Assembly (NCBI RefSeq): GCF_900182835.1 | Contig: NZ_FXUB01000001.1 | Span: 434,001-498,000 of the forward strand | Direction: 5' to 3' | Source: Desulfurobacterium pacificum | GTDB taxonomy: Bacteria; Aquificota; Aquificia; Desulfurobacteriales; Desulfurobacteriaceae | DNA length: 64,000 nucleotides | Shown: piece after piece, positions 1 through 64,000 of the stretch | How the letters are laid out: the number at the start of each line of letters is the position of its first letter | How positions within the stretch are numbered: position 1 is the first letter of the stretch | Program-made: the position numbers and the translations under genes | Notes under the pieces: generated by a model | Told to the model about the DNA's origin: nothing | The model's database searches: none | Seen by the model: the letters and a program-made list of their open reading frames with translations, nothing else

Positions 1-176
1 CTTTTTAGGGCATTTCAACAATTCAGAGACAGCGGTCTTGAGTATAAGACCGCTGAAACAACCGTCGCAATCCCTTCCACTTTTTAGGGCATTTCAACAG
101 CTGGTATCGGTAGGCTTACAAAGGATGCAGAGGTAAAGCAGTCGCAATCCCTTCCACTTTTTAGGGCATTTCAACA
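1..176 (-). CRISPR. CRISPR array, end of array with three repeats
   Basis: Two complete identical 36-bp repeats lie at 64-99 and 141-176 (plus strand begins GTCGCAATCC and ends GGGCATTTCAACA). A third repeat is cut by the window edge at 1-20. The spacers are 43 bp (21-63) and 41 bp (100-140). Read on the minus strand the repeat starts TGTTGAAATGCCC and ends GGGATTGCGAC. Such ends usually supply the 8-nt crRNA 5' tag, so transcription is probably leftward from a leader at the right. All repeats are intact, which also fits the leader-proximal end. No cas gene is in the window, so the type cannot be assigned. Confidence 0.93.
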
Positions 177-380
177 GGTCTTTTTACAAAATATTGATTT
201 ACAACAGCTTCAAAGTTACATGCTTCATATAATTATCTAATAAGCACTGTAATGCAAAGGCTACGCCCAAACACCCTTTAATCCTTTGATTTGCAACATT
301 TTATTAATTTGGATTTTAGAATAAAACACCAACCCTTTTTCCCCAAGTCCTTCACCATATTTAACTTTCAAAGAACCTTA
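177..380 (-). promoter_or_regulatory. candidate CRISPR leader
   Basis: This AT-rich stretch has no ORF and directly abuts the last intact repeat. On the minus strand it carries a possible promoter, TTGCAT (252-257) and TAATTA (230-235) with 16-bp spacing, pointing into the array. Leader identity is inferred from repeat orientation and position. The right boundary is a guess, because the same region must also hold the cstA promoter. Confidence 0.45.
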
Positions 381-383
381 AAA

Positions 384-400
384 TATTATAGCATAGGAGG
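384..400 (+). promoter_or_regulatory. candidate -10 element and strong SD ahead of cstA
   Basis: A TATTAT hexamer at about 384-389 is followed by a full AGGAGG Shine-Dalgarno at 395-400. I see no convincing -35. The AGGAGG is too far from the cstA ATG (440) to serve it and instead faces a GTG at 411. Confidence 0.3.
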
Positions 401-410
401 TAAAATAACA

Positions 411-443
411 GTGCAACTAACAAAACGGGAGGCAGCAAAATGA
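411..443 (+). CDS. possible 10-codon leader peptide overlapping cstA
   Basis: GTG at 411 sits 10 nt after a perfect AGGAGG and opens a 10-codon frame (MQLTKREAAK). Its TGA at 441-443 overlaps the cstA ATG at 440 in an ATGA arrangement. cstA has its own SD, GGGAGG at about 428-433, inside the mini-ORF. The layout suggests translational coupling or a leader peptide. It could equally be a chance frame between two SD sequences, and conservation in relatives is untested. Confidence 0.3.
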   Translation: MQLTKREAAK

Positions 444-2098
444 TAACGCTCCTTTTCGTTGCAGCCATTCTCATATTCGTCGCAGCTTACGTAATCTACG
501 GCGGGTTCTTAAAAAAGAAGGTCTTCCAGCTTGACGACAGCAAGAAAACTCCAGCACATACCATGAAAGACGGCGTTGATTACGTTCCTGCACCTGCTCC
601 AGTTCTTTTAGGTCACCACTTCTCCTCCATAGCAGGAGCAGGTCCCATTGTTGGACCAATAACAGCAGCATCTTCCTGGGGATGGCTTCCAGCTTATCTT
701 TGGGTTCTCATAGGCAACATCTTTATCGGCGGCGTTCACGACATGAGCGCTCTTGTAGCTTCCATAAGGAACAAGGCAAAATCCATCGCAGAAATCGGTA
801 ACATCTACCTTTCAAAAAGAGCTGGATTTCTCTTTAAGCTGTTTATCTGGCTTGCCCTCCTCTACGTAGTTGCCGTTTTCATAAACGTAGCTCAAATAAC
901 GTTCAACGCAAAAGTACCGGTTTTAGTTAACGGAACGGTTAAACACCTCTCCATCGGCGGCGGCGTAGCAACTTCAGCAATCCTATACATAATCCTTGCT
1001 GTTCTTTTCGGTTTTGCCGTCTATCATCTAAAGAAAAGTTTAAAGCTTACAACTTTTATATTCGTATTTTTAGTTTACGCTTCCATCTTCATAGGACAGA
1101 GCTTTCCCATCCACCTACCCCCTCACGTTTGGGACGTTATTCTTCTCATTTACGTAGCCATTGCATCGGTCACACCCGTATGGATTCTGCTACAGCCAAG
1201 AGACTACCTATCAAGCTTCTTACTCTACGGCGCAGTATTAGGTGCAGGAATTGGAATACTCTTATCTTTTGGGAAAGTTTCCTCCAACGTTCCAGCATTT
1301 ATGGGATTTATGAGCGACATAGGACCTCTCTTCCCACTGCTTTTCGTTGTAATAGCATGTGGCTCAATTTCCGGCTTCCACTCTTTAGTAGGTTCTGGAA
1401 CAACCTCAAAGCAGCTTGACAAAGAAAGCGACGCTCTTCCGGTAGGTTACGGTGCAATGCTTTTAGAAGGCATAGTAGCAGTAATGTCCATCATTTTCGT
1501 AATGGCTCTTTCTACCACTGAATTCAGCGTTTTAAAGAAAAACGTTGCTGCTATTTACGGAACAGGAATCGGAAAGTTCATGAGCATTTTAGGAATACCA
1601 GAAACGTTCGGAATAGCGTTTGGAATGCTTGCACTTTCATCCTTCGTCCTTACCAGTACTGACACGGGAACAAGACTTGCAAGATACGTATTTACGGAAC
1701 TTACCGGAATAAAGAACAGATTCATTGCAACTGGCGTGTCTTTAATAATTCCAGCAATTTTAGTTTTCACCAAGTATAAAGACCCTGCAACAGGCAAGCT
1801 CCTTCCCGTCTGGAAAGCATTGTGGCCCGTGTTCGGCGCGACAAACCAGCTTATAGCAGCATTGGCGCTGTTCGTTGTAATGATATGGCTTGTAAAAACC
1901 GGTAAAAGCAAATACTGGTTCGTTGCCGGAATTCCAGCTCTGTTTATGGCGATAATAACCATATGGTCGCTAATTATACTTATGTTAAAGTGGAAGCTAT
2001 CAATAATCGGCGTTGCTGCTTTTATTCAAGTAATATTAGCAATATGGATATTTTTTGAAGGCTTATTAGCTCTCGCACGCTTAAAAGAAGAGGCTTAA
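440..2098 (+). CDS. cstA: CstA-family carbon starvation / peptide or pyruvate transporter
   Basis: This is a 552-aa polytopic inner-membrane protein of the CstA family, whose members import peptides or pyruvate during carbon limitation. The family signatures are clear: a GHHFSSIAGAGPIVGP block near residue 59, GGVHDM near 97, a GSGTTSK block near 319 and STDTGTR near 403. Hydrophobic segments run along nearly the whole length. It is shorter than E. coli CstA (about 700 aa) and resembles the compact bacterial form. The ATG has a GGGAGG SD. The next gene starts 1 nt after its stop, so the DUF3343 gene and gpsA are probably co-transcribed. Substrate is not readable from sequence. Confidence 0.93.
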   Translation: MITLLFVAAILIFVAAYVIYGGFLKKKVFQLDDSKKTPAHTMKDGVDYVPAPAPVLLGHHFSSIAGAGPIVGPITAASSWGWLPAYLWVLIGNIFIGGVHDMSALVASIRNKAKSIAEIGNIYLSKRAGFLFKLFIWLALLYVVAVFINVAQITFNAKVPVLVNGTVKHLSIGGGVATSAILYIILAVLFGFAVYHLKKSLKLTTFIFVFLVYASIFIGQSFPIHLPPHVWDVILLIYVAIASVTPVWILLQPRDYLSSFLLYGAVLGAGIGILLSFGKVSSNVPAFMGFMSDIGPLFPLLFVVIACGSISGFHSLVGSGTTSKQLDKESDALPVGYGAMLLEGIVAVMSIIFVMALSTTEFSVLKKNVAAIYGTGIGKFMSILGIPETFGIAFGMLALSSFVLTSTDTGTRLARYVFTELTGIKNRFIATGVSLIIPAILVFTKYKDPATGKLLPVWKALWPVFGATNQLIAALALFVVMIWLVKTGKSKYWFVAGIPALFMAIITIWSLIILMLKWKLSIIGVAAFIQVILAIWIFFEGLLALARLKEEA

Positions 2099-2099
2099 A

Positions 2100-2432
2100 A
2101 TGGCTTTAGGCGAAAAGCTATTTTTCATTTTGACAGGAATCAGACTTCACGGTAAAGAATTTTGGTTAAGAGTAACAGGAAAGTTCAATACATACGATTA
2201 CTGCCTTGCTTTTCCCACAATACCGGAAGGTCTGAGAGCTGAGAAATACTTGAAAGGATTAAATGCAATTTCTATTCCCATACCTAATGAAATCTTTGAA
2301 GGATGCGGTGTAGGAATTTTGGTAACGGAAAACGACTTAGACAAACTAATGGAACGTTTTGAAAAGGAGGGAATCCACATATCCGGAATATTTAAAAGAG
2401 AAGGAAAAACGTTCAAAGAGGTGAAAAGGTGA
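2100..2432 (+). CDS. DUF3343 (putative Se/S carrier-like) small protein
   Basis: This 110-aa protein resembles the DUF3343 family, annotated as putative selenium/sulfur carrier-like. The core runs from about residue 30: a YDYCLAFPTIPEGLRAEKYL segment and a conserved GCGVGILV Cys loop near residue 68. About 30 N-terminal residues precede the usual family start. It begins 1 nt after the cstA stop and overlaps the gpsA start by 4 nt. No enzymatic function can be assigned, and the family match is from memory of its pattern. Confidence 0.6.
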   Translation: MALGEKLFFILTGIRLHGKEFWLRVTGKFNTYDYCLAFPTIPEGLRAEKYLKGLNAISIPIPNEIFEGCGVGILVTENDLDKLMERFEKEGIHISGIFKREGKTFKEVKR

Positions 2433-3409
2433 AAATAGCAATACTTGGTTCAGGAAGCTGGGGAACAGCCCTCACAATCCATTTTGGAAGAAACGGCTTT
2501 GAAGTAATTCAGTGGTGCAGAGAGAAAGAAATTGCAGATTCTATAAATAGAGAAAGAAAAAATCCCCTCTACCTCCCTTCCATCCTCTACCCCGAAACCG
2601 TCAAAGCCACAATTTCCGTTAAAGAAGCAGTAGAAAACGCTCAATTCGTTTTTTCCGTCATTCCCGTTCAGTTCACCGGTTCACTCTGGAAAGAAAACAA
2701 AGAAGTCCTAAAAGACAAAACGCTTATCTGTGCAAGCAAGGGAATAGAAATCTCTTCACTCAAAACCCTTTCTGAAGTTTACAAAGAAATCTTTGGAACG
2801 ATAAACAACTACTACGTCCTGTCTGGTCCTACCTTCGCAGAAGAGATAGCAAAAGGGCTACCCGCTGCCGCCGTAGTAGCAGGTAAAGATAGAAGTGAAA
2901 CGCTCAAATTAGTCAAGACCCTCTCAACAGTTACATTCAGGCTCTACGCTTCAACAGACATAAAAGGTGTAGAGTTAGGCGGCGCTCTAAAGAACGTAGT
3001 AGCAATAGCAACCGGAATCTCCGACGGCATGGGGCTTGGGAACAACGCAAGAGCTGCAATAATCACAAGAGGACTCCACGAAATCAAAAAGTTAGGAAAA
3101 CTCTTGGGCGCAAAAGAAGAAACTTTTTACGGACTTTCCGGTTTAGGAGATTTAGTCCTTACCTGCACAGGCGACCTTTCAAGAAACAGGCAGTTTGGAC
3201 TTGCCATCGGTAGAGGCGAAGGGAAAGTTGACGAAAAGTTTGTCGTTGAAGGCGTTCACACGGTAGAAGCAGTTTACAGGCTCGCCAAAGAATTAAACGT
3301 TGAAATGCCCATAGTAAACGCCGTTTATAAAATAGTTCACGAAAGACAATCACCGCAGGAAGTAATGAAAGAACTACTTTCAAGACCTGTAAAAGAAGAA
3401 ACAACTTAA
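2429..3409 (+). CDS. gpsA: NAD(P)-dependent glycerol-3-phosphate dehydrogenase
   Basis: This 326-aa cytoplasmic enzyme reduces dihydroxyacetone phosphate to sn-glycerol 3-phosphate for phospholipid synthesis. The N-terminal Rossmann motif GSGSWGTAL is at about residues 7-15. The mid-protein LSGPTFAEE block, the catalytic-Lys region GVELGGALKNVVAIATG and the C-terminal GLSGLGDLVLTCTGDLSRNR block are all intact. The length is normal. The GTG start overlaps the upstream stop by 4 nt (GTGA), indicating coupling. Confidence 0.96.
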   Translation: MKIAILGSGSWGTALTIHFGRNGFEVIQWCREKEIADSINRERKNPLYLPSILYPETVKATISVKEAVENAQFVFSVIPVQFTGSLWKENKEVLKDKTLICASKGIEISSLKTLSEVYKEIFGTINNYYVLSGPTFAEEIAKGLPAAAVVAGKDRSETLKLVKTLSTVTFRLYASTDIKGVELGGALKNVVAIATGISDGMGLGNNARAAIITRGLHEIKKLGKLLGAKEETFYGLSGLGDLVLTCTGDLSRNRQFGLAIGRGEGKVDEKFVVEGVHTVEAVYRLAKELNVEMPIVNAVYKIVHERQSPQEVMKELLSRPVKEETT

Positions 3410-3428
3410 CGATTTCTTAACGCTTAAT

Positions 3429-3437
3429 TGCTATACT
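3429..3437 (+). promoter_or_regulatory. extended -10 promoter for phoU
   Basis: TGC-TATACT (3429-3437) matches an extended -10 element in the 53-nt gap between gpsA and phoU. No good -35 is visible, as expected for extended -10 promoters. A GGAGGAG SD follows before the phoU ATG at 3463. Confidence 0.45.
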
Positions 3438-3462
3438 CAAAAAAAGCATTCTGGAGGAGCAA

Positions 3463-4170
3463 ATGATAGAGAGATACGTAGAAGATTTAGACGAACTCAA
3501 ACGCAGCTTTATAGAAATGGCAGATATGTCCAAAAAAATAATAAACGAGGCTATGGAATCGCTCATAGAGAGAAACGTTGAAAAAGCGGAACTCACCTAC
3601 CAGTACGACAGGCTCATAGACCTGAAAGAGCTTGAAATTGAAGAAAAGTGCGTAAGGATACTTGCCCTCTACTCGCCAGAAGCAACAGACTTAAGATTTG
3701 TCGTATCAATACTTAAAAGTATCGTTGACCTTGAAAGAGTTGGTGACTTGGCAAGAGACATTTGCGAAACGGCAATTCACCTTTCAAAGTATCCTCCACT
3801 AAAACCTTACGTTGACCTTCCCAGAATGCTCCAGATAGTAAGCGAAATGCTCAAAAGCAGCGTAATGGCACTTTTAAGAGGCGACGTAGAGCTAGCAAAA
3901 GAAGTAATAGACAAAGATGACATCGTTGACAGCTTCTACGAACGCCTGTTTGAAGAGTTAGTAGAAATAGCGGAAAAAAGCCCGGAAAACGGCGCAATAG
4001 CCGTAAGGTTAATCTTGGTCGTTAAATCCCTTGAAAGGGTGGGCGACCACGCAACAAACATAGCTGAATACGCCATATACTATAAAACAGGTGACGTGGT
4101 AAAGCACAAAAAAGCGCAGGAATATCTCAAAAAGCTAAAGGCTAAAGAAAGCAAGAAAGAGGAAGAGTAG
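3463..4170 (+). CDS. phoU: PhoU-like phosphate signalling protein
   Basis: This 235-aa all-helical protein has two PhoU repeats. Each carries the family's acidic metal-binding signature, ERVGDLARDI near residue 92 and ERVGDHATNIAEY near residue 190. PhoU proteins modulate Pst transport and PhoR signalling. No pst or phoR gene is adjacent; it stands between gpsA and a metal-ABC permease gene that starts 1 nt later. The C-terminus is a Lys/Glu-rich tail. Confidence 0.92.
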   Translation: MIERYVEDLDELKRSFIEMADMSKKIINEAMESLIERNVEKAELTYQYDRLIDLKELEIEEKCVRILALYSPEATDLRFVVSILKSIVDLERVGDLARDICETAIHLSKYPPLKPYVDLPRMLQIVSEMLKSSVMALLRGDVELAKEVIDKDDIVDSFYERLFEELVEIAEKSPENGAIAVRLILVVKSLERVGDHATNIAEYAIYYKTGDVVKHKKAQEYLKKLKAKESKKEEE

Positions 4171-4171
4171 C

Positions 4172-4978
4172 TTGGAACTGTACAACCCATTTACCTTTCT
4201 AAGCTACTCCTTTGGAGTAAACGCGCTGATTTCGGCGCTCCTTACAGGCTTTTTATGTTCCGCAATCGGAACGTTCGTTGTTCTAAAAAAGATGCCATTC
4301 ATAGGAGCAGGGCTTGCCCACATAGCCTTTGCCGGCGTAGCACTTGGAATCCTGACGGGAAAATCCCCCCTCCTCTCCGCCCTCCTCTTCACCGTCACCT
4401 CATCAATAATCCTCTGGTATTTAAGCGAAAAAAGACAGATTCACTACGACGTAACAGTTGGAGTCCTCTTCTCTGCAAGTATGGGACTGGCAGTAGTTTT
4501 CCTTTCCTTATCTCAAAACTTCGGTTCAGAAGCCCTCTCCTACCTCTTCGGCAGCCCTCTGTTAACTACAAAAACAGACATACTATTACTCCTGCTTCTT
4601 TCTTTAATAGTTTCAGCATTCTTCATCTATTACTGGCGGGAAATTTATCTGATACTTTTCAGCGAAGAAATTGCAAAAGCTTCTGGATACAGAGTCCACT
4701 TTATAACCTTCTGGCTCTTCTTTTTAACAGCATTTGCCGTCACTCTATCAATAGAATCGGTCGGTGCACTGCTCGTTTTTTCTCTTCTCATAGTTCCGCC
4801 AGCAACAGCACACAGAATGGCAAGAACTTACAATCAGTTTTTCATTCTATCAGTAATACTTGGCGTCCTATCCGCAGTTACAGGAATGCTTATATCCTTT
4901 ACGATAAACGCACCGCCGGGAGCAACGATTACTTTAATTTCAACCACCCTATTCGGACTTACAACGCTTTTCAAGTAA
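4172..4978 (+). CDS. metal ABC transporter permease (ZnuB/MntB type, ABC-3 family)
   Basis: This 268-aa membrane protein has about eight hydrophobic segments. It carries ABC-3 hallmarks: GFLCSAIGTFVVLKKMPFIGAGLAH near the N-terminus and a SIESVGALLVFSLLIVPPATA block near residue 208. The family moves Zn, Mn or Fe across the inner membrane with an ATPase and a binding protein, neither of which is in the window. The TTG start lies 1 nt after the phoU stop. Its 3' end overlaps the convergent DUF72 gene by 30 nt. Confidence 0.85.
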   Translation: MELYNPFTFLSYSFGVNALISALLTGFLCSAIGTFVVLKKMPFIGAGLAHIAFAGVALGILTGKSPLLSALLFTVTSSIILWYLSEKRQIHYDVTVGVLFSASMGLAVVFLSLSQNFGSEALSYLFGSPLLTTKTDILLLLLLSLIVSAFFIYYWREIYLILFSEEIAKASGYRVHFITFWLFFLTAFAVTLSIESVGALLVFSLLIVPPATAHRMARTYNQFFILSVILGVLSAVTGMLISFTINAPPGATITLISTTLFGLTTLFK

Positions 4979-5677
4979 CTCCCTCAACTTAACGGCGTTA
5001 AGCGCTCCCATTCCTTTCGTTGTGTTATTAAAAAAACATAAAACATCTTCAGAATTAACAGTAGAAATCTCATCAGCAAAAGATTCAAGCTCCTCATCTG
5101 TATAGCTGTCACTGTAAAGCCTCCTTCTGCCGTGAAACCTAAAGTAAGCCGTTTTTTGCGAAAAAATCCCCCCCTGCCACCACTTTCTATAAGGCGGCGA
5201 ATCTATCCTGCAAACCACAAACCCGTTTTCTTTCAGCCACTCTCTATGCACCTCCCACTGAGGCGCCCTTAGCTCAAAAACAACCCCAACTTCAGAAAAA
5301 GCCTCTTTTACGCTTAAAATAAAATCCATCGCCCTTTCAGAAGGTCTGAACGAAGCAGGAAACTGAGCCAGCAGACAATAAAGAGAATCCCCTAAAATTT
5401 CTTTTATCTTCAGAAAAGCCGACACGTATTCGTCTTTCAGTTCTCTATAGTGGGTTATCCCCCTGTAAAGCTTAAACACAAACGTCAACCTATCGGCAAA
5501 CTTCTTATAACCCCTTATGCTAGACCTAACAGGAAGCCTATAAAAGGTGGAATTAATTTCAAGACCGTTCAGTTTAGCAGCATAAATTCCCAACCACTTT
5601 GAAGGAGAAACATCAGACGGATAAAAAACACCTTTCCAGCTACGATAGAAAAATCCACTCGTTCCAACGATTATCAC
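4949..5677 (-). CDS. DUF72 (YecE-like) family protein
   Basis: This 242-aa protein has the DUF72 TIM-barrel-like pattern. The N-terminus is GTSGFFYRSWKG, followed by an LEINSTFYRLP block near residue 38, AQFPASFRP near 113, FELRAPQW near 143 and YFRFHGRR near 172. The biochemical role of the family is not settled. It lies 3 nt downstream of the iron-sulfur flavoprotein gene and ends inside the 3' end of the convergent permease gene. Confidence 0.85.
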   Translation of the reverse strand: MIIVGTSGFFYRSWKGVFYPSDVSPSKWLGIYAAKLNGLEINSTFYRLPVRSSIRGYKKFADRLTFVFKLYRGITHYRELKDEYVSAFLKIKEILGDSLYCLLAQFPASFRPSERAMDFILSVKEAFSEVGVVFELRAPQWEVHREWLKENGFVVCRIDSPPYRKWWQGGIFSQKTAYFRFHGRRRLYSDSYTDEELESFADEISTVNSEDVLCFFNNTTKGMGALNAVKLRELLEKRCKSE

Positions 5678-5680
5678 ATT

Positions 5681-6259
5681 TTACCGCTTAATAAGGTTAA
5701 GCACTTCTCTAACCCTTCTGCCCACGCTTCTTGCAGTCTCAATACCCCAATCATCAATTTCAAACTTTCCGTCAACCTGTTTGGCAACAGCAACACCGCC
5801 AAAGTGAGCAGTAGGAGAAGAATCAGCAACCAAAATCATTCCATGAATCAAAGCCCAAGCATGAATAGCCTGCAATGTATGCTCTTGGCCACCATGCTTT
5901 GTAGCACCAACAGCAATGGCAGCACATACCTTATCCTTTAAATCCCAGTTAACCCTCAAAGTCCTTGACCTATCAAAAAGGCTCTTTAGCATTCCCGTTA
6001 TAGAACCAAAATAAACAGGAGAACCCACTATTATTGCATCAGCTTCCTTCATCTTTTCAGCAATTTTCTGATAGCCGTCTTTTACTACACAGATACCGCC
6101 GTTCTTCTTACAGGCGTTGCAGACTTTACAGTAGGCAATTTCATAATCGCAAAGGGAAATTATCTCCGTATCAAAACCCTCAAGCTCCCTCATCGCCTCT
6201 TCCAGCAAAAGAAGCGTAGAACCTTTCCTGTGAGAGCCGTTTATTCCCAAAACTTTCAT
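5681..6259 (-). CDS. iron-sulfur flavoprotein (flavodoxin-fold NADPH:FMN reductase family)
   Basis: This 192-aa protein has a flavodoxin-like fold: an FMN phosphate loop, [12 protein letters not shown], at residues 5-16 and a [19 protein letters not shown] motif near 80. A compact cysteine motif, C44-x2-C47-x2-C50-x6-C57, matches the 4Fe-4S ligand set of archaeal-type iron-sulfur flavoproteins, which act in electron transfer or oxidant removal. Its ATG overlaps the upstream FAH-family stop by 4 nt. The physiological partner is unknown. Confidence 0.85.
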
Positions 6260-7041
6260 TGTGCTCCTCCCTGTTCCTTAACAACGTAATTGATAAGCGT
6301 TCCAATACCTTCAATTTCAATTTCCACTCTGTCGCCTTCCTTCAAAGGTCCAACGCCCGGGGGAGTTCCGGTGGCAATAACGTCGCCCGGCAGAAGCGTC
6401 ATCACTTTGGATATAAAAGACACAAGCTCAAACGGAGAGAATATCATGTCAGAAGTGCTACCTTCTTGCTTAACTTCGCCGTTTACCCTTGTCGTTATTT
6501 TCAAGTTCATCGGGTCAATAGACGTAGAAATCCAAGGTCCATAGGGTGCAAAAGTATCAAAGGATTTAGCCCTTGTGTATTGAACGTCCTTTTGCTGAAG
6601 GTCTCTTGCCGTAACGTCATTAAAGCAGGAGTAACCTAAAATGTAATCTTTCGCTTCTTCTGGAGAAACGTTTTTACAACGCCTGCCTATAACTATTGCA
6701 AGCTCACCCTCGTAATCTACCCTTTGAGACATTTCCGGCAGAATAATTTTCATCTTATTTGCTATTACAGCCGTAGAAGGCTTCATGAAGAGTAGTGGTT
6801 CTTCCGGCAGAGGTTTACCCATCTCCTCAGCGTGGGCTTTGTAGTTTAAGCCTACTGCAACAATTTTTGTTGGTCTTGTGGGAGAGAGGAATTTTAAATT
6901 TTTAAATTCAACGACTTCGTCGGTGGGGGTGGGATTTTCCATAAGCTCCTGGATTCGTTTTTCTTTTAAAACAACAACTTCCTTCCCCCTTACCATTCCA
7001 AAAATTGTTCTCTCCCCGTACTTAAAACGTCCTATTTTCAC
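6256..7041 (-). CDS. fumarylacetoacetate hydrolase (FAH) family protein
   Basis: This 261-aa cytoplasmic enzyme belongs to the FAH superfamily. Hallmarks are [15 protein letters not shown] near residue 60, the metal-ligand segment [12 protein letters not shown] near 107, an [10 protein letters not shown] block near 140 and [13 protein letters not shown] near the C-terminus. Relatives act as acylpyruvases, oxaloacetate decarboxylases or tautomerases, so the substrate cannot be fixed. It is probably co-transcribed with the flavoprotein that overlaps its stop. Confidence 0.88.
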
Positions 7042-7060
7042 AACTACTCCCTCCTATTGG

Positions 7061-7888
7061 TTAAAAAACGGCAACGCCCCGCAATTTACCTATTACCTCT
7101 ATTCTATCACCATCTGCAATTCCTTCCTTTACAGGTGTCAGAACTGTGAAGTCTAAATCTTCTGCTAAAATGCCAAGCCTTAAAAACTTTCTACCTTCCA
7201 CTTCCACGACTTTAACGTCGGTAACTATTCCAATAACCTTGTAAGCGTTTTCAGTACAGGAGATGTAGGTATCAAAGAGTTCCTCTGGATGTTCCCTTAC
7301 CTCTTTTAAAAGCCTTATAGTCTCCTCCCTTCCCAACTCCCTTTCCAGCTTCTCTAAAGCTTTATCGTTACCTTTTTCCGCCAACTTCAGAACTTCCCTG
7401 TTTTCATCAGCTATCTGGTCAAAACGCGTGGGGGGAGGAAGTTTCTTAACAGACTGGCAAAACAGCGTAAGGGCAACATCTTGCTCGGCTTTTACCTTTT
7501 CCGGAAGCTCACACAAGTTACACAGCTCAAAGAAGTAACTGATTCCCGAACTTACCTCTATAGCTTCTACCAAGAGCGTAAACTCATCAAAGGATTGAAT
7601 TTTAAAGTTAAAATCTTCAAACGTTAAAACCGTCCCATCTCTGTAACATAAGTAGCAACCTAAAGGTCTTTCCTCCCTCCTGGAAAATATGGAACGGGAA
7701 TCCTTTAAAAGGTAGTAACGGTAGAGGCAAAAGCCTCCACCTAATTGCTTTCTCTTACATATAAACTTTTCACTGGTATCTAAAAGGTCTTCAAAAACGA
7801 AATGCTTAACTTCTAACGAATCACCGTCTTCATCAAATTCTTCACAAAGTTCCGCCTCAGCTTTCAACAAACTGAAACTGTCGTCCAT
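7061..7888 (-). CDS. uncharacterised protein
   Basis: This protein of about 275 aa is not one I recognise. The ATG at 7888 is preferred over a TTG at 7918 because GGGAG lies 7 nt before it and the TTG has no SD. The N-terminal half is acidic and contains several Cys, including GCYLCYRDG and ELCNLCELP. The middle (about 150-220) is helical and Lys/Glu-rich. The last 60 residues (IVTDVKVVEVEGRK to VIGKLRGVAVF) look like a small beta barrel. There is no signal peptide or membrane segment. It follows ndk by 33 nt and precedes the FAH gene. Confidence 0.7.
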   Translation of the reverse strand: MDDSFSLLKAEAELCEEFDEDGDSLEVKHFVFEDLLDTSEKFICKRKQLGGGFCLYRYYLLKDSRSIFSRREERPLGCYLCYRDGTVLTFEDFNFKIQSFDEFTLLVEAIEVSSGISYFFELCNLCELPEKVKAEQDVALTLFCQSVKKLPPPTRFDQIADENREVLKLAEKGNDKALEKLERELGREETIRLLKEVREHPEELFDTYISCTENAYKVIGIVTDVKVVEVEGRKFLRLGILAEDLDFTVLTPVKEGIADGDRIEVIGKLRGVAVF

Positions 7889-7921
7889 AAAATCTCCCGT
7901 TAAGGTTAAAAGCTGCAAAAA

Positions 7922-8344
7922 TTATTCGTGTATTTCAAGCTGGTTAAAGAAGAACGGAATTTCGTAAGCAGCAGATTCAGGAGAGTCGGAAGCGTGAACG
8001 GCGTTTCTTCCTACATCCGTTCCGTACTTCTTCCTGATAGTTCCCTCTGCAGCTTTTGCCGGGTCTGTTGCTCCGATTATCTCTCTAACCCTTGCAATAG
8101 CGTTCTCTCCTTCAAATACCATAGGAACGCAAGGCCCGGAAGACATGAAATCGGTAAGTTCATCGTAGAAAGGTCTATCTTTATGAACTATGTAAAACTT
8201 TTTAGCCTGCTCTTTAGAAAGGTGAACCATCTTCAAAGCCAAGAGTTTTAAGTCGTTTTCCTGAAGAATTCTGATAATATCACCTACTGCGTTCTTCTTA
8301 ACTGCATCAGGCTTTACTATAACAAGCGTTCTTTCTACAGCCAT
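7922..8344 (-). CDS. ndk: nucleoside diphosphate kinase
   Basis: This 140-aa enzyme transfers the gamma-phosphate between NTPs and NDPs. It has the TLVIVKPDAV start, the DRPFYDEL segment, and the active-site histidine near residue 117 in GRNAVHASDS. Length and motifs are canonical. AGGAGG precedes the ATG, and a sigma70-type promoter lies at 8375-8403. Confidence 0.97.
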   Translation of the reverse strand: MAVERTLVIVKPDAVKKNAVGDIIRILQENDLKLLALKMVHLSKEQAKKFYIVHKDRPFYDELTDFMSSGPCVPMVFEGENAIARVREIIGATDPAKAAEGTIRKKYGTDVGRNAVHASDSPESAAYEIPFFFNQLEIHE

Positions 8345-8374
8345 TTTTACCTCCTGTTTTTAATTGTAAAAGGT

Positions 8375-8403
8375 ATTATCTTATAGCGCAAGCTAAAGTT
8401 CAA
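8375..8403 (-). promoter_or_regulatory. sigma70-type promoter for ndk
   Basis: Read on the minus strand: TTGAAC (8398-8403), a 17-bp spacer, then GATAAT (8375-8380). The start would fall near 8368, giving a leader of about 24 nt that includes the AGGAGG SD. It lies between divergent ndk and the methyltransferase gene. Confidence 0.55.
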
Positions 8404-8418
8404 GTTGAGGATTCAAGA

Positions 8419-9036
8419 GTGATTGATGTTATCAAGAAAACTTTAGACTTTTACAACAGAAACGCCCTAAAATTAGCTGAAAAGTATAACCGTTCAACTC
8501 CTTACAAACTTCAACAGTTCATACTGAATTCCATACCAAACAAAAACTGCAAGATTTTAGAAATAGGCTTCGGCTCTGGTAGGGAACTCAAATTTTTACT
8601 GAAAAATGGATTCAACGTCTGGGGAGTAGATGGCTCAAAAGAGTTTGTTAAATTGGCAAAGTCTGAATTTCCAGAAATTTCTGAACAGATTTTCCAAGCT
8701 TACCTTCCAGAGCTAAAGCTTCCCTCAAAATACGTAAACTTTTTTGACGTCGTAATTTGCATAGCCGTTTTAATGCATATCCCGAAAAATTTCCATCAGC
8801 TAACTGCTAAAAACATTGCAAAGTATCTAAAAACCAACGGAATTCTCATTTTAAGTTATTCTTTAGGCACAAGAGAAGAAAAGGAACGATTCTTTGAAAA
8901 AATGGAACCGAAAGAAGTTGAAAAAGCTTTTTCAGAAGTAGGCTTTAAAAAAATAAAGGAACTTACCACCCAGGATTCTCAAAAAAGAGAAATAGAGTGG
9001 ATTACAGAGCTGTACAAGCTAAGAGACAAACCTTAA
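8419..9036 (+). CDS. SAM-dependent methyltransferase, class I
   Basis: This 205-aa protein has motif I ILEIGFGSGREL near residue 50 and an acidic motif II, VWGVDGSKEF. A VVICIAVLMHI post-motif segment lies near 112. The fold is the small UbiE/methyltransferase-11 type. The substrate cannot be told. The start is GTG with a weak GAGG SD. Its 3' end overlaps the convergent nfi gene by 4 nt. Confidence 0.85.
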   Translation: MIDVIKKTLDFYNRNALKLAEKYNRSTPYKLQQFILNSIPNKNCKILEIGFGSGRELKFLLKNGFNVWGVDGSKEFVKLAKSEFPEISEQIFQAYLPELKLPSKYVNFFDVVICIAVLMHIPKNFHQLTAKNIAKYLKTNGILILSYSLGTREEKERFFEKMEPKEVEKAFSEVGFKKIKELTTQDSQKREIEWITELYKLRDKP

Positions 9037-9707
9037 ACCAAAGATTTCCTTACTTCCTGAAGGTAGTTGTGGGCAAGTCTTGTTGGTTCAGGAATTCTGT
9101 ACTTTGAACGGTCTACTATTTTTAGCATTAAATCCAAAGCGCTTTTTGAATCAACCAAATTTCCAGGAGAAATGTAAACAGGTTTAACGTTTTCTCTGCT
9201 TCTCAAAACGTATCCTAAAACTTTACCGGTATCCGGTGCTTTTATAGGAGAATAGCACCCCTTTTCATTACACGGCTCTTCAAACTCGCCGTACAAAGGT
9301 TTTTTAGCACAACCTATTGCAGGAATGCCAGTTACAACGCCAAAATGAGCTGCTATACCTAAACGTCTCGGATGAGCTATGCCGTGTCCGTCAACGATAA
9401 CAACGTCAGGCTTATTCTTTAACTTCCTGAACGTTCTCAAAAGCAATGGTATCTCTCTAAACGCCAAGAAACCTGGAACGTAAGGAATATTAACGTTCAT
9501 TACGGCATAAACTCTTTCAACGACTTCAAGGTCAGGAAAGGATAGAACTACAAAAGCCCCGATTCCGGTGGTAGGTGTTTTATAAGGGTTTAAAAAGGTT
9601 AAATCGCAACCTGCTATAAAGTTTACGCCTTTTTTAAAAGGAACAAGTCTTAACTTACTTCTTAAAATATTCTGCGCTTTTGCAGCTTTTGAGAAGTCAA
9701 ACTTCAA
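9033..9707 (-). CDS. nfi: endonuclease V (deoxyinosine 3' endonuclease)
   Basis: This 224-aa DNA-repair enzyme cleaves the strand 3' of deoxyinosine. The catalytic Asp region AGCDLTF is near residue 33, and VIVDGHGIAHPRRLGIAAH near 103 is the family signature. The GIPAIGCAKKPL block and a C-terminal substrate region are present. It is the last gene of the long minus-strand run and overlaps the lptG stop by 4 nt. Deamination repair matters for a thermophile. Confidence 0.95.
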   Translation of the reverse strand: MKFDFSKAAKAQNILRSKLRLVPFKKGVNFIAGCDLTFLNPYKTPTTGIGAFVVLSFPDLEVVERVYAVMNVNIPYVPGFLAFREIPLLLRTFRKLKNKPDVVIVDGHGIAHPRRLGIAAHFGVVTGIPAIGCAKKPLYGEFEEPCNEKGCYSPIKAPDTGKVLGYVLRSRENVKPVYISPGNLVDSKSALDLMLKIVDRSKYRIPEPTRLAHNYLQEVRKSLV

Positions 9708-10771
9708 GTCTCAGCCCTCGCCAGAAGGATAAGTCCAACGGAGAAAAAGAGTAAAACGGGAGCAAACGCTGCGTAAAACGGCGGTAAAACGCCGCTCTTT
9801 CCCAAACTTAAAAAGAAAGAAATGGTAATCCACATAGAAACTATTAAGAGAGCAGCTATAACAACGGTGTATCCCCTTTTATTTCTCGGGTTATACATCC
9901 CTAAAGGAATACCTATAACAGCAACGACTATAGGAAGCAAAGAGAGGGAAAGGCGGGAGTACAAATCAACCAACATGTTTGAAACGTTGTAACCTAACTT
10001 TGCCATCTGTTTTGCCACTACGTAAAGCTTGAGTAACTCCATAGTTTCCGGTTCCGGCTGGGAATACTTAATCTCTTTAACTCCAACTCCAAGTGAAAGA
10101 GTTTTCTCTTTCACCTTTTTAAAAGTCATCTTCTTTAAATCGCGAACGATGCAGTCTTCAAGAATCCACTCCTTCTCTTTAACGTTTTTACCTTTAAGTG
10201 CATCAATGCGCTTTTTTGGTTCAAAAGTTTTGGGAAGAACGAAAATAGAGATTCTCTCCGCTTCTTTTGTATATGGGTTAAAAGATTCCATATAGACAAA
10301 TTTATCGTTATCTTTAAACCAAACGGAGGAAAGGGTGGCGTGGATTTTCACTTTTGAATTCACCTTTAACTTACACTCTATATCCTTCGCTAACTTCATA
10401 CTTTTAGGAATAGCAAATTCCTGAAGGAAAAGAGAAAAGAGAGAAACCATAACGGACAAAACTAATATAGGAACAGAGAAACGATATATACTAATACCTA
10501 AAGATTTAACCGCTATCAATTCACTGGTAGAAGAAAAGGTGGATAGAGTTACCATCGTAGAAACTAGCATAGCTATTGGAACAATACGAGAAGCATATAG
10601 AGGAACTCTTGCAAAAACGTAAGTAAGTCCTTCTTTTAAACCTACCTTTGAAAAGGTATCAACGTTGCTAACAAAATCTATAATAACAAACAGCACTAAA
10701 AACGTAAGCAAAGAAAGAACGAAATACTTAAAAGTTTCAGTAAAAACATACCTATCTAAAACTTTTACCAT
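9704..10771 (-). CDS. lptG: LptF/LptG-type LPS-export permease (second copy, LptG position)
   Basis: This 355-aa YjgP/YjgQ-family inner-membrane protein starts with LDRYVFTETFKYFVLSLLTFLVLFVIIDF. It has N-terminal and C-terminal membrane segments flanking a periplasmic domain (about 130-250). With LptF and the LptB ATPase it extracts LPS from the inner membrane. It overlaps the upstream lptF gene by 7 nt. The F/G assignment rests on gene order, since the paralogues are similar. Confidence 0.88.
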   Translation of the reverse strand: MVKVLDRYVFTETFKYFVLSLLTFLVLFVIIDFVSNVDTFSKVGLKEGLTYVFARVPLYASRIVPIAMLVSTMVTLSTFSSTSELIAVKSLGISIYRFSVPILVLSVMVSLFSLFLQEFAIPKSMKLAKDIECKLKVNSKVKIHATLSSVWFKDNDKFVYMESFNPYTKEAERISIFVLPKTFEPKKRIDALKGKNVKEKEWILEDCIVRDLKKMTFKKVKEKTLSLGVGVKEIKYSQPEPETMELLKLYVVAKQMAKLGYNVSNMLVDLYSRLSLSLLPIVVAVIGIPLGMYNPRNKRGYTVVIAALLIVSMWITISFFLSLGKSGVLPPFYAAFAPVLLFFSVGLILLARAET

Positions 10772-11844
10772 CTCCCACCAATATCCAACTTAAGCTTTTC
10801 ATTAATAGCCTGCTTATAAAAATAAACAGCCAAAATACCGAACAACAGGTCGGGAATAAGAGGAAGTAGCGGAATTCCTAACTTAAGAGCTGTTTTCTTC
10901 GCAAAAGTATATAAGACATAGTAAACCACTATTATTACCAAACTAATAAGAACTCCAACACCCATAGAACCCCTTGGTATCAAAACAGCAATGGCAAAAG
11001 CCAAAATACCCACAATTAGAGGAGAAAGGGACACGGTCAACCTTTTGAAAAACTCAACTTTCGCTTCCAAGTCGTTCCTTTTTAAAAGCTGTATCAGCGT
11101 TTTATACTTTACAGCTTGAAACTGCTCCTTCTCAGAAAAAGTATAGAGTTTAACAGTATAGTTTTTAAAATTTAAAACTTTTAAACTTTCAGGTTTTTTC
11201 CAATCAAGGAAATGAGCAACCCCGTTTTGAATGTCAAGGAAAACAGAATCTTTTACAGTCCGCAATAGTCCTCTTTTTGCAAAAATCGTTATCAGTTTAT
11301 CCTTTTTTTGAAGGCTCACCATAAAATCTTCAAGGTATCCCTTCTGAGGATAAAGTTTTTCTGTATAAAAGGTTATACCGGGGAAGTTAGAACTGAAGTT
11401 TTTTTCCGAAATGCTCATGGTAATTTTCTTCTTCAAGAGCTGCTCTATCTGTTTTTTCATAGCAACGTTGCTTTCAGGCATAACAAACATTGTGATATAA
11501 AAGGAAGCCAAAGAAAGAAAAATCCCCACCCACACCACCGGCACAGAAATCTTTTTAAGAGATATACCACACGACTTCATAGCAATCAGCTCATTATTGC
11601 TACCCATCTGAATAAAGGTAATCAAAACAGAAAGAACGAAAGCCATAGGTATCGTTATTCCCAAAAACGCCGGCACTCCTTTAATCAAAACGGACAAAAA
11701 ATCTAAAAGCGAAATTCCCTGCCCTAAAACCGTTTCCGCAATAGAAGAAGCCCTATCCATTAAGATTACGAAAACGAAAAGTCCTAACGTTAGAAAGAAA
11801 GTTTTTAGCAGCTCAAAGTAGATATACTTATGGAGTATTTTCAT
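10765..11844 (-). CDS. lptF: LptF/LptG-type LPS-export permease (first copy, LptF position)
   Basis: This protein of about 359 aa has the same topology as its neighbour: paired membrane helices at each end, with the central periplasmic domain around residues 130-260. I chose the ATG at 11844, which overlaps the secF stop in TGATG; a GTG one codon earlier is possible. The Sec-then-Lpt order points to one envelope-biogenesis operon. LptB, A, C and D are not in the window. Confidence 0.88.
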   Translation of the reverse strand: MKILHKYIYFELLKTFFLTLGLFVFVILMDRASSIAETVLGQGISLLDFLSVLIKGVPAFLGITIPMAFVLSVLITFIQMGSNNELIAMKSCGISLKKISVPVVWVGIFLSLASFYITMFVMPESNVAMKKQIEQLLKKKITMSISEKNFSSNFPGITFYTEKLYPQKGYLEDFMVSLQKKDKLITIFAKRGLLRTVKDSVFLDIQNGVAHFLDWKKPESLKVLNFKNYTVKLYTFSEKEQFQAVKYKTLIQLLKRNDLEAKVEFFKRLTVSLSPLIVGILAFAIAVLIPRGSMGVGVLISLVIIVVYYVLYTFAKKTALKLGIPLLPLIPDLLFGILAVYFYKQAINEKLKLDIGGRW

Positions 11845-12728
11845 CACTTCATTTTCTTAACGTATTTGTACCAATCAACCACTAACGAACTGGCAACGAA
11901 GATGGAAGAATACGTTCCAACAACAATACCCACCAAAAGCACAAAGGCAAAATCGTTTATCACTCCGCCGCCGAAAAGGTAGAGAGTAAGAACAACAAAG
12001 AAGGTAGTAAGAGAGGTGATTATCGTTCTTGAAAGAGTTTGGTTAATACTATCGTTAACAATTTCATCAAAAGGTTTACTCTTTAGCAAAACCTTCATGT
12101 TTTCTCTGATTCTGTCGTAAACAACAATCGTATCGTTAATGGAGTAACCTATAACCGTTAAAAGCGCAGCAATCACCGGAAGACTAAACTCTCTCCCTGC
12201 AGACATGAAAACACCTATGGTAGCAAGAGTATCGTGAATAAGCGCGATGATAGCGCCGGCAGCAAATACCGGTTCAAATCTCCATGCAACGTAAAGGAAT
12301 ATGCCTATAAGAGCATAAATTAAAGCCATTATTCCCTTCTCTCTCAGCTCCTTACCGATAGTAGGACCTATCATTTCAATCCTTCTAATTTCCGCCTTTC
12401 CGTCAAAGGTAGACTTTATTATGGAAGTTATCTTCTCAACTATAACGTTAGGGTCTCCTTTAACAGGTGCTTTAATGAGGAACTCGTTGGAAGACTCAAT
12501 CGTTTGAACAGTAACACCTTCCACTTTTCCCTTGAAAAGCTCTCTAATTTTCTCCGTATTAACGTCCTTCTCGTTTATCTTAACCTGTATCAGAACACCG
12601 CCGGTAAAATCAATCCCAAACTTGGGACCTTTAACGAAAACGCCGTAGCACCAAGAACCCACTATCAACAGAAACGAAAGCAGATAGGCAAAATATCTAT
12701 TTTTTATAAACTCAAACTTCCTTTTCAT
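11844..12728 (-). CDS. secF: protein translocase subunit SecF
   Basis: This 294-aa inner-membrane protein works with SecD to pull exported proteins through SecYEG using the proton motive force. It shows KGPKFGIDFTGGVLIQV near the N-terminus, GPTIGKEL near 124 and the IGYSINDTIVVYDRIREN motif near 192. Six membrane segments are apparent. It lies 11 nt downstream of secD. Confidence 0.96.
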   Translation of the reverse strand: MKRKFEFIKNRYFAYLLSFLLIVGSWCYGVFVKGPKFGIDFTGGVLIQVKINEKDVNTEKIRELFKGKVEGVTVQTIESSNEFLIKAPVKGDPNVIVEKITSIIKSTFDGKAEIRRIEMIGPTIGKELREKGIMALIYALIGIFLYVAWRFEPVFAAGAIIALIHDTLATIGVFMSAGREFSLPVIAALLTVIGYSINDTIVVYDRIRENMKVLLKSKPFDEIVNDSINQTLSRTIITSLTTFFVVLTLYLFGGGVINDFAFVLLVGIVVGTYSSIFVASSLVVDWYKYVKKMK

Positions 12729-12739
12729 CTAACTGCTCC

Positions 12740-14410
12740 TTAAATACTGAAGATTTTTGGCTTGTATTTAACAATAACGTCAAGTATCACCTTGGTAACA
12801 AACACTGCAGTAAACATACTGGAAAGGATACCTAAGGACAGAGTGACGGCAAAACCTTTTATAGGACCAGTTCCAAACTGGAAGAGAACTGCAGCGGCAA
12901 TTAAGGTAGTAACGTTCGCGTCAAGAACCGTTCCCCAAGCCCTTGAAAAACCAGCCTCTACCGCAGAAAAGAGGTTTCTGCCTTTTCTCAGTTCTTCCCT
13001 TATCCTCTCAAAGATTATGACGTTGGCATCAACAGCCATACCTATGGTAAGGATAAATCCTGCAATACCTGGCAGAGTAAGCGTTGCCCCCAAAGCTGCA
13101 AGTGCTGCCCAGAGAAGAACAACGTTCATAAGAAGCGCTAAATCCGCAATAACTCCAGAAACTTTGTAGTAGAAAATCATGAAAATCATCACAATTATGA
13201 GACCGGAAACGCCAGCTTTTATGCCTCTTTCTATTGATTCCTTACCTAAAGAAGGTCCTACAGTCGTTTCTTCAATAATCTTCACAGGCGCAGGCAACGC
13301 ACCTGCCCTTAAAACGATAGAAAGGTCTCTCGCCTCCTGATAGGTAAAGTGACCTGTAATCTGACCCCTTGCACCAATCTGAGACTGAATAACCGGCGCA
13401 GACTGCACCTTGTTATCAAGAACTATGGCAAGTCTTGTCCCTATGTGTTTTGCCGTATATTGCTCAAAAATCTTTGCACCTTGAGAGTTAAGGACAAAGT
13501 TAACAGCTGGCATGCCGTACTGGTCTCTACCCGGATAAGCATCTTTCAGGTAAGCACCGGTTAGAATAGGCTCTCTCTTTAAAATGTAGAAGGTATAACC
13601 TACAGTCTTGTTTTCCTTATTTTTTATCTCCTGATAGAGAATCTGCTCGTTCTCGGGGAGTTTTCCGCCAAACTGCTTAACGATTTCTTCTAAAGATTTT
13701 GCCTTTAAAGGCTTTTCCTTGCCGTTTTCTACTATGTAGAATTTTGGTCCTGAAGGGGAAGGAACGGCAACAACAGAAGCTCCTTGAGGTAGGTTTGCTC
13801 CCAATGAGAGAAGAAGTTGAGTCGGGTCTCTGTAAACAGCCACAACCTCTTTAAATTCAAGCTTTGCAACCTTTCCAATAACTTTTTTGGCGTGTTCAGG
13901 ATTTTTGATACCCGGAAGTTCAACAATTATCCTGTCTTTCCCGTTTCTTACGATAACCGGCTCCGCTACACCTAACTCGTCAACCCTGTTTCTTATAGTC
14001 TCAAGTGCCTGCTCAGCCAACCTATCAACTTCTTTTGAAACGTAAGAATCCTTTAGCTTCAGAATAATGGAATTACCAGAAGTGGTAACGTCAAACATAT
14101 CGCCGTAATCATCTTTTATGATTTTTGCAGCTTTAGGAACAGCTTCTTTCTCTAAAAGAGTTATCTCAACTGTTTTCTCTCCCCTCTTTACCGAAAGAAC
14201 AGGAATGTTTTCGTTTGATAGAGCGTTTTTAATTTCTCTAATAGCTGCGGTTACTTCATCTTCAATTGCTTTTTTCGTGTCTATCTGAAGAACCAAGTGA
14301 GTTCCACCTTGTAGGTCAAGTCCTAAAGTCACCTTTTTCGTTAGCGCTATGTAAACGGCTCCCAAAAGAACCAGAAGGACGATTGCTATTCTGAGCTTCA
14401 AACTCTTCAT
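12740..14410 (-). CDS. secD: protein translocase subunit SecD
   Basis: This 556-aa SecDF-complex subunit has an N-terminal membrane segment and then the D1 motif LGLDLQGGTHLVLQ near 30. A large periplasmic region carries NRVDELGVAEPVI near 143 and VELPGIKNPEHAKKVIG. The C-terminal RND-type membrane domain includes GMAVDANVIIFERIREEL near 460. The length is normal. It heads the secretion part of the operon, 15 nt after the HD-domain gene. Confidence 0.96.
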   Translation of the reverse strand: MKSLKLRIAIVLLVLLGAVYIALTKKVTLGLDLQGGTHLVLQIDTKKAIEDEVTAAIREIKNALSNENIPVLSVKRGEKTVEITLLEKEAVPKAAKIIKDDYGDMFDVTTSGNSIILKLKDSYVSKEVDRLAEQALETIRNRVDELGVAEPVIVRNGKDRIIVELPGIKNPEHAKKVIGKVAKLEFKEVVAVYRDPTQLLLSLGANLPQGASVVAVPSPSGPKFYIVENGKEKPLKAKSLEEIVKQFGGKLPENEQILYQEIKNKENKTVGYTFYILKREPILTGAYLKDAYPGRDQYGMPAVNFVLNSQGAKIFEQYTAKHIGTRLAIVLDNKVQSAPVIQSQIGARGQITGHFTYQEARDLSIVLRAGALPAPVKIIEETTVGPSLGKESIERGIKAGVSGLIIVMIFMIFYYKVSGVIADLALLMNVVLLWAALAALGATLTLPGIAGFILTIGMAVDANVIIFERIREELRKGRNLFSAVEAGFSRAWGTVLDANVTTLIAAAVLFQFGTGPIKGFAVTLSLGILSSMFTAVFVTKVILDVIVKYKPKIFSI

Positions 14411-14425
14411 CGCGTAACTCCTGTT

Positions 14426-15094
14426 TTAAATGTCTGTATCGTTAATTCTCATCCTGAAGCGAAATCCAAGCACTTCAGTTGCCTTTCTGCACATCTCCAT
14501 TCTCGGCTGGAAGATGCTGAAGTAGTCTAAAATGTCTGAAATTTTCGTATCTATCTTTAAAACAAGGCGAATTATACGATTTTCTTTTTCAACTTCTAAG
14601 CGACTTGAAAGAACGGCGTAGTTAACGCGGTCGTGAATGTCTTCAAAGATGTCGCTTTTATTTCTGACTCTTGTCCTGCTAACGTGAGACTTGTCGGCTA
14701 TTACAAGAGCTGCTGCAACTTCTGTTACGGGCATTCCGGTTTCTTCTTCATGGTTGCCGATGGCAAAGGTTATTTCTGTAAGGTCGTCATCTAAAAAACC
14801 TTTATTTTTAAGAAGCTCGTAGGCTAACAGGGCGCTACTCTGGGCGTGGTCGTGACGGGATATTACGTGACCGATGTCGTGAAGAAGCCCCGCTATTCCT
14901 GCAAGTTCAGAAATTCTCACGTTTCCCGTTATCTTTAGAAGAAGGTTCTTGGCGTTTTCTGCAACCCAGGTGGCGTGCTTTATTCCGTGGTCTGTGTAGC
15001 CCATTCTTTCAAGGAAGTAGTCGGCACGGTTGATGTAGTAGAGGATTTTTTTATCTTTTAGCAGTTCTTTATAGGTTGGAAATTCAAGTTCCAC
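14426..15094 (-). CDS. HD-domain phosphohydrolase
   Basis: This 222-aa protein has metal-binding HD residues in order: an upstream His in GYTDHGIKHATWV, the HD pair in GLLHDIGHV, then His in RHDHAQSS and GNHEEETG, and a late Asp in VIADKSH. Members of the family hydrolyse nucleotides or phosphodiesters. The specific substrate is unknown. It lies 11 nt downstream of hepT in the run from gpmI to nfi. Confidence 0.85.
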   Translation of the reverse strand: MELEFPTYKELLKDKKILYYINRADYFLERMGYTDHGIKHATWVAENAKNLLLKITGNVRISELAGIAGLLHDIGHVISRHDHAQSSALLAYELLKNKGFLDDDLTEITFAIGNHEEETGMPVTEVAAALVIADKSHVSRTRVRNKSDIFEDIHDRVNYAVLSSRLEVEKENRIIRLVLKIDTKISDILDYFSIFQPRMEMCRKATEVLGFRFRMRINDTDI

Positions 15095-15105
15095 TGCACT
15101 TCTCC

Positions 15106-15567
15106 TTAAAGAGTCAACTGGTTTAGCAGTTTTTCAAAAAAGGGAAGTTCTTCCCTAACTCTGTTAATCACAGATGCGATTTTTTCTCTTTCCTCTTCAT
15201 ACTCGTGTGCAAGGGCATTCCTGATACTCCTTAAAGCAAACCATTTCTCAAGGGAAATGTTGAAACCATACTTTTCCATTAAAAGCACAACATCACCTAT
15301 GGGCAGATGGTAAGCGTTTTCTCCTTTGAGAAAGAGGTAAACCCTAAGCAACTTACCTAACGAATCCTGCAGTTTAGAAAAGCGGTAGGCAATCTGGTCA
15401 AGAACCATTGTGCCTTCGGTAGTTTTTAAGAGAGAATTTACTTTCTGTTCGTTTAAGGGCAAACCTGTTTTCTGCTCTATCCAGCTGAACGCTTCTTTTA
15501 AGGTTGAAAGGTGCCTTTCTACTTCCGCTTTTATGTGTAGATATCTCAAGTATTCTTTATCGTTCAC
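15106..15567 (-). CDS. hepT: HepT-like HEPN ribonuclease toxin (module 1)
   Basis: This 153-aa helical protein has an RNALAHEY segment near residue 114, matching the R-x4-H-x-Y active site of HepT-type HEPN RNases. In studied systems the partner MntA AMPylates the Tyr to silence the toxin. It overlaps the upstream nucleotidyltransferase gene by 4 nt. It is paralogous to the protein at 30513-30959. Function is inferred from family. Confidence 0.82.
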   Translation of the reverse strand: MNDKEYLRYLHIKAEVERHLSTLKEAFSWIEQKTGLPLNEQKVNSLLKTTEGTMVLDQIAYRFSKLQDSLGKLLRVYLFLKGENAYHLPIGDVVLLMEKYGFNISLEKWFALRSIRNALAHEYEEEREKIASVINRVREELPFFEKLLNQLTL

Positions 15568-15863
15568 AATTCTACTCCGGTTTCAAGCGCTACTTTTTCT
15601 ATGGAACGGTGGGGATTTTTCTGAATAATCACGTCAATCTTCCTCTCGCCTAACTTTACCATTAGTTTTGCTTTAAAAGTTATCTCTTTATTGAACAGAT
15701 TTTCTGTATCTTGGGGAATTACATAAAGGTCAATGTCTCCGCCTTTCTCTCTCAGATTAGTTCTGCTACCGAAAAGTAACACTCTGGTTTTCTCGCCAAA
15801 AACCTCTTTCGCCACTTCCTTAATAGCTGAAATTTCGTAATCGCTTAGCCTCACCCGCCTCAT
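15564..15863 (-). CDS. mntA: MntA-like minimal nucleotidyltransferase antitoxin (module 1)
   Basis: This 99-aa minimal nucleotidyltransferase has the GSR signature at residues 32-34, D43-I-D45 (GGDIDL), and a third acidic site in GERKIDVI near 77. In known MntA/HepT systems the enzyme AMPylates the toxin. It starts 2 nt after the birA stop. It closely resembles the protein at 30220-30516, and both end in GV(E/K)L. Confidence 0.84.
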   Translation of the reverse strand: MRRVRLSDYEISAIKEVAKEVFGEKTRVLLFGSRTNLREKGGDIDLYVIPQDTENLFNKEITFKAKLMVKLGERKIDVIIQKNPHRSIEKVALETGVEL

Positions 15864-15865
15864 GA

Positions 15866-16582
15866 TTATAGAATTCTAACAGATACATCTGCGGAAAAAA
15901 TCCTCCCCACTCTCCTCCCACCCTCATCGTCAAATTCAACAATTAGCGCACCTTCTCTGTCTATTCCTAAGACGCGGGCGAGGGGGGATTTTTTCCCGTC
16001 AATAATTTTCACCGTTTTCCCTACCATCGGGCAGAACTGCTCAAACTCCGAAACATCAAACCTTCCGACATAAAGCTTTTCTTTGTAAAGAACGATTCTT
16101 TCTGCCAGCTCCTCTGCCAAAACTTTCCTATCAACACTCACACCTTCAGCCAAAAGAGAAGTAGCAGGAACTTCAAGGTGAGAAAGCTCATCTCTGCTGT
16201 AAGAAACGTTCACTCCAACGCCAACGATAAGCCTGTCTTTCAAAACTTCAACCAAAATACCGCAAAGCTTCCTACCGTCAACGTAAACGTCGTTGGGCCA
16301 CTTCAAGTAAGCTCTACTAATGTATTTTTTGACAACAGAAACAGTTGCAACGGCAAAAGAAAGGCTCGCAAGAGAACGATAGGATAAAGGCGGAAGCGAA
16401 AACATACCAGAAAGGTAAAGCCCCTTTCCCTTTTCAGAAATCCAGTTTTTCCCTCTCCTCCCCTTTCCTTTCGTCTGACGGTCTGCAACTACGAAAAGCG
16501 CCTCCTCAAACGGAACGCGCTTTAAATACTCATTCGTAGAGTCAACCTCATCTACAAATAGTATCCTGAAAGTTTCCTTCAA
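15866..16582 (-). CDS. birA: biotin--[acetyl-CoA-carboxylase] ligase
   Basis: This 238-aa enzyme attaches biotin to carrier proteins. It has the VDSTNEYLKR motif near residue 13, the biotinyl-AMP loop KGKGRRGKNWISEKGKGLY near 37, and LKWPNDVYVDGRKLCGILVE near 95. There is no N-terminal helix-turn-helix domain, so it is a monofunctional ligase rather than a repressor. The TTG start has GGGAG 9 nt upstream and overlaps the gpmI 3' end by 35 nt. Confidence 0.93.
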   Translation of the reverse strand: MKETFRILFVDEVDSTNEYLKRVPFEEALFVVADRQTKGKGRRGKNWISEKGKGLYLSGMFSLPPLSYRSLASLSFAVATVSVVKKYISRAYLKWPNDVYVDGRKLCGILVEVLKDRLIVGVGVNVSYSRDELSHLEVPATSLLAEGVSVDRKVLAEELAERIVLYKEKLYVGRFDVSEFEQFCPMVGKTVKIIDGKKSPLARVLGIDREGALIVEFDDEGGRRVGRIFSADVSVRIL

Positions 16583-18149
16583 CTATTACATCTCCCGTCA
16601 TTTCGGCAGGTATTTCCTCTCCCAAAATGTAAAGAATGGTAGGTGCTATGTCGCCCAATATACCAATTACAGGAACGCCGTCAAAGTATTCCGGCAGTTC
16701 AACATCTTTCTTTTCCCTTCTTTTAACGTTGTAAGCACCGCACGTTCCCTTCACCACCACAAACGGCACAGGATTGGTCGTGTGGGCAGTCCAGGGCGTT
16801 CCCTTTTCCGGGTCTATCATCTGCTCGGCATTTCCGTGGTCGGAAGTAACTATACAGACACCACCCTTCTCAAGCGTAGCTTTAACCACCTCCTTCAGAC
16901 ACTTATCAACCGTTTCAACGGCTTTAATGGCAGCTTCAAGGTCTCCTGTATGCCCTACCATGTCCGGGTTGGCGTAGTTCAAAACTATAAGCTTGTAGTT
17001 TCCGTTCTTTATCCTTTCAACAACTTTCTCTGTAACCTCAAAAGCACTCATTTCAGGCTTTAAATCGTAAGTAGCAACTTTTGGCGAAGGAATTAGAATT
17101 CTTTCCTCTCCTGGAAACGGTTCTTCCCTTCCGCCGTTAAAGAAGTAAGTAACGTGGGCATACTTCTCCGTTTCGGCTATTCTTAACTGCTTATATCCCT
17201 TTTTAGAAATCACCTCCCCTAAAACGTTCTCAAGGCTTTGAGGCGGGAAAATAACGTCAAAGGGAAACGTCTCGTCGTAAAGGGTCATAGTAGCAATATA
17301 GGAAGGCTTTACAACCTTTTTTCTTTCAAAGCCGTCAAAGTTTTCAAAGCCAAGGGCAGAAACAATCTGACGCATTCTGTCGGCTCTAAAGTTAAAGAAA
17401 ACGATAACGTCACCGTCTTCTATTAAACAGTTCTTGTTAACCACGTAAGGCGTGACGAACTCGTCCGTTTCTCCTCTCTCGTAAGCTTCGTGAAGAGCTT
17501 TCAAAACATCGCTGCACTCCAGTCCTTCACCTAAAACCATAGCGTTGTATGCCTTTTCTGTCCTGTCCCAGCGCTTGTCCCTGTCCATGTAGTAGTATCT
17601 ACCGCCGAACGTTCCAATACTTGCGTTTCCAGCGCTTTTAACCTTTTCAACCAATTCCTTCAAATACTTTTCAGCACTTTTTGGTGGCGTGTCCCTTCCA
17701 TCAAGAATCGGGTGAACGCACACCTTCTCAACGTCTTCATTCTTCGCCATGTCAATCAATGCAAAAAGGTGTTTTATGTGGCTGTGAACGCCGCCATCAG
17801 AGAGAAGACCTATAAAGTGAACCTTGGTATTATTCTTCTTTGCAATTTCAAAAGCTTTTTTAAGCGTTTCGTTCCTAAAGAAGTCGCCGTTTTCCACCGC
17901 CTTCGTGATTCTAACTATGTCCTGCCACACGATTCTTCCAGCGCCGATGTTCATGTGACCAACTTCAGAATTCCCCATCTGACCTTCAGGAAGTCCAACA
18001 GCCTCGCCACTTGCCTTTAAAAGACCTTTAGGATAAGTGCTCCATAGGTAATCCCAGAACGGCGTATTGGCTAAAGCAATGGCATTTCCTTCCTTTTTAG
18101 GATTGTATCCGAACCCGTCTAATATGATGAGAGTAACGAACTCAGCCAT
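16548..18149 (-). CDS. gpmI: 2,3-bisphosphoglycerate-independent phosphoglycerate mutase
   Basis: This 533-aa metalloenzyme interconverts 3- and 2-phosphoglycerate. It has the alkaline-phosphatase-fold start LIILDGFGYN, the nucleophile Ser in QMGNSEVGHMNIGAGR near residue 62, and DGRDTPP near 150. The C-terminal metal cluster is NYANPDMVGHTGD and TSDHGNAEQM. It is the first gene of the long run down to nfi. It is preceded by a promoter overlapped by a perfect palindrome. Confidence 0.97.
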   Translation of the reverse strand: MAEFVTLIILDGFGYNPKKEGNAIALANTPFWDYLWSTYPKGLLKASGEAVGLPEGQMGNSEVGHMNIGAGRIVWQDIVRITKAVENGDFFRNETLKKAFEIAKKNNTKVHFIGLLSDGGVHSHIKHLFALIDMAKNEDVEKVCVHPILDGRDTPPKSAEKYLKELVEKVKSAGNASIGTFGGRYYYMDRDKRWDRTEKAYNAMVLGEGLECSDVLKALHEAYERGETDEFVTPYVVNKNCLIEDGDVIVFFNFRADRMRQIVSALGFENFDGFERKKVVKPSYIATMTLYDETFPFDVIFPPQSLENVLGEVISKKGYKQLRIAETEKYAHVTYFFNGGREEPFPGEERILIPSPKVATYDLKPEMSAFEVTEKVVERIKNGNYKLIVLNYANPDMVGHTGDLEAAIKAVETVDKCLKEVVKATLEKGGVCIVTSDHGNAEQMIDPEKGTPWTAHTTNPVPFVVVKGTCGAYNVKRREKKDVELPEYFDGVPVIGILGDIAPTILYILGEEIPAEMTGDVIVEGNFQDTICR

Positions 18150-18169
18150 TTCCTCTCCTTTCCGGCGTA

Positions 18170-18217
18170 ATTGAAAACTGTTTTCAATAAGGTAGGCTTA
18201 AAGGCAAAACTTTTCAA
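18170..18217 (-). promoter_or_regulatory. gpmI promoter with overlapping 19-bp palindrome
   Basis: On the minus strand TTGAAA (18212-18217), 17 bp and TACCTT (18189-18194) form a plausible promoter. Directly downstream, at 18170-18188, lies a perfect palindrome, ATTGAAAACTGTTTTCAAT on the plus strand, with 9-bp arms around one central base. The predicted start (about 18182) falls inside it, so it has the placement of a repressor operator. The regulator is unknown. Confidence 0.55.
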
Positions 18218-18232
18218 GACAGAAAGCTTACT

Positions 18233-18592
18233 CTAAAGGCGTTTAAACAAAACCACAAAAGCAACGGCGTATTCTTTTTCGTGAGAGATTGAAAAAAGAT
18301 AGTGAAAAACGTTGTCGTAAGGGGTTTCCACTTTTAAGCTTTCACCGCCACCTGAAACTTTCACGTCCGTTATTTTTACTTTTACGTCTGCCTGACTGAA
18401 AGCCTTAACGAAAGCCTCCTTCAAAGCAAACCTTGCAGCGTAGCAACCCGCTAACTCGCCCTTTCTCTTTCTGCCGCAGTATCCATCATCTTCAGGAAGC
18501 ACTTTCTTAACAAAAGCTCTACCGTATTTTTCAAGTAAACTTTTAACTCTCTTAACCGAAACGATGTCAACGCCGACGCCAACAGGTGTCAT
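18233..18592 (-). CDS. acpS: holo-[acyl-carrier-protein] synthase
   Basis: This 119-aa enzyme transfers 4'-phosphopantetheine from CoA to acyl carrier protein. It has the [12 protein letters not shown] metal-binding Asp motif near residue 5 and the [13 protein letters not shown] motif near 54. The size is typical. It overlaps pdxJ by 4 nt, an association common in bacteria, and is the last gene of its run. Confidence 0.94.
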
Positions 18593-19329
18593 GCCAGACC
18601 GTTTATCAGTTTTATCATCTCTTGAACCGCTTCCTTCATTCCCTTCAAGATAGCGTTGGCAACTATTGAGTGTCCGATGTTCAGCTCCTCTATCTCGGGA
18701 ATTTCGGCAACTGCCCTGACGTTTTTGTAAGTAAGCCCGTGACCGGCGTAAACTCTTAAGCCTTTAGCCTTTGCAAAAGCGGCAGCTCTTTTTAAACGCT
18801 CAAGCTCTCTCTTCGTTTCTTCCTCGTTGTTCTCGGCAAACCTTTCTGCATACCTTCCTGTATGAAGCTCCACGGCATCTGCGCCTACTTTTGCGGCTGC
18901 CTCTATCTGCTCTTCTTCAGGGTCTATAAAGATGTTCACCACTATGCCTGCTTCTTTCAGTTTTTTAACTGCGTCCTTAACCTTTTCAAAGTTTGAAACG
19001 ACATCAAGACCGCCTTCTGTCGTTATCTCTTCTCTTTTCTCCGGAACTAAAGTTACCTGATGGGGCTTAACGCTTAAAGCGATGTTAATCATCTCTTCCG
19101 TTACCGCCATTTCCAGGTTCACTTTTGAGTGGATAACCTCTTTTATCAGCTTTAAATCCCTTTCATTTACGTGCCTTCTGTCTTCTCTAACGTGAAGGGT
19201 AATCTGGTCAGCTCCGGCAAGGTCTGCTATTACTGCTGCGTGAACGGGGTCTGGCTCAAAAGTCCTGCGCGCATTTCTGACCGTCGCAACGTGGTCTATA
19301 TTAACGCCAAGCCTTATCCTTTTAGCCAT
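18589..19329 (-). CDS. pdxJ: pyridoxine 5'-phosphate synthase
   Basis: This 246-aa TIM-barrel enzyme condenses 3-amino-2-oxopropyl phosphate and deoxyxylulose 5-phosphate to make vitamin B6. It has [16 protein letters not shown] at the N-terminus, a HVREDRRHV block near 50, [16 protein letters not shown] near 97 and [11 protein letters not shown] near 208. It overlaps the small unknown gene upstream by 8 nt and acpS downstream by 4 nt. Confidence 0.96.
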
Positions 19330-19630
19330 CTTCCACCTCCAGCTCTTTTTTCACTTTCTCTAATGTTTCAAGTGAAATACCCAACTCTGCAACGCAGTTT
19401 TCCGCTTTTACAACTTTCGGGTCAAGGTGAAGCAAAATCTCACAGGGAAGGCAGTAGGAAGAATCGTCTTGCTTTTCCCACATCTCTTTAACTTCTTTCT
19501 CACTCAAAGAGCAAATGCCTAAAGATTCCGTCTTTTCTGCTTTATCTATCAGCAAAATTAAAGGCTTTCCGTTCATTTCAAAGTAGTAAAGCAGGTATCT
19601 GTCATTTGATAACTTCAGCGTTACTTTCAA
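19322..19630 (-). CDS. small uncharacterised protein between lptE-like and pdxJ
   Basis: I do not recognise this 102-aa protein. It is beta-rich at the N-terminus and becomes Lys/Glu-rich and helical at the C-terminus. Three to four Cys are present, including SYCLPCEIL near residue 58, a CxxC that could bind metal or be redox active. There is no signal peptide. It overlaps the lipoprotein gene by 29 nt and pdxJ by 8 nt, so it is almost certainly translated as part of this operon. Confidence 0.65.
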
Positions 19631-20135
19631 TTTCCTTCCCTTCTGCGTAGAGTTTTTCTCCGACGGCTGAAAATATCTGCTCTGCTATCCTTGAAAGACA
19701 CTCTTTTCTGTTTCTTTCTATTTCAAGTGGGTTGCCAACGTTTGAGTAGAAATCGTAACGGGTAATCTTGAACACTTTGAAAGGCTTCTTAAAACCGTAA
19801 CGGAAAAGTTTAACGGTTGCCTGAACGGTCATTCTGTATTCGGTGGCTCTGTCGTATCTGTCAAAACCCACGGCAAAGGTTGATATGGAATCAACAGAAG
19901 GTTTAACGATTATCGTGGTTCCGGGAATGGGTTTCGGGTCAACCTTAAATCGGGGGTCTGAGTAAAAAACGTCATCTGCAACCTTTGTAAAGATAACGTC
20001 AAGGGCTTCTTCGTGAGTTCTGTTTGTAACGGGGAAAATGTAAACGTGCTCAACCTTTTTAAAGGTTGTTTGCTTTGTCTCTACCGAGGCACAGGAAAAG
20101 CTTAGTAACAGTAACAGCAAAAGCACAAGTCTCAA
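19602..20135 (-). CDS. LptE-like LPS-assembly lipoprotein
   Basis: This 177-aa protein has a short hydrophobic signal ending in a lipobox (LLSFSC, Cys near residue 15). The mature part fits the LptE pattern: VYIFPVTNRTHEEALDVIFTKV, then a RFKV segment, beta strands, and a C-terminal helix with RNRKECLSRIAEQIF. LptE plugs the LptD barrel in the outer membrane. The TTG start has GGGAG 7 nt upstream. The assignment rests on overall pattern, so a generic outer-membrane lipoprotein is possible. Confidence 0.65.
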   Translation of the reverse strand: MRLVLLLLLLLSFSCASVETKQTTFKKVEHVYIFPVTNRTHEEALDVIFTKVADDVFYSDPRFKVDPKPIPGTTIIVKPSVDSISTFAVGFDRYDRATEYRMTVQATVKLFRYGFKKPFKVFKITRYDFYSNVGNPLEIERNRKECLSRIAEQIFSAVGEKLYAEGKEIESNAEVIK

Positions 20136-20166
20136 CTTTTATCTCCCAAAAGTTTATTTCTCAATT

Positions 20167-21354
20167 TTACTGTAAAAAGTAGAAGACAAAAGACTGGAAC
20201 AAGCCTATGATGAAACCTAAAACGCCGCCTAAAAGCGTGATGTAATTTAGCTCTTCGTTTATGAGTTTAAGAATTAAACCTTCCACCTCTTCTACCGGCA
20301 GAGCGTTAACGCGCTCTTTAACCATTGATTCAATGTCAATGGACTCAAGAATGACGGGAAGTTCCTCCTCAATGATTTTAAGTAGTTTTTCGGCTGCCAT
20401 TGAAGAAATCGTTTCTTTCTCTGACTGGATGAAACGGACGGTGAGGGTGTAGAGGTGGGGGAGGATTTTTTCTTTCAATACCGGCAAATCGTTTATGGTT
20501 TTCTCACTCAAAACGTTCAGGTATTTATCTAACAGACTATTAAGGAAAGACCTGAATTCAGTGAAAGCTCTCGAGTTCGTATCAATTTTAGTGTTGAGAA
20601 CAGACTGAAACTTTTTCCACACTAATTTTGAGATTTTACTTTGAAGGGCAGGGTCATCAGCCAAAGAGCGCAAATTCTTAACGATAGCATCGCCTAATTT
20701 CTCAGCCACTGAACTTTTAAAGTTCTGCGGTAAAAAAGGCACGTGGGCAAGTAAACGTTCTAAAGCTGAATCAATGAAAGAGTAAACGATAGATTCAAAC
20801 TCCTTATCTTTAACAAGTTGAACAATGTAAGAAGCTATCTCTTCGCTCTTTTTGTCTATGAACGACTCTAAATCTCTTTTAAGAGAGGATGGTATCAGCT
20901 CGTTGAGGGTTTTTCCTTCTAAAGAACGAAAAATGCTATCCATAAAAGTTTTAAGACTCTCTTCAATTTGAGGAAAGTTTCCAAATTCTTTAAAAGGCTT
21001 GTTATCTATATGGGCTAAAAACTCCTGAAAGTATTCCTCGCTGTTTTCAGAAAATCGGTCTATAAACCTTTCTATCAGCTCTTTCAAAGAAAGGTAAATC
21101 TTCTCTTCGTTGAGGCGCTTCTTAACTACTTCTTCCGTTATAAGGTTTTCCTTAACAACTTTAGCTATGGCTTCTGCTAATTTTTCTCTTTTTGATGGAA
21201 TTAAGCCGGGCGTTAGAGGTAGTTTTCTCCCGAATAAGTAGTAAGGTTTAACGGGGCGGAAAAGCATCTTTATGGCAACGTAGTTGGTAAAATAACCTAT
21301 TATTCCGCCTGCAATCGGTGGAAGCAAGTATTCAATCAAGGTGAAACTCCTCAA
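20167..21354 (-). CDS. DUF445 family membrane protein
   Basis: This 395-aa protein has a family-typical N-terminus, PPIAGGIIGYFTNYVAIKMLFRP, followed by LTPGLIPSKREKLAEAIAKVVKENL. A long helical region (about 70-350) precedes a closing hydrophobic hairpin, LGGVLGFIIGLFQSFVFYFL. The function of the family is unknown. It overlaps the upstream thpR gene by 23 nt. Confidence 0.85.
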   Translation of the reverse strand: MRSFTLIEYLLPPIAGGIIGYFTNYVAIKMLFRPVKPYYLFGRKLPLTPGLIPSKREKLAEAIAKVVKENLITEEVVKKRLNEEKIYLSLKELIERFIDRFSENSEEYFQEFLAHIDNKPFKEFGNFPQIEESLKTFMDSIFRSLEGKTLNELIPSSLKRDLESFIDKKSEEIASYIVQLVKDKEFESIVYSFIDSALERLLAHVPFLPQNFKSSVAEKLGDAIVKNLRSLADDPALQSKISKLVWKKFQSVLNTKIDTNSRAFTEFRSFLNSLLDKYLNVLSEKTINDLPVLKEKILPHLYTLTVRFIQSEKETISSMAAEKLLKIIEEELPVILESIDIESMVKERVNALPVEEVEGLILKLINEELNYITLLGGVLGFIIGLFQSFVFYFLQ

Positions 21355-21877
21355 CGGCAGTATAGATAGGTCCCTGCGACGTCAGTTTACTCTCAAAAAG
21401 CGTTACAACGTTTACTTTGCCTTCTCCGAAAACAAAGTCTTTCATCCGGTGAACGTAGCTTTTAAACTTTGTTGCCCTTCTGAACCTTTTTATTCTTAAA
21501 AGGGTAACGTGGGGAACGAATTCTTTATCTAAAGGATAACCAAAAGGTAAAAGCGCCTGGTCTACGGCGTTTTTTATTCTCTGTATGCCTTCCGATTCCA
21601 CTCTAACGAAAAAAACTCTGGGAATTCCTTTCTTCTCAAAAAATCCCACCCCCCTATACACCACCTCAGGCGCCCTGCACAGTTTTAATTTTCCTTTGAG
21701 GGAGAGGATTAGGGGGGGGATTTTTTCCTCCTCAAAATCCCCTAAAAACCTATACGTAAAATGAAGGTTTTCTTCCTCCACCCATTTACCTTCAATACCA
21801 AAAGATGTTATCTCCTTTCTGACTTTATCCAGTTCATCTAACCTAACTTTTGTTCCTATAAACAAACGCTTTTTCAA
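21332..21877 (-). CDS. thpR: RNA 2',3'-cyclic phosphodiesterase (2H family)
   Basis: This 181-aa 2H phosphoesterase carries both catalytic motifs: LHFTYRF near residue 42 and PHVTLLR near 126. The RLFIGTKV start is typical of the 2'-5' RNA ligase / ThpR group. It probably acts on RNA termini. The start is TTG with a GGAG SD. It begins the run to acpS, divergent from feoA. Confidence 0.9.
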   Translation of the reverse strand: MKKRLFIGTKVRLDELDKVRKEITSFGIEGKWVEEENLHFTYRFLGDFEEEKIPPLILSLKGKLKLCRAPEVVYRGVGFFEKKGIPRVFFVRVESEGIQRIKNAVDQALLPFGYPLDKEFVPHVTLLRIKRFRRATKFKSYVHRMKDFVFGEGKVNVVTLFESKLTSQGPIYTAVEEFHLD

Positions 21878-21931
21878 ACCCAGTCTCCATTAGAAAGTTA
21901 TTAAAGTTAAATTTCATTCTATCAAAAGCCC

Positions 21932-21966
21932 TTGACGCTCCACACAAGAGTTAGTATATTCTAACT
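21932..21966 (+). promoter_or_regulatory. feoAB promoter with palindromic operator candidate
   Basis: TTGACG (21932-21937), a 17-bp spacer and TATATT (21955-21960) form a strong sigma70-type promoter 20 nt before the feoA ATG. The -10 sits inside an imperfect palindrome, AGTTAG-TATATT-CTAACT (21949-21966), with perfect 6-bp arms. That is the position expected for an iron-responsive repressor. TTAG...CTAA arms are reminiscent of DtxR/IdeR-type sites, but the regulator is not identified. Confidence 0.65.
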
Positions 21967-21979
21967 TCAGGAGGAAACG

Positions 21980-22195
21980 ATGAGATTAATAGACGTAAAA
22001 GAAGGCGAAAAAGTTAAAATAATTAACATAATAGGCGGTTGCGGACTCAAAAATAGACTTGCATCAATAGGAATATACCCCGGTGCAGAAATTAAAGTAG
22101 TAAAATCCCCCCCCGGTCCCCTCATAGTAGAAACTGCAGGCTCACGATTCGCCATAGGAAAAGGAATGGCAGCACGAATAGAGGTAGAAAAATGA
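21980..22195 (+). CDS. feoA: ferrous iron transport protein A
   Basis: This 71-aa SH3-like protein supports FeoB. It has LIDVKEGEKVKI at the start, a GGCGLKNRLASIGIYPG loop in the middle, and the terminal GSRFAIGKGMAARIEV segment. It has a GAGG SD and overlaps feoB by 4 nt (ATGA). Confidence 0.93.
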   Translation: MRLIDVKEGEKVKIINIIGGCGLKNRLASIGIYPGAEIKVVKSPPGPLIVETAGSRFAIGKGMAARIEVEK

Positions 22196-24219
22196 AAAGA
22201 AAGATAAGAGTAGCCATTGCCGGCAACCCGAACGTCGGCAAGACTGCCCTTATGAACGCCCTGGCAGGCACAAACGAAAAAATCGGCAACTGGCCCGGCG
22301 TAACAGTTCAAAAGAAAGTTGGCGCCTACAATTTCAGAGGCTTTGAAATAGAACTTATTGACCTTCCTGGAATATACAGTCTGACTTCCTACACCTTAGA
22401 GGAAAAAGTAGCAAGAAGCTTTTTACTTAAAAAAGATTACGACGTCGTTCTCAACGTAATTGATGCAACCCTCTTAGGAAGAAATCTCTACCTTACCCTT
22501 GAACTTTTAGAAATGGGAATAAAACCCATAATAGCCCTTAACAAAGTAGATGAAATAGAGCAATCCGGCTTCAAAATAGATGCAAAAAAATTGGAGCAAA
22601 TTCTTCACCTTCCCGTCATCCCCATTTCTGCCACCAAGAAGAAAGGTCTTGAAGAACTCTCAGAAACAATACTCCGCGTAGCAACCGGAGACCTCACATT
22701 AAAAGGTTTTGAACCAAGATACTCAAAAGACCTTGAAAACGCAATAATGCTCATAACCTACCGCCTGGAATCAGTTTTGTTAGAAGAAAACTTACCTTTC
22801 CCTCTGCGGTGGTTAGCCATAAAACTATTAGAACAAGACCCGGAAATAATAGAACAGTTAGACAAATACGTCGCTGACCCGGAAATTATCCTGAAGGAGT
22901 TAGAAGAAATTGAAGAAGTAATTCAGCAAAGACACCGTTGTGACCTTCCTTCTTTCGTAGCAAAAGAAAGATTCCACCTGGCTTCTGAAATAGCGAAGAA
23001 AGCGATAACAAAAACAAAACCCACAGCAGCTTTAACAATAAGCGACAGAATAGACAAGATCGTAACGAACCCTCTAACCGGCATACCCATCTTCTTTCTC
23101 ATAATGTGGCTTGTATTCAAATTAACCTTTTCCATAAGCGCACCGTTTACAGACCTTATAGATTACTTCTTCGGACAGTTCCTGCCAGACTTAGTAGAAA
23201 CGAAATTTAACTTTCTTCCTCACTTTCTTATATCTCTGTTAGATGACGGCGTATTTGCAGGCGTTGGTGCTGTTCTCATGTTTCTACCAATACTCAGCGT
23301 TCTCTTTTTCCTCATGTCTATCCTTGAAGACACCGGCTACATGGCAAGAGCAGCAGCTCTATGGGATAACTTTATGAAACTCTTCGGACTTTCCGGCGCT
23401 TCCGTTATACCGATGATTTTAGGATTTGGATGCAACGTTCCTGCCGTTTACGCAACCCGGGCAATGCGTTCACCTACACAGAAACTGATAACAATGATGG
23501 TAATTCCATGGATATCCTGTAGTGCAAGACTCCCCGTTTACGCCGTTTTTACCGCTGCCTTTTTCAAAAACTACCAATCCTTAGTCATATTCGGACTCTA
23601 TCTGACAGGCGTTCTATTTGCTCTCGCTTTTGCATTTATCGTTTCTAAAAAACTTAAAACAACTGAAGAAGAGTTTTTCATAGAACTCCCTTCTTATAAA
23701 CTTCCCGCCTGGAACGTTGTTCTTAACCAGACCTACATTGAAGTAAGAGAGTTCGTTCAAAAGGCCGGCACGGTAATATTTGCGCTTTCGGTATTCATCT
23801 GGCTAATAGCGAGTTTACCGCCCGGAACGGACTACGCATCTCCAGAAAGCCTGGTGGGACATTTAGGAAAAGCCCTACAACCCATTTTTGAACCTATAGG
23901 CATTCACGACTGGAAACCTATAGTAGCGCTGATTTTCGGTGCTCTTGCAAAAGAAGTTGTTGTAGGAACGTTAGGAACTCTATACGGCGTAGAACACAGC
24001 ATCTCTCAGGCACTATCAAACACATTCACACCTGCTTCAGCACTTTCCTATATGGTTTTCGTCCTGTTATACATACCCTGCGTTGCAACAATTGCAGCTA
24101 TAAAACAGGAAAGTGGAAGCTGGAAGTATCCTGCTATACTTATAGTAACTGAACTCACGGTAGCCTGGATAGCTGCCTTTTCCGTTTACCACGTTGCAAA
24201 GGTATTTCTAAATGGCTAA
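22192..24219 (+). CDS. feoB: ferrous iron transporter FeoB
   Basis: This 675-aa inner-membrane Fe(II) transporter has an N-terminal G domain: G1 GNPNVGKT at residues 11-18, G3 DLPGIYSL near 59 and G4 NKVDE near 121. A helical linker follows, then a polytopic domain with the Gate motifs VGAVLMFLPILSVLFFLMSILEDTGYMAR near 358 and GFGCNVPA near 413. The length is standard. Its 3' end overlaps radA by 8 nt. No feoC is present. Confidence 0.96.
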   Translation: MKRKIRVAIAGNPNVGKTALMNALAGTNEKIGNWPGVTVQKKVGAYNFRGFEIELIDLPGIYSLTSYTLEEKVARSFLLKKDYDVVLNVIDATLLGRNLYLTLELLEMGIKPIIALNKVDEIEQSGFKIDAKKLEQILHLPVIPISATKKKGLEELSETILRVATGDLTLKGFEPRYSKDLENAIMLITYRLESVLLEENLPFPLRWLAIKLLEQDPEIIEQLDKYVADPEIILKELEEIEEVIQQRHRCDLPSFVAKERFHLASEIAKKAITKTKPTAALTISDRIDKIVTNPLTGIPIFFLIMWLVFKLTFSISAPFTDLIDYFFGQFLPDLVETKFNFLPHFLISLLDDGVFAGVGAVLMFLPILSVLFFLMSILEDTGYMARAAALWDNFMKLFGLSGASVIPMILGFGCNVPAVYATRAMRSPTQKLITMMVIPWISCSARLPVYAVFTAAFFKNYQSLVIFGLYLTGVLFALAFAFIVSKKLKTTEEEFFIELPSYKLPAWNVVLNQTYIEVREFVQKAGTVIFALSVFIWLIASLPPGTDYASPESLVGHLGKALQPIFEPIGIHDWKPIVALIFGALAKEVVVGTLGTLYGVEHSISQALSNTFTPASALSYMVFVLLYIPCVATIAAIKQESGSWKYPAILIVTELTVAWIAAFSVYHVAKVFLNG

Positions 24220-25510
24220 AAAGAGCGTTTTTGTCTGTCAGGAATGTGGATACAGGTCGCCTAAATGGGCAGGGAGATGCCCCGAATGCGGCGCCTGGGG
24301 TAGCTTTGTAGAAGAAACCGTAACGAAGAAGAAAAACGTAAGAAGCAGTTGGAATACAAAATCCTCAGAGCCGCTTAAACTGACAGAGGTAGAAACGATA
24401 GAAGAAGAAAGAATTTCTTCAGGCTTTCCAGAGTTTGACAGAGTTACAGGCGGTGGTATCGTAAAAGGTTCAGTCTCTTTAATTTCTGGCGAACCAGGAA
24501 TAGGAAAATCCACCCTCCTCCTCCAGCTCTCCCACCTTTTCTCCCAAAACCATAAAGTTCTCTACGTAACGGCAGAAGAATCCGTCAGACAGATAGCGCT
24601 CAGAGCAAAAAGACTCGGCGTTGAATCCGAAAACCTCTTAGTTTTAGCAGAAAACAACTTAGAAGAAATTGAAAAACACATATCACGCATAAATCCAGAA
24701 TTCGTTATCTTTGACTCAATACAAACGCTATACCTTCCCCATCTTGAATCAGCACCCGGTTCAGTATCTCAGGTTAGAGAATCTGCAGCTTTCATAACAA
24801 ACACCTGTAAAACGAAACGAATAACTGCCTTTGTGGTAGGTCACGTAACGAAGGAAGGAACTGTAGCAGGACCAAAAGTCCTTGAACACATAGTTGATGC
24901 AGTATTCCACTTTGAAGGCGATAGAGGCTATAACTTCAGGATTTTAAAAGCCCTGAAAAACCGATTCGGTTCAACAGGCGAAGTGGCAGTTTTTGAAATG
25001 ACCGATAAAGGACTGAAAGAAGTCCCCAATCCTTCAAAGTTCTTCCTGAGTGAAAGACCGGAATCCAAACCCGGAAGCGCTGTTTTCGTAAGTATGGAAG
25101 GCGAAAGACCGCTTCTATTAGAAGTCCAGGCTCTCGTTACAAGAGCCGTCTTCACAACGCCTCAACGTCGGGCAAGGGGAATAGACGCAAACCGCCTCTC
25201 AATAATCGTTGCAGTAATAGAAAAGGAATTAGGATATCCCTTAAGAAACTTTGACGTATTCGTTAACGTTGTTGGCGGAATGAAGGTCACAGAACCCGGA
25301 ATAGACCTGCCGGTAGCAGCTGCCATTGTCTCAAGTTATCTAAACAAACCCCTACGGAAAGATATAGCACTTTTCGGTGAAATAGGACTAACAGGTGAAA
25401 TAAGAAAGGTGCGTCTTGAAGAACTACGTGAGAAAGAAGCCAAAAAAAATGGATTTACCGTTATAAAAGAACTCAAAAACGTTGCCCAACTCACCGAACT
25501 GGTAGAATAA
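24212..25510 (+). CDS. radA: DNA repair protein RadA (Sms)
   Basis: This 432-aa helicase/branch-migration factor acts in recombination. In order it has a zinc finger with C9, C12, C23 and C26, Walker A GEPGIGKSTLLL near 94, the RadA-specific KNRFG motif near 249, and a C-terminal Lon-like domain with NVVGGMKVTEPGIDLPVAAAI. The ATG overlaps the feoB end by 8 nt, so it shares the iron-transport transcript. Confidence 0.96.
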   Translation: MAKKSVFVCQECGYRSPKWAGRCPECGAWGSFVEETVTKKKNVRSSWNTKSSEPLKLTEVETIEEERISSGFPEFDRVTGGGIVKGSVSLISGEPGIGKSTLLLQLSHLFSQNHKVLYVTAEESVRQIALRAKRLGVESENLLVLAENNLEEIEKHISRINPEFVIFDSIQTLYLPHLESAPGSVSQVRESAAFITNTCKTKRITAFVVGHVTKEGTVAGPKVLEHIVDAVFHFEGDRGYNFRILKALKNRFGSTGEVAVFEMTDKGLKEVPNPSKFFLSERPESKPGSAVFVSMEGERPLLLEVQALVTRAVFTTPQRRARGIDANRLSIIVAVIEKELGYPLRNFDVFVNVVGGMKVTEPGIDLPVAAAIVSSYLNKPLRKDIALFGEIGLTGEIRKVRLEELREKEAKKNGFTVIKELKNVAQLTELVE

Positions 25511-25529
25511 AAAGGGGGGAAAATCCCCC
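25505..25529 (-). terminator. intrinsic terminator after the TonB-dependent receptor gene
   Basis: On the minus strand a GGGGGA/TCCCCC stem with a 3-nt loop is followed by a T-rich run (CTTTTTATT). It lies about 25 nt after the receptor stop, in the gap between it and convergent radA. The plus-strand side lacks a T tract, so it mainly serves the receptor gene. Confidence 0.6.
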
Positions 25530-25551
25530 AGCAGGAAGGCTTAAAAGATGG

Positions 25552-27555
25552 CTAAAAGGCTACATTCATGGAAATCAGGTAGTTTCTTCCTGGCATCTGA
25601 TAATTTTCAACGTAGAAATATTTCTTGTTAAACAGGTTGTTAACTTTAAATACGAAACTAACGTTTTCTACAGGCTTAAAGTTGTAGCTCAAATCAAAAA
25701 CGCCAAATCCTGGGACTTTCTCAACGTCATAACCTTTCCTCTTGGAGTAAAACGTTCCCTTCAATGTAACAAAAGAATCCTTACCACCCAACACCGCTTC
25801 AGTTACAAGCTTATGCTTCGGCACTAAAACAGAAGGGTCCGGCGTTTTATCAGGGGTAAGGTCAGAATCTGCCACGTTAGAAGTTTGATAAGCGTAAGAA
25901 GCGTAAAGTTTACACCAGCTGTAAGGATTGAAGTTCCCCGCCAACTCTATCCCTTTTACCTTATAGTAATCAAGGTTTTCTATTATCCTGTCAGGAAAAG
26001 TCCTTCCAAGTAGCGTTTGAGCAGCGTAGAAGTTACTGACTATGAAATCTTTTATATCGTAGTAGTAAGCTCTCGCAGTTAAAGAAATCCCTGAAAGAAC
26101 AGTAGAAGCACTTAACTCATAATCCCACCCTCTTTCAGCTTTTAAGTCGTAAGCTCTACCTATAGCTTTTAAAGCCTGATATTCCTTGCTATACCATAAA
26201 AGCTCTTCAGCTTTCGGCGCCCTGTAAACCCTTCCAGCACCTATACCAAACTTCACCTTCCCCAATTTAACGCCCAAAGATAGAGAAGGTAGAAATTCTG
26301 TGCCTGAAGGCGAAGGCGCAGGATATGGAACGTTTCCCTTCCACCTTTCAATCCTTAAACCACCGTTGAAGTTGAACGAAACGGAAGAAACTCTCAGCTC
26401 TTTCTTCAGACTGAAAAAGCCCGCGTATCTCCTCAAAGCGTTGTAGTTTTCCGGTGCAAGAACAGAAGTGTTTTTATCTATTTCGCCGTGTCCGGAGTTC
26501 TGAAACTCAACGCCGGCAGTCCCACTTAAACCGTAAAAGGAAAAATCCTCCCACACATTCCTCAAACCGTAAGTCCTATCGTCAGTTCCTTCAAAGTGCA
26601 TAGCAGTAAGCTTCACACCTGCAGGCGTCTTAAAGAAACCGTAATAATCCTCGCTCTTAAAGCTTCTGTTTAAATACAAAGAAGTAGAAATCAATCCGTT
26701 ACCTGTATCGTAAGAAACAGTTGAACCAAACCTCGTTGTATTGCGCTGAATGAAGTTGCTGCCGGGGTTTTCAATCAACTTTAATTTACAGAACGGCGCA
26801 CATGCAAGGCTGAAGTAGGTTTCCTTAACAACAGGATAGTCCGAATCGTAGTTCGTTGCCGGATTTGAAGGGTCATTCAAAACAGGCATCCCTTTCTTCA
26901 AGTTAATCCGCTGTGCAAAAAACTTAACGGACGTTCTATCGTTCAAAAGCTTGTAAACAGTAACTGTTCCATCCCATCTATTAGTAAAATCGTTCCTGAG
27001 ATAGCCAGAAGTTCTGAAAGCACCCGTCCTGATATCAATTCCCGTAGTCCCGTAGGAGTTTCTGAAGATAAAGTTTCCGCCAACAGTTCCATAAGAACCT
27101 GTAAAGCCCTGCAACTTCGTTTCCCTTTTAATCGGGAAACCCGGCGGTTCAAAAATCACGTTTCCACCAGGATTAGAACCATAAATAACGGAATTACCAT
27201 AAATAACATCTATCCTCTTAACATCCTCTGATGGAACAGAAGAAAGGTCAACGTAGTAATTACCCCTTATTCCGGAACCGTTAAGAGGATAGTCGCCGTA
27301 ATAAACGAAAACCCTTTCCGGAGAAAATCCCCTCAGGAGCAACCTGTCCTGAGGGGAAGGGGAGGGGGAAAGTAGATTAAGAGAAACACCTGGGAGTAGC
27401 TCAAGGCTTTCTATTACAGCATTTTCATCAGCTTCATTTTTAACAGGTAATTTAACCTGTGCGTTTGTGAGGGATTTTCCCTCAATAGTTATCTCAGCAC
27501 CCTGTGCAGCAGTAAATGCAGCTAAAACTGTAGAAATGAGTAATAAATATCTCAC
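25552..27555 (-). CDS. TonB-dependent outer-membrane receptor
   Basis: This 667-aa protein has a cleavable signal ending near AAQGA. A plug domain contains VIESLELLPGVSLN, RLLLRGFSPERV, RIDVIYGNSVIYGSNPGGNVIF. A beta-barrel follows, with alternating hydrophobic residues and a terminal Phe (NYLISMNVAF). Such receptors import siderophores, haem or other large nutrients. The substrate is not readable, though feoAB lies convergently nearby. The GTG start has a GGAGG SD. It is 54 nt downstream of the histidine kinase gene and may be regulated by it. Confidence 0.92.
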   Translation of the reverse strand: MRYLLLISTVLAAFTAAQGAEITIEGKSLTNAQVKLPVKNEADENAVIESLELLPGVSLNLLSPSPSPQDRLLLRGFSPERVFVYYGDYPLNGSGIRGNYYVDLSSVPSEDVKRIDVIYGNSVIYGSNPGGNVIFEPPGFPIKRETKLQGFTGSYGTVGGNFIFRNSYGTTGIDIRTGAFRTSGYLRNDFTNRWDGTVTVYKLLNDRTSVKFFAQRINLKKGMPVLNDPSNPATNYDSDYPVVKETYFSLACAPFCKLKLIENPGSNFIQRNTTRFGSTVSYDTGNGLISTSLYLNRSFKSEDYYGFFKTPAGVKLTAMHFEGTDDRTYGLRNVWEDFSFYGLSGTAGVEFQNSGHGEIDKNTSVLAPENYNALRRYAGFFSLKKELRVSSVSFNFNGGLRIERWKGNVPYPAPSPSGTEFLPSLSLGVKLGKVKFGIGAGRVYRAPKAEELLWYSKEYQALKAIGRAYDLKAERGWDYELSASTVLSGISLTARAYYYDIKDFIVSNFYAAQTLLGRTFPDRIIENLDYYKVKGIELAGNFNPYSWCKLYASYAYQTSNVADSDLTPDKTPDPSVLVPKHKLVTEAVLGGKDSFVTLKGTFYSKRKGYDVEKVPGFGVFDLSYNFKPVENVSFVFKVNNLFNKKYFYVENYQMPGRNYLISMNVAF

Positions 27556-27609
27556 CTCATTCCTCCACTTCAGTATGATTTTTCATAGAAAAGATAATAC
27601 CATATCAGA

Positions 27610-28533
27610 TTAAAAAGTAGAAGAGGTAGGAATAATAACCTTAACTTCAGTCCCTTTATTAACCTCTGAACTCAGGCTGATCTTCCAGTCGTGGAACTTA
27701 ACAATTTCTTTAACAACAGAAAGTCCTATTCCCTGTCCTTCACTATCAGGTGATTTAACGTATTTCTCAAAAACCATACGTTGAAGCTCTTCAGGAATCC
27801 CTCTTCCCGTATCTCTAACAGAAAAAACAACGCCATTCTCCCCCATTTTAAGAGTAACGTTTATCTCCCCTCTATCTGTAAATCTAACAGCGTTATCTAT
27901 AAGGTTTTTAACAAGCTGCTCAAAGAGAATCCGTTCACACCTGACATAAGCACTCTCTAAAAATAGCTTTATCTTTAAACCTTTCTCTTCAAACTTCTTT
28001 CTATAATTTCTAATAACACCTTCAACCACTGTTTTTAAATCTACTACTTCTCCTCCACTCTCCTCCAGAAAGAGCTTTCTCAAACTCCTTACTATATTTT
28101 CTATCTTTCCTACATTCTCCAGAGACTCCTCTACAATTTCCCTATCTTCCGCACAAAGATTCCTATAAGCTAACAAAAAATCCAGATTTCCCTTAACAAC
28201 CGTTAAAGGTGTTTTAATCTCATGGGAAACAGTTGAGAGTATATCTTTCTTAATCTTATGAATTCTACGCGCACACGTAACATCCCTCCTCAAAACCAAA
28301 AAGACTCCATCTAAAACCCTTTCTATTTTAAATTCAAAAATCCTCCCCCCTTCCTCCACTTCAAAATACCCTTTTCCAGCACTTTTAGCATCTTCAAAAC
28401 CTTTCACAACTTCACTAAAAGGAAACCTATCCCATAAACGCTCTTCCGTTCCAAAAATCTCCCCTTTTCCATCAACAAACAAAACATCGCCTGTCTTTTC
28501 ATTCACAAGTTTTAACAACTCTTCAAACTTCAA
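27610..28533 (-). CDS. soluble sensor histidine kinase
   Basis: This 307-aa kinase has a short PAS-like N-terminal domain (residues 1-85). The H-box is [12 protein letters not shown] with His about 104, the N-box is [11 protein letters not shown], and the G-boxes are DTGRGIP and [12 protein letters not shown]. There is no transmembrane segment, so it probably senses a cytoplasmic or membrane-associated cue. It overlaps the response-regulator gene by 11 nt with a TTG start that has only a weak SD. Confidence 0.9.
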
Positions 28534-29176
28534 ACCTATACCCCACTCCCCAAACAGTTTTTATACGTTCACTACCTATCTTATCTCTCAAATGTTTAAC
28601 GTGAACATCAACAACCCTGAGAGAAACGTTCTCATCTCCCCACACTTTAACTAAGAGTTCATCTTTAGAAACCACCCTACCAGCGTTATCAACCAGCACT
28701 TTCAACAACTTCTTTTCCTTCTTAGTTAGCTTCACTTTTCTTCCCTGAATAACTACTCCTTCATCAACAAATTCCAACTCTGCTGAAGAAGACATATGAA
28801 ACGTTCCTCTCCTTCTCAGTAACGCCCTTACCCTTGCAACCAATTCTTTTAAACCGAAAGGTTTAGTAAGGTAATCATCTGCCCCGCTTTCAAGCCCTTT
28901 AACCTTATCGTCCTCTTCCGAAAGAGCAGTCAGCATAAGAACAGGAACGTTAACTCCCCTATCTCTCAAGAAAGAACAAACGCTCACACCATCAGCACCA
29001 GGAAGCATTACATCAAGTATTACAAGGTCAAATTGTTCCCCATATTCAAACAACTCATTGATAAACCTTTCACCCGTTGAAAACGTTCTTACCTTTAAAC
29101 CTTCAGCCGACAGCACCCTTTTCAACAAGTTGGCTATTGAAACGTCATCCTCCACAACGGCAACCCTGAAACTCAT
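28523..29176 (-). CDS. OmpR/PhoB-family response regulator
   Basis: This 217-aa protein has a receiver domain with an acidic pocket (VVEDD, residues 7-11), a phospho-acceptor Asp near 55 ([12 protein letters not shown]) and the K in LTKPF. A winged-helix DNA-binding domain from about 130 contains [13 protein letters not shown] and [14 protein letters not shown]. The ATG at 29176 is preferred over an upstream GTG because GGAGG lies 5 nt before it. It pairs with the kinase that follows. Confidence 0.93.
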
Positions 29177-29228
29177 AATAACCTCCACGTAGTAAAATTA
29201 AATCTTACAAAAGAAAAGGGAGGAAAGT

Positions 29229-30218
29229 TTGTCCTTTAAAAAGCTCCTCAAAGAGTTTCTAATCATTTTCTTAGTTAGCTGGGCTATAGAGTTCTTATAC
29301 ATGGGAATCAAAGGAGTTTTTGAAGGAACAACGCTTTCTCTCTTAGAAATCTCTCTTTCCTTTGACAACGCAGTAATGAACGCCGTAATCCTTTCTGGAA
29401 TGTCTCAGGTTTGGCGAAAACGCTTCCTCACCTGGGGAATGGTCTTCGCAGTTTTCGGAATGCGATTTCTCTTTCCCGTTCTCATAGTATCAATAACTTC
29501 TGGGCTCAACATGGTAAAAGTAGTGGAAATTGCACTTTCAAAACCGCTAATTTACGCACACTACCTTGAAAAAGCAGAACCTTTAATTCTTTCCTTCGGT
29601 GGTGCTTTTCTACTCATGGTTTTTATCAACTGGCTCTTTGATGCAAGCAAAGAACTCTACTGGATTAAATTTTTAGAAGAAAGAGCTTCTAAAATGGCAA
29701 AGTTAGGAGAAATAAAGCTCATATTAGCACTATCAATATCTCTCTTTATAGGATTTTTGAAAAAAGACTTTGCCATTCTCTTTGCCCTGATTTTAGGAAT
29801 ACTTCTGTTTGAAATTGTCCAGTTCATAAAAGAAGCTATTGAATACGTTAAGGAACAAAAACACTTTGACGCTGGAATTGGCGCTTTTATATACCTTGAG
29901 CTGTTAGATGCTTCATGTTCTTTAGACGGCACCGTAGGTGCTTTTGCCATTAGCCAGAACCTGATAATCATTACCGTCGGCTTATCTGTAGGTGCTTTTA
30001 TTCTCCGTTCTCTTACGCTCTATTTTGTTGAATCTGGAAAGTTAAAGCAGTTTTCCTACCTTGAACACGGCGCTCACTGGGGAATCGGTGGTTTAGGGAT
30101 AATGATGCTCTTGGAACTTTTCTATCAAATACCCGAAGTCGTCATAAGCACAGTTGCCCTTATATTTATAGTATCTTCCCTAATTTCCTCAATTAAAAGA
30201 ACAGAAAAGCTGATTTAA
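29229..30218 (+). CDS. DUF475 (TerC-superfamily) membrane protein
   Basis: This 329-aa protein has about nine membrane segments and the DUF475 signature SLSFDNAVMNAVILSGM near residue 42. A second acidic motif, LELLDASCSLDGTVGAFA, lies near 222. Relatives of the TerC group are linked to metal export or tellurite resistance, but the function here is open. The TTG start follows GGGAGG by 5 nt. It is divergent from the response regulator. Confidence 0.82.
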   Translation: MSFKKLLKEFLIIFLVSWAIEFLYMGIKGVFEGTTLSLLEISLSFDNAVMNAVILSGMSQVWRKRFLTWGMVFAVFGMRFLFPVLIVSITSGLNMVKVVEIALSKPLIYAHYLEKAEPLILSFGGAFLLMVFINWLFDASKELYWIKFLEERASKMAKLGEIKLILALSISLFIGFLKKDFAILFALILGILLFEIVQFIKEAIEYVKEQKHFDAGIGAFIYLELLDASCSLDGTVGAFAISQNLIIITVGLSVGAFILRSLTLYFVESGKLKQFSYLEHGAHWGIGGLGIMMLLELFYQIPEVVISTVALIFIVSSLISSIKRTEKLI

Positions 30219-30219
30219 A

Positions 30220-30516
30220 ATGGAAAAGCCTGTAAGACTGAACAAAGATGAAATTAGAGTAATAAAGGAAACGGTTCTACACTTTGACCCGGAAGCTGAA
30301 ATTATTCTATTCGGAAGTAGAACAGACTTATCAAAAAAAGGCGGTGACATAGATTTACTAATCGTATCTTCTAAAATTAAACACAGAGAACGAAGGAAAA
30401 TACGTGTAGAACTCTTTAAAAAGTTAGGAGATAGAAAAATAGACATTGTTACAACGGAAAACCCTTCAAAAAGTGCATTTACAGCGTTAGCATACAAATA
30501 CGGAGTAAAACTATGA
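30220..30516 (+). CDS. mntA: MntA-like minimal nucleotidyltransferase antitoxin (module 2)
   Basis: This 98-aa protein has the GSR motif at 32-34, D43-I-D45 in GGDIDL, and GDRKIDIV near 76. It is clearly paralogous to the 15564-15863 protein. It starts 1 nt after the DUF475 stop and overlaps hepT by 4 nt. It is predicted to AMPylate its HEPN partner. Confidence 0.84.
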   Translation: MEKPVRLNKDEIRVIKETVLHFDPEAEIILFGSRTDLSKKGGDIDLLIVSSKIKHRERRKIRVELFKKLGDRKIDIVTTENPSKSAFTALAYKYGVKL

Positions 30517-30959
30517 CATTAGAAGAAAGAAAAAAACTTTTCTGCGAAAGCTGGAAGCAGTTCAAGCAAAACCTCAAGCTTCTTAAAACTTCTATAGAGA
30601 GAATAAAAAACCTTGACAAACTTGATGAAATTCAAAGAGGAGAAGCTATAGAAGCCTTTTTAAGCAGATACTCACGAACAGTTGACCTTTTAATAAACAG
30701 AGTCCTAAGAGGATTAGACATCCTTGAAATGGAAGACACCTCAAAAAAACTTGACATAGTCATAAGAGCGGAAAAAAGAGGGTTCATCAAAGACTTCAAC
30801 GTCTTAATAGAAATGAAGGACCTACGAAACGAATTAGCCCACGAGTACGTTCAGGAAAGATTAGAAGCCAGAATAGAAGAAGCTCTTCAATACAGCCTGG
30901 AAATTTTCATAATAGCAGAAAAAATAGAAAAGTATCTAAAAGAAAATCGCTACTGCTAG
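30513..30959 (+). CDS. hepT: HepT-like HEPN ribonuclease toxin (module 2)
   Basis: This 148-aa helical protein has RNELAHEY near residue 110 as the R-x4-H-x-Y catalytic motif. It is paralogous to the 15106-15567 toxin. It ends with 4 nt overlapping the convergent YlxP-like gene. Confidence 0.83.
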   Translation: MTLEERKKLFCESWKQFKQNLKLLKTSIERIKNLDKLDEIQRGEAIEAFLSRYSRTVDLLINRVLRGLDILEMEDTSKKLDIVIRAEKRGFIKDFNVLIEMKDLRNELAHEYVQERLEARIEEALQYSLEIFIIAEKIEKYLKENRYC

Positions 30960-31243
30960 ATAAATTCCTTGTAATATCTCGCCAGATTTCCGGGTACAAT
31001 TTCCTCAACAAAAGAGATAACGCTTTCAAGCGTAGCGTCAACAATTTTCTGGCTCGTTCCAGCAGAAACGCAAACTATCACAGAACTCTGCCACTTATCA
31101 TGGTCACCTGCTTCGGTAACAGAAACGTTAAACTTCTTTTTGATTCGCTCAACTACCCGTTTAACAACAGCCCTTTTCTCTTTCAAAGAGTGTGCCTGAG
31201 GAATAAAAAGGTGAAGCTCCAAAACACCTATCACAACACCCAT
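30956..31243 (-). CDS. DUF503 (YlxP-like) protein
   Basis: This 95-aa ferredoxin-like protein has the DUF503 signatures HLFIPQAHSLKEKRAVVKRV and KFNVSVTEAGDHDKWQ. In many bacteria ylxP sits near infB/rbfA and is linked to ribosome maturation, but here it stands outside that cluster. It lies 9 nt after the unknown gene at 31253-31654. Confidence 0.85.
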   Translation of the reverse strand: MGVVIGVLELHLFIPQAHSLKEKRAVVKRVVERIKKKFNVSVTEAGDHDKWQSSVIVCVSAGTSQKIVDATLESVISFVEEIVPGNLARYYKEFI

Positions 31244-31252
31244 CTAACCCTC

Positions 31253-31654
31253 TCAGGAAAGGAAAACTTTATTCCACTCCTGACGGATAGAATCCCTTAT
31301 ATCCATGTAGTCTTTTCCTTCTTCCATAGCTTTCTCTATCGCCGGCGAAAACACTTTGTAGTAAAAATCCTCCCCCATCCTCCTTATTATCTTCTCATCA
31401 AACTCCGGCGCAGAAGCTATTTTTTCCCACCACTTTTCCTTCGTCTTACCCTCAACATAAGCCTTGGTAGCACCTTTATACTTCAATCTGTGCCCGTAAA
31501 ACTTTCTTGCAGCCACAACTTTAGCAACGGCAAGCCCGTAAGCTTTAGCATCGTCGTCCGAAAAACCATACTCTTTCTTTGCTTTAAGCCTGTTCCACTC
31601 AGCAAAAACGTCAAATCGCCTGATAGGTGCAAGCGGTTTTATCTCTTCACTCAT
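31253..31654 (-). CDS. small uncharacterised cytoplasmic protein
   Basis: I do not recognise this 133-aa protein. It is mostly helical, rich in Lys, Glu and aromatic residues (FYGHRLKYKG, KEKWWEKIAS, MGEDFYYKVF), and has no Cys, signal peptide or membrane segment. It lies between the flippase-like gene (1 nt upstream) and ylxP, which suggests co-transcription. Confidence 0.65.
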   Translation of the reverse strand: MSEEIKPLAPIRRFDVFAEWNRLKAKKEYGFSDDDAKAYGLAVAKVVAARKFYGHRLKYKGATKAYVEGKTKEKWWEKIASAPEFDEKIIRRMGEDFYYKVFSPAIEKAMEEGKDYMDIRDSIRQEWNKVFLS

Positions 31655-31655
31655 G

Positions 31656-32567
31656 CTACACCTCGTAAAAACCTTTAGAGCGGCGTCTCATCAGATAAAT
31701 CCACCCCAGAGCTGCCAGTATCCCCGACATTAAAAGTAATATCAAATGGAAGTAAAAAGCAACCGTCAGAGCGTAAGAAGTATTCACGCCGAGTAGTTTA
31801 AAACCGCCCACCATACCAGCTTCGTAAGTTCCAAAACCTGCAAAGCTGTGAATCGGTAGAATCGTCGTCAGCTCCCCAAAAGTAGAAACGAAAACGGTTT
31901 GAAAGAAAGAGAGGTTTAAATCACCCCCCTTTATAATAAAGTAAAAAGAAGCAAACTTAGTAAACCACGTAAGCAGAGAATAAAGGAAAAGACGAACAAT
32001 TTTCCTGAAAGAAATAAAAGTGCTTGCAAAAGTTACAATAGCCGCAATAACGGAAAACCTTAACTTTAAGCGATTTAAAACTTTCACTACCAACCAAAAC
32101 CCAAGAAACAACAAAACCACGATTAAAAAAGAAAGCCATATTAACTCTTTATTTTGAAAAGCCACCGCAAACACCGAAACGGTAAAAATGGCAGACAAAG
32201 ATAAAAGGTCTAAAAACCTAACAAACAACAAAGCCGTTGAAGAAGCGTGAACCTCAACACCGAAAAGCTTTTTCAGAATTATAGGAAACGAAGCTTCACC
32301 AGAGCGAAACGGAAGAACGTTGTTAAAGAACGTGTGAACGCTCATAACTGCCATCATGTCAGAAACGGAAATAGAAGAAAAAATCACCGAAAACCTTAAA
32401 GCTCTAAAGTAGTAAGTCAACGCATAAAGTATCAGAGAAACGGCAACAAACCTTAAATCAAGGTTCTCAAAAATTTCCGGCAATCTACTGAAAACGCCGT
32501 AGCGCCACAGAAAGAAGAAAAATACAACTAAAATTAGAACAGGAACGAAATATTTACTTCTCTTCAA
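31656..32567 (-). CDS. LPG-synthase-TM / UPF0104-type membrane protein (flippase-like)
   Basis: This 303-aa protein has about eight membrane segments of the lysylphosphatidylglycerol-synthase transmembrane type. Supporting motifs are NNVLPFRSGEASFPIILKK near residue 87 and LPIHSFAGFGTYEAGMVGG near 235. Such proteins often translocate lipids or act with glycosyltransferases. It overlaps the GT2 gene by 14 nt, which supports a shared envelope-lipid pathway. The precise substrate is unknown. Confidence 0.8.
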   Translation of the reverse strand: MKRSKYFVPVLILVVFFFFLWRYGVFSRLPEIFENLDLRFVAVSLILYALTYYFRALRFSVIFSSISVSDMMAVMSVHTFFNNVLPFRSGEASFPIILKKLFGVEVHASSTALLFVRFLDLLSLSAIFTVSVFAVAFQNKELIWLSFLIVVLLFLGFWLVVKVLNRLKLRFSVIAAIVTFASTFISFRKIVRLFLYSLLTWFTKFASFYFIIKGGDLNLSFFQTVFVSTFGELTTILPIHSFAGFGTYEAGMVGGFKLLGVNTSYALTVAFYFHLILLLMSGILAALGWIYLMRRRSKGFYEV

Positions 32568-33519
32568 CGTTTACAGTTCTCCCCACAACGTAAGGCGTTT
32601 TATTCTGCGACTCGTAATAGATTCTCATCAGGATTTCACTTATTATTCCAGTAGTGAACATCTGCAAACCGGAAAGTATAAAGAGAACGGAAATAATAAG
32701 AAGTGGCCTCCCGCCAATGGAATGCCCTAACAGCTTTAATCCTAATAAATAAAGGAAAGAAACACTGCCTATAAGTAGCAAGATTAATCCCAATATTCCA
32801 AAAAAGTGAATGGGTTTCTGCATAAACTTCTTCAAGAACCAGATAAAAATAAGGTCAACAATAACTTTAAAGGTCCTTGAAATCCCGTATTTAGACTTTC
32901 CGTAAATCCTCGGATGGTGCTTTACCGGAATTTCTATTATCTTAGAAGTAGAAGTTACCGTCGAAGCTAAAGCAGGAATAAACCTGTGAAGTTCACCGTA
33001 TAAGCGTACTTTTTTTATTACATCACTTCTATAAGCCTTCAAAGTGCAGCCGTAATCATGAATTCTGACGCCGGTAATTTTACCTATAAGCCAGTTGGCT
33101 ATTTTAGACGGCAACTTCCGTGAAATTGCAGCATCTTTTCTGTTCTTTCTCCAGCCGCTAACAACATCATAACCTTCCTCTATTTTCTCAAGTAACCTTG
33201 GTATGTCTTCAGGGTCGTTCTGCAAATCTCCGTCCATAGTGATAATCACATCACCTGTCGCAAAATCCATTCCAGCCATCATCGCAGAAGTTTGTCCAAA
33301 GTTCCTCGCAAACTCAATAACCTTAACTTTCTTATCTTTAGAAGCAATCTCCTCAAGTATTTCTCTCGTTCTATCGGTGCTTCCATCATCAACAAATATG
33401 ATTTCGTAACCAATACCAAGGTTATCAAGAACTTTCTTTAGCTTATCGTAAAGGATAGGAACGTTTTCTTCCTCATTAAAAACAGGAATTACGATAGAAA
33501 CTTTTTTTACTTTTTCCAT
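32554..33519 (-). CDS. family 2 glycosyltransferase, polyprenyl-phosphate type
   Basis: This 321-aa enzyme has a GT-A domain: VSIVIPVFNEEENV, FVDDGSTDRT near residue 41, and the DGDLQNDPEDIP metal-binding block near 97. Two C-terminal membrane helices follow (about 235-260 and 270-300). This is the ArnC/DPM1-like architecture that charges undecaprenyl phosphate with a sugar. The GT39 enzyme encoded next door could use that lipid-linked sugar. It overlaps that gene by 13 nt. Confidence 0.88.
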   Translation of the reverse strand: MEKVKKVSIVIPVFNEEENVPILYDKLKKVLDNLGIGYEIIFVDDGSTDRTREILEEIASKDKKVKVIEFARNFGQTSAMMAGMDFATGDVIITMDGDLQNDPEDIPRLLEKIEEGYDVVSGWRKNRKDAAISRKLPSKIANWLIGKITGVRIHDYGCTLKAYRSDVIKKVRLYGELHRFIPALASTVTSTSKIIEIPVKHHPRIYGKSKYGISRTFKVIVDLIFIWFLKKFMQKPIHFFGILGLILLLIGSVSFLYLLGLKLLGHSIGGRPLLIISVLFILSGLQMFTTGIISEILMRIYYESQNKTPYVVGRTVNVEEK

Positions 33520-35060
33520 TCTCCACTCCTGTCAGCGTTGGAAATAATAACTAAAGAATGCTTCGTAATTAATTCTTTTCTTTTATCAATAATTCTATAC
33601 GGTGCGTGCAGCCTGCTTAACCTGTTCTCTCTCGTAACTATGTAAACAGGCGTATTGCTTCTCAGCAACTTTTCTGCCTCTTTAAATCCTATACTTTTAA
33701 GCTGACCGCTCCTGAATCTGTAAACGATTTCAGGACTTTCGTAATTAAGGAAATAAAACTTACAGTTCTTGCACTTCAAAGCTATCTGCCTCAACTCTTC
33801 TCCTATTACAGGCTTTGCTCTCAGCGGTTGAAGAACAGGCAGGGTAACCCACTTAAAGAACAACATACCTAAAATAAAAGAAGTCGTTATAGGTTTTAAG
33901 TAATCTCTCTTCCACACTGCGTAGATAACGCCAGCTAACGGCGGAATAAGGAAAACTGCCCCAAGCAAATTCCAGTGTTTGTAAACAAAAAATCCAACCC
34001 CAGCAACAAACAGCACAAAAAACACAAAAAGCGTCAGCAACGCCGGAATTAAAGACCTCTCCTTCTTTAAATACCAGGTAACTATAACGGCAAAAGCAGG
34101 AAAAGACGGCAGCAAGTAGTGCGCCAATTTCGTATGTGCTATCTGGAAGAAGAGAAAAACGCCGAAAAACCAGCAAAAAGCAAACAGTAACAGGTCGTCG
34201 GTAAAAATCTCCTTATCTTTCCATGCCCTGTAAACGGCGAACAAAAAGAAGAAAGAAAACGGCAGATAAAGCCAGAAGTAGTTGGCAAAGTAATACCACC
34301 ATTCTGTCGGATGCCCCGGCACCTTACCAAAAAACCGGTGAAAGTTATGAAAAACTATGAAATCCCTGAAAAACTCGTAACCGTGTTTATAAAAAATCGC
34401 CCCATACCAGGGCAGAACAACGGCAAAGTAAATCAAAAACCCGGAAAACCACGGAATTTCTTTTAACGTTTTAATCAGGTCGCGCCTGAAAATCAAGTAA
34501 ACAACAGCTATAAATCCAGGCAAAACCAGACCAACAGGTCCTTTAGTCAGTGTCGCAAAACCGCTAAACAAAAACGCCAGCAAATAAAACTTTTTTGATT
34601 TCTGGTGATAACCCTCGTAAAACGCAACAAGCGAAGCAGATATGAAGAACGTCAAAACGATGTCCGGCATGGCAACTGAAGACATAATAATGAAATCAAG
34701 AAGAGACAGCAAAACCAGAGAAGACCAAAAAGCAAAATCCTCGTCCTTCCTCCTGACAAGCCACAGATACAGCAGCAAAATCGTCAAAACGCCAAAAATA
34801 GAAACGAAAAACCTTCCACCGAACTCGTTAACGCCAAAAATCTTATAACCGGCAACAATTATCCAGTAAATCAAAATAGGTTTATCAAAGCGATATTCGT
34901 AATTGTAGTAGGGCGTTATATAATCACCGCTGACGACCATTTCTCGTGCAGCTTCAAGATACTTCGGCTCATCCTTATCAAAAGCGGTGTAAAGACCGTT
35001 AGGCAACACCAGAAGAATTAAAGAAAGTAAAACAAGAATCCACAAACGCCTGCTTTTCAT
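33507..35060 (-). CDS. ArnT-like family 39 glycosyltransferase (copy 1)
   Basis: This 517-aa polytopic enzyme has the periplasmic acidic motif of GT39/ArnT near residue 29 (FDKDEPKYLEAAREM) and FDKPILIYWI near 58. About ten to twelve membrane helices and a small C-terminal soluble domain follow. ArnT enzymes add aminoarabinose or other sugars from a polyprenyl donor to lipid A. Given the GT2 gene downstream, donor and transferase are probably co-expressed. The acceptor is inferred. Confidence 0.88.
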   Translation of the reverse strand: MKSRRLWILVLLSLILLVLPNGLYTAFDKDEPKYLEAAREMVVSGDYITPYYNYEYRFDKPILIYWIIVAGYKIFGVNEFGGRFFVSIFGVLTILLLYLWLVRRKDEDFAFWSSLVLLSLLDFIIMSSVAMPDIVLTFFISASLVAFYEGYHQKSKKFYLLAFLFSGFATLTKGPVGLVLPGFIAVVYLIFRRDLIKTLKEIPWFSGFLIYFAVVLPWYGAIFYKHGYEFFRDFIVFHNFHRFFGKVPGHPTEWWYYFANYFWLYLPFSFFFLFAVYRAWKDKEIFTDDLLLFAFCWFFGVFLFFQIAHTKLAHYLLPSFPAFAVIVTWYLKKERSLIPALLTLFVFFVLFVAGVGFFVYKHWNLLGAVFLIPPLAGVIYAVWKRDYLKPITTSFILGMLFFKWVTLPVLQPLRAKPVIGEELRQIALKCKNCKFYFLNYESPEIVYRFRSGQLKSIGFKEAEKLLRSNTPVYIVTRENRLSRLHAPYRIIDKRKELITKHSLVIISNADRSGEWKK

Positions 35061-35132
35061 TGTCTAAAACCCTTAAAAGTTACAAATTTCCTGTGAGAGT
35101 TTACCACGCAAACTGCGACTTTACAATTAAAG

Positions 35133-35138
35133 TATAAT
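35133..35138 (+). promoter_or_regulatory. -10 element for the zinc-ribbon gene
   Basis: A perfect TATAAT lies in the 94-nt divergent gap, 17 nt before the ATG of the zinc-ribbon gene. GGAGAGGAG follows as SD. I do not see a good -35 hexamer. Confidence 0.4.
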
Positions 35139-35154
35139 ACCCGCGGAGAGGAGA

Positions 35155-35409
35155 ATGGAAAGCTACAAAAAGCTACTAAAGTGTTCTACCTGCGGAAACG
35201 TAGGAGAATTTGAGTACATAGGCTCAAGAGATGTGAACAAAACTGGCGACGTTGCCGACATCATAGGAAGTAAAAGTATGTGGATTAGTTATTTTAAATG
35301 TCCCAACTGTGGAAGCATTGAAGTTGACTTTCATCCCGTCGGTGAAGAACCGGACATTCCGGCAGAGTTTTTCAGAGAGGTAGGCAGTGACGGAAAAGAA
35401 AACCCTTAA
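35155..35409 (+). CDS. small zinc-ribbon protein
   Basis: This 84-aa protein has two CxxC knuckles, CSTC at residues 10-13 and CPNC near 50, forming a predicted zinc ribbon. I cannot assign a family or function. It overlaps the downstream GT39 gene by 23 nt and is likely co-transcribed with it. Confidence 0.7.
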   Translation: MESYKKLLKCSTCGNVGEFEYIGSRDVNKTGDVADIIGSKSMWISYFKCPNCGSIEVDFHPVGEEPDIPAEFFREVGSDGKENP

Positions 35410-36964
35410 ATACACACTGATTCTTTTATTCTTTTCTCTATTTGCGAATTTAGGCACATTCACGCTCCACCATGAAGAGCCAAGAAGAGGCATAATAACC
35501 TTTGAAATGCTGAAAAGCGGCAATTTCCTTCAACCTACCGTTTTAGGAGAGCCCTATTTTAAAAAGCCACCTTTTCACGAATGGATAACATCCATAACCT
35601 CGTTCATCGCAGGGCACGTTTCCGAATTCACCCTCCGCTTTCCTTCTGTCTTAGCAGTTTTGTTAACCTCCCTTCTAATCTACCTATTTGGAAAAAGATT
35701 TTTAGATAAAAAAACCGCCATTTTCGGCGCTCTGATATATCCAACTTTCTTTGTAGTTCTCTTCGGATACTCTACAAAGTGTGAACCGGACGTTCTTTTT
35801 TCTCTGATGGTTACTCTATCCATCTTTTCGTGGTTCTACTTCCTGAAAAACGAAAAAGTCCTGACAGCATGGATTTCAGGATACTTTTTTATATCGTTAG
35901 CATTGCTAACTAAAGGGCTTCCAGCAATTCACTTCTTCTATATCTTCATCTTCTCTTACGCTATTATCTGGCGAAAAGAAATTAAAAAAATCCTCACCCC
36001 TCTCCACCTCTTAGGCGCAATTATAGGTTTAATACCTTTCACAGCGTGGCTTTTCGCCGTCAACACCAAAAAGGCACTGCTCACGCTGGTATATGAAGTT
36101 ATCGCCAGAGCCCCCGAACACCACTCAATAACCTTTACAATTAAAAGATATCTATCTTTCCCATTGAGACTGATAGCAGCAACTGTTCCCTGGTCGTTGA
36201 TAATCATCTACTACTGCCTTAAGAAGAAAATCCCCGTCAAACTCCTTTTTGAAAACGAAACAGTAAAGTTCCTGTTACTTTCATCACTTTTAAACATAGC
36301 CGTTTACTGGATTTTCCCCGGAAGCAGGTTGAGATACATAATACCGGCACTTCCAATGCTATCCTTAGTTATAGCCTACGCCCTCAAAGAGCAGGTTATA
36401 CTTCATAAAAGAGCGAAAAAATCTTTCCAGTTCTTCCTTGAGATTTCCGTTCCAGTCCTTATAGTCGCAGGAGTTATAATTTCCCACAATTCCTCTTTAA
36501 TTCTCAAAGAAACAATAGCCTTTTTAGCTTTTTCTTACTTTCTCTATTTCTACGTCCTGCCAAAAATCAACTTTACCAACCTGATAACCTTTACATTTTT
36601 ATTTATGGTTCTTCTAAGAGCAATTTACAGTTGTTACTACATACCGATAGCTCAACTCAAATATCCGCCTTATAGAGCAGAAGGCAAGAAAGTCGCAGAA
36701 ATAACAAAAGACTTCTCTCTATTCACCAAAACAAAATATCTGCAGTTCTGCTTCTATGTAGAAACATTTAGAGACAAAATCTTAAAGTTCACCAAACATC
36801 CACCCAAAAACTCTCTGTTCCTGTCTGAAAAGCCGGAAGCCAACGTTCTATACACTGCTAAAGTAGGAAAGAAAACGTTTTACGTATGCTCTTATTCTGT
36901 TAAAGAGCTTAAAATTCCCGGCAAAACTTCAGAAGCAGAAGCGCGAAAGACAAAATCACAGTAA
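35387..36964 (+). CDS. ArnT-like family 39 glycosyltransferase (copy 2)
   Basis: This 525-aa membrane protein has the GT39 acidic motif HHEEPRRGIITFEML near residue 25 and a following FKKPPFHEWI block near 60. Multiple helices follow, with SRLRYIIPALPML near 312 and a short soluble C-terminus. It is divergent from copy 1 and distant in sequence. It probably glycosylates a lipid or protein on the periplasmic side. The GTG start is coupled to the zinc-ribbon gene. Its 3' end overlaps cobB by 73 nt convergently. Confidence 0.85.
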   Translation: MTEKKTLKYTLILLFFSLFANLGTFTLHHEEPRRGIITFEMLKSGNFLQPTVLGEPYFKKPPFHEWITSITSFIAGHVSEFTLRFPSVLAVLLTSLLIYLFGKRFLDKKTAIFGALIYPTFFVVLFGYSTKCEPDVLFSLMVTLSIFSWFYFLKNEKVLTAWISGYFFISLALLTKGLPAIHFFYIFIFSYAIIWRKEIKKILTPLHLLGAIIGLIPFTAWLFAVNTKKALLTLVYEVIARAPEHHSITFTIKRYLSFPLRLIAATVPWSLIIIYYCLKKKIPVKLLFENETVKFLLLSSLLNIAVYWIFPGSRLRYIIPALPMLSLVIAYALKEQVILHKRAKKSFQFFLEISVPVLIVAGVIISHNSSLILKETIAFLAFSYFLYFYVLPKINFTNLITFTFLFMVLLRAIYSCYYIPIAQLKYPPYRAEGKKVAEITKDFSLFTKTKYLQFCFYVETFRDKILKFTKHPPKNSLFLSEKPEANVLYTAKVGKKTFYVCSYSVKELKIPGKTSEAEARKTKSQ

Positions 36965-37701
36965 GGTGAAAGCGGCGTTTCCTCTGGATTCACTTCAACT
37001 AAAACGGCACCGTGCCTTTTAGCTATCAACGGAATAGACGCAGCAGGCTGAACCACCGCTGAAGTTCCAACAGAGAAAAACACATCACTCTTTTCTGCAA
37101 AAGCAAAAGCCCTCTCCAGCGCATCTTCAGGAAGGCTCTCTCCAAACCAGACAACGCCAGGCCCAACGATACTGCCGCAAATCGGACAGACAGGTAGCTC
37201 TTCTTCCTTCAAGCCATTTAAAACCACCTTTTTAAATTCCTCTTCACTCATTTTTTCAAGCCTTTTTCTGTCAGCCAACGCAAATAATTCCGAAAATTCC
37301 TCTTCTTCAAAAACCTTTCCACAATCCCTGCACTTACCCTCAAAAATGTTACCGTGAAGCTCCACCAGGTTTTTAGAACCAGCCAGCCTGTGAAGTCCAT
37401 CAACGTTTTGAGTTATAAGCAAAAAGGCAGGAAACAAGTTTTCCATTTCAGCAAGAGAAAGATGCCCGGCATTAGGCTTTGCTTTAGAAATCAGCCACAT
37501 CCTCCACAAATACCACTGCCACACCTTTAAAGGATTACCCCTGAAAGCATCTAAAGTAGCAAGGTCAACAGGGTCATACTTGTTCCACAGACCGTCTTTG
37601 CCCCTGAACGTAGGAATACCGCTTTCAGCACTAATGCCGGCGCCGGTAAGAACGCCAACACTTCTGGCGTTTTTAAGAATTTCTAAAATTTCATCTGCCA
37701 T
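36892..37701 (-). CDS. cobB: class III sirtuin, NAD-dependent protein deacylase
   Basis: This protein of about 269 aa has GVLTGAGISAESGIPTFRG near residue 17, TQNVDGLHRLAG near 113, the catalytic His in ELHGNIFEG, and zinc-binding CRDC and CPIC pairs. WYLWR near 63 supplies the Y-x2-R pair typical of class III (SIRT5/CobB) sirtuins, which remove acidic acyl groups such as succinyl as well as acetyl. The ATG at 37701 overlaps the tpsA stop (TGATG), so it is probably expressed from the TPS operon. Confidence 0.92.
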   Translation of the reverse strand: MADEILEILKNARSVGVLTGAGISAESGIPTFRGKDGLWNKYDPVDLATLDAFRGNPLKVWQWYLWRMWLISKAKPNAGHLSLAEMENLFPAFLLITQNVDGLHRLAGSKNLVELHGNIFEGKCRDCGKVFEEEEFSELFALADRKRLEKMSEEEFKKVVLNGLKEEELPVCPICGSIVGPGVVWFGESLPEDALERAFAFAEKSDVFFSVGTSAVVQPAASIPLIAKRHGAVLVEVNPEETPLSPYCDFVFRASASEVLPGILSSLTE

Positions 37702-40700
37702 CACTGCTCGAGGGAAATGAGGGGATTTTCCTCCTGTATAAGGTTATTCGGATTAACGTAGAATCTGAATATTCCTTCATCTATCTTGTCCGTTGCCTGA
37801 CGGAACTTAAAGTTCTTCATTCTGGGGAAAAACTTAAATATCTCATTAACGGTATTGGAAACCTCTGTATCTATACCGTAGAAGAAGTTATCCTGAGGCA
37901 ATCCACCGTTAGAAACGTTATTCAGGAAGACAAGCCCAGGTGGAATATTCTCCACATTCAAGAACATCGGATTGGTATATCCATTTATATAAGCCGAAAT
38001 ACCGTAATAATCATCTTTACCATAAACCCTCAACGACAACGAACCTTTTATATCCACGTTAACAGGATAAAACGGTAAACCTATATATTTACCAGCAACA
38101 AACAGAGAATCCTTATCCGCTTTAACCAGACCTTCACCCATTATATAACCATCCGGAACTATCAGAGAAACACCGCCCTTTTTAGCTTCAATAAGAGAAT
38201 TAATAAACATATCACCGTTTATCACTTTAAGGTATATATCACCCTCTCCCGCCACAACATCATTCACGTTTAATGTTCCATCGTTGTCTATATATATACC
38301 ACCATAAAGAGTAGAAGCCTCCAATCTGGAAGTCTTCAGGTCAAGAGCATCTGAAGGCCTGCCTATACCAGAATCCGCCTTAAGAGTCACAGAAGGTGAA
38401 ATAATATCGTAGTCATAAGGAACTTCATTTCCATCCGAATCATAAATACCACCCCCCGCTTCTACAAAAGCGAAGTTACCGGCATTTACGCTGGAAAGAA
38501 TAGAATCACCTTTTACATTTATCATCACTGAATCTGAAGCGTTAACGCTCACTCCTGATTCCTGAACGAAATTACCATCACCTTCAATCGTCACATTGCC
38601 ATCAATCGCATAAATCTTACCCACCTCCTGCTCAACATCACCTGCAGAACGAACGTTAACTCCCTTACCGCCTATAATAAACGTGGAAATCGTCGCATAT
38701 CCTCCTGCTGAAATATTTACATCATCCCCGGCATAGACTCCTTCACCCTTCAACGATACATTTCCATTATAGGAAGAAAGGTTAATTTCACCGGTAATTG
38801 TTTTATAAACAGCTTCCTCCACCTCAGATAGCATCTGTTCTCTGTCCAATGAACCCGGAACATCTGCAAAATCAGATAGCATATCTTCAGTAACTACCCC
38901 ACCAGCTGAACCCATCAATCCATCTACATCCACATCACCTGTAGAATTCCACGAGATGAGTTTCCCAGAAACGTAATAACCTGACAGCGAAGCACTTCCA
39001 CCAGAATAACCTTTAATGGAGTCCAGAGCCACTACTGTAGCGTTATCCAGCGATATAAAATCAGCACTCGTCTCAACATTTACATTACTACCAGATAGAA
39101 CTCCGCTCACAACCCCGTTCCTGCCGGAAACGTTTATATCTCCCGTGGTTAAAACAGCACCATCAACAGTAAAATCTCTGGAAGATACAGAAATACCAGT
39201 AACGAGATTATCAGGCATGGGAATATTGTTAATGACATCTTTAATGAAATCAGGTAACTGTTCCATATAACCTGAGAAGATATCTTCAACTTTTCCATAA
39301 GATTCAACTATACCTAACCTGGAAACGTAAAAATCGCCACCACTGTTAATAGTTATTAAACCATTACTTCCTGCAATTCCCTCTATGCTGGCGTTCCCAC
39401 CAGATACAAGTGTCAGGCTGTTAATTCCGTAAACGCCTCCCTGTATATCAATATTTCCAGTGGAATTCACACTAATAGACTCACCACCTGTAAATCCTGT
39501 AACTTCTACTGAAGAACCGGCTATTGACGTTTTATTGGCAGAAAGTGTTAATCCATTCAACTCAACAGATTTCCCTGTATAACTAACATCACTTTCTGAA
39601 TAAGTGATGGCTTTCTTATCCTGAATTAAATCTCCAGATGCCACAACGTTTACTTTACCGCCAAGAACGGTTGAATACAAATAAACGTTACCATCAGCGT
39701 TAATATCCACCTTCCCGTCAGTATCCAGCAGAGCCTTAACATTTACATCTTTCCCTGCAACAAAGTTAATCTGCGAAGGTGAAACAACAGGCGTTTGAGG
39801 AAGCGGCAAATCTATAGAACCATCTGGAATATCAAAATTCTCAACAATGTCCGTAATACTGTTAACGGGTATTGTTTGAGAAGGAATATACTGTTCGAGA
39901 TTGTTGTCAAACACAAATGATCGAACATCCGCGTAGTAAGGACTTTCCCTTACAGTCTGCTCAAAGTAGTTATAATAACCGTTCCATACATTTTCGGTCT
40001 CAGAAACTGCACTTTCAAACTTATCGTTCACATAAGAAAGAGCATCCAGTAACAACTGTTTATCGTTACTCTCTTCCTCAGCAAACTCAACAAGGTTCTT
40101 AACAAATTGAACATCAGGAATCGTTACCTTAGCAGCACTGCCAGAATGCACGTAGCCTGGATTTAAAACGTTAATATTGCCACCTGCATTTACATTCACC
40201 GAACCTTTACCGTTAATCCAGGCAGCGCTGGTAAAATCACCACCAGAATTAACAGTTATATCACCAAGTGAATAAACAGAAGTATAATTATCAAAGTTTA
40301 CATCTCCAGCAGCAGAAATGTTTACCTGCCTCTCTCCTGCAATACTATTTACAGAACCACTGCTTGTATAAAGGTTAAACGAACCGGCACCGGTTACTAC
40401 CCTAATTTCACCACCTTCACTTGCCAAAGAACCATCAATATCAACATCTTTTTGAGCCTCTACATCAAGGAGGGAATATCCTTCAATTTCTCCACCGTTC
40501 AGAACAGATAGAGAACCTTCATCCGACTTAACGTAGGTAAATTCTGCTCCTGCAAAGGAAGAATCAAACTTTATGTCTCCACTGGCATGAATATTCAAAA
40601 CATTGCCCGAATCAATGTAACTTCCGTTTTCTTCACTGAAAGATGAAAGCCCATCAATCGTAACGTTATCAGTGTATGCAGTTATTCTTCCACCCGACAT

Positions 40701-43700
40701 AACAAGAGAAGAATTTCCATCACCGATAATATTAAGCTCACCGGCACTCCCCACTTTACCGGTTACCTGAATATCACCGCTAGACTTAAGAAGAAGCCAG
40801 TCTGAACTATAAACGGAACCTTCTATATCCAGATTACCCTGCGTCTGTAAAGAAAGATATCCGGAAGTAGAAGCCAATCTACCATCAGATGATATATTAG
40901 TATTACCTTCAACATTAAAATCTACAATCCCTGCTAACACATTCCCCGAAACGCTTAAATCACCTTCAGATGTCAGATAGAAATCACCCTTAACCGAGCT
41001 ATCCTTCAGAACGGTATTTCCATCATTAGTAATATTGACATCACCTGAAGAAAATACTTCTAAATCACCAGACCCCAAACTCAGATTAAGCGCCTTATCC
41101 GAACCACCACTATCTCCAACTCCTGCAGCAGTAATAAGAGCAGAATCCGCCTTAATATCTGCCTCTGTATCCTGACTCCAGTCATGAATGACACCGTTAG
41201 GAACTGAAAGCGTCAAATCGCCAGGAGTATATATATACTCAACGTAAAGGTCACCGTTAGGTGCCAGCAGATTAATACCGTTTAAAGCTCTCGCAACAAT
41301 CGGTGAGCCAGAATCAAGATAGACAGATAAAGGAACATCTGGCGTTCCTATAGCACCATCAGCAGACTCCAAAATAAGACCTTGAGGGGCAGTAATATTA
41401 ACTATACCGGAAGATGCCAGAATATCACCGTAAACTTTGAGTCTTACCCAGTCATCTTTACTGAACAGGTTGTAAACAGTCATCTTGGAATCAGAACCAA
41501 GATAAACGTGACCGGCTGCCACTGCAGTAACCTTACCGTTAGCGTCAACGTCAATATCATCTCTCTGGTGAATAATTATTTCCTTATTATCCGGGTCTAT
41601 CTTTACATCACCAATTTCAGCTGCTGCAAGAGCCAGATAAACTTTATCCTTTTCATCCTCAGGAATGGAATCCGGATCTGAATAGTTATAGACAATATCC
41701 TGCTTATCTATACCTATCGAACCACCCGTAAATATGTATACGTTATTTCCTACAATGTTAGGCGATTCCGTCATATAAACGGTATCTGTAACATCTTTCT
41801 TGAAAAGGAATGAAGGCAAAGGATTCTGTAGCTGTCTGTCCGTCCAGGTATTATCAGTTAACAGATTATACTGGTCAGGATCATCGGTCTGAACATTATA
41901 GGTAAAGTTCGGATTATAAGGTTCCTGTCCCCATTCATTATAAAGTTTCGTCATTTTATCTTCGTAGTCCTGTATCATATCATCGGTCCAGCCAGCAGCC
42001 TTGAGAGCATTTATCTCTTCATCAGACAACTTGAATTCCACTTCCTGATAATCAGAATAAGAATACGTCCCATCAGGATTTACCTTGAGGTTTCTGTAAT
42101 TCTTCCAGTAATCCTGATATTGCCTTTTCATCATTCTGTTATAAGCTTCTATTTCCTGCTCCTTCAACTCATCAGCTGAATCACCTGTCAATCCAAGCTT
42201 ATTCCATAACTCCTCTAACTCTGCAATGGTTCTATCGTCTTTCTTTTCGTTAGGATTAGCATCTATAAGATTTCCAAAAGGAACCTCTACATACACATCA
42301 CCCGAAGTCTTTATTTCATTCAGATAAAGGTCACCTGTAAGTTCTCTTATTTTTACGTCACCGTTTGAAGCCAGAACGGTAAGCGTTCCTCCAGCATCCG
42401 CATCAGTATCAACGTTAATAAATTCACCTCCTTCCGCAGACACACTACCAAATTTGGACTCAAGGTAAATATTTTTACCTTTTATAAGAGCACCACTGAG
42501 CGATGTTCCAGCAAATGGATCGTAGGTCTCAAAAACAAGATTTTTATCACCAACAATATTTACATCACCTGCAGTCTCTATACTTGAAATCATCGCATTG
42601 GTATCAACTGCATACAGGTTAACATCACCCGTGGCAAAAACGGAAACCTCAGGTATTACATAACTTCCAGAAACCAAACTTCCCGTTATTTTAATAGGTG
42701 CAGTCTGAGAACCAATGACGTTAGCTCTCAAACTTATTTTCTGACCTTGAATCAACCCTACATTTTTAGAAAGAATCTCTGGTGCAGTAATTTCTGTATT
42801 ACCTTCAGGATTTCTTATAACACCAGCAATCTCAACGTTGGAAGAACTATAAATGTTCACACTTCCTGTATCATAACCTATGAAGTGTATCTTTATCGGA
42901 TAATCTGCTTTTACATAGTTAAAGTAATAATCCCTATCCGTTTTCTTTTCAGTAACAGTCCATTTCACTATTGTATGCTTAACTAAAAAATGCCACTCAG
43001 TCCATTCATCCACATCAGTATGTTTACTATCCTGTGTTGTAACCCTAACATGTTTATAAGCATAAGGAGATGAACCGTCAAAACTATAAACTCCTAACAC
43101 CGAACCATTCGGTAGCTCATCATTCGACAGAGTTTTTGTATATTCATTAACTTTCCAGCTCTCTTCGTAATGCGCATCGCTGTAAGAAATAAACCCTAAG
43201 AACTTACCATAATCATGCTGATAAACCGTAACTGTTTTTGTTCCTGTTTCAGTTCCTTTCAACCAGTAATAATACAAATTATCCAATGGCTTATACTCAG
43301 CTATTCTACCGGTAATAGTTTGCTCGAGTTTTACAGGTTTTGATGAATCAATACCCATATTGTCATAGACTTGAATCGTATCTCCAAGCCGCGTGTATTC
43401 AGTTGTTAAATAATATTTACTACTATCAGGATCAAACCAGTTACCATAATTATCTTTACTTTTATCAACTAAAGTAACTTTCCCCTCAATTCCTCCCGTA
43501 TCCACACCTTCTATAACAACAGGATAATTTGTAAGGTTAGTTATCTGAATTTTCCCGTAACCATCCATTACATTAATCCAACCTTTTTTCGCATTATTAC
43601 CCGTATTTATAATTTTCCCCGATATAAATACAGTTCCCCCTTGAACACTAACATCAGGAATGTAAATCTTTCCATCCTTTAATTCATAAGAAAGAGTTTT

Positions 43701-46700
43701 CGCCAATACTGGTTCACCATCATCCATGTCTATCCAAAGTGAGCTCTCTTGAACCTTTATTGCTCCTGAAATCGGATCCGCGTATATGGTTATCTTTCTA
43801 TCAGGTATTCCACTCTGAATAATCCCATTTATATCAACAATATCAGCATTGATAAAAATATTATTACCAGCTAAAGTATAACCAGAATAAGAATCAATAT
43901 TACTTAGGCTCGTATTATAAGAAACATACGATGCCTCATTTTCTAAATCACTATCAGTATACGTTCCTGTATTACTCCCTTCTATACTCTGCGCACTATC
44001 CGCAGTAGATGAAAATTGCGACTCCGGATCTCCAAGAACAAAGTAAAAAGCATTAGGATTATTAAAAATAAAATTGGCACCCGCATCAAGAGTTATTGTA
44101 TTAGCAGATATTGGTTCAGTAACAATTATACTCCCTGTCCCTTTTATAGTTACAGAACCACCCATATTAGCAATATAAGTGTTTCCACTATCATCTCCAT
44201 CCGTCGTTGAATATCCTGCTATCACCGGCGGTGGATATAAATACAATGTTGACCCATCCGACGTCACATACATTTTTCTTTCTGCTTCACTTATTACTGA
44301 TATAGAAGGCAATGGCGAATTTTCACCATCAGTAACAGAGATATCAGGCCTAACATGAGAAGTATTAACTTTCGCAATATCATCTGAAGAATGAATAGAA
44401 GTAGTGTTAAACCTTACATGTCCTCCATGACTCCAAGGGATTATTAGAGAACCAAGTTCTATAGGTAAAGGCGACTTATTAACAACATCAATACTAACAT
44501 CCCCAGGTGCATTAAGCTTACCATCTCCATAAAGATTATCAGCATTAATATTGATATTACCTGAAGAAGCATAAATAGTCCCGAGTTTTATTATATGAGT
44601 AGTTTGCGAAAGTGCTGAATCAGTTAATTCACCTTTAAGTACTTCAATTTCAGTTTCTATATCCTGCGCTGTCTGAGAATCTGCCCCATAGTTTGCTTTT
44701 AAATCTTCTAATTCTTGAATTTTATCCTCTATACTCTTCTCTATAGTAAAATCCGTAATAAGACTCCAACTAACTCCATTACTTTCTTCATCAGGATTAA
44801 GAGTTTTCACATAGTTACCATCAGCATCATAAACTTTCCAAACTCCATCGTCCTCCACAACTGTATTAGGAACAAGTTTGTAAGCTGTACTGTTAGTAGT
44901 TGGATCAACATAGCTCGTAACATAAAAACCAGGGTTAAAATCCTCTCCAAAAGTCACATACTGCTTCCTGTATAGTCCCGTCTGCAATTCTCCATCCACG
45001 TAAACATCACCTTCACCAGCCGTATAACTCGTTCCTGCAGTATATTCCTCAGAACCATCATCATCACCAAACCACTCTTTAATTTCTTCCAGAGCTTTCT
45101 TATAGAGATCAATGGCTCTACCATAACCGTAAGCGTAAAGGTCACCCTTTGTAGCGGTTATATCTATATCATAGCCAGTCTCAACGGTGGCACCACCATC
45201 TATCTTCACAGTAGCATATCTGATTGAAGACGCTGTAGCATCAGGCGACCCTTCAAACGGAACCAGAGCCTTGTTATATATGTCAGTATAAGCCTTTGTT
45301 TTCAAATAACCCACAGCATTATCGTCAGCACCCGCCAAAATGGTCACTTTATGAGAAGCCTTTACAACAGCATTATCTTTTATTTCTACTATATCATTTG
45401 CTTTTATAGTAGATGAAGAACTACCATCAGCGTAACTACCACCACCGTAAGTATAAGAAGACGCTTCTACATTACCCTCAGCGTTTGTAACAGAAGCCAG
45501 TATCACATTTCCCATTACATCAAAGTTTGCTCCTTCACCAATAGAAACCGTAGAGTAAATGTTGTCAGTAGCGGAAATATCAGCCTCTGAATTAGCCAGG
45601 TCAATTAAACCACCACTGCTCAACTTCGCTTTTTCATAGAAATTAAAATCATTTACCGCTTTAATGAGAACATCGTTATCACTAAAGTAATCACCATCCA
45701 GTTTAATAAGTACTCCACTACCAACGTTCACTTTAGAACCGGTGTTGGAAACATTAAGATGAGCGTAAGAAGCTGATCCTTCTATAACGCCACCCGAACC
45801 CTCAGAAGAATTAGGTGTAATAGTCTGTGGCTGTGAAAGTTTGTTCGTTGCAACAATACTTATTTCAGAGGCTTCAAGGCTACTCCCATCTCCAATTTCA
45901 ATATCGGAATAACTCTCATCTACACTACCATAAGCATTTGCCCCACTCGCACCGGCTACAGAAGCCTGCGAGCTATCAGCGAAGAAGTTAAAGGTAACAC
46001 TCTTGTAAGCGTTCATACTTAAAGAATCATGAGAGTATATTGCCACATTGCTATCAGTAGATACGTTCAGAATATCATCCACGTAAACGCTGGCATAGGA
46101 AGCATCACCACTTACAACACCTCCACTACCTGCTACAGCCTTAGATTGAACCGTGCTGGTAGTCTGAGCCTTCACATTTACATCACCCTGAGAGTTAACA
46201 CTACTTCCACTATCAAAATAAATTCCATTCTCACCATTAAAGTCCACTTCCGCTTCAGACTCACCAATTGCCAGCAGTCCTCCTACCCCACCTTCAGCAT
46301 CAGCATAATCTGAACCTGCCCTCTGGGTAAACAGAGAAAATCCCCCCTCAGTAACCACCTTAGAATCAGTCCCCAACGAAGACTTAACAACAGAACCGTC
46401 CGACAGATACCCGTAACTTCCAACCGAGCCGGCCAGAAGCCCGCCACCTACTGAAGGTATTGCATTAGAAGATGCAAAAGAGTCACTCGTAATGGAAGAA
46501 GCCTGGTAGAAGTTATCAACATTTACCTGATTTCCAGAACCAATACTTGAAAGAACCTGAGGCGAAAGAGAAATCTGGGATAAGGATTCACCTGCCGTGC
46601 AAATCCCCAGATTAACGCCATCAGCCTTCGAATTCAATCCGTAAGTCAGAGTAGCCACCGCATTGTAATCACCAGACGCATAGACTGTATTGGAATATCC

Positions 46701-49700
46701 CGTATAAACCTTCACATAAGGGTCGTAATCAATTTCAGAATCTGAAGCAACTGCTGATGCCGCACCAACATTCACCGGCAAAGAGTAAACGTTAACAGAA
46801 TCATCTCTTGAAGCGCTAAAATTCAAAGATTTCACTTTATTGGAAGAACTACCTATATCAACGTTATTCCCGACGTAAGCTGCTGTCTCACCACCAACGT
46901 CAACCTCAGATTGCGTAATTCCAGCTACAGCCAATCCTGCACTGGTTCCGATAGACTTAACGTCAACGTTAATACCTTCCGAAGAAGAAAAGTTCAGGTT
47001 CACATCACCGCTAATCGAAGCATAATCCCCAATGTAAGACAGACCGTTACCACCTAAATCCACATAGGTAACAGCTGCTCCCAGAGTTATTCCACCACCA
47101 GAACCGGCATACGTAACAGCCGTAACGTTATCACTTACATCAGTTTTAACGTCCAGCAGAGAACCAGGAACAGTAAAGCTAACATCTGCACCTGAATCTA
47201 TATAAGCCTCTGCATTCCCATAATTCTTAATTACATTAACAGTTCCGCCGATGCCAGCAACTCCGAAAGCGCCTCCACCAATTTCAGAATCAACGTTAAT
47301 ACTATTCTTTGCCATCAGAGATAGGTTTCCATGAACAACAACATGAGCGTTTTTACCTATAGATGCCAGAGTCAAATCTTCAAAGGAAGAATCTTCAGAT
47401 AGGTCATCAGAAACGCTATCATCTGACGTATCAGAAGAGACTTCATTATTAACGTCACTAACGCCAGTATCCAATCTAAAAGGATCAGTTATACTGTTAT
47501 CAACTCCGCTGCTCGTATCCCCCATTGCTTTATCTTCATTTGAGTCAAAAGAGCTACCCACATGAACGACAGAAACGGTGCCCTGAACTCCCACAAATCC
47601 AGCACCCAATCCAATAGCTTTAACGTCAATATCCCTATCAGTATCCGCGCCTATCAATACAGAATTTGCATCAACATTTGTAGAATCTCCTATAAAAGCT
47701 GCATTGTAGGAATGAATAGAAACAACGTTTACAGAAGCACCTATAGAAGCACCTGCTGAACCAGCAGCATTACCAACGCCACCTTTTATATTTGTAGTAT
47801 CCACAGACGAAACGTTCAGATTATTAGCCCAAACATCCGACGTTCTATCACTACTACTACCAATGAATGCCCTCGTATCAGATCCAATAGATATAACGCC
47901 AACAGAACCACTAAGCCCCAGATAATCACCAACTGAAACGTTGGCTACCGCATAGTTAATGCTTTTGGTAGCATTAGCACTGACGTTAACGGTCGCCCTT
48001 GCAGCAGAAGTCCCAACCTGAGAACCAGCAATAAAAGAATAAGTCTTATTATTAACTTTCACTACACCAACACCACCACCAAGCCCAGCAGGTCCACCAG
48101 TAGCAGACAGAGAACCTATAATAGCACCTGGCAAACTACCATCCTGCAGGGAAAACGTATCTTTAGCATTTACGTTCACAACAGGCGAATATAAATAACT
48201 GTCCGTTACGTAAGCCTCATTTTCAGACTCGGAAACAATCACCCCTATAGCCCCGGCTATAGATACCTCACCCATAATAGAACCGGCTACTGCCGTCACG
48301 AACGGCGTCTCTGCCGTTTCAGAACTTACAGACACGCTGGCAGCTTTAACTCTCGACTGCTCTATATAAGACGTTGTCTTCTCTTTAAAAACAATAGCAC
48401 CTGCTGCTACCCCTGCACCTGCTGCACCGCCGCTGGTAACAGCCATTGAACCATCCATAACAGACACATCAGAAGAATGCACTGCAGAAACGTCAACCAT
48501 GGATGCACTTGTAACATCCGAATCATCGATATAACTTTCTACATCGTCTTTGTCGGTATCCACAGAAACCGTTCCACTAAAGCCAAAAAATCCACCCTTC
48601 GCCAGCGTTCCCGTAGCAACATACGTCTTCCAGTCTTCTTTGCCTTCAGCTTTTATTCCGATTCCTGTAACGGAATAGCTAAAATCACCTAAATTAACGC
48701 TTTCACTGGAAGCCCCGGACACAATAGTAGAATTGTAAGAATAAGCCTTAACAACGTTTGAAACGATATTGGCAGTTCCGGTTCCACCTATACCTACTTC
48801 ACTACCACCAACTATAGAACCACCGTATATGCTATTTTCACCCTCATAAAAAGACGCCGTTACAAAGCTTCCACTTGAAGTTACATTAGAATTTGAAACG
48901 TAAGATTCAACATCATTTTCCTCTTTGTTAATAACTACGTTAAAACCGACGCCCGTTTTGGAAACTGCAACAGAAACGCTAACGTCCGTCACACTGGGAT
49001 TAGCATAAGAAACCAATCTAACCGAAGTTGCATTTACAGAAGTATCTGATAGATACGAAGAAACAGAATCGCTCAAATCATTATAGGTAAAGGAAGCACC
49101 TATACCCACAGCGTTCTTACTTGCAGTTAGAGCACCTGAAACAACAACAGAAGTGCTGTTATCTATAGCCTCTACATCAAGCTCATTAGCTTTCACGCCA
49201 TCCTTTTTCTTGCCGGCCACGTAAGCAGAAACGTCAACGTTTGAAAGATTAAAGGACGCAGAAGCAGCAGCAAGCAAGTAACTGTCTTTTGCAGCCGAAG
49301 CAGAAGCAGTAATACTCAACAAATGCCTATCCGAATTGCTCTCTAAAAATAAACTTCCAGAATCAACATCCGAATCGTTCAGATACGAACTTTCAGTTCC
49401 GCTTACATCGTTAATAGAAATCGACGCACCGGCAGCTATTTTAGCGCTCGAAATGTCAACAGCAGCAGAAACTATCCCTGAACTGTCTTTTACGCTTGCA
49501 GAAAATGTATTAGAAGTAACTGTAGAATTTGTAGCGTAAGAGAGAAGGTCTTCATTTTTCTTCACTTTAGTAACCGAACCCACAAGTGCACCTGAGTTAT
49601 CAGAAGAAGCCACAGCGCCACCAGCACCAATGGTAACTGCATGACTCACGTCATCAGAGAACAAACTTAAATCGTCAGCACCTGTAATCGTAGAATTTTC

Positions 49701-52700
49701 AAGATAACTTTCTGTATCGAGAGACATATAATCAGCCATAAATGCACCGTTAAGTCCTGCACCGTTAGAATCCGTAGAAGTAACCGCTGCAGTCCCACTT
49801 ATAGCGTAAGAGTCTGTGGAATAGCGCGAATTCAGATATAAATCAGAGCCGCCAGAAGCGACGAAAGACAGATTATCAGTATAGGCTGATGTCTTCGTAT
49901 TTACCAGATTAACCACACCTGCAAAGACAGCTGCAATTCCCGTCGTAGGCGTCTGCGGTTCATCGCCGAAAAGATTTGGAAGGCTGTAACCATCAAGTGG
50001 GTCATCCTCAGCGACGTTAGAAAACTTCGTAGACTGAGTAACTACAGAACCAGCAATCACTATGCCAAGGTTCAAACCATCGTTAGTAGCAGATACAGTT
50101 GTATCGCCATCACTAACGTTTAAGACGCCAGATAGATAGCTTTCGGTATCCCTGTTTATATCGTTGATGACGGCAGAAGCACCAATACCAACGCTATGTC
50201 CAACGATAATTCCACCTACAACGTTAATAGCCTTATTTTCATCAAAAGCGCTGACAACAACAGCATTGTTACCGGTTATATAATCACCACCAACGTTTAA
50301 AATACTTCCTTCTGTAGTGTAGGCTTTCGTTGTTTTATCAATTCCCAGCCAGGAAAAAGAACCGCTTATAGCGTAATTATCTGCTATACCTCCAGCTATT
50401 CCTAAATTGAAAGCAAAATCCTTCGAATATGCATTAACCTGTAGCGCCGTAGCATTAACGGTTCCACCAAGTTGAGCAATAGTGGTTTGCTTCATTTCTA
50501 AATCGTTATAAGAACCACCAACAGCGCTTTTATCCGTAGGCTTCAACTCACCTGCTAAATCACCAGCAACATTCAGGAAAAACAGATTTTCATAGGCATT
50601 AACGTTCACTTTTCCATAGCTATCAACGTTCTGGTTAATTGCAACACCATCATCAACCAGAGCCTTACTCGTCTCATCGAAATGAGCTATATCCACCATT
50701 CCAGCTACACCAACAACACTACCACCTGATGTGCTGACAACCAGATTATTAGGAAAAGCATAATTTTCTAAGTAATCAACTGTTTCCCCCACATAATACT
50801 TCGTCGCATTGTAGTAGTCTTCAGCTGAAGACAAACTTCCAGAATATTTATCAAAAGTGTCCCTGCCATAACTCATATCTATCTTGGAATCAACATTCAA
50901 ATCACCCACAGCGTCAAGACTTGAACCGCTGTAAACGTGGGTTTCCACATCATCCTTAATCAGAGCTACAGAAACTGCACCTGCAAAAGAATAATCTTTC
51001 TTGGCAGAATCATTATTATTAACACCCGCAGAAGCTCCCATACGTATATTACTTACAGGATAGGTAAGCGTTGAAGAAAGATTCAAATTTCCAGCCGAAG
51101 AAACAGAAGCACCGGAAAGAATTTCATCGGTCACAGAAGTATCACTATTAACGTAAGAAAAAGCAGCAGAAAAGCTAAAAGTAGAAGAATTACTTTCAGA
51201 CTTTGCCGACGGAGAATTTTTAGTCATAAAATTAGTAATCGCATTTGCTGGAAGATAGTATTCGGGCTTCAAATAAGCCGTTTTTCCTGTGCCAGATGAA
51301 GAAGATGTGCTAATGGCAAAATTATCAATATTTAAATCGCTCTTAATACTGGCATCACCAGAAGTGGAAACAACATTACCAGATACTGAACTTTCTACAG
51401 TGCTTTCAAGCTCAGCTATGGCAACAGAACCACTTAAAGTTCCATCAGCATAAGCATTTCCCACACCCTTAACTTCTACACTTTCCTCACCCTCTGCAGC
51501 AATATTAACCGATGAACCTTCTATCAAAGAAGCATCACCCACGGACAGCTTTGAAGTTAAAGACCCCTTACCATAAGCAACGCCTATATAAAAGTTATTA
51601 CTATCCCTACTTTCATCTACCTTGACTACCGTCTGAGCTTTAGCCGTAAGTTCCTCATTAGCATAAGAATAGATGTTAACAGTTCCAGCAGCCTTTATGT
51701 TACCGTTAATCGTAACTTCCGATGAAGGCTCTGAAACAGAATAGGCAACATTACTTACCGGAAGGTATTCTGCAACATAGGCTTTTGCGTGAGCCTGCGA
51801 TTCAACATCTACGTTTGTTCCTTCTATACTGGCACCCTTTTCTATTATTATCTTGGAAGAAGCCTGAGCTTCCTCTTTAGCACCTCCCGCAAAAGGTACC
51901 CCCGAAGAATACGCAAGAAAGTCTAGAGTTACAGTTTCACTCCCTTCCTCTGCATCACTTTCACCAAACGTAGAAATTTCCTCTGCTTTTGAATATAAGT
52001 TAACATCACCCCCTTTAAGTAAAGCACCTGACTTAATTGTCAATGAAGTATCGCTACCACCAATAGCATTCAGAGTTATAGTGCCAGACTTATAATCGTT
52101 ATCAGCAAAGGTAACCAGTGTGGCATTAGTTCCTATCGTTATATTGGGTGCGGTAAATGTTAAATTACCGGAATCACCCACAGAAGGTAAGGAAATTTGT
52201 TCAGTAGCATTTGTTGAACCAACATTTCTCGTTGAAATTACAGCACTATCAGAAACAGTTATCGAGTTAGTGGCGTTAACCTCATAATCTCCACCACCTG
52301 TAACGTAACTGCCCAAAACAACATCTTCAGGGTCAACAACCACTTTCCCGGGCTTACCATCTTCAGCTGAAACATCAGTTCTTCCTGAAAGATTAACAAC
52401 ACCATTACCGCTTACTTCTACAAACCCTCCTGAAGAGTCTTCCCCCTCACCTTTAGCCTCAATATCAGAGCTATCTTTCAAATCTACTTTTGTCGAGCCA
52501 AATATCTCCACACTTCCTGCATTTGAATTTTCAGCACCGCTGGCAAGAATAGAACCACTATTTTTAACACTACTACCTTTTATCGTCACAGAGCCAGATT
52601 CTGCACCTGACTCTCCCGAAGAAACATCAATAGAACCACTATTCTCAACTGTTCCACCTTCCAAAACAACTGTGCCACCCTTAACTTCAAGAGATTTTGC

Positions 52701-53471
52701 CTCTATAATTCCTTCATTATTAACAACAGAAGAAAAAACGTTCTCAGCAGCTTTAGTCGTCAGAATTACATCACCACCATCTGCCTTTATAACTCCTACG
52801 TTTAAAACGCTCCCGGAAGAGTTAGAAGAATCCACAGAATAGGTGATTAAACCATCTCCTAAAAAGTCAAACCTGTATTCAGTTCCCGAAGCCAAAATAA
52901 CCTTGCCGAGCTTCGCATATATAAAGCCTTCATTAGAAACAGAAGGAGCAACGAGCATTACAAAACCGTTATCAGTTAACCTTATTTCACCACGGTTAAT
53001 CACAGAAGCCAAAGGCTTATTCGCTATTTGCTCAAAATCATAGTTACCATTCAGAAAATCCTCATCCCTTATATCAAGCGTAGTAGCCACAAGTCCGGCA
53101 ACGTCAACAACGGCACTTTTACCAAAAACTATACCGTTAGGATTAACCAGAAAAACCCTCCCATTCGCTACCAGTTTTCCTAAAATTTCCGAAGGGCTTT
53201 GACCAACCACTCTGTTTAGAATAACTGCTGCTGAAGAAGGCTGGTTAAACTTAACTAACTCCTTCTCAGCTATACTAAAAGCGGACCAATTAACAATTGC
53301 CTTATCAGTAGCTTGCTTAATCAACATTTCTGTAGTTGAAGGAGTAGTTATCGTAGCCTTACCAGCTACTACCTGTCCATCCTGCGGTAAAGCATAAGCT
53401 ACCTGTCCCCCCGCTAAAAAAGTAATAGAGGTCGTAAGGAACTTCCTCAAAGAACTTTTTCCATAAGCCAT
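37701..53471 (-). CDS. giant TPS-secreted filamentous adhesin (TpsA, haemagglutinin-like)
   Basis: This exoprotein of about 5,256 aa was placed at the ATG at 53471 because GTGAGG lies 6 nt before it. After a signal region (about 1-30, ending AYA) comes a TPS domain with LVNPNGIVFGKSAVVDVAGLVATT near 110-135. Next are haemagglutinin-type repeats with an S/G/E-rich stretch near 260-370. Thousands of residues of beta-helix repeats follow, with units such as SYV-x-S-x-V and GDVNV. An acidic D/S-rich linker is encoded at about 47370-47480. A distinct region at 42750-45000 includes a coiled-coil-like segment. Cys is almost absent; I noticed one, in GICTAG. It resembles LktA-type adhesins. There is no visible membrane anchor. 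Confidence 0.93.
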   Translation of the reverse strand: MAYGKSSLRKFLTTSITFLAGGQVAYALPQDGQVVAGKATITTPSTTEMLIKQATDKAIVNWSAFSIAEKELVKFNQPSSAAVILNRVVGQSPSEILGKLVANGRVFLVNPNGIVFGKSAVVDVAGLVATTLDIRDEDFLNGNYDFEQIANKPLASVINRGEIRLTDNGFVMLVAPSVSNEGFIYAKLGKVILASGTEYRFDFLGDGLITYSVDSSNSSGSVLNVGVIKADGGDVILTTKAAENVFSSVVNNEGIIEAKSLEVKGGTVVLEGGTVENSGSIDVSSGESGAESGSVTIKGSSVKNSGSILASGAENSNAGSVEIFGSTKVDLKDSSDIEAKGEGEDSSGGFVEVSGNGVVNLSGRTDVSAEDGKPGKVVVDPEDVVLGSYVTGGGDYEVNATNSITVSDSAVISTRNVGSTNATEQISLPSVGDSGNLTFTAPNITIGTNATLVTFADNDYKSGTITLNAIGGSDTSLTIKSGALLKGGDVNLYSKAEEISTFGESDAEEGSETVTLDFLAYSSGVPFAGGAKEEAQASSKIIIEKGASIEGTNVDVESQAHAKAYVAEYLPVSNVAYSVSEPSSEVTINGNIKAAGTVNIYSYANEELTAKAQTVVKVDESRDSNNFYIGVAYGKGSLTSKLSVGDASLIEGSSVNIAAEGEESVEVKGVGNAYADGTLSGSVAIAELESTVESSVSGNVVSTSGDASIKSDLNIDNFAISTSSSSGTGKTAYLKPEYYLPANAITNFMTKNSPSAKSESNSSTFSFSAAFSYVNSDTSVTDEILSGASVSSAGNLNLSSTLTYPVSNIRMGASAGVNNNDSAKKDYSFAGAVSVALIKDDVETHVYSGSSLDAVGDLNVDSKIDMSYGRDTFDKYSGSLSSAEDYYNATKYYVGETVDYLENYAFPNNLVVSTSGGSVVGVAGMVDIAHFDETSKALVDDGVAINQNVDSYGKVNVNAYENLFFLNVAGDLAGELKPTDKSAVGGSYNDLEMKQTTIAQLGGTVNATALQVNAYSKDFAFNLGIAGGIADNYAISGSFSWLGIDKTTKAYTTEGSILNVGGDYITGNNAVVVSAFDENKAINVVGGIIVGHSVGIGASAVINDINRDTESYLSGVLNVSDGDTTVSATNDGLNLGIVIAGSVVTQSTKFSNVAEDDPLDGYSLPNLFGDEPQTPTTGIAAVFAGVVNLVNTKTSAYTDNLSFVASGGSDLYLNSRYSTDSYAISGTAAVTSTDSNGAGLNGAFMADYMSLDTESYLENSTITGADDLSLFSDDVSHAVTIGAGGAVASSDNSGALVGSVTKVKKNEDLLSYATNSTVTSNTFSASVKDSSGIVSAAVDISSAKIAAGASISINDVSGTESSYLNDSDVDSGSLFLESNSDRHLLSITASASAAKDSYLLAAASASFNLSNVDVSAYVAGKKKDGVKANELDVEAIDNSTSVVVSGALTASKNAVGIGASFTYNDLSDSVSSYLSDTSVNATSVRLVSYANPSVTDVSVSVAVSKTGVGFNVVINKEENDVESYVSNSNVTSSGSFVTASFYEGENSIYGGSIVGGSEVGIGGTGTANIVSNVVKAYSYNSTIVSGASSESVNLGDFSYSVTGIGIKAEGKEDWKTYVATGTLAKGGFFGFSGTVSVDTDKDDVESYIDDSDVTSASMVDVSAVHSSDVSVMDGSMAVTSGGAAGAGVAAGAIVFKEKTTSYIEQSRVKAASVSVSSETAETPFVTAVAGSIMGEVSIAGAIGVIVSESENEAYVTDSYLYSPVVNVNAKDTFSLQDGSLPGAIIGSLSATGGPAGLGGGVGVVKVNNKTYSFIAGSQVGTSAARATVNVSANATKSINYAVANVSVGDYLGLSGSVGVISIGSDTRAFIGSSSDRTSDVWANNLNVSSVDTTNIKGGVGNAAGSAGASIGASVNVVSIHSYNAAFIGDSTNVDANSVLIGADTDRDIDVKAIGLGAGFVGVQGTVSVVHVGSSFDSNEDKAMGDTSSGVDNSITDPFRLDTGVSDVNNEVSSDTSDDSVSDDLSEDSSFEDLTLASIGKNAHVVVHGNLSLMAKNSINVDSEIGGGAFGVAGIGGTVNVIKNYGNAEAYIDSGADVSFTVPGSLLDVKTDVSDNVTAVTYAGSGGGITLGAAVTYVDLGGNGLSYIGDYASISGDVNLNFSSSEGINVDVKSIGTSAGLAVAGITQSEVDVGGETAAYVGNNVDIGSSSNKVKSLNFSASRDDSVNVYSLPVNVGAASAVASDSEIDYDPYVKVYTGYSNTVYASGDYNAVATLTYGLNSKADGVNLGICTAGESLSQISLSPQVLSSIGSGNQVNVDNFYQASSITSDSFASSNAIPSVGGGLLAGSVGSYGYLSDGSVVKSSLGTDSKVVTEGGFSLFTQRAGSDYADAEGGVGGLLAIGESEAEVDFNGENGIYFDSGSSVNSQGDVNVKAQTTSTVQSKAVAGSGGVVSGDASYASVYVDDILNVSTDSNVAIYSHDSLSMNAYKSVTFNFFADSSQASVAGASGANAYGSVDESYSDIEIGDGSSLEASEISIVATNKLSQPQTITPNSSEGSGGVIEGSASYAHLNVSNTGSKVNVGSGVLIKLDGDYFSDNDVLIKAVNDFNFYEKAKLSSGGLIDLANSEADISATDNIYSTVSIGEGANFDVMGNVILASVTNAEGNVEASSYTYGGGSYADGSSSSTIKANDIVEIKDNAVVKASHKVTILAGADDNAVGYLKTKAYTDIYNKALVPFEGSPDATASSIRYATVKIDGGATVETGYDIDITATKGDLYAYGYGRAIDLYKKALEEIKEWFGDDDGSEEYTAGTSYTAGEGDVYVDGELQTGLYRKQYVTFGEDFNPGFYVTSYVDPTTNSTAYKLVPNTVVEDDGVWKVYDADGNYVKTLNPDEESNGVSWSLITDFTIEKSIEDKIQELEDLKANYGADSQTAQDIETEIEVLKGELTDSALSQTTHIIKLGTIYASSGNININADNLYGDGKLNAPGDVSIDVVNKSPLPIELGSLIIPWSHGGHVRFNTTSIHSSDDIAKVNTSHVRPDISVTDGENSPLPSISVISEAERKMYVTSDGSTLYLYPPPVIAGYSTTDGDDSGNTYIANMGGSVTIKGTGSIIVTEPISANTITLDAGANFIFNNPNAFYFVLGDPESQFSSTADSAQSIEGSNTGTYTDSDLENEASYVSYNTSLSNIDSYSGYTLAGNNIFINADIVDINGIIQSGIPDRKITIYADPISGAIKVQESSLWIDMDDGEPVLAKTLSYELKDGKIYIPDVSVQGGTVFISGKIINTGNNAKKGWINVMDGYGKIQITNLTNYPVVIEGVDTGGIEGKVTLVDKSKDNYGNWFDPDSSKYYLTTEYTRLGDTIQVYDNMGIDSSKPVKLEQTITGRIAEYKPLDNLYYYWLKGTETGTKTVTVYQHDYGKFLGFISYSDAHYEESWKVNEYTKTLSNDELPNGSVLGVYSFDGSSPYAYKHVRVTTQDSKHTDVDEWTEWHFLVKHTIVKWTVTEKKTDRDYYFNYVKADYPIKIHFIGYDTGSVNIYSSSNVEIAGVIRNPEGNTEITAPEILSKNVGLIQGQKISLRANVIGSQTAPIKITGSLVSGSYVIPEVSVFATGDVNLYAVDTNAMISSIETAGDVNIVGDKNLVFETYDPFAGTSLSGALIKGKNIYLESKFGSVSAEGGEFINVDTDADAGGTLTVLASNGDVKIRELTGDLYLNEIKTSGDVYVEVPFGNLIDANPNEKKDDRTIAELEELWNKLGLTGDSADELKEQEIEAYNRMMKRQYQDYWKNYRNLKVNPDGTYSYSDYQEVEFKLSDEEINALKAAGWTDDMIQDYEDKMTKLYNEWGQEPYNPNFTYNVQTDDPDQYNLLTDNTWTDRQLQNPLPSFLFKKDVTDTVYMTESPNIVGNNVYIFTGGSIGIDKQDIVYNYSDPDSIPEDEKDKVYLALAAAEIGDVKIDPDNKEIIIHQRDDIDVDANGKVTAVAAGHVYLGSDSKMTVYNLFSKDDWVRLKVYGDILASSGIVNITAPQGLILESADGAIGTPDVPLSVYLDSGSPIVARALNGINLLAPNGDLYVEYIYTPGDLTLSVPNGVIHDWSQDTEADIKADSALITAAGVGDSGGSDKALNLSLGSGDLEVFSSGDVNITNDGNTVLKDSSVKGDFYLTSEGDLSVSGNVLAGIVDFNVEGNTNISSDGRLASTSGYLSLQTQGNLDIEGSVYSSDWLLLKSSGDIQVTGKVGSAGELNIIGDGNSSLVMSGGRITAYTDNVTIDGLSSFSEENGSYIDSGNVLNIHASGDIKFDSSFAGAEFTYVKSDEGSLSVLNGGEIEGYSLLDVEAQKDVDIDGSLASEGGEIRVVTGAGSFNLYTSSGSVNSIAGERQVNISAAGDVNFDNYTSVYSLGDITVNSGGDFTSAAWINGKGSVNVNAGGNINVLNPGYVHSGSAAKVTIPDVQFVKNLVEFAEEESNDKQLLLDALSYVNDKFESAVSETENVWNGYYNYFEQTVRESPYYADVRSFVFDNNLEQYIPSQTIPVNSITDIVENFDIPDGSIDLPLPQTPVVSPSQINFVAGKDVNVKALLDTDGKVDINADGNVYLYSTVLGGKVNVVASGDLIQDKKAITYSESDVSYTGKSVELNGLTLSANKTSIAGSSVEVTGFTGGESISVNSTGNIDIQGGVYGINSLTLVSGGNASIEGIAGSNGLITINSGGDFYVSRLGIVESYGKVEDIFSGYMEQLPDFIKDVINNIPMPDNLVTGISVSSRDFTVDGAVLTTGDINVSGRNGVVSGVLSGSNVNVETSADFISLDNATVVALDSIKGYSGGSASLSGYYVSGKLISWNSTGDVDVDGLMGSAGGVVTEDMLSDFADVPGSLDREQMLSEVEEAVYKTITGEINLSSYNGNVSLKGEGVYAGDDVNISAGGYATISTFIIGGKGVNVRSAGDVEQEVGKIYAIDGNVTIEGDGNFVQESGVSVNASDSVMINVKGDSILSSVNAGNFAFVEAGGGIYDSDGNEVPYDYDIISPSVTLKADSGIGRPSDALDLKTSRLEASTLYGGIYIDNDGTLNVNDVVAGEGDIYLKVINGDMFINSLIEAKKGGVSLIVPDGYIMGEGLVKADKDSLFVAGKYIGLPFYPVNVDIKGSLSLRVYGKDDYYGISAYINGYTNPMFLNVENIPPGLVFLNNVSNGGLPQDNFFYGIDTEVSNTVNEIFKFFPRMKNFKFRQATDKIDEGIFRFYVNPNNLIQEENPLISLEQ

Positions 53472-53491
53472 AACATGCCTCACCAATTAGT

Positions 53492-54187
53492 TTAAGCAAG
53501 CTTCGAGAAATTAGCTAAAGAAATTAGATGCGCGTAAACTGCCCCCATAAATCCTTTTTTAAACAAATCAAACACCTGTTCTTTATTCAGCTTTGACAAT
53601 CTAACTTCATCAACAACAAATAAATTCTTGATTACTACCGTCTTATCGTTACCCTTTTTAACCGTCGCTTCCATGCCTTGCAAAAGGTTCAAACGCTGAA
53701 GTTCAGAAGCAAACTCAACTGTAAGTTGGTAATCCTTATCGTAAGCTGAAAGGAAACGAGCCGCTGACTTTAAAAACTCTGTTTCTTTTCCCTCCTCATT
53801 AAAAAGCTCTTTGCCTTCACCATCTTTTACTAAAAATCTTCTATCAACACCTACGAATAATTTCCTTTCCCCTCCGTTGCCTGAATTTTTATCTTCAACC
53901 AGTATAAAGGGAAAACGTCTAACAAAAGCAGGAATGTAATAGTCTTTAGTCCATCTACCATTCTCATCTATGAAAACATTCCTTTCCACACCAAGTAAAA
54001 AAACCGGCATAAAACCTTCAGGAGTGTTCATAAACACTATAGGGTAGAATTTACATGCTTCTCTGAACTCTGAAACTAAAGCCACACATGAATTAAGCGG
54101 CTTAAATTCCTCAAAACTCTTAACTTCTTTGAGCTTAAAACCTTTATGCTTTTTAGAGTTAAGCACTTCTACATCTTTATACAACAT
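53492..54187 (-). CDS. SapC-like protein
   Basis: This 231-aa soluble protein resembles the SapC family, first named from the Campylobacter S-layer locus. Supporting segments are FYPIVFMNTPEGFMPVFLLGVERNVFIDENGRWTKDYYIPAFVRRFPFIL (about 48-97) and a C-terminal LNKEQVFDLFKKGFMGAVYAHLISLANF. It lacks a signal peptide. It sits between tpsB (10 nt) and tpsA, so it is likely to assist or regulate secretion of the giant protein. That role is inference. Confidence 0.78.
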   Translation of the reverse strand: MLYKDVEVLNSKKHKGFKLKEVKSFEEFKPLNSCVALVSEFREACKFYPIVFMNTPEGFMPVFLLGVERNVFIDENGRWTKDYYIPAFVRRFPFILVEDKNSGNGGERKLFVGVDRRFLVKDGEGKELFNEEGKETEFLKSAARFLSAYDKDYQLTVEFASELQRLNLLQGMEATVKKGNDKTVVIKNLFVVDEVRLSKLNKEQVFDLFKKGFMGAVYAHLISLANFSKLA

Positions 54188-54197
54188 GATTCCTCCC

Positions 54198-55760
54198 CTA
54201 AAACTCCTTCGTTATCTGAACATAAGTATTAAGATGTCGTACACCGCCATCCAATTTCGGATGTATTGGATATCCAACATCAGCTTTAATCCTAAAATCG
54301 CCCGGCAGGTTTAACCTCATTCCAAAACCAGCTCCAGTTAAAGCTCTCTTCTTTTCCTGACCTGAATAAGGATGGTTTAGAAAAACCTTTCCTGTATCAA
54401 AGAAACACAGGAATTGAAGAGACTGCCTATCAGGTGTGGGTGCCCAACGCAATTCACCGGACAGAGAATAACCGCTATCACCACCATATTGCGTTAGTAG
54501 GAATCCCCTTATTGAAGCTGGTCCACCTATATAAAAATCTTGAGAAGACATCAAAATACTTTTAGAGTACTGCCCCTTAAACTTCAAAACGCCAAAAACA
54601 GACTCTGTCAATCTTTGCACTCTCGTAAGACCTAAATTGAACTTCGTAAATTTCGTAGAAGCGTTATACCTACTCGCTTCAGCTTCATTATCTCCACTAC
54701 CGAACGTTGCTCCAAGTCCTTGAGTAACAGAAAACTCCATCAAATTTTGAGAGAAAACTTCATTTTTTCTATAGAGAACAGTTCCCTGCACGTACCTTAC
54801 ATGGTCTTCACTTGTAGTAGCACCCAACATAGTCTGTTTAGAATAAACGCTGTTAAAAGAAAATTGAAAATCCAATTCTTTATTAACCAACTTTACAAAT
54901 GGATAGTTAAAGTAAAAACCAAAAGCTCTTGAATAACTCTTAATATTAAGAACAGCTAACTCTCTCCCCAAGTTACTATTACCAAAAGAACCCCAAAAAC
55001 CTGTTCTTAACCCATTCCTTCCCGCAGGAATCTCATAGGAAACACTTCCAGAATGCAATCTATGATAACTACTACCAACAATTCCTGAAAAAGAAAGGCG
55101 AGAACCTTCTAAAAACACATTACCAATATCCAAACCCAGTCCGTAACGTATCCTACTTGTATACTTTGAACCCCAATTATTAAGGAATACCTTTCCCTTT
55201 ACATCTCTTTGTTTTTTAACTTTTAGATAAACATCTGTAGTTAATGGTTCTTTACCTTTCTTCAAATCTGCAGTAACTTTTAAACCAGGATTATCATTTA
55301 AAACAAGAAGTTTTCTCTCTATCTGCCTCTTATTAAGAACTTTTCCTTTTAAATCTTCAAAAAATGAAAGAACAAAAAGTTTCTTCTTTTCGCTTATTCC
55401 CCCTTCTATGTAAATATTCCCCACTCTCCCTTCTGCAATCTTAATAACAACTACACCATTTTTTACTTTTTGAGGTGGGATATAAGCTCTTGATGTTATG
55501 AAACCTTTTCTTAAAAGTAAATCGGTAATAGAACTGGCTATTTCATCTAAGGTCTTTAAAGTTAAAGGTTTCCCTATGTATTTATCAGTTATTTTCTCAA
55601 TTTCAGAAGAAGGAACAAGCGTGTTTCCTTCAACAACAATCTTTTTTATAGTTAAAAAAACTTTTTGCTCCTGTGAGGCGAAACAGGATAAACTAAGACC
55701 CCCTTCAAATAACAAAACTGGAAGTACTAAAAGTAAAACTCTTCTTTTTAACCATTTCAT
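54198..55760 (-). CDS. TpsB outer-membrane transporter (ShlB/FhaC/HecB family)
   Basis: This protein of about 520 aa exports the TpsA partner. It has a signal peptide (KRRVLLLVLPVLLF to SCFAS) and two POTRA domains: IVVEGNTLVPSSEIEKI, then GVVVIKIAEGRVGNIYIEGG and LNDNPGLKVTADLKKG. A 16-strand-type barrel contains the GPASIRGFLLTQYGGDSG region near 440, the family's conserved VRG(F/Y) motif. It ends QITKEF. The ATG at 55760 follows a G-rich SD and gives a proper signal peptide; an upstream GTG does not. Confidence 0.93.
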   Translation of the reverse strand: MKWLKRRVLLLVLPVLLFEGGLSLSCFASQEQKVFLTIKKIVVEGNTLVPSSEIEKITDKYIGKPLTLKTLDEIASSITDLLLRKGFITSRAYIPPQKVKNGVVVIKIAEGRVGNIYIEGGISEKKKLFVLSFFEDLKGKVLNKRQIERKLLVLNDNPGLKVTADLKKGKEPLTTDVYLKVKKQRDVKGKVFLNNWGSKYTSRIRYGLGLDIGNVFLEGSRLSFSGIVGSSYHRLHSGSVSYEIPAGRNGLRTGFWGSFGNSNLGRELAVLNIKSYSRAFGFYFNYPFVKLVNKELDFQFSFNSVYSKQTMLGATTSEDHVRYVQGTVLYRKNEVFSQNLMEFSVTQGLGATFGSGDNEAEASRYNASTKFTKFNLGLTRVQRLTESVFGVLKFKGQYSKSILMSSQDFYIGGPASIRGFLLTQYGGDSGYSLSGELRWAPTPDRQSLQFLCFFDTGKVFLNHPYSGQEKKRALTGAGFGMRLNLPGDFRIKADVGYPIHPKLDGGVRHLNTYVQITKEF

Positions 55761-55796
55761 TACTCCCCCGAGATAAACCACCCATTTCTATTCTTC

Positions 55797-55825
55797 ATTC
55801 TAAATCAGACATCCGATTGTGTCAA
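55797..55825 (-). promoter_or_regulatory. near-consensus promoter of the TPS operon
   Basis: Read on the minus strand: TTGACA (55820-55825), exactly 17 bp, TAGAAT (55797-55802). The start would be near 55790, giving a leader of about 30 nt before the tpsB ATG. This is the best sigma70-type promoter I see in the window and implies substantial constitutive transcription unless a repressor acts. Confidence 0.7.
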
Positions 55826-55915
55826 GCTAATAACAAAAATTAAAAATACTCCACTATTAAAATTTTGTTACGATATATCCTACGCCTACAGAGTTAAAAA
55901 CTTCATAATCTCTGA

Positions 55916-55932
55916 TATAATCCCTTTATAAT
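55916..55932 (+). promoter_or_regulatory. tandem -10 elements for the SPOUT gene and prfB
   Basis: Two TATAAT hexamers occur at 55916-55921 and 55927-55932, 20-35 nt before the ATG at 55953. A weak -35-like TTAAAA (55894-55899) lies 16 bp from the first. They drive rightward, opposite to the TPS promoter. Confidence 0.4.
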
Positions 55933-55952
55933 CTTTACCTACGAGGAATTTC

Positions 55953-56504
55953 ATGGTTTACGTTGCCTTGCTCCACTACCCCGTTTACAACAAAGAAAAG
56001 AGAGTTGTAGCAACTTCTCTAACCACGCTGGATATCCATGACATAGCAAGAGCCTCAAGAACCTACGGAGTAAAAGGCTACTACATTGTTCAACCAATAG
56101 AAAATCACCTCTGGCTTGCAAATAAATTACTTTCCTTCTGGCAGGGTGGACACGGCAGGGAATACAATCCCAAAAGATGGGAAGCTTTAAAATTAGTAAG
56201 AGCCGTTCCCTATTTTGAAGATGCCTTAAAAGACATAGAAAAAAGAGAAGGTAAAAAACCAAAAGTAGTCGTCACAACTGCAAGAAAATACGATAACGCA
56301 ATTTCATACAACTCCTTACGTGAAAAAATTAAAGAAAACGAACCTATTCTGCTCTGCTTTGGAACAGGCTGGGGACTAACAGAAGAGTTCATATCATCTG
56401 CCGACTATATTCTTGAGCCGATAGAAGGTCCTACCGATTACAACCACCTTTCCGTTCGTTCGGCAGCAGCGATAATTCTGGACAGACTGCTTGGTAGAGC
56501 GTAA
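55953..56504 (+). CDS. SPOUT-type SAM-dependent RNA methyltransferase
   Basis: This 183-aa protein resembles the small SPOUT-like RNA methyltransferase family (Methyltrn_RNA_4 type). It has VALLHYPVYNKEKRVVATSLTTLDIHDIARASRTYGVKGYYIVQP at the start. The knot-like C-terminal segment holds LLCFGTGWGLTEEF near 130 and LEPIEGPTDYNHLSVRSAAAIILDRLLG. The RNA target is unknown. It lies 34 nt upstream of prfB, suggesting a translation-related operon. The SD is GAGG. Confidence 0.8.
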   Translation: MVYVALLHYPVYNKEKRVVATSLTTLDIHDIARASRTYGVKGYYIVQPIENHLWLANKLLSFWQGGHGREYNPKRWEALKLVRAVPYFEDALKDIEKREGKKPKVVVTTARKYDNAISYNSLREKIKENEPILLCFGTGWGLTEEFISSADYILEPIEGPTDYNHLSVRSAAAIILDRLLGRA

Positions 56505-56538
56505 TTTATAGGCGCAACTAAACGCTGGAGGAAACACG

Positions 56539-57667
56539 ATGCTTGAAAAAATCCACCCCCTCAAACAATCCCTCTCAACCCTTAAAGACCGCTACAACGA
56601 AATCAGGGGGTATTTTTGACGTTGAAGGAATGAAAAACCGCCTCAAAGAAATAGAAGAAGAAATGTCCTCTTCTGACTTCTGGAACGACCAGAAAAAAGC
56701 CCAATCAATTTCGCAGGAAAGAAACAGAATAGAACAGGAACTATCGCAAATTTCTGAACTTGAAAGAAAATTGGAAGACGCTGAAGTCCTTTTAGAGATG
56801 GCTGAAGAAGAGCCTGACGATAACTCTTTAGTAGAAGAAGCCGAAAACCTTTTATCTTCCGTTGAAAAATCCCTTGACAAATTAGAAATAAAAACTGTCC
56901 TTTCAGGTGAGTTTGATAAAAACAACGCAATCGTCACAATCCACGCAGGTGCTGGCGGAACGGAAAGCTGCGACTGGGCAGAAATGCTTATGAGAATGTA
57001 TCTGCGCTGGGCAGAAAGAAAAGGCTTTGAAACAGAAATCCTTGACTATCAGGAAAACGAAGAAGCCGGTATAAAAAGTGCAACAATTTTAGTTAAAGGA
57101 CCTTACGCCTACGGATTATTGCGAGCAGAACACGGCACTCACAGGCTTGTAAGAATTTCACCTTTTGACTCAAACGCCAGACGCCACACTTCCTTCTGCG
57201 GCGTAATAGTTGTCCCGGAAATAGAAGATGAAATAGACATAGAAATAAAAGACGAAGACATAAGAGTTGATACATACAGAGCTTCCGGTGCTGGCGGTCA
57301 GCACGTTAACAAAACCGATTCAGCAGTAAGAATAACCCACATACCCACCGGAATAGTGGTAACCTGCCAGAGCGAAAGGTCTCAAATACAAAACAGACAG
57401 CGCGCAATGAAAATCCTAAAGGCACGCCTCTACGAGCTTGAAATGAGAAAGAGAGAGGAAAAAATCGCCCAGGCAAGAGGAGAGCACAAAACGATAGCCT
57501 GGGGCAACCAGATAAGGTCCTACGTCTTTCACCCATACCAGATGGTAAAGGACCACAGAACCGGCGTTGAAACATCAAACGTAAACGCCGTAATGGACGG
57601 CGATATAGACTTATTTATAGAAAGTTACCTCAAGCAGAAGGCACTTCAGAAAAACGCCAGCTCTTAA
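56539..57667 (+). CDS. prfB: peptide chain release factor 2, with programmed +1 frameshift
   Basis: Translation starts at ATG 56539 (GGAGG SD) and reads 26 codons to an in-frame TGA at 56617-56619. The sequence AGGGGGTATTTTTGAC (56605-56620) has the classical RF2 layout: an SD-like stimulator, a TTT slip codon, then TGA-C. After a +1 shift the frame runs from GAC 56618 to the end, giving about 375 aa. The main part has the stop-codon-recognition tripeptide SPF (ISPFDSNARRH) and the catalytic GGQ (GAGGQHVNKTDSAVR). RF2 releases peptides at UGA and UAA and controls its own level by this shift. Confidence 0.96.
57654..57667 (+). repeat. 14-bp direct repeat, left copy
   Basis: ACGCCAGCTCTTAA is the last 14 bases of prfB including its stop. 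An identical copy at 58362-58375 ends vapC. The pair brackets the vapBC cassette. Confidence 0.85.
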
Positions 57668-57734
57668 ATACGTTGCTTTTTTTCCATCAGGTATTACTTT
57701 ATAAACTAAGTAAGGCAATTAAAAGAGGTAAGGT

Positions 57735-57971
57735 ATGCCTATCGCAAAAATCACATCTAAAGGACGGATTACAATACCCGCTGCTTTCAGGAAACGCCTG
57801 AAAAGCAATCTTGTTTCCGTTGAAATGGAAGGGGACAAAATAGTCATAAGACCAGTTTCAGGAATTGGAGGAATATTTAAAAAGTTCGCATTCAAAGATA
57901 AAACGCCCGAAGAAATAATGGAAATTGAAGAAAAAGCCATTGAGGAGGCTTTCTGCCAGAAATGGAAGTAG
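57735..57971 (+). CDS. vapB: AbrB/MazE-type antitoxin (VapB)
   Basis: This 78-aa protein has the SpoVT-AbrB swapped-hairpin motif ITSKGRITIPAAFRKRL at the N-terminus and a toxin-binding acidic helix at the C-terminus (TPEEIMEIEEKAIEEAF). It binds its own promoter and neutralises the PIN toxin. It has an AGAGG SD and overlaps vapC by 10 nt. Confidence 0.87.
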   Translation: MPIAKITSKGRITIPAAFRKRLKSNLVSVEMEGDKIVIRPVSGIGGIFKKFAFKDKTPEEIMEIEEKAIEEAFCQKWK

Positions 57972-58375
57972 TAGATACAAACGTAATAATTCGTTACCTT
58001 ATGGCAGATATTGAAGAGCTTTACCTGCAGGCAGAAAAGATATTTACCGAAGCCATAAAAGGACAACGAAAACTTTTTATCCCTCAATCCGTTATCGCAG
58101 AGGTAATTTTCGTTCTTTCAAAGGTCTATAAAATCCCTCGTAAAGAAATTGTTTCAGCGATTAAATTCTTTCTGGGAATCAAGAGCTGCAAAGTCCAGGA
58201 TAACAAAATTGTAGAAGTCGCCTTAAGTATCTACGAAAAAACAAATTTGAGTTTTGTAGATTCTTTCATCTGTGCATACGCCAGGTTAAACAGGTCTAAA
58301 CTAATAACCTTTGACGTCAAACTTAAAAACAAATGTGAAAAAATTACCTTGCATAACTCAGACGCCAGCTCTTAA
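57962..58375 (+). CDS. vapC: PIN-domain ribonuclease toxin (VapC)
   Basis: This 137-aa PIN nuclease has the metal-binding acids in order: D5 in VVDTNVIIR, Glu in IAEVIFVL near 47, Asp in SFVDSFICAYA near 99, and Asp in ITFDVKL near 116. VapC toxins cut tRNA or rRNA. Its last 14 bases repeat the end of prfB, and its 3' end overlaps the convergent atpD by 32 nt. Confidence 0.88.
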   Translation: MEVVDTNVIIRYLMADIEELYLQAEKIFTEAIKGQRKLFIPQSVIAEVIFVLSKVYKIPRKEIVSAIKFFLGIKSCKVQDNKIVEVALSIYEKTNLSFVDSFICAYARLNRSKLITFDVKLKNKCEKITLHNSDASS

Positions 58376-58940
58376 GAAGGGCAATTGCGTTCCTTTCGCT
58401 CTCTTCCAATTCTTCCTCTATCTTCTTTGCCTTTTCTCTATAATCAGGCAGGTAAAAGTTCTCTATTGCGTTAATCCTTACAGTAGTCTTCTTTATCTCC
58501 TCCGCCAGCCTCCAGCCCTTCATTTCAAGTTCCGCAATTTCCAGAATTAATTCAACAACCTCTCTAAAAATCCTCTCCGAGAGTTTAGAAAAAATCCCCT
58601 CTCCCCTCTCCACCACAACCTCTTTCTCAAACTCAAAAGAAACTTTAGGCACAACTACTCCAGCAAAAACCTGCTCTGCCACGCTCAAAACTATCTTTCC
58701 CCCGCCAGAACTTTCCTTTAAAAGCCTTCCCTCACCCACTTCCATAATCGCTTTTGAAAGCGTTTTATAACCTTCAAGCACTTTGGCATTCAGTCTTTTC
58801 CTCTTTTCTTCTATCTCATCAACAATAGCCATAACCTCTTTAAGCAGTATGTTCCTCTTTTCCTCAAAAATCGCCTTTCCATCTTCTAAAAACTTTATCT
58901 CCTCTTTAAGTTTTAAAAGCTCCGTCCTGCTCTTTATCAT
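58344..58940 (-). CDS. atpD: V/A-type ATP synthase subunit D
   Basis: This 198-aa coiled-coil stalk protein has a long N-terminal helix (LLKLKEEIKFLEDGKAIFEEKRNILLKEV) and a C-terminal helix (AEEIKKTTVRINAIENFYLPDYREKAKKIEEELEE), the subunit D layout. It forms the central rotor shaft inside the A3B3 head. It overlaps atpB by 4 nt. The last residues, KSWRLSYAR, are encoded across the 14-bp repeat, so its C-terminus was probably altered by the vapBC insertion. Confidence 0.88.
   Translation of the reverse strand: MIKSRTELLKLKEEIKFLEDGKAIFEEKRNILLKEVMAIVDEIEEKRKRLNAKVLEGYKTLSKAIMEVGEGRLLKESSGGGKIVLSVAEQVFAGVVVPKVSFEFEKEVVVERGEGIFSKLSERIFREVVELILEIAELEMKGWRLAEEIKKTTVRINAIENFYLPDYREKAKKIEEELEESERNAIALLKSWRLSYAR
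58362..58375 (+). repeat. 14-bp direct repeat, right copy
   Basis: This copy is identical to 57654-57667 and forms the last codons and stop of vapC. On the minus strand it encodes KSWR near the end of atpD. Confidence 0.85.
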
Positions 58941-60256
58941 CTTCCTAACCTTTTCAGGTCTTCCTCTTTAAGTTGAGTAAGCTCTTTTTCAGGTAAAAGA
59001 GAGAGAACCCTCAAGCCAACGGCAAACGTATCCTCAAGGGTTCTCTTTTCTCCCTCCTCCTGACCTATAAATTCTTTTAAAAACCTTCTGCCAAACTCAA
59101 GATACTTCCGTTCAACTTCTCCAAGCTCACTCTCACCTATGATAGATGCAAGTTTTTCAACAGTTTTAAACTTAGCGTAAGCTGAATAAAGCTGAGATGC
59201 AAACCTTCTGTGAAAAGGCTCTATCGCATCGTTCATTAACCTTGAAAGAGACGGCAAAACGTCAATCGGCGGCTTTATACCCTGCTGATAGAGTTTTCTG
59301 TCTAAAACTATCTGCCCCTCTGTTATGTAACCGGTTAAGTCTGGAATAGGATGGGTAATATCATCGTCAGGCATCGTAAGAACAGGAATCATCGTAAGAG
59401 AACCCTTTTTACCCTTTATCAATCCAGCACGCTCATAGATAGAAGCGAGGTCGCTATACATGTAGGCAGGATACCCCTTCCTGCCTGGTATCTCTTCCCT
59501 TTTTGAAGAAATCTGCCTTAAAGAGTCGCAGTAGTTTGTCATATCAAAAAGAACGGTAACAACGTCCAAACCCTTTTCAAAGGCGAAAAACTCTGCCACC
59601 GTCAAAGCCGTTCTTGGTAGAAGAACCTGAGCAGCTGGAGGGTCTGAAGCTCTTGCAACGAAAACTATCGTATTGCCGACAATTCTTTTTATAAGATAAT
59701 CAACAATCTCATTTTTAAGTCCAATAACGCCTAAAACGGTAAGCGTTTCTTCCGTTTGAATCTGATTAACCAGACTGATAACCAAATCTTCCGTCTCAAC
59801 GCCAGAGACAGAAAAAATCGGTAGCTTCTGTCCCTTTACCAGCACGTTTAAACCGTCTATCGCAGAAAAGCCTGTAACGATAGGCTCTTTTGGGAAATCT
59901 CTGAAAAACGGATTTATAGGTTTTCCGTAAACTTCAACTTCTTTACCAATCGGTTTTTTACCGGTTGTCAGCTCTTCACCGTAAGCGTTAAACCTTTTGC
60001 CTACCATCTCTTCAGAAACTGAAACGGTAAACATCTCACCGGTAAACCTGACAAGCACATCCCTTGATATTTCAGAAGAATCCCCCAAAACTTCTATCAA
60101 CGCCACCTTTTCGTTAATTTCTATTATCCTGCCCGGAACTTCCCTGTCTTTCCACTTCACGAAAACTTTTTCTCCAAACATAGGCTCAACTGCATCACTC
60201 TTAAAAAAGAGAAGCTGCTCCTTTAAAGACTCAACGCCTTTGTAATATTCTTTCAC
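58937..60256 (-). CDS. atpB: V/A-type ATP synthase subunit B (regulatory)
   Basis: This 439-aa non-catalytic head subunit has GFSAIDGLNVLVKGQKLPIFSVSG near residue 130, where the catalytic P-loop is replaced. It also has SDLASIYERAGLIKGKKGSLTMIPVLTMPDDDITHPIPDLTGYITEGQIVLDR near 263-315. Length and motifs are typical. It overlaps atpA by 4 nt. Confidence 0.95.
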   Translation of the reverse strand: MKEYYKGVESLKEQLLFFKSDAVEPMFGEKVFVKWKDREVPGRIIEINEKVALIEVLGDSSEISRDVLVRFTGEMFTVSVSEEMVGKRFNAYGEELTTGKKPIGKEVEVYGKPINPFFRDFPKEPIVTGFSAIDGLNVLVKGQKLPIFSVSGVETEDLVISLVNQIQTEETLTVLGVIGLKNEIVDYLIKRIVGNTIVFVARASDPPAAQVLLPRTALTVAEFFAFEKGLDVVTVLFDMTNYCDSLRQISSKREEIPGRKGYPAYMYSDLASIYERAGLIKGKKGSLTMIPVLTMPDDDITHPIPDLTGYITEGQIVLDRKLYQQGIKPPIDVLPSLSRLMNDAIEPFHRRFASQLYSAYAKFKTVEKLASIIGESELGEVERKYLEFGRRFLKEFIGQEEGEKRTLEDTFAVGLRVLSLLPEKELTQLKEEDLKRLGR

Positions 60257-61959
60257 CTCAAAAACTCCCCATAAACTTCTTCTATCTTTTTCTTCAACTC
60301 TTCTAACTTCTCCAGCTCATCCTCGCTCACTTCCATCTTCATTTTTAGAACCTCTGAAACAATCGGCTGTGAAACTATTCTGTCAACGGGAACACCTCTT
60401 TCCTCAAAAACCTTACGCCACCACTCAGAAAGAGTTTTTAAAACTTCAGCCATGAAAATCTGCTTTTTAGGGGAAGAGTAGCAGTCAACGGGGTCAAAAG
60501 CGTTCTGTCTCAAAAACGCTTCTCTGATAACGTTGAACTCTTCATACTTTAACTTCTGGTCTTCCGGCAGCGACTCCCTTCCTAAAAGTCTCACTAACTT
60601 TTCAAGCCTTTCACCTTCCTGAAGCGTTTCAACCATCCACCTTCTTAAAGCCCCGTAATCACCGAACCGATTCCACCAGTCTTTAACAAACTCAGCATAC
60701 CTACTGTAACTGTTGAAAGGATTAATAGCCGGGTAAAACCTCGCACTCGCTAATTCTCTGTCAAGCGCCCAAAACGTTCCCGTAAATCGCTTCGTGTGCC
60801 TTGTAACCGGTTCAGAAAAATCCCCACCCGGCGGCGAAACAGCTCCTATTATCGTTATGCTTCCATTCCCATCAGCAGTTTTAAAAGCGCCGGCACGCTC
60901 GTAGATAGAAGCTATCTTTGAAGAGAGAGAAGCGGGGAATCCCTCCTCTATCGGAAGCTCTCCCATCCTCCCGGAAATCTCCCTCATGGCTTCAGCCCAC
61001 CTTGACGTTGAATCTGCCATAACGGCAACCGAGTAACCCATATCCTTAAAGTATTCGGCTATCGTTATTCCAAGGTAGATTGAAGATTCCCTTGCAGAAA
61101 CGGGCATGTCTGAGGTGTTGGCTATCAAAACCGTTCTGTTCATCAGAGGTTTTCCCGTATAAGGGTCTTTAAGCTTTGGAAATTCCTTCAAAATCTCTGT
61201 CATTTCGTTTCCCCTTTCACCGCAGCCTATATAGACAATCACATCGGCGTTGCACCACTTTGCAAGAGTTTGCTGAAGAACCGTTTTGCCTGTTCCAAAA
61301 CCGCCAGGAATAGAAGCTGCACCGCCCTTAGCTACCGGAAACAGAAAATCCACGATTCTCTGACCGGTAAAAAGAGGCTCGCTTACCTCTACCCTTTTAC
61401 CGAAGCGAGAAGGTATCCTTACAGCCCTTTCCTCAAATATAAAGACATCGGTTTCTCCCACCTTTACTACCGGTTCTTCAGCAGAAACCTTCCCCTCTTT
61501 TACCCTCGCTACCGTTCCGTCAACAGGTGAAAGTATCTTATACTTAAAACCTTTAAACTCAACAAATCCAACCAGCTGACCTGCATTTACTTCATCTCCA
61601 ACTTTTACCTGCGGCACAAACTCAAATTCCCCTTCCGGAAAGAACTTCTTTCCTCTTCCCCTTTCAATCCTCTCACCAGAAGAAGAAAGAACCCTGCCCA
61701 AGCCGTCTAAAATCATTCCTAAAATGCCGGGGGCAAGCGTTACAGAAAGCATTCTGCCGGTAAAGAAAACTCTTTCACCAACTTTCAAACCTTCCGTCCT
61801 TTCGTAAACCTGAACGACAGCTCTATCTTTAGTTATTGAAACAACTTCACCCATCAGCTTTAAACCGCCAACCTGCGCAACTTCAAAGAGAAAAGGCTTT
61901 TCTCCCTCCTCTACAGCAACTTCAACCACAGGACCAGAAACTCTTACAACCCTCCCCAA
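60253..61959 (-). CDS. atpA: V/A-type ATP synthase subunit A (catalytic)
   Basis: This 568-aa catalytic head subunit has Walker A GGFGTGKTVLQ near residue 221, the A-subunit-specific non-homologous insert (about 110-180, ILSPVDGTVARVKEG), and Walker B VAVMADSTSRWAEA near 313. SPPGGDFSEPVTRHT near 375 is also conserved. It couples ATP hydrolysis or synthesis to ion flow. It lies 1 nt after atpE. Confidence 0.96.
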   Translation of the reverse strand: MGRVVRVSGPVVEVAVEEGEKPFLFEVAQVGGLKLMGEVVSITKDRAVVQVYERTEGLKVGERVFFTGRMLSVTLAPGILGMILDGLGRVLSSSGERIERGRGKKFFPEGEFEFVPQVKVGDEVNAGQLVGFVEFKGFKYKILSPVDGTVARVKEGKVSAEEPVVKVGETDVFIFEERAVRIPSRFGKRVEVSEPLFTGQRIVDFLFPVAKGGAASIPGGFGTGKTVLQQTLAKWCNADVIVYIGCGERGNEMTEILKEFPKLKDPYTGKPLMNRTVLIANTSDMPVSARESSIYLGITIAEYFKDMGYSVAVMADSTSRWAEAMREISGRMGELPIEEGFPASLSSKIASIYERAGAFKTADGNGSITIIGAVSPPGGDFSEPVTRHTKRFTGTFWALDRELASARFYPAINPFNSYSRYAEFVKDWWNRFGDYGALRRWMVETLQEGERLEKLVRLLGRESLPEDQKLKYEEFNVIREAFLRQNAFDPVDCYSSPKKQIFMAEVLKTLSEWWRKVFEERGVPVDRIVSQPIVSEVLKMKMEVSEDELEKLEELKKKIEEVYGEFLR

Positions 61960-61960
61960 G

Positions 61961-62488
61961 TTAAACCTCTCTTAAAAGCTTTTGAACTTCCGCTTCTACC
62001 ACTTCCATTAACTCACTCTCATCAAAAAGAACCGCTACGTTTTCTCCCTCAAACTTGAACAGAACGCCCTTTTCGTCTGTGCATTCAAGGTCAGGAAAAT
62101 TGCCCTTCAACCTGCAACTAACCAAAAACCTTCCCGTTTTATGCTTTTCTAAAACGCGCTTTTTAAAACACTCAAAGAGATAGATAAAATCCAGCTTCTC
62201 TAAAACCTGAAGGAAGACCAATTCTTTAAAATTTTCAATAGTTTCGTTTACTCTCCTTTCAAAAGCGGTTTCAATTTCTTTTCTCTTTGCAGAAAACTCT
62301 TCTTCCAACTGCTTCAGCGCTGCATTTAACCTCTCTTCTTTAATCTTTTCTGCTTCTTTACGCGCATTTTCTTCTATTTCTTTAGCTCTTCTCTCTGCTT
62401 CTTCTAAAATGGCAATACTTTTCTTTTTGGTAGTTTTTATCACCTCTTTTCTGAACTCCTCAAAGTTACCCGATTCCCAGAACTCCAT
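61961..62488 (-). CDS. atpE: V/A-type ATP synthase subunit E (peripheral stalk)
   Basis: This 175-aa protein has a highly charged N-terminal coiled coil (about 15-90, rich in Glu, Lys and Ala) and a globular C-terminus (CRLKGNFPDLECTDEKGVLFKFEGENVAVLF). That is the layout of stalk subunit E. Sequence is weakly conserved in this family, so position between F and A supports the call. It overlaps atpF by 23 nt. Confidence 0.82.
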   Translation of the reverse strand: MEFWESGNFEEFRKEVIKTTKKKSIAILEEAERRAKEIEENARKEAEKIKEERLNAALKQLEEEFSAKRKEIETAFERRVNETIENFKELVFLQVLEKLDFIYLFECFKKRVLEKHKTGRFLVSCRLKGNFPDLECTDEKGVLFKFEGENVAVLFDESELMEVVEAEVQKLLREV

Positions 62489-62762
62489 ACAGGAACTCCT
62501 TTAAATCCCTTTTGAGATGAATGCCGTCAAAAGAAGGGACGAAAACAACTACCGGTTTTGCCTTTCTCTTTAATTTTTCGGAAAAGGGAAGGAACGTTTT
62601 GTAATACCTGTCAGGAATAACCAATATTCCAACGTCCTCATCGTGAATAAGCTGGTCAACTTTCGCTTTAAACTCTTCTTTGCCGTTTACGATAACTGCT
62701 TCTGCGCCCCCCAGCCTGAAGCCGGCACATTCTCTTTCATTGCCGATAAAAACGATTCTCAT
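62466..62762 (-). CDS. atpF: V/A-type ATP synthase subunit F
   Basis: This 98-aa Rossmann-like protein has the subunit F pattern: RIVFIGNERECAGFRLGGAEAVIV at the start, a central DVGILVIPDRYYKTF, and VVVFVPS near 72. It binds the central shaft. It overlaps atpK by 4 nt and atpE by 23 nt. Confidence 0.85.
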   Translation of the reverse strand: MRIVFIGNERECAGFRLGGAEAVIVNGKEEFKAKVDQLIHDEDVGILVIPDRYYKTFLPFSEKLKRKAKPVVVFVPSFDGIHLKRDLKEFLYGVLGIG

Positions 62763-63031
62763 AGCTTACCTAAAATAAGGATTGCAACGATAAGACCGTA
62801 AATAGCAATACCTTCAGCAAGCCCCAAAAAGATTAAAGCTCTTCCCGACATCTCCGGCTTTTCGCCCATCGTCCCCATTGCAGCAGAACCTACAAGCCCA
62901 ACTGCAACGCCGGCAGCAACGGTGGAAAGCCCAACAGAAACTGCTGCAGCCATGTAACCCCACGCCTTATCCCCCGCAAAAGCAACGGCAGGAAACAGCA
63001 GGAAGAAAAGAAACCTTAAAGCAGTTTTCAT
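62759..63031 (-). CDS. atpK: V/A-type ATP synthase subunit K (c ring)
   Basis: This 90-aa proteolipid has two ring helices, with the ion-binding Glu in LGLAEGIAIYGLIV near residue 73. The N-terminus (about 1-19, ending PAVAFA before GDK) looks like a cleavable signal peptide, unusual for this subunit. The first ring helix lacks the Gln typical of Na+ sites, so proton coupling is more likely; this is inference. Confidence 0.9.
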   Translation of the reverse strand: MKTALRFLFFLLFPAVAFAGDKAWGYMAAAVSVGLSTVAAGVAVGLVGSAAMGTMGEKPEMSGRALIFLGLAEGIAIYGLIVAILILGKL

Positions 63032-63062
63032 AACGTTCCCCCGCAGAATATTGATTAATCCG

Positions 63063-63413
63063 TTACTTATCTTCCGTGCTACTTAAAATGTGTAAAATTT
63101 CCTTTCTTAACGAAGGAATTGATTCCTTAACTACTTTCCAAACAAGCTCATAATCAATTCCAAAATATTCATGAATAAGTATATCTCTCATTCCAGCGAT
63201 ATTTTTCCAGGGAATATGGGAATAGCTATATTTAAATTCTGCTGGCAGATTTTTAACGGCTTCTCCAATAATTTCTAAACTCCTTACAAAGGCTCTCTGA
63301 AAAACTGGGTTATTTGAAAACTCCTCATAATTTAAAGTGCGTGAATTTTCAATTAGAAAGTTGCATTCCTGCAGAATATGGTGCAGAAAAACCTTGTAAC
63401 TTTTTTTCTTCAT
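63063..63413 (-). CDS. hepT: HepT-like HEPN (DUF86) ribonuclease toxin (module 3)
   Basis: This 116-aa DUF86 protein has RDILIHEYFG near residue 78, matching R-x4-H-x-Y, and the IGEAVKNLP segment typical of the family. It shares one base with the nucleotidyltransferase gene upstream and lies 31 nt before atpK. It belongs to a different lineage from modules 1 and 2. Confidence 0.87.
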   Translation of the reverse strand: MKKKSYKVFLHHILQECNFLIENSRTLNYEEFSNNPVFQRAFVRSLEIIGEAVKNLPAEFKYSYSHIPWKNIAGMRDILIHEYFGIDYELVWKVVKESIPSLRKEILHILSSTEDK

Positions 63414-63760
63414 TAAAAAACCTCAAACTCCTGAATGTAAGGTTTAACAAAAGGACTTATCCCTCTATCTGTCACTAAATCTACTGAAAGCCCGGTAATC
63501 TCTTCTAAGTAATGCTTGAGTTCTACAAAACCGAGTAAATCTATCCTGCCATCAAGAAAAACGATTACATCTAAGTCACTATCCCTTTTTTGTTCGTTTC
63601 TGGCAAAAGAACCAAAAATTTTCAAATGCTTAACCCCGTATCTCTGGTATAGCTCTTCACGATGTTTTAAGAGAACTTCAACTATTTCCGATAGACTTTT
63701 AGGTTTCTTACGCGCAGTTCTTTTAAGGATTTTCACCTGTTCTCCATGATTATGTTCCAT
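63413..63760 (-). CDS. mntA: MntA-like nucleotidyltransferase antitoxin (module 3)
   Basis: This 115-aa protein has KIFGSFARNEQKRDSDLDV (GS at 50-51, D62-L-D64), the minimal nucleotidyltransferase signature, and a later SVDLV acidic site. A GTG eight codons in, with GGAG ahead, is an alternative start. It lies 13 nt after the atpI stop, inside the ATPase operon. Confidence 0.86.
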   Translation of the reverse strand: MEHNHGEQVKILKRTARKKPKSLSEIVEVLLKHREELYQRYGVKHLKIFGSFARNEQKRDSDLDVIVFLDGRIDLLGFVELKHYLEEITGLSVDLVTDRGISPFVKPYIQEFEVF

Positions 63761-63773
63761 TTAAAAATTATAA

Positions 63774-64000
63774 CTATTCAACTTCCAGTCTAAACGGTTT
63801 GAACGGTCTTCCTCCACCCCTGTAAAACTTCTTAAAGAACTCGTAATAGTTGAGCCTTAACGCCTGTATCGTAACTATTAAACCTTCTAAAGCAACGACA
63901 AACAGGTTACCCAATACCACTATTAACCAGTATATCAGAGTTCCTCCTTTAAGAGCCCTGACAGATTCTGCAACGGTAAAAACGGCAAAAAACAGAGCGC
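63774..64000 (-). CDS. atpI: V/A-type ATP synthase subunit I, C-terminal part
   Basis: The minus strand from the window edge to TAG at 63774-63776 encodes about 74 residues. It contains LIYWLIVVLGNLFVVALEG, then LIVTIQALRLNYYEFFKKF and GGGRPFKPF before the stop. That is the strongly conserved C-terminus of the membrane stator subunit I, which carries the ion path. The rest lies outside the window. It is the most upstream gene of the ATPase operon seen here. Confidence 0.9.
   Translation of the reverse strand, partial: ALFFAVFTVAESVRALKGGTLIYWLIVVLGNLFVVALEGLIVTIQALRLNYYEFFKKFYRGGGRPFKPFRLEVE

Follow-up and report, generated by a model that had tools for sequence, protein, structure and literature searches.

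A probably acquired two-partner secretion cassette in Desulfurobacterium pacificum with SapC as a putative cytoplasmic third partner

Among the closest described counterparts of the locus reported here are the HMW1A/HMW1B/HMW1C and EtpA/B/C systems, which likewise comprise a two-partner secretion (TPS) pore, an exoprotein and a co-transcribed cytoplasmic third partner acting before export (PMC3983070, PMC8151025). TPS proteins need to stay unfolded in the cytoplasm; some use SecB or DnaK, and the targeting of FhaB uses SecA/SecB (PMC8151025). According to a 2021 review, the role of cytoplasmic chaperones has yet to be determined for many type V proteins (PMC8151025). Here we describe a TPS locus in a stretch of 64,000 nucleotides from Desulfurobacterium pacificum (hereafter the window) that includes a gene for a SapC (PF07277) protein. 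We propose, with moderate confidence, that tpsB-sapC-tpsA is a probably acquired TPS cassette with a cytoplasmic third partner, likely a dedicated holdase or pilot for TpsA.

The genes tpsB, sapC, the 15.8-kb tpsA and cobB follow one another in this order and are all co-directional (Table 1). The preliminary description of this DNA had placed a near-consensus promoter ahead of these four genes on a single strand, and this layout stands. The promoter, TTGACA-17-TAGAAT, is the best site of the region, and is treated as a candidate because promoter-like sites as a class are not more frequent than in shuffled sequence. The tpsB open reading frame extends over 54198–55781, with a probable ATG start at 55760 and a ribosome binding site (GGGGGAG) giving a protein of 520 aa. 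Ten nucleotides separate the end of tpsB from the start of sapC, and the tpsA frame (37701–53486) has a probable ATG start at 53471. Rfam and tRNA scans gave no matches.

Table 1. Positions (in the window) and supporting evidence for the features of the locus
Feature	Position	Strand	Evidence
Candidate promoter, sigma-70-type, TTGACA-17-TAGAAT	55797..55825	-	11/12 consensus matches, best site of the region
tpsB, outer-membrane TPS transporter (ShlB/FhaC type)	54198..55760	-	PF03865 101.9 bits, PF08479 78.8 bits
sapC, PF07277 protein, 231 aa	53492..54187	-	206.7 bits; TPS linkage elsewhere
tpsA, giant filamentous exoprotein, 5256 aa	37701..53471	-	PF05860 139 bits; TIGR01901; composition
cobB, Sir2 deacylase with YxxR	36892..37701	-	Sir2 (PF02146) 166.2 bits

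TpsB combines a POTRA_2 domain with a ShlB barrel, identifying it as a type Vb pore, and the N-terminal end of TpsA carries a TPS secretion domain (PF05860, residues 33–287; TIGR01901, 85 bits), identifying it as a type Vb exoprotein. Pfam gives no other domain in TpsA, which has weak LktA_tand_53 repeats and a single cysteine. No other TPS-domain gene occurs in the genome, and sapC is likewise present in one copy. Based on these families, we predict that TpsA is secreted through TpsB.

SapC was found in 26 of 136 Aquificota genomes, mostly in other contexts; the proteins of L052–L070, from other families of the phylum, are divergent and have neither TPS nor giant neighbours. In G101, which belongs to another Aquificota family, the genes again lie in the order tpsB-sapC-tpsA, with a tpsA of ~5814 codons and no cobB downstream. 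Compared with the window proteins, its SapC shows 51% and its TpsB 45% identity, and each is the sister of its window counterpart in the respective tree (TpsB 100/100; SapC 100). Plasmids of Azospirillum and Thalassospira carry tpsB-tpsA-sapC on one strand with a tpsA of 14–19 kb, and the eight that score best against the window TpsB among 340 plasmid records are theirs, seven of them from a single genus. Of 276 gammaproteobacterial genomes sampled, 36 contain SapC and 90 a TPS domain; nine genomes have between them ten TPS open reading frames near sapC, each sharing its strand (p=0.001), and among the matches listed 81 of the 90 TPS genomes have no SapC linkage. Hidden Markov models place a TpsB beside sapC and the TPS gene in G185, G178, G231, G338, G299, G238, G252 and G325 (two loci), with partial confirmation in G352. 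Three more loci (L130, L135, L143), in which a TpsB-like gene adjoins SapC and the tpsA N-terminus lies beyond the DNA examined, are counted as probable.

Gene order varies among these loci. sapC precedes tpsA in the window, G101, G178 (tpsB-sapC-tpsA) and G185 (tpsB-sapC-(dut)-tpsA), and follows it in the remaining linked loci; in the one case tested (L245:9112-9819), a FecR-domain gene of ~235 aa separates tpsA from sapC. TpsBs linked to SapC are not monophyletic in the TpsB tree, where well-supported branches force at least four changes; the link therefore does not reflect one cassette copied around. The preliminary description had considered SapC part of a possible secretion-modification unit and named the absence of such synteny from all relatives as a result that would speak against it; tpsB-sapC-tpsA recurs (G101, G178), and the linkage with tpsAB in two Aquificota families and in Alpha- and Gammaproteobacteria supports the idea that SapC is a genuine component of that secretion machinery.

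Some neighbourhoods have features of separate interest. L157 and L162 include a small gene similar in size to the FecR-domain gene of L245. The dUTPase gene between sapC and tpsA in G185 (L144:10409-10885) is a further example of a housekeeping gene lodged within a cassette of this kind. The same genome has a stop-free frame with a TPS domain that extends over 29206 aa (G185:C1 ~289900-377400; L144, L249). This frame, the largest for an exoprotein in the search, adjoins tpsB-sapC-dut and is followed by genes resembling ExbB/ExbD/TonB in sequence. Plasmids of Cupriavidus (L238:3033-4434) and Klebsiella (L243:3068-4437) carry MotA/TolQ/ExbB proton-channel genes after tpsB, recalling the ExbB-like genes behind the giant tpsA of G185. 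G226, which also contains SapC, has another long open frame with a TPS domain (18106 aa, its place marked by G226:C1:301724-302407), and the two are not adjacent.

In the gammaproteobacterial sample, SapC-linked TpsA open reading frames have a median length of 3315 aa versus 1474 aa for unlinked ones, a difference that weakens to p=0.037 once short, possibly fragmentary, unlinked frames are dropped. An open reading frame of at least 1500 aa is present in 20 of 40 gammaproteobacterial SapC neighbourhoods (up to 20 kb) compared with 2 of 39 control neighbourhoods (Fisher 5e-6), almost all of which come from the genomes that supplied the SapC set; the 20 include L138, whose giant frame is antisense and was not taken as a tpsA. 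Giants beside SapC include one with RTX repeats and others that start with LEPR-XLL-like motifs and are accompanied by HlyD/TolC genes. In further examples, genes for HlyD, a site-2 protease and SapC come in this order after a 38.8-kb LEPR-XLL gene, an Arcobacter SapC occurs with a 25.7-kb gene and a type I exporter, and sapC is paired with a type I exporter on a Campylobacter plasmid. Genome papers contain isolated mentions of SapC beside type I exporters (PMC11059613, PMC6374484). Some SapC genes are solitary, and one clade (L146, L147, L150, L155, L159, L169) lies between genes that resemble TonB receptors and genes that resemble cupins and tryptophan halogenases in sequence. A scan of genome contigs recovered one weak relative, and none was found in viral contigs and phages.

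The SapC of the window matches PF07277 over its full length (1–220 of 220) with a score (Table 1) that compares with a curated cut-off of 28.9 bits, and no second Pfam family was matched. A signal peptide is not evident in the protein, which should therefore act in the cytoplasm and is proposed as the cytoplasmic third partner of the cassette. The annotation "surface layer protein" would be misleading, SapC being probably not the surface protein. An AF2 model built from three sequences has a pLDDT of 57.8, and Foldseek, run with it on the PDB, returned no structure at E <= 0.001.

We predict that TpsA (~5250 aa), once synthesised in the cytoplasm, is exported by Sec, that the POTRA domains of TpsB recognise its TPS domain, and that the TpsB barrel threads it to the surface, where it would fold into a long, presumably beta-helical adhesin. 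SapC would act before export, most likely by binding nascent TpsA and either keeping it competent for export or delivering it to Sec. A holdase or pilot fits because SapC-linked substrates are biased to very large size, and HMW1C is a precedent for a dedicated cytoplasmic third partner (PMC3983070). Against this stand the many TPS systems, the majority, that have no linked SapC, the SapC genes found alone or with TonB-receptor-like genes, the other contexts of most Aquificota SapC genes, the weakening of the size difference noted above, the low pLDDT of the AF2 model and the empty Foldseek search, and polar residues (H14, E40, N70, D115 and S223) that are near-invariant across 33 diverse SapC proteins and could mean catalysis. 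We infer both the location and the holdase activity of SapC, and judge a holdase or pilot role most likely, with modification of TpsA ranked second.

For the task of keeping proteins of 3000–29000 residues competent for export in the cytoplasm, SapC offers a concrete candidate: it is small and conserved and recurs beside giants that use several different secretion routes. Such a role, if true, would give PF07277 a function. More tentatively, the family may be a general helper of this kind for giant exported surface proteins, independent of the secretion route (type Vb, type I and LEPR-XLL/HlyD), in which case it would be a component of giant-protein export left out of the two-partner model.

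If SapC were instead a cytoplasmic enzyme modifying TpsA ahead of its export, in the manner of HMW1C, which glycosylates HMW1, its position as a third gene would match the HMW1A/B/C precedent (PMC3983070, PMC8151025) and the few near-invariant polar residues would find a ready explanation. However, SapC has no similarity to enzyme families in Pfam or NCBIfam and none to PDB entries at the sequence level, and we consider this alternative unlikely. A regulator that tunes expression or translation of the adhesin genes appears more doubtful again. Its probable cytoplasmic location would suit such a protein, as would the fact that sapC is free in its order relative to tpsA while sharing its direction, but a DNA- or RNA-binding domain was not found by Pfam, and regulation leaves unexplained why SapC should favour exported proteins of very large size and occur with several secretion routes. 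The preliminary suggestion that SapC may act as a chaperone or a regulator is compatible with the data in either form.

Less probable still is that SapC merely travels with islands of surface-protein genes. Surface genes do cluster on plasmids and islands, and some SapC genes are solitary or have TonB-receptor-like neighbours, yet the linkage is seen in several phyla and classes and at several separate places in both trees, with differing gene orders and the same strand in 10/10 cases measured. A holdase or pilot for TpsA remains our preferred role for SapC.

The cassette and the gene behind it appear to have different histories. SapC is absent from the other 21 genomes of the family, in which TpsB has no full-length match and one partial match of 18 bits. 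GC3 is 0.26 (0.259) for tpsB, 0.32 for sapC and 0.29 for tpsA against a background of 0.399 (sd 0.034), placing them 4.1, 2.4 and 3.1 standard deviations, respectively, below the neighbouring genes; the value of the giant repetitive tpsA may reflect its own composition, a bias to which tpsB and sapC are less open. Its absence from the rest of the family and its atypical composition indicate that tpsB-sapC-tpsA was probably acquired horizontally. By comparison, cobB has a GC3 of 0.396, equal to the background (0.399 +/- 0.034), and is found in 20 of the 22 family genomes, among them each of the 16 that are of good quality. It encodes a class III sirtuin, with a Sir2 domain and the class III YxxR motif (YLWR). 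In most family genomes inspected, as in the window, cobB overlaps a convergent PMT-family gene on its downstream side and retains the block that lies beyond it, and its upstream side varies between genomes.

The tpsA stop shares bases with the cobB ATG (TGATG), as the preliminary description had reported, and a terminator between the two genes, which it had named as speaking against the unit, was sought and no terminator-like site found. This overlap is not a sign of partnership, because the cobB of relatives often abuts or overlaps its upstream neighbour by a few bases. Conservation of cobB after tpsA, which it had proposed to search for, was not seen: no sirtuin was detected beside the G101 tpsA or in any other SapC/TPS neighbourhood searched, and positive controls were detected. 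The idea of a secretion-modification unit with a deacylase is accordingly unsupported; a functional role for the sirtuin in the unit, as a deacylase of TpsA, TpsB or SapC, is highly improbable, since against the overlapping start and the missing terminator must be set a gene that is family-wide, native in GC3, joined to a conserved PMT block, often abutting other upstream genes in relatives and beside no other SapC/TPS locus examined. The cautious alternative offered earlier, that the sirtuin is a read-through passenger, has fared better: cobB is a native passenger outside the acquired cassette, and may be co-transcribed with tpsA and functionally unrelated to it. We predict that the cassette inserted upstream of the native cobB, so that the start of this gene has come to overlap the stop of tpsA.

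No link of SapC/PF07277 with TPS, hemagglutinin, halogenase or giant exported proteins was found in the open literature searched, subscription journals lying mostly outside it. The component families are known; the arrangement of three partners including SapC, and the repeated occurrence of SapC with giant exported proteins, are apparently undescribed there. The sapCDEF locus of Campylobacter fetus has the name SapC in common with ours, and its sapC adjoins the exporter of a large surface S-layer protein (PMC4943207); the Campylobacter plasmid locus mentioned above is homologous to it in layout. That exporter is of type I, whereas the pore here is of type Vb, and Pfam searches of the genes flanking sapC in the window (TPS, sirtuin, mannosyltransferases, RNA methyltransferase and release factor) identified no type I exporter SapDEF. 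In Azospirillum and Thalassospira, where the protein is annotated "SapC family protein", the same three genes lie on one strand, but sapC is last instead of between tpsB and tpsA. Like the locus described here, Bordetella FHA/FhaC comprises a TPS domain, a POTRA/ShlB transporter and a giant exoprotein; no SapC is known in that system. Pfam found no HMW1C-like glycosyltransferase in the operon, whose third gene is SapC. The third partner of the HMW and Etp systems is such a glycosyltransferase, whereas SapC belongs to an unrelated family and its gene is placed between tpsB and tpsA.

Follow-up and report, generated by a model that had tools for sequence, protein, structure and literature searches.

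Chromosomal toxin–antitoxin (TA) pairs have been described as insertions between conserved genes, among them ccd at the folA-apaH junction and further systems in the relA-mazG and dinB-yafP intervals, and the mechanism by which such pairs integrate has been called unelucidated (PMC7167474). Restriction-modification units are described in PMC3874152, which cites Nobusato et al. 2000 and Furuta et al. 2010, as inserting with duplication of their target; the duplications are either long, at about 100 bp, or short and accompanied by imperfect inverted repeats at the termini. The locus considered here is a vapBC pair lying between prfB, for release factor 2, and a V-type ATPase gene in a 64,000-nt stretch of the Desulfurobacterium pacificum genome, which we call the window. 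The host, a member of the Desulfurobacteriaceae, is heat-loving.

Like the insertions of the ccd/folA-apaH type, this is a lone TA pair between housekeeping genes, with relatives that lack the TA pair; unlike them, it shows a duplication footprint, and does so at convergent gene ends. It shares with restriction-modification units the character of a selfish toxin/antidote-like unit with no known mobile carrier, bracketed by an apparent target duplication, and differs from those described in PMC3874152 in that the repeat is 14 bp long, terminal inverted repeats are lacking, and the empty ancestor is one that we infer. The direct target repeat is a property held in common with transposable elements that duplicate their target sites, whereas their terminal inverted repeats, transposase, and same-ended copies are missing, as are the integrase or recombinase and the reused attachment site of site-specific integrative elements. 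In gene order, gene overlap, domains, and the four acidic PIN residues, the pair matches type II VapBC modules, from which it departs in an extra C-terminal VapC tail that ends in apparently target-derived codons. The module itself is an ordinary type II VapBC, and its value is its footprint. The repeat around it probably records the way TA pairs move, and a footprint this clean, with a toxin stop codon supplied by the target, bears on how such pairs enter chromosomes. It also offers a concrete signature for genome-wide searches, namely stop-anchored direct repeats around TA cassettes together with abnormal toxin tails.

The vapBC cassette and its bracketing repeat

The antitoxin gene lies upstream of the toxin gene, with an overlap of 10 nt (Table 1). 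By family, VapC would be an ordinary PIN-domain RNase toxin, in which alignments place all four acidic residues (D5, E47, D100, and D118), and VapB a MazE/AbrB-like antitoxin and autorepressor. An AT-rich stretch upstream of vapB holds the palindrome TTACTT-N8-AAGTAA (57694–57699/57708–57713), a candidate operator for such autoregulation. GC content, at 0.45 for the 3′ portion of prfB, falls to between 0.36 and 0.375 across the cassette. Of 22 family genomes, 2 carry VapC; the copy outside the window is 54% identical, the same as for the closest homologue found, and sits on a small, unrelated 4-kb contig. No vapC was found in the genus mate G001 (a metagenome-assembled genome, JAMOPR01, 83% complete), plasmid records yielded only relatives below 60% identity, and AtpD and VapC searches of IMG/VR found nothing. 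Alignments with the closest homologues of VapC extend no further than about residues 125 to 129 of the 137-residue protein, and homologues end near residue 125 to 127. After a conserved Lys/Arg-Cys, most of them continue for 2 to 8 residues and the window VapC for 12, the last four codons of which, DASS, derive with the stop from the repeat. An extended tail that ends in the repeat fits an insertion in which vapC lost its original stop.

Table 1. Coordinates of the features discussed, in window numbering
Feature	Position	Strand	Remark	Basis
prfB (release factor 2)	56539–57667	+		sequence read; protein search
Left repeat copy	57654–57667	+	ends with prfB stop codon	sequence, genome scan
Leader of vapBC	57668–57734	+	left end of presumed insert	sequence, repeat scan
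vapB antitoxin	57735–57971	+	MazE/AbrB-type DNA-binding domain, 78 aa	PF04014 E 1.2e-8; TIGR01439
vapC toxin	57962–58375	+	PIN domain, 137 aa	PF01850 E 6.6e-16; alignments
Right repeat copy	58362–58375	+	ends with vapC stop; antisense to atpD end	sequence, genome scan
V-type ATPase subunit D gene (atpD)	58344–58940	-		PF01813 E 1.7e-34; alignments
HepT-like RNase gene	63063–63413	-		profile match below NCBIfam cut-offs
MntA-like nucleotidyltransferase gene	63413–63760	-		profile match below NCBIfam cut-offs

The first-pass annotation had reported a 14-mer that contains the prfB stop codon, is repeated at the ends of prfB and vapC, and encodes KSWR on the opposite strand near the end of atpD, and the sequence agrees on each point. 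Both copies of ACGCCAGCTCTTAA are identical, the left one ending on the stop of prfB and the right one on that of vapC; the minus strand of the right copy encodes (L)KSWR close to the atpD end. The copies are 708 bp apart with only vapB and vapC between them, and these are the only two exact occurrences in the 1.59-Mb genome; a version with one mismatch is found at one further site, antisense within another gene. A 14-bp repeat within a few kilobases is unremarkable alone, since the window contains 10 such pairs no more than 3 kb apart, some of them in the repeat array at its start, compared with 1.5 in simulations. What is rare is the position on both stop codons. The 1.6 Mb compared, from relatives and from other sources, holds 19,962 pairs of ORF ends on the same strand at a spacing of 250 to 2500 bp; among them, an exact 14-base match anchored on both stops occurs at one place (about 1 in 20,000), and just one more pair, matching over 9 + 5 bases, passed the threshold for reporting. 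When 22 further vapBC loci from the phylum were scanned for bracketing repeats, these were only 8 to 11 bp long, which is background; a 30-bp match at one of them, L086, is an artefact, because vapC there sits at the edge of the locus.

Outside the 14 bases, the outer flanks are not significantly alike. Alignments of these flanks looked by eye like a longer, decayed duplication, which we do not claim, as p varied with the scoring from 0.02 to 0.35, and a gapped upstream extension (TCAG-AAAA-ACGCC versus TCAG-ACGCC) was likewise not significant (p 0.28). A 12/14 match between TAAGTAAGGCAATT and TAAGAAGGGCAATT was set aside, as it overlaps the operator-like palindrome of vapB.

prfB and atpD in the window and in relatives

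The prfB product ends ...KQKALQKNASS-stop. Orthologues 77 to 85% identical were found by protein search in 19 other family genomes, and in these the conserved KQKA (or similar) is followed by 2 to 7 varied residues, never NASS. The start of the gene has an in-frame TGA (56617–56619) and a +1 frameshift site, which reads AGGGGGTATTTTTGAC (56606–56620) with TTT as the slip codon before the TGA; those prfB starts of relatives that were read likewise carry GGGGGTATTTTTGAC. In E. coli, the slip codon is CTT.

The gene called atpD here encodes the V-type ATPase subunit D (PF01813) and not the F-type beta subunit, and it is patchy across the family. It is convergent to vapC, with 3′ ends overlapping by 32 bp, and its product ends KSWRLSYAR. 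The closest relative, from G004, is 79% identical and ends LLKSWRLARKK, at the same length. It carries CTTAAGAGCTGGCG in the same codons, keeping 13 of the 14 repeat bases, in a gene more than 100 kb from prfB. Its retention so far from prfB marks the right copy as old, native atpD sequence. The prfB stop codon was then probably borrowed from atpD; if there was a single ancestral copy, that stop must have come from antisense atpD in a convergent 3′ overlap. A more distant atpD homologue, G041, ends LLKSIK about where KSWR stands, and distant homologues that can end near this point suggest that the residues past KSWR are probably free to vary.

As the first-pass annotation had predicted, joining the flanks gives ...ALLKSWRFSEVPSA-stop and an overlap of prfB and atpD at their 3′ ends; both genes stay open, with sensible ends. 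The empty-site atpD predicted in this way would end KSWRFSEVPSA, with Phe after KSWR, versus Leu in both the window and G004. The shared Leu argues weakly against the predicted ending, an agreement at one residue being expected by chance about 1 time in 10. No other family genome with a prfB-atpD junction was found, and V-ATPase genes were absent from all other family prfB neighbourhoods read. In G001, contig C259 ends inside prfB at about window position 56753 and contig C269 begins inside the V-ATPase alpha gene at about 61802, the interval between them being absent from the assembly. A search of genome contigs with AtpD found no further genus members, and one with the TrmJ-like neighbour gave as its only very close locus that same G001 contig ending inside prfB.

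Probable insertion with target duplication and its alternatives

The best explanation of this arrangement, unproven but in our judgment probable, is that vapBC was inserted at a tail-to-tail junction of prfB and atpD with duplication of 14 bp of target, much as the first-pass annotation had proposed. The rarity of vapBC across the family, the long VapC tail, the positions of the stops, and the native right copy in atpD speak for it. The Leu after KSWR speaks weakly against it, and so does, on the other side of the account, the lack of any duplication of 7 bp or more at the second toxin–antitoxin insertion in this genome. That annotation's other suggestion, site-specific capture, finds no support: the cassette has no recombinase, and the genome offers no second site with the 14-mer.

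On the insertion reading, a horizontally acquired vapBC cassette of about 694 bp would have entered the overlap of the prfB and atpD 3′ ends, where the fragment was taken up at a staggered break, or at a filled-in end equivalent to one, and fill-in left one 14-bp copy on either side. The left copy would leave prfB its stop and the right copy would carry atpD through KSWR, while vapC would lose its own stop and end on that of the target (DASS-stop), and the insert's end would give atpD five new C-terminal residues, LSYAR. With the 14 landing-site bases copied, neither prfB nor atpD seems badly damaged. A landing at convergent ends would carry almost no cost for the host, where addiction would then retain vapBC. 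The ancestral empty site and the joining chemistry are what we infer from this anatomy. The cassette encodes only vapBC, with no transposase or integrase; a repeat scan detected no terminal inverted repeats at its ends, and the genome has no further copies of these ends, so that no insertion agent was identified. A MITE-like family was rejected, since the genome carries the cassette only once. Most likely, either a vapBC fragment was captured at a staggered or resected break and the gaps were filled in, or some recombinase acted in trans. We advance only as a doubtful generalization that a bare TA pair moves as a minimal unit with neither transposase nor integrase, captured at staggered breaks in overlapping convergent gene ends, where the duplication would spare both genes and give the toxin its stop.

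The same sequence could have arisen the other way around, with vapBC already lying behind an atpD that ended RL..., in a natural convergent overlap of vapC and atpD, and with vapBC and the V-ATPase block later joined behind prfB by recombination or template-switch, copying 14 bp of the atpD end onto the tail of prfB. Such a rearrangement would account for the Leu common to G004 and the window and for a NASS tail of prfB seen in no relative, and it agrees with the different placement of the V-ATPase operon in G004, which makes the prfB-atpD neighbourhood itself probably a derived arrangement. However, it requires the joining event to have copied sequence lying 0.7 kb past the joint, it leaves unexplained why the extended tail of VapC ends in the same repeat, and no vapC lies behind the G004 atpD. 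On balance we think a rearrangement unlikely, while granting it a real chance.

Integration is common at the 3′ ends of genes, and a small circle or transforming fragment that integrated by crossover within a pre-existing 14-bp identity, through short homology or an att-like site, would yield the same final anatomy. The donor would then have needed 14 bp of atpD sequence, by chance or through earlier residence, and the missing recombinase and the single use of the 14-mer site in the genome also weigh against this route, which we judge improbable. That an unrelated repeat arose by coincidence at two gene ends is harder still to credit: although the window has a fair number of 14-bp repeats spaced within 3 kb, the anchoring on both stops is of the order of 1 in 20,000, and related vapBC loci have no comparable repeats.

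A possible second toxin–antitoxin pair in the V-ATPase operon

The V-ATPase operon, of patchy occurrence in the family, occupies 58344–64000 on the minus strand, running into L050/L051, and lies downstream of prfB in the window and elsewhere in G004. Between its presumed I and K subunit genes it is interrupted by a HepT-like and an MntA-like gene (Table 1), possibly a type VII TA pair related to the MntA-HepT family, to judge from profile matches. In G001 (C269) and G004 (C2) nothing separates the I and K genes, which abut or overlap, so that for this pair an empty site is seen. G004 has a similar pair elsewhere (C7). No direct repeat of at least 7 bp was found at the ends of the MntA-HepT-like insert. 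Taken with vapBC, it suggests that TA pairs have entered this operon twice, of which only the vapBC entry seems to have left a clear duplication. At the opposite end of the window, positions 1–180 contain tandem copies of GTCGCAATCCCTTCCACTTTTTAGGGCATTTCAACAG at intervals of about 77 bp, which look like the end of a CRISPR array.

Follow-up and report, generated by a model that had tools for sequence, protein, structure and literature searches.

HepT-MntA toxin-antitoxin pairs (type VII) are defined by an RX4HXY motif in the toxin and a GSX10DXD motif in the antitoxin, and their mechanism is known from Shewanella oneidensis (SO_3166/SO_3165) and from the archaeon T. cleftensis (PMC7641770). 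Insertion of such a module into a housekeeping operon has been known since 2009, with an MNT-HEPN module that interrupts the lysine biosynthesis operon in Thermus thermophilus HB8 and is absent in HB27, and with a further recent gain or loss event in Deinococcus (Makarova et al. 2009, PMC2701414). The case reported here involves the same module and the same kind of event as in HB8, with a housekeeping operon split and the site empty in close relatives. It differs in concerning another operon in another bacterial group, and it adds unusually clear boundaries, which are resolved to an overlapping gene junction. An insertion into a V/A-ATPase operon is mentioned in none of the titles and abstract beginnings of the open-licence literature that was searched.

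The window (the whole 64,000-nt stretch of DNA analysed) comes from the 1.59 Mb genome of Desulfurobacterium pacificum. On the minus strand, the V/A-ATPase operon runs as a 104-aa gene, a 243-aa gene, atpI, the mntA-hepT pair, atpK, atpF, atpE, atpA, atpB, and atpD (Table 1). The 243-aa gene upstream of atpI is a putative atpC, to judge from its position and size. AtpI is 75% identical to its match on a contig from a Desulfurobacteriaceae metagenome bin (L042). The subunits and their order (atpI-K-F-E-A-B-D) are common to the window and the relatives examined, whose operons are uninterrupted; among the readable operons, the pair splits only that of the window. The sequence-only reading had placed a mntA-hepT pair on the minus strand between the atpI stop (63774) and the atpK start (63031), and its coordinates, strand, and gene order were correct.

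Table 1. Features of the interrupted V/A-ATPase operon, in window positions.
Feature	Position	Strand	Remarks
Downstream operon atpF, atpE, atpA, atpB, atpD	58344..62762	-	Profile matches; atpE below its families' cut-offs only
atpK (rotor ring subunit K/c)	62759..63031	-	ATP-synt_C, E 1.2e-15
Inserted segment, 748 bp	63032..63779	-	From the last atpI codon common to relatives to the atpK start; delimited against the empty junctions in L042 and L041
Shine-Dalgarno GGGGG of atpK, inside insert	63038..63042	-	
hepT	63063..63413	-	HEPN-family RNase toxin; Pfam HepT-like PF01934, E 4.4e-28
mntA	63413..63760	-	MNT-family nucleotidyltransferase antitoxin; NTP_transf_2 PF01909, E 8.9e-14
Shine-Dalgarno GGAG for mntA GTG start	63742..63745	-	
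Promoter-like TTTAGA-16-TATAAT (10/12)	63767..63794	-	First hexamer in atpI end, second in insert
atpI 3' end (V/A-ATPase subunit I/a)	63774..64000	-	Whole gene 589 aa, extends beyond the window; full frame read outside the window

The other end of the operon carries a VapB-like ORF (78 aa, by position and appearance) and a VapC-like PIN protein (137 aa) on the plus strand (57735-58375). They are convergent with atpD and overlap its 3' end by 32 nt, and the operon regions of seven relatives (L237-L243) contain no ORF matching the VapC at E 1e-3. The V/A-ATPase itself is patchy in the class, with AtpI in 12 of 136 genomes, counting the source genome and one very weak match; this may reflect horizontal spread of the operon. 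The AtpI of genome G004 is split into two frames of 363 and 200 aa (L237 5110-6869), possibly a broken gene or an assembly error.

The inserted genes show the arrangement expected of class I HepT-MntA (type VII) pairs, with a PF01934 HEPN gene adjoining a PF01909 MNT gene, and the hepT start and mntA stop share one base (TAATG). Both defining motifs are intact: RX4HXY reads RDILIHEY in HepT (residues 76-83), and GSX10DXD reads GSFARNEQKRDSDLD in MntA (residues 50-64 of the 115-aa frame). The families and motifs are those of the Shewanella pair (PMC7641770). The window pair differs in scoring below the 60-bit cut-offs of the NCBIfam equivalogs, with 44.1 bits for HepT_toxin and 38 bits for MntA_antitoxin, and is thus placed in the wider class I and not as an equivalog. 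PADLOC matched the window's MntA under candidate PDC-S09 models and gave no match for its HepT, which, together with the missed equivalog cut-offs, makes the pair at most a putative ortholog of the tested Shewanella pair. In a sequence search of solved structures, MntA matched 1wot (E 2.3e-12), 9xbd (E 3.8e-4), and, only at E 0.0072, the Mnt-family antidote 5yep, which we take to come from the Shewanella pair; for HepT, no solved structure was matched at E 0.01. Across the pairs surveyed in the class, RX4HXY occurs in 51 of 53 toxins and GSX10DXD in 53 of 53 partners, the latter count being partly circular because partners were picked by a looser form of the same motif.

The boundaries of the insert were read against the junctions of relatives. 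An AtpI search of 61 genomes gave nine with a match, the source genome included, and extension to 136 genomes of the class gave 12: the source genome, 10 clear matches, and G081 (45 residues, E 4.5e-4). Presence of the pair in all relatives, which the sequence-only reading had named as its counter-case, was not found: with 135 other genomes of the class searched, the pair is absent from nine of nine other readable atpI-atpK junctions, and the gene cluster is uninterrupted there, the situation that marks an operon-embedded MNT-HEPN insertion. Six of these junctions overlap (by 16 nt in G001 and by 4 nt in G004, G007, G012, G016, and G019), and three have short gaps (33 bp in G112, 42 bp in G041, and 46 bp in G058). 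The tenth genome with a clear AtpI (G121) has broken frames and showed no pair. Since atpI overlaps atpK in G001, a draft genome (83% complete) of the same genus, some 748 bp would have entered where no base was free, and both flanking ATPase genes were left whole. The absence of a flanking direct repeat, also claimed from the letters, held at both boundaries in a search for ungapped repeats of at least 9 nt. Ungapped repeats do occur, for example two 11-nt pairs at 91% (63091/63821 and 63104/63829), but these lie inside hepT and atpI, off the boundaries. With no such boundary repeat and with ATPase genes as neighbours on both sides, the insert does not have the marks of a transposon or integron cassette, for which terminal repeats, a target-site duplication, or an adjoining recombinase would count. 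The end of atpI imperfectly resembles the stretch ahead of atpK, but as a candidate target-site duplication this was dropped, being too short to judge.

The translation signal of atpK also differs from that in relatives. In G001 and G004 the Shine-Dalgarno sequence of atpK lies within the last atpI codons, as CTGGAGGTT directly before the ATG; the window counterpart reads CTGGAAGTT, after which come a new stop, the pair, and the GGGGG ahead of atpK. The computed pairing is -8.6 kcal/mol in the window vs -10.5 and -10.2 kcal/mol in G001 and G004, respectively. For mntA, Shine-Dalgarno pairing is negligible at the first in-frame ATG (63760; -0.7 kcal/mol) and amounts to -6.4 kcal/mol at the in-frame GTG at 63736. 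This GTG aligns with the ATG starts of the homologous ORFs in G002 and G004, and clear DNA homology begins near it. On the strength of this pairing and alignment, the more likely start of mntA is GTG 63736 (107 aa) rather than ATG 63760 (115 aa), which would give a spacing of 37 nt from atpI to mntA.

The closest relatives of the pair are found in other genera. A HepT search of 61 genomes gave matches in 29, the best in G018 (69%), G002 (69%), and G004 (67%), all at loci other than the ATPase operon. Paralogues in the source genome reach up to 47% identity and the HepT proteins of the same-genus G001 34-36%. G004 combines an empty ATPase junction with a pair at another locus, where a second MNT gene precedes the pair and a 200-aa ORF, which reads as recombinase-like, follows it. 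The GC content is 34.0% for the pair, 41.0% for atpI, and 42.9% for atpK-atpD. This low GC content and the location of the closest homologues fit acquisition of the pair by horizontal gain.

The source genome has seven PF01934 matches (six over the cut-off) and 20 PF01909 matches. Its second MNT-HEPN pair sits between mscS and phoH (L107 2003-5338, G000:C5). All 22 genomes of the family have phoH; in all 12 others with a matching upstream mscS, mscS and phoH share 4 to 38 nt (measured with longest-ORF starts) with no pair between them. The neighbouring ORF is unlike this mscS in the remaining nine, four of which have same-strand ORFs of 491-495 aa at 10-23 bp. After VEIFK, the mscS tail of the source genome is unlike its G001 counterpart, and a Shine-Dalgarno sequence is retained for phoH. 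A third pair follows an ABC transporter gene, and 6 bp separate its end from the reverse gyrase gene downstream (L131 411-6414; G000:C1:241300-249700). Reverse gyrase is present in 20 of 22 genomes, but the ORF upstream of it matches the ABC transporter in none of the others, so that the empty site is unreadable.

A series of states is seen between hisB (20 of 22 genomes) and hemL, which adjoins hisB or follows beyond a pair in 11 genomes. G001 and G013 have a full pair, G008 an MNT gene with a hepT that cannot be read through, G009 and G010 the MNT gene alone, and G017 fragments of both genes; in G000, G002, G003, G004, and G005 there is no MNT or HEPN ORF in gaps of 15-88 bp. These states form a decay series at one place (L288, L290, L292, L293, L296, and L299), and with those at mscS-phoH they indicate that pairs arrive at gene junctions, degrade there, and disappear.

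The data do not support embedding as something special. The phenomenon is already described (PMC2701414), and tight same-strand placement (at most 60 bp on both sides) was found for 22 of 49 pairs, not all independent because several are common by descent, compared with 111 of 221 ordinary genes from those loci (Fisher p 0.53), so that pairs are not enriched inside operons over ordinary genes. The pairs are placed like ordinary genes of compact genomes, without operon preference. VapBC pairs, at 8 of 33, may be embedded less often than MNT-HEPN pairs, although the difference is not significant (p 0.066), and the ordinary genes of their own loci stand at 57 of 134 (p 0.072). At 30 bp or less the counts are 16 of 49 and 5 of 33, and when toxins without a called partner are included, 24 of 56 HEPN and 9 of 37 VapC genes are tight. 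Strand agreement with co-directional flanks is 34/37 for the pairs, 18/23 for VapBC, and 146/154 for ordinary genes of the HEPN loci. Tight co-directional junctions make up only 10% of the intergenic bases of these loci (1614/16194), so that, by this rough comparison, random landing alone would not give the picture seen. Genes were called with a simple longest-ORF caller. The 49 pairs derive from 64 HepT matches (63 of the 64 listed down to E 3.2e-18, a partial G106 match being omitted, and one weaker match from the source genome) after removal of three without a readable frame, eight without an MNT partner by pattern, and four with a flank off the contig. The VapC sample was 40 matches hand-picked from the upper part of the list, mostly skipping those near a contig start, of which 36 had a partner gene and 33 had flanks on both sides.

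We conclude that a complete class I MNT-HEPN (MntA-HepT, type VII) pair was most probably gained in this lineage by insertion between the atpI stop and the atpK start. The pair would have entered exactly at this point with both ATPase genes kept whole, and the inserted segment would now supply the Shine-Dalgarno sequence of atpK. By analogy with the published system, HepT would act as an RNase that MntA silences by AMPylating the RX4HXY tyrosine (Tyr83 in the window's HepT). The pair would be read mainly from the operon transcript, with a possible contribution from a promoter at its edge, and may persist as a selfish or defence module to which the host operon lends transcription, with no part in the ATPase. 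Loss in the relatives instead of gain in the source lineage is possible in principle. Gain by insertion is favoured by two open, motif-bearing genes on the operon strand, by the empty sites of the readable relatives, and by closest homologues that lie elsewhere in other genera, as well as by the lower GC content of the pair and the same kind of insertion at mscS-phoH.

How the pair is transcribed bears on how closely it is tied to the operon. From its anatomy it is likely to be co-transcribed with the ATPase, as the sequence-only reading had presumed, with an isolating promoter and terminator as its counter-case; a promoter-like site is present, and no terminator-like site was found in 62700-64000. 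Conceivably, the operon was rewired, with a promoter at the 5' edge driving mntA-hepT independently and read-through feeding atpKFEABD, a scheme we find rather doubtful. The TTTAGA-16-TATAAT site ends 6 nt ahead of ATG 63760 and 30 nt ahead of GTG 63736, the start with the Shine-Dalgarno sequence, which is a fitting leader position, and the lack of a terminator-like site would suit read-through. Sites of this kind are, however, little more numerous than expected, with four in the 1.3 kb of 62700-64000 on both strands vs 2.2 expected (sd 1.4), and 17 vs 15.5 expected over the 13.3 kb surrounding the operon, three of them scoring 10/12. Moreover, the stretch in common with the G002 and G004 pairs does not include the second hexamer, and sigma-70 rules are assumed for this phylum. 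Given four sites where 2.2 are expected, a promoter of the pair's own, in addition to operon transcription, is possible and suggestive only.

Two further readings concern what the pair does. It might have been domesticated to sense or tune ATPase expression, for instance if the use of ATP by MntA coupled toxin release to low ATP. The location inside the operon and the fact that ATP is a substrate of MntA (PMC7641770) are in keeping with this, but embedding is as common for ordinary genes, and a special link to the ATPase was rejected in view of the absence of the pair from the nine other readable operons and of sister pairs beside unrelated genes (mscS-phoH, ABC transporter/reverse gyrase, hisB-hemL, manC-galE, and rfbB-rfbD). 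Ten flanking proteins were scanned against Pfam; hemL, galE, and rfbB are named from broader Pfam matches, and rfbD is putative. As no functional connection to the ATPase was seen either, we regard domestication as extremely unlikely. That the pair is a decaying relic without activity seems improbable as well: antitoxin-only and fragmentary states do exist at hisB-hemL, but here both frames are open over the family profiles and both motifs are intact.

Taken alone, the case in the window, a probable gain by insertion, is one more example of published behaviour. What it provides is a toxin-antitoxin insertion in an ATPase operon whose boundaries are given to the base, accompanied by empty sites in relatives and by a further case elsewhere in the genome. 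One may go further and speculate, as a tentative idea that is probably wrong, that the MNT-HEPN pairs of this family repeatedly insert where the stop and start of translationally coupled genes overlap, preserve or re-create the Shine-Dalgarno sequence of the downstream gene, and are later lost stepwise, toxin first. If true, this would suggest either an insertion route that has gone unrecognised or strong selection for being coupled to host genes in translation. Such pairs make movement without a visible recombinase, and the borrowing of host transcription, directly testable.
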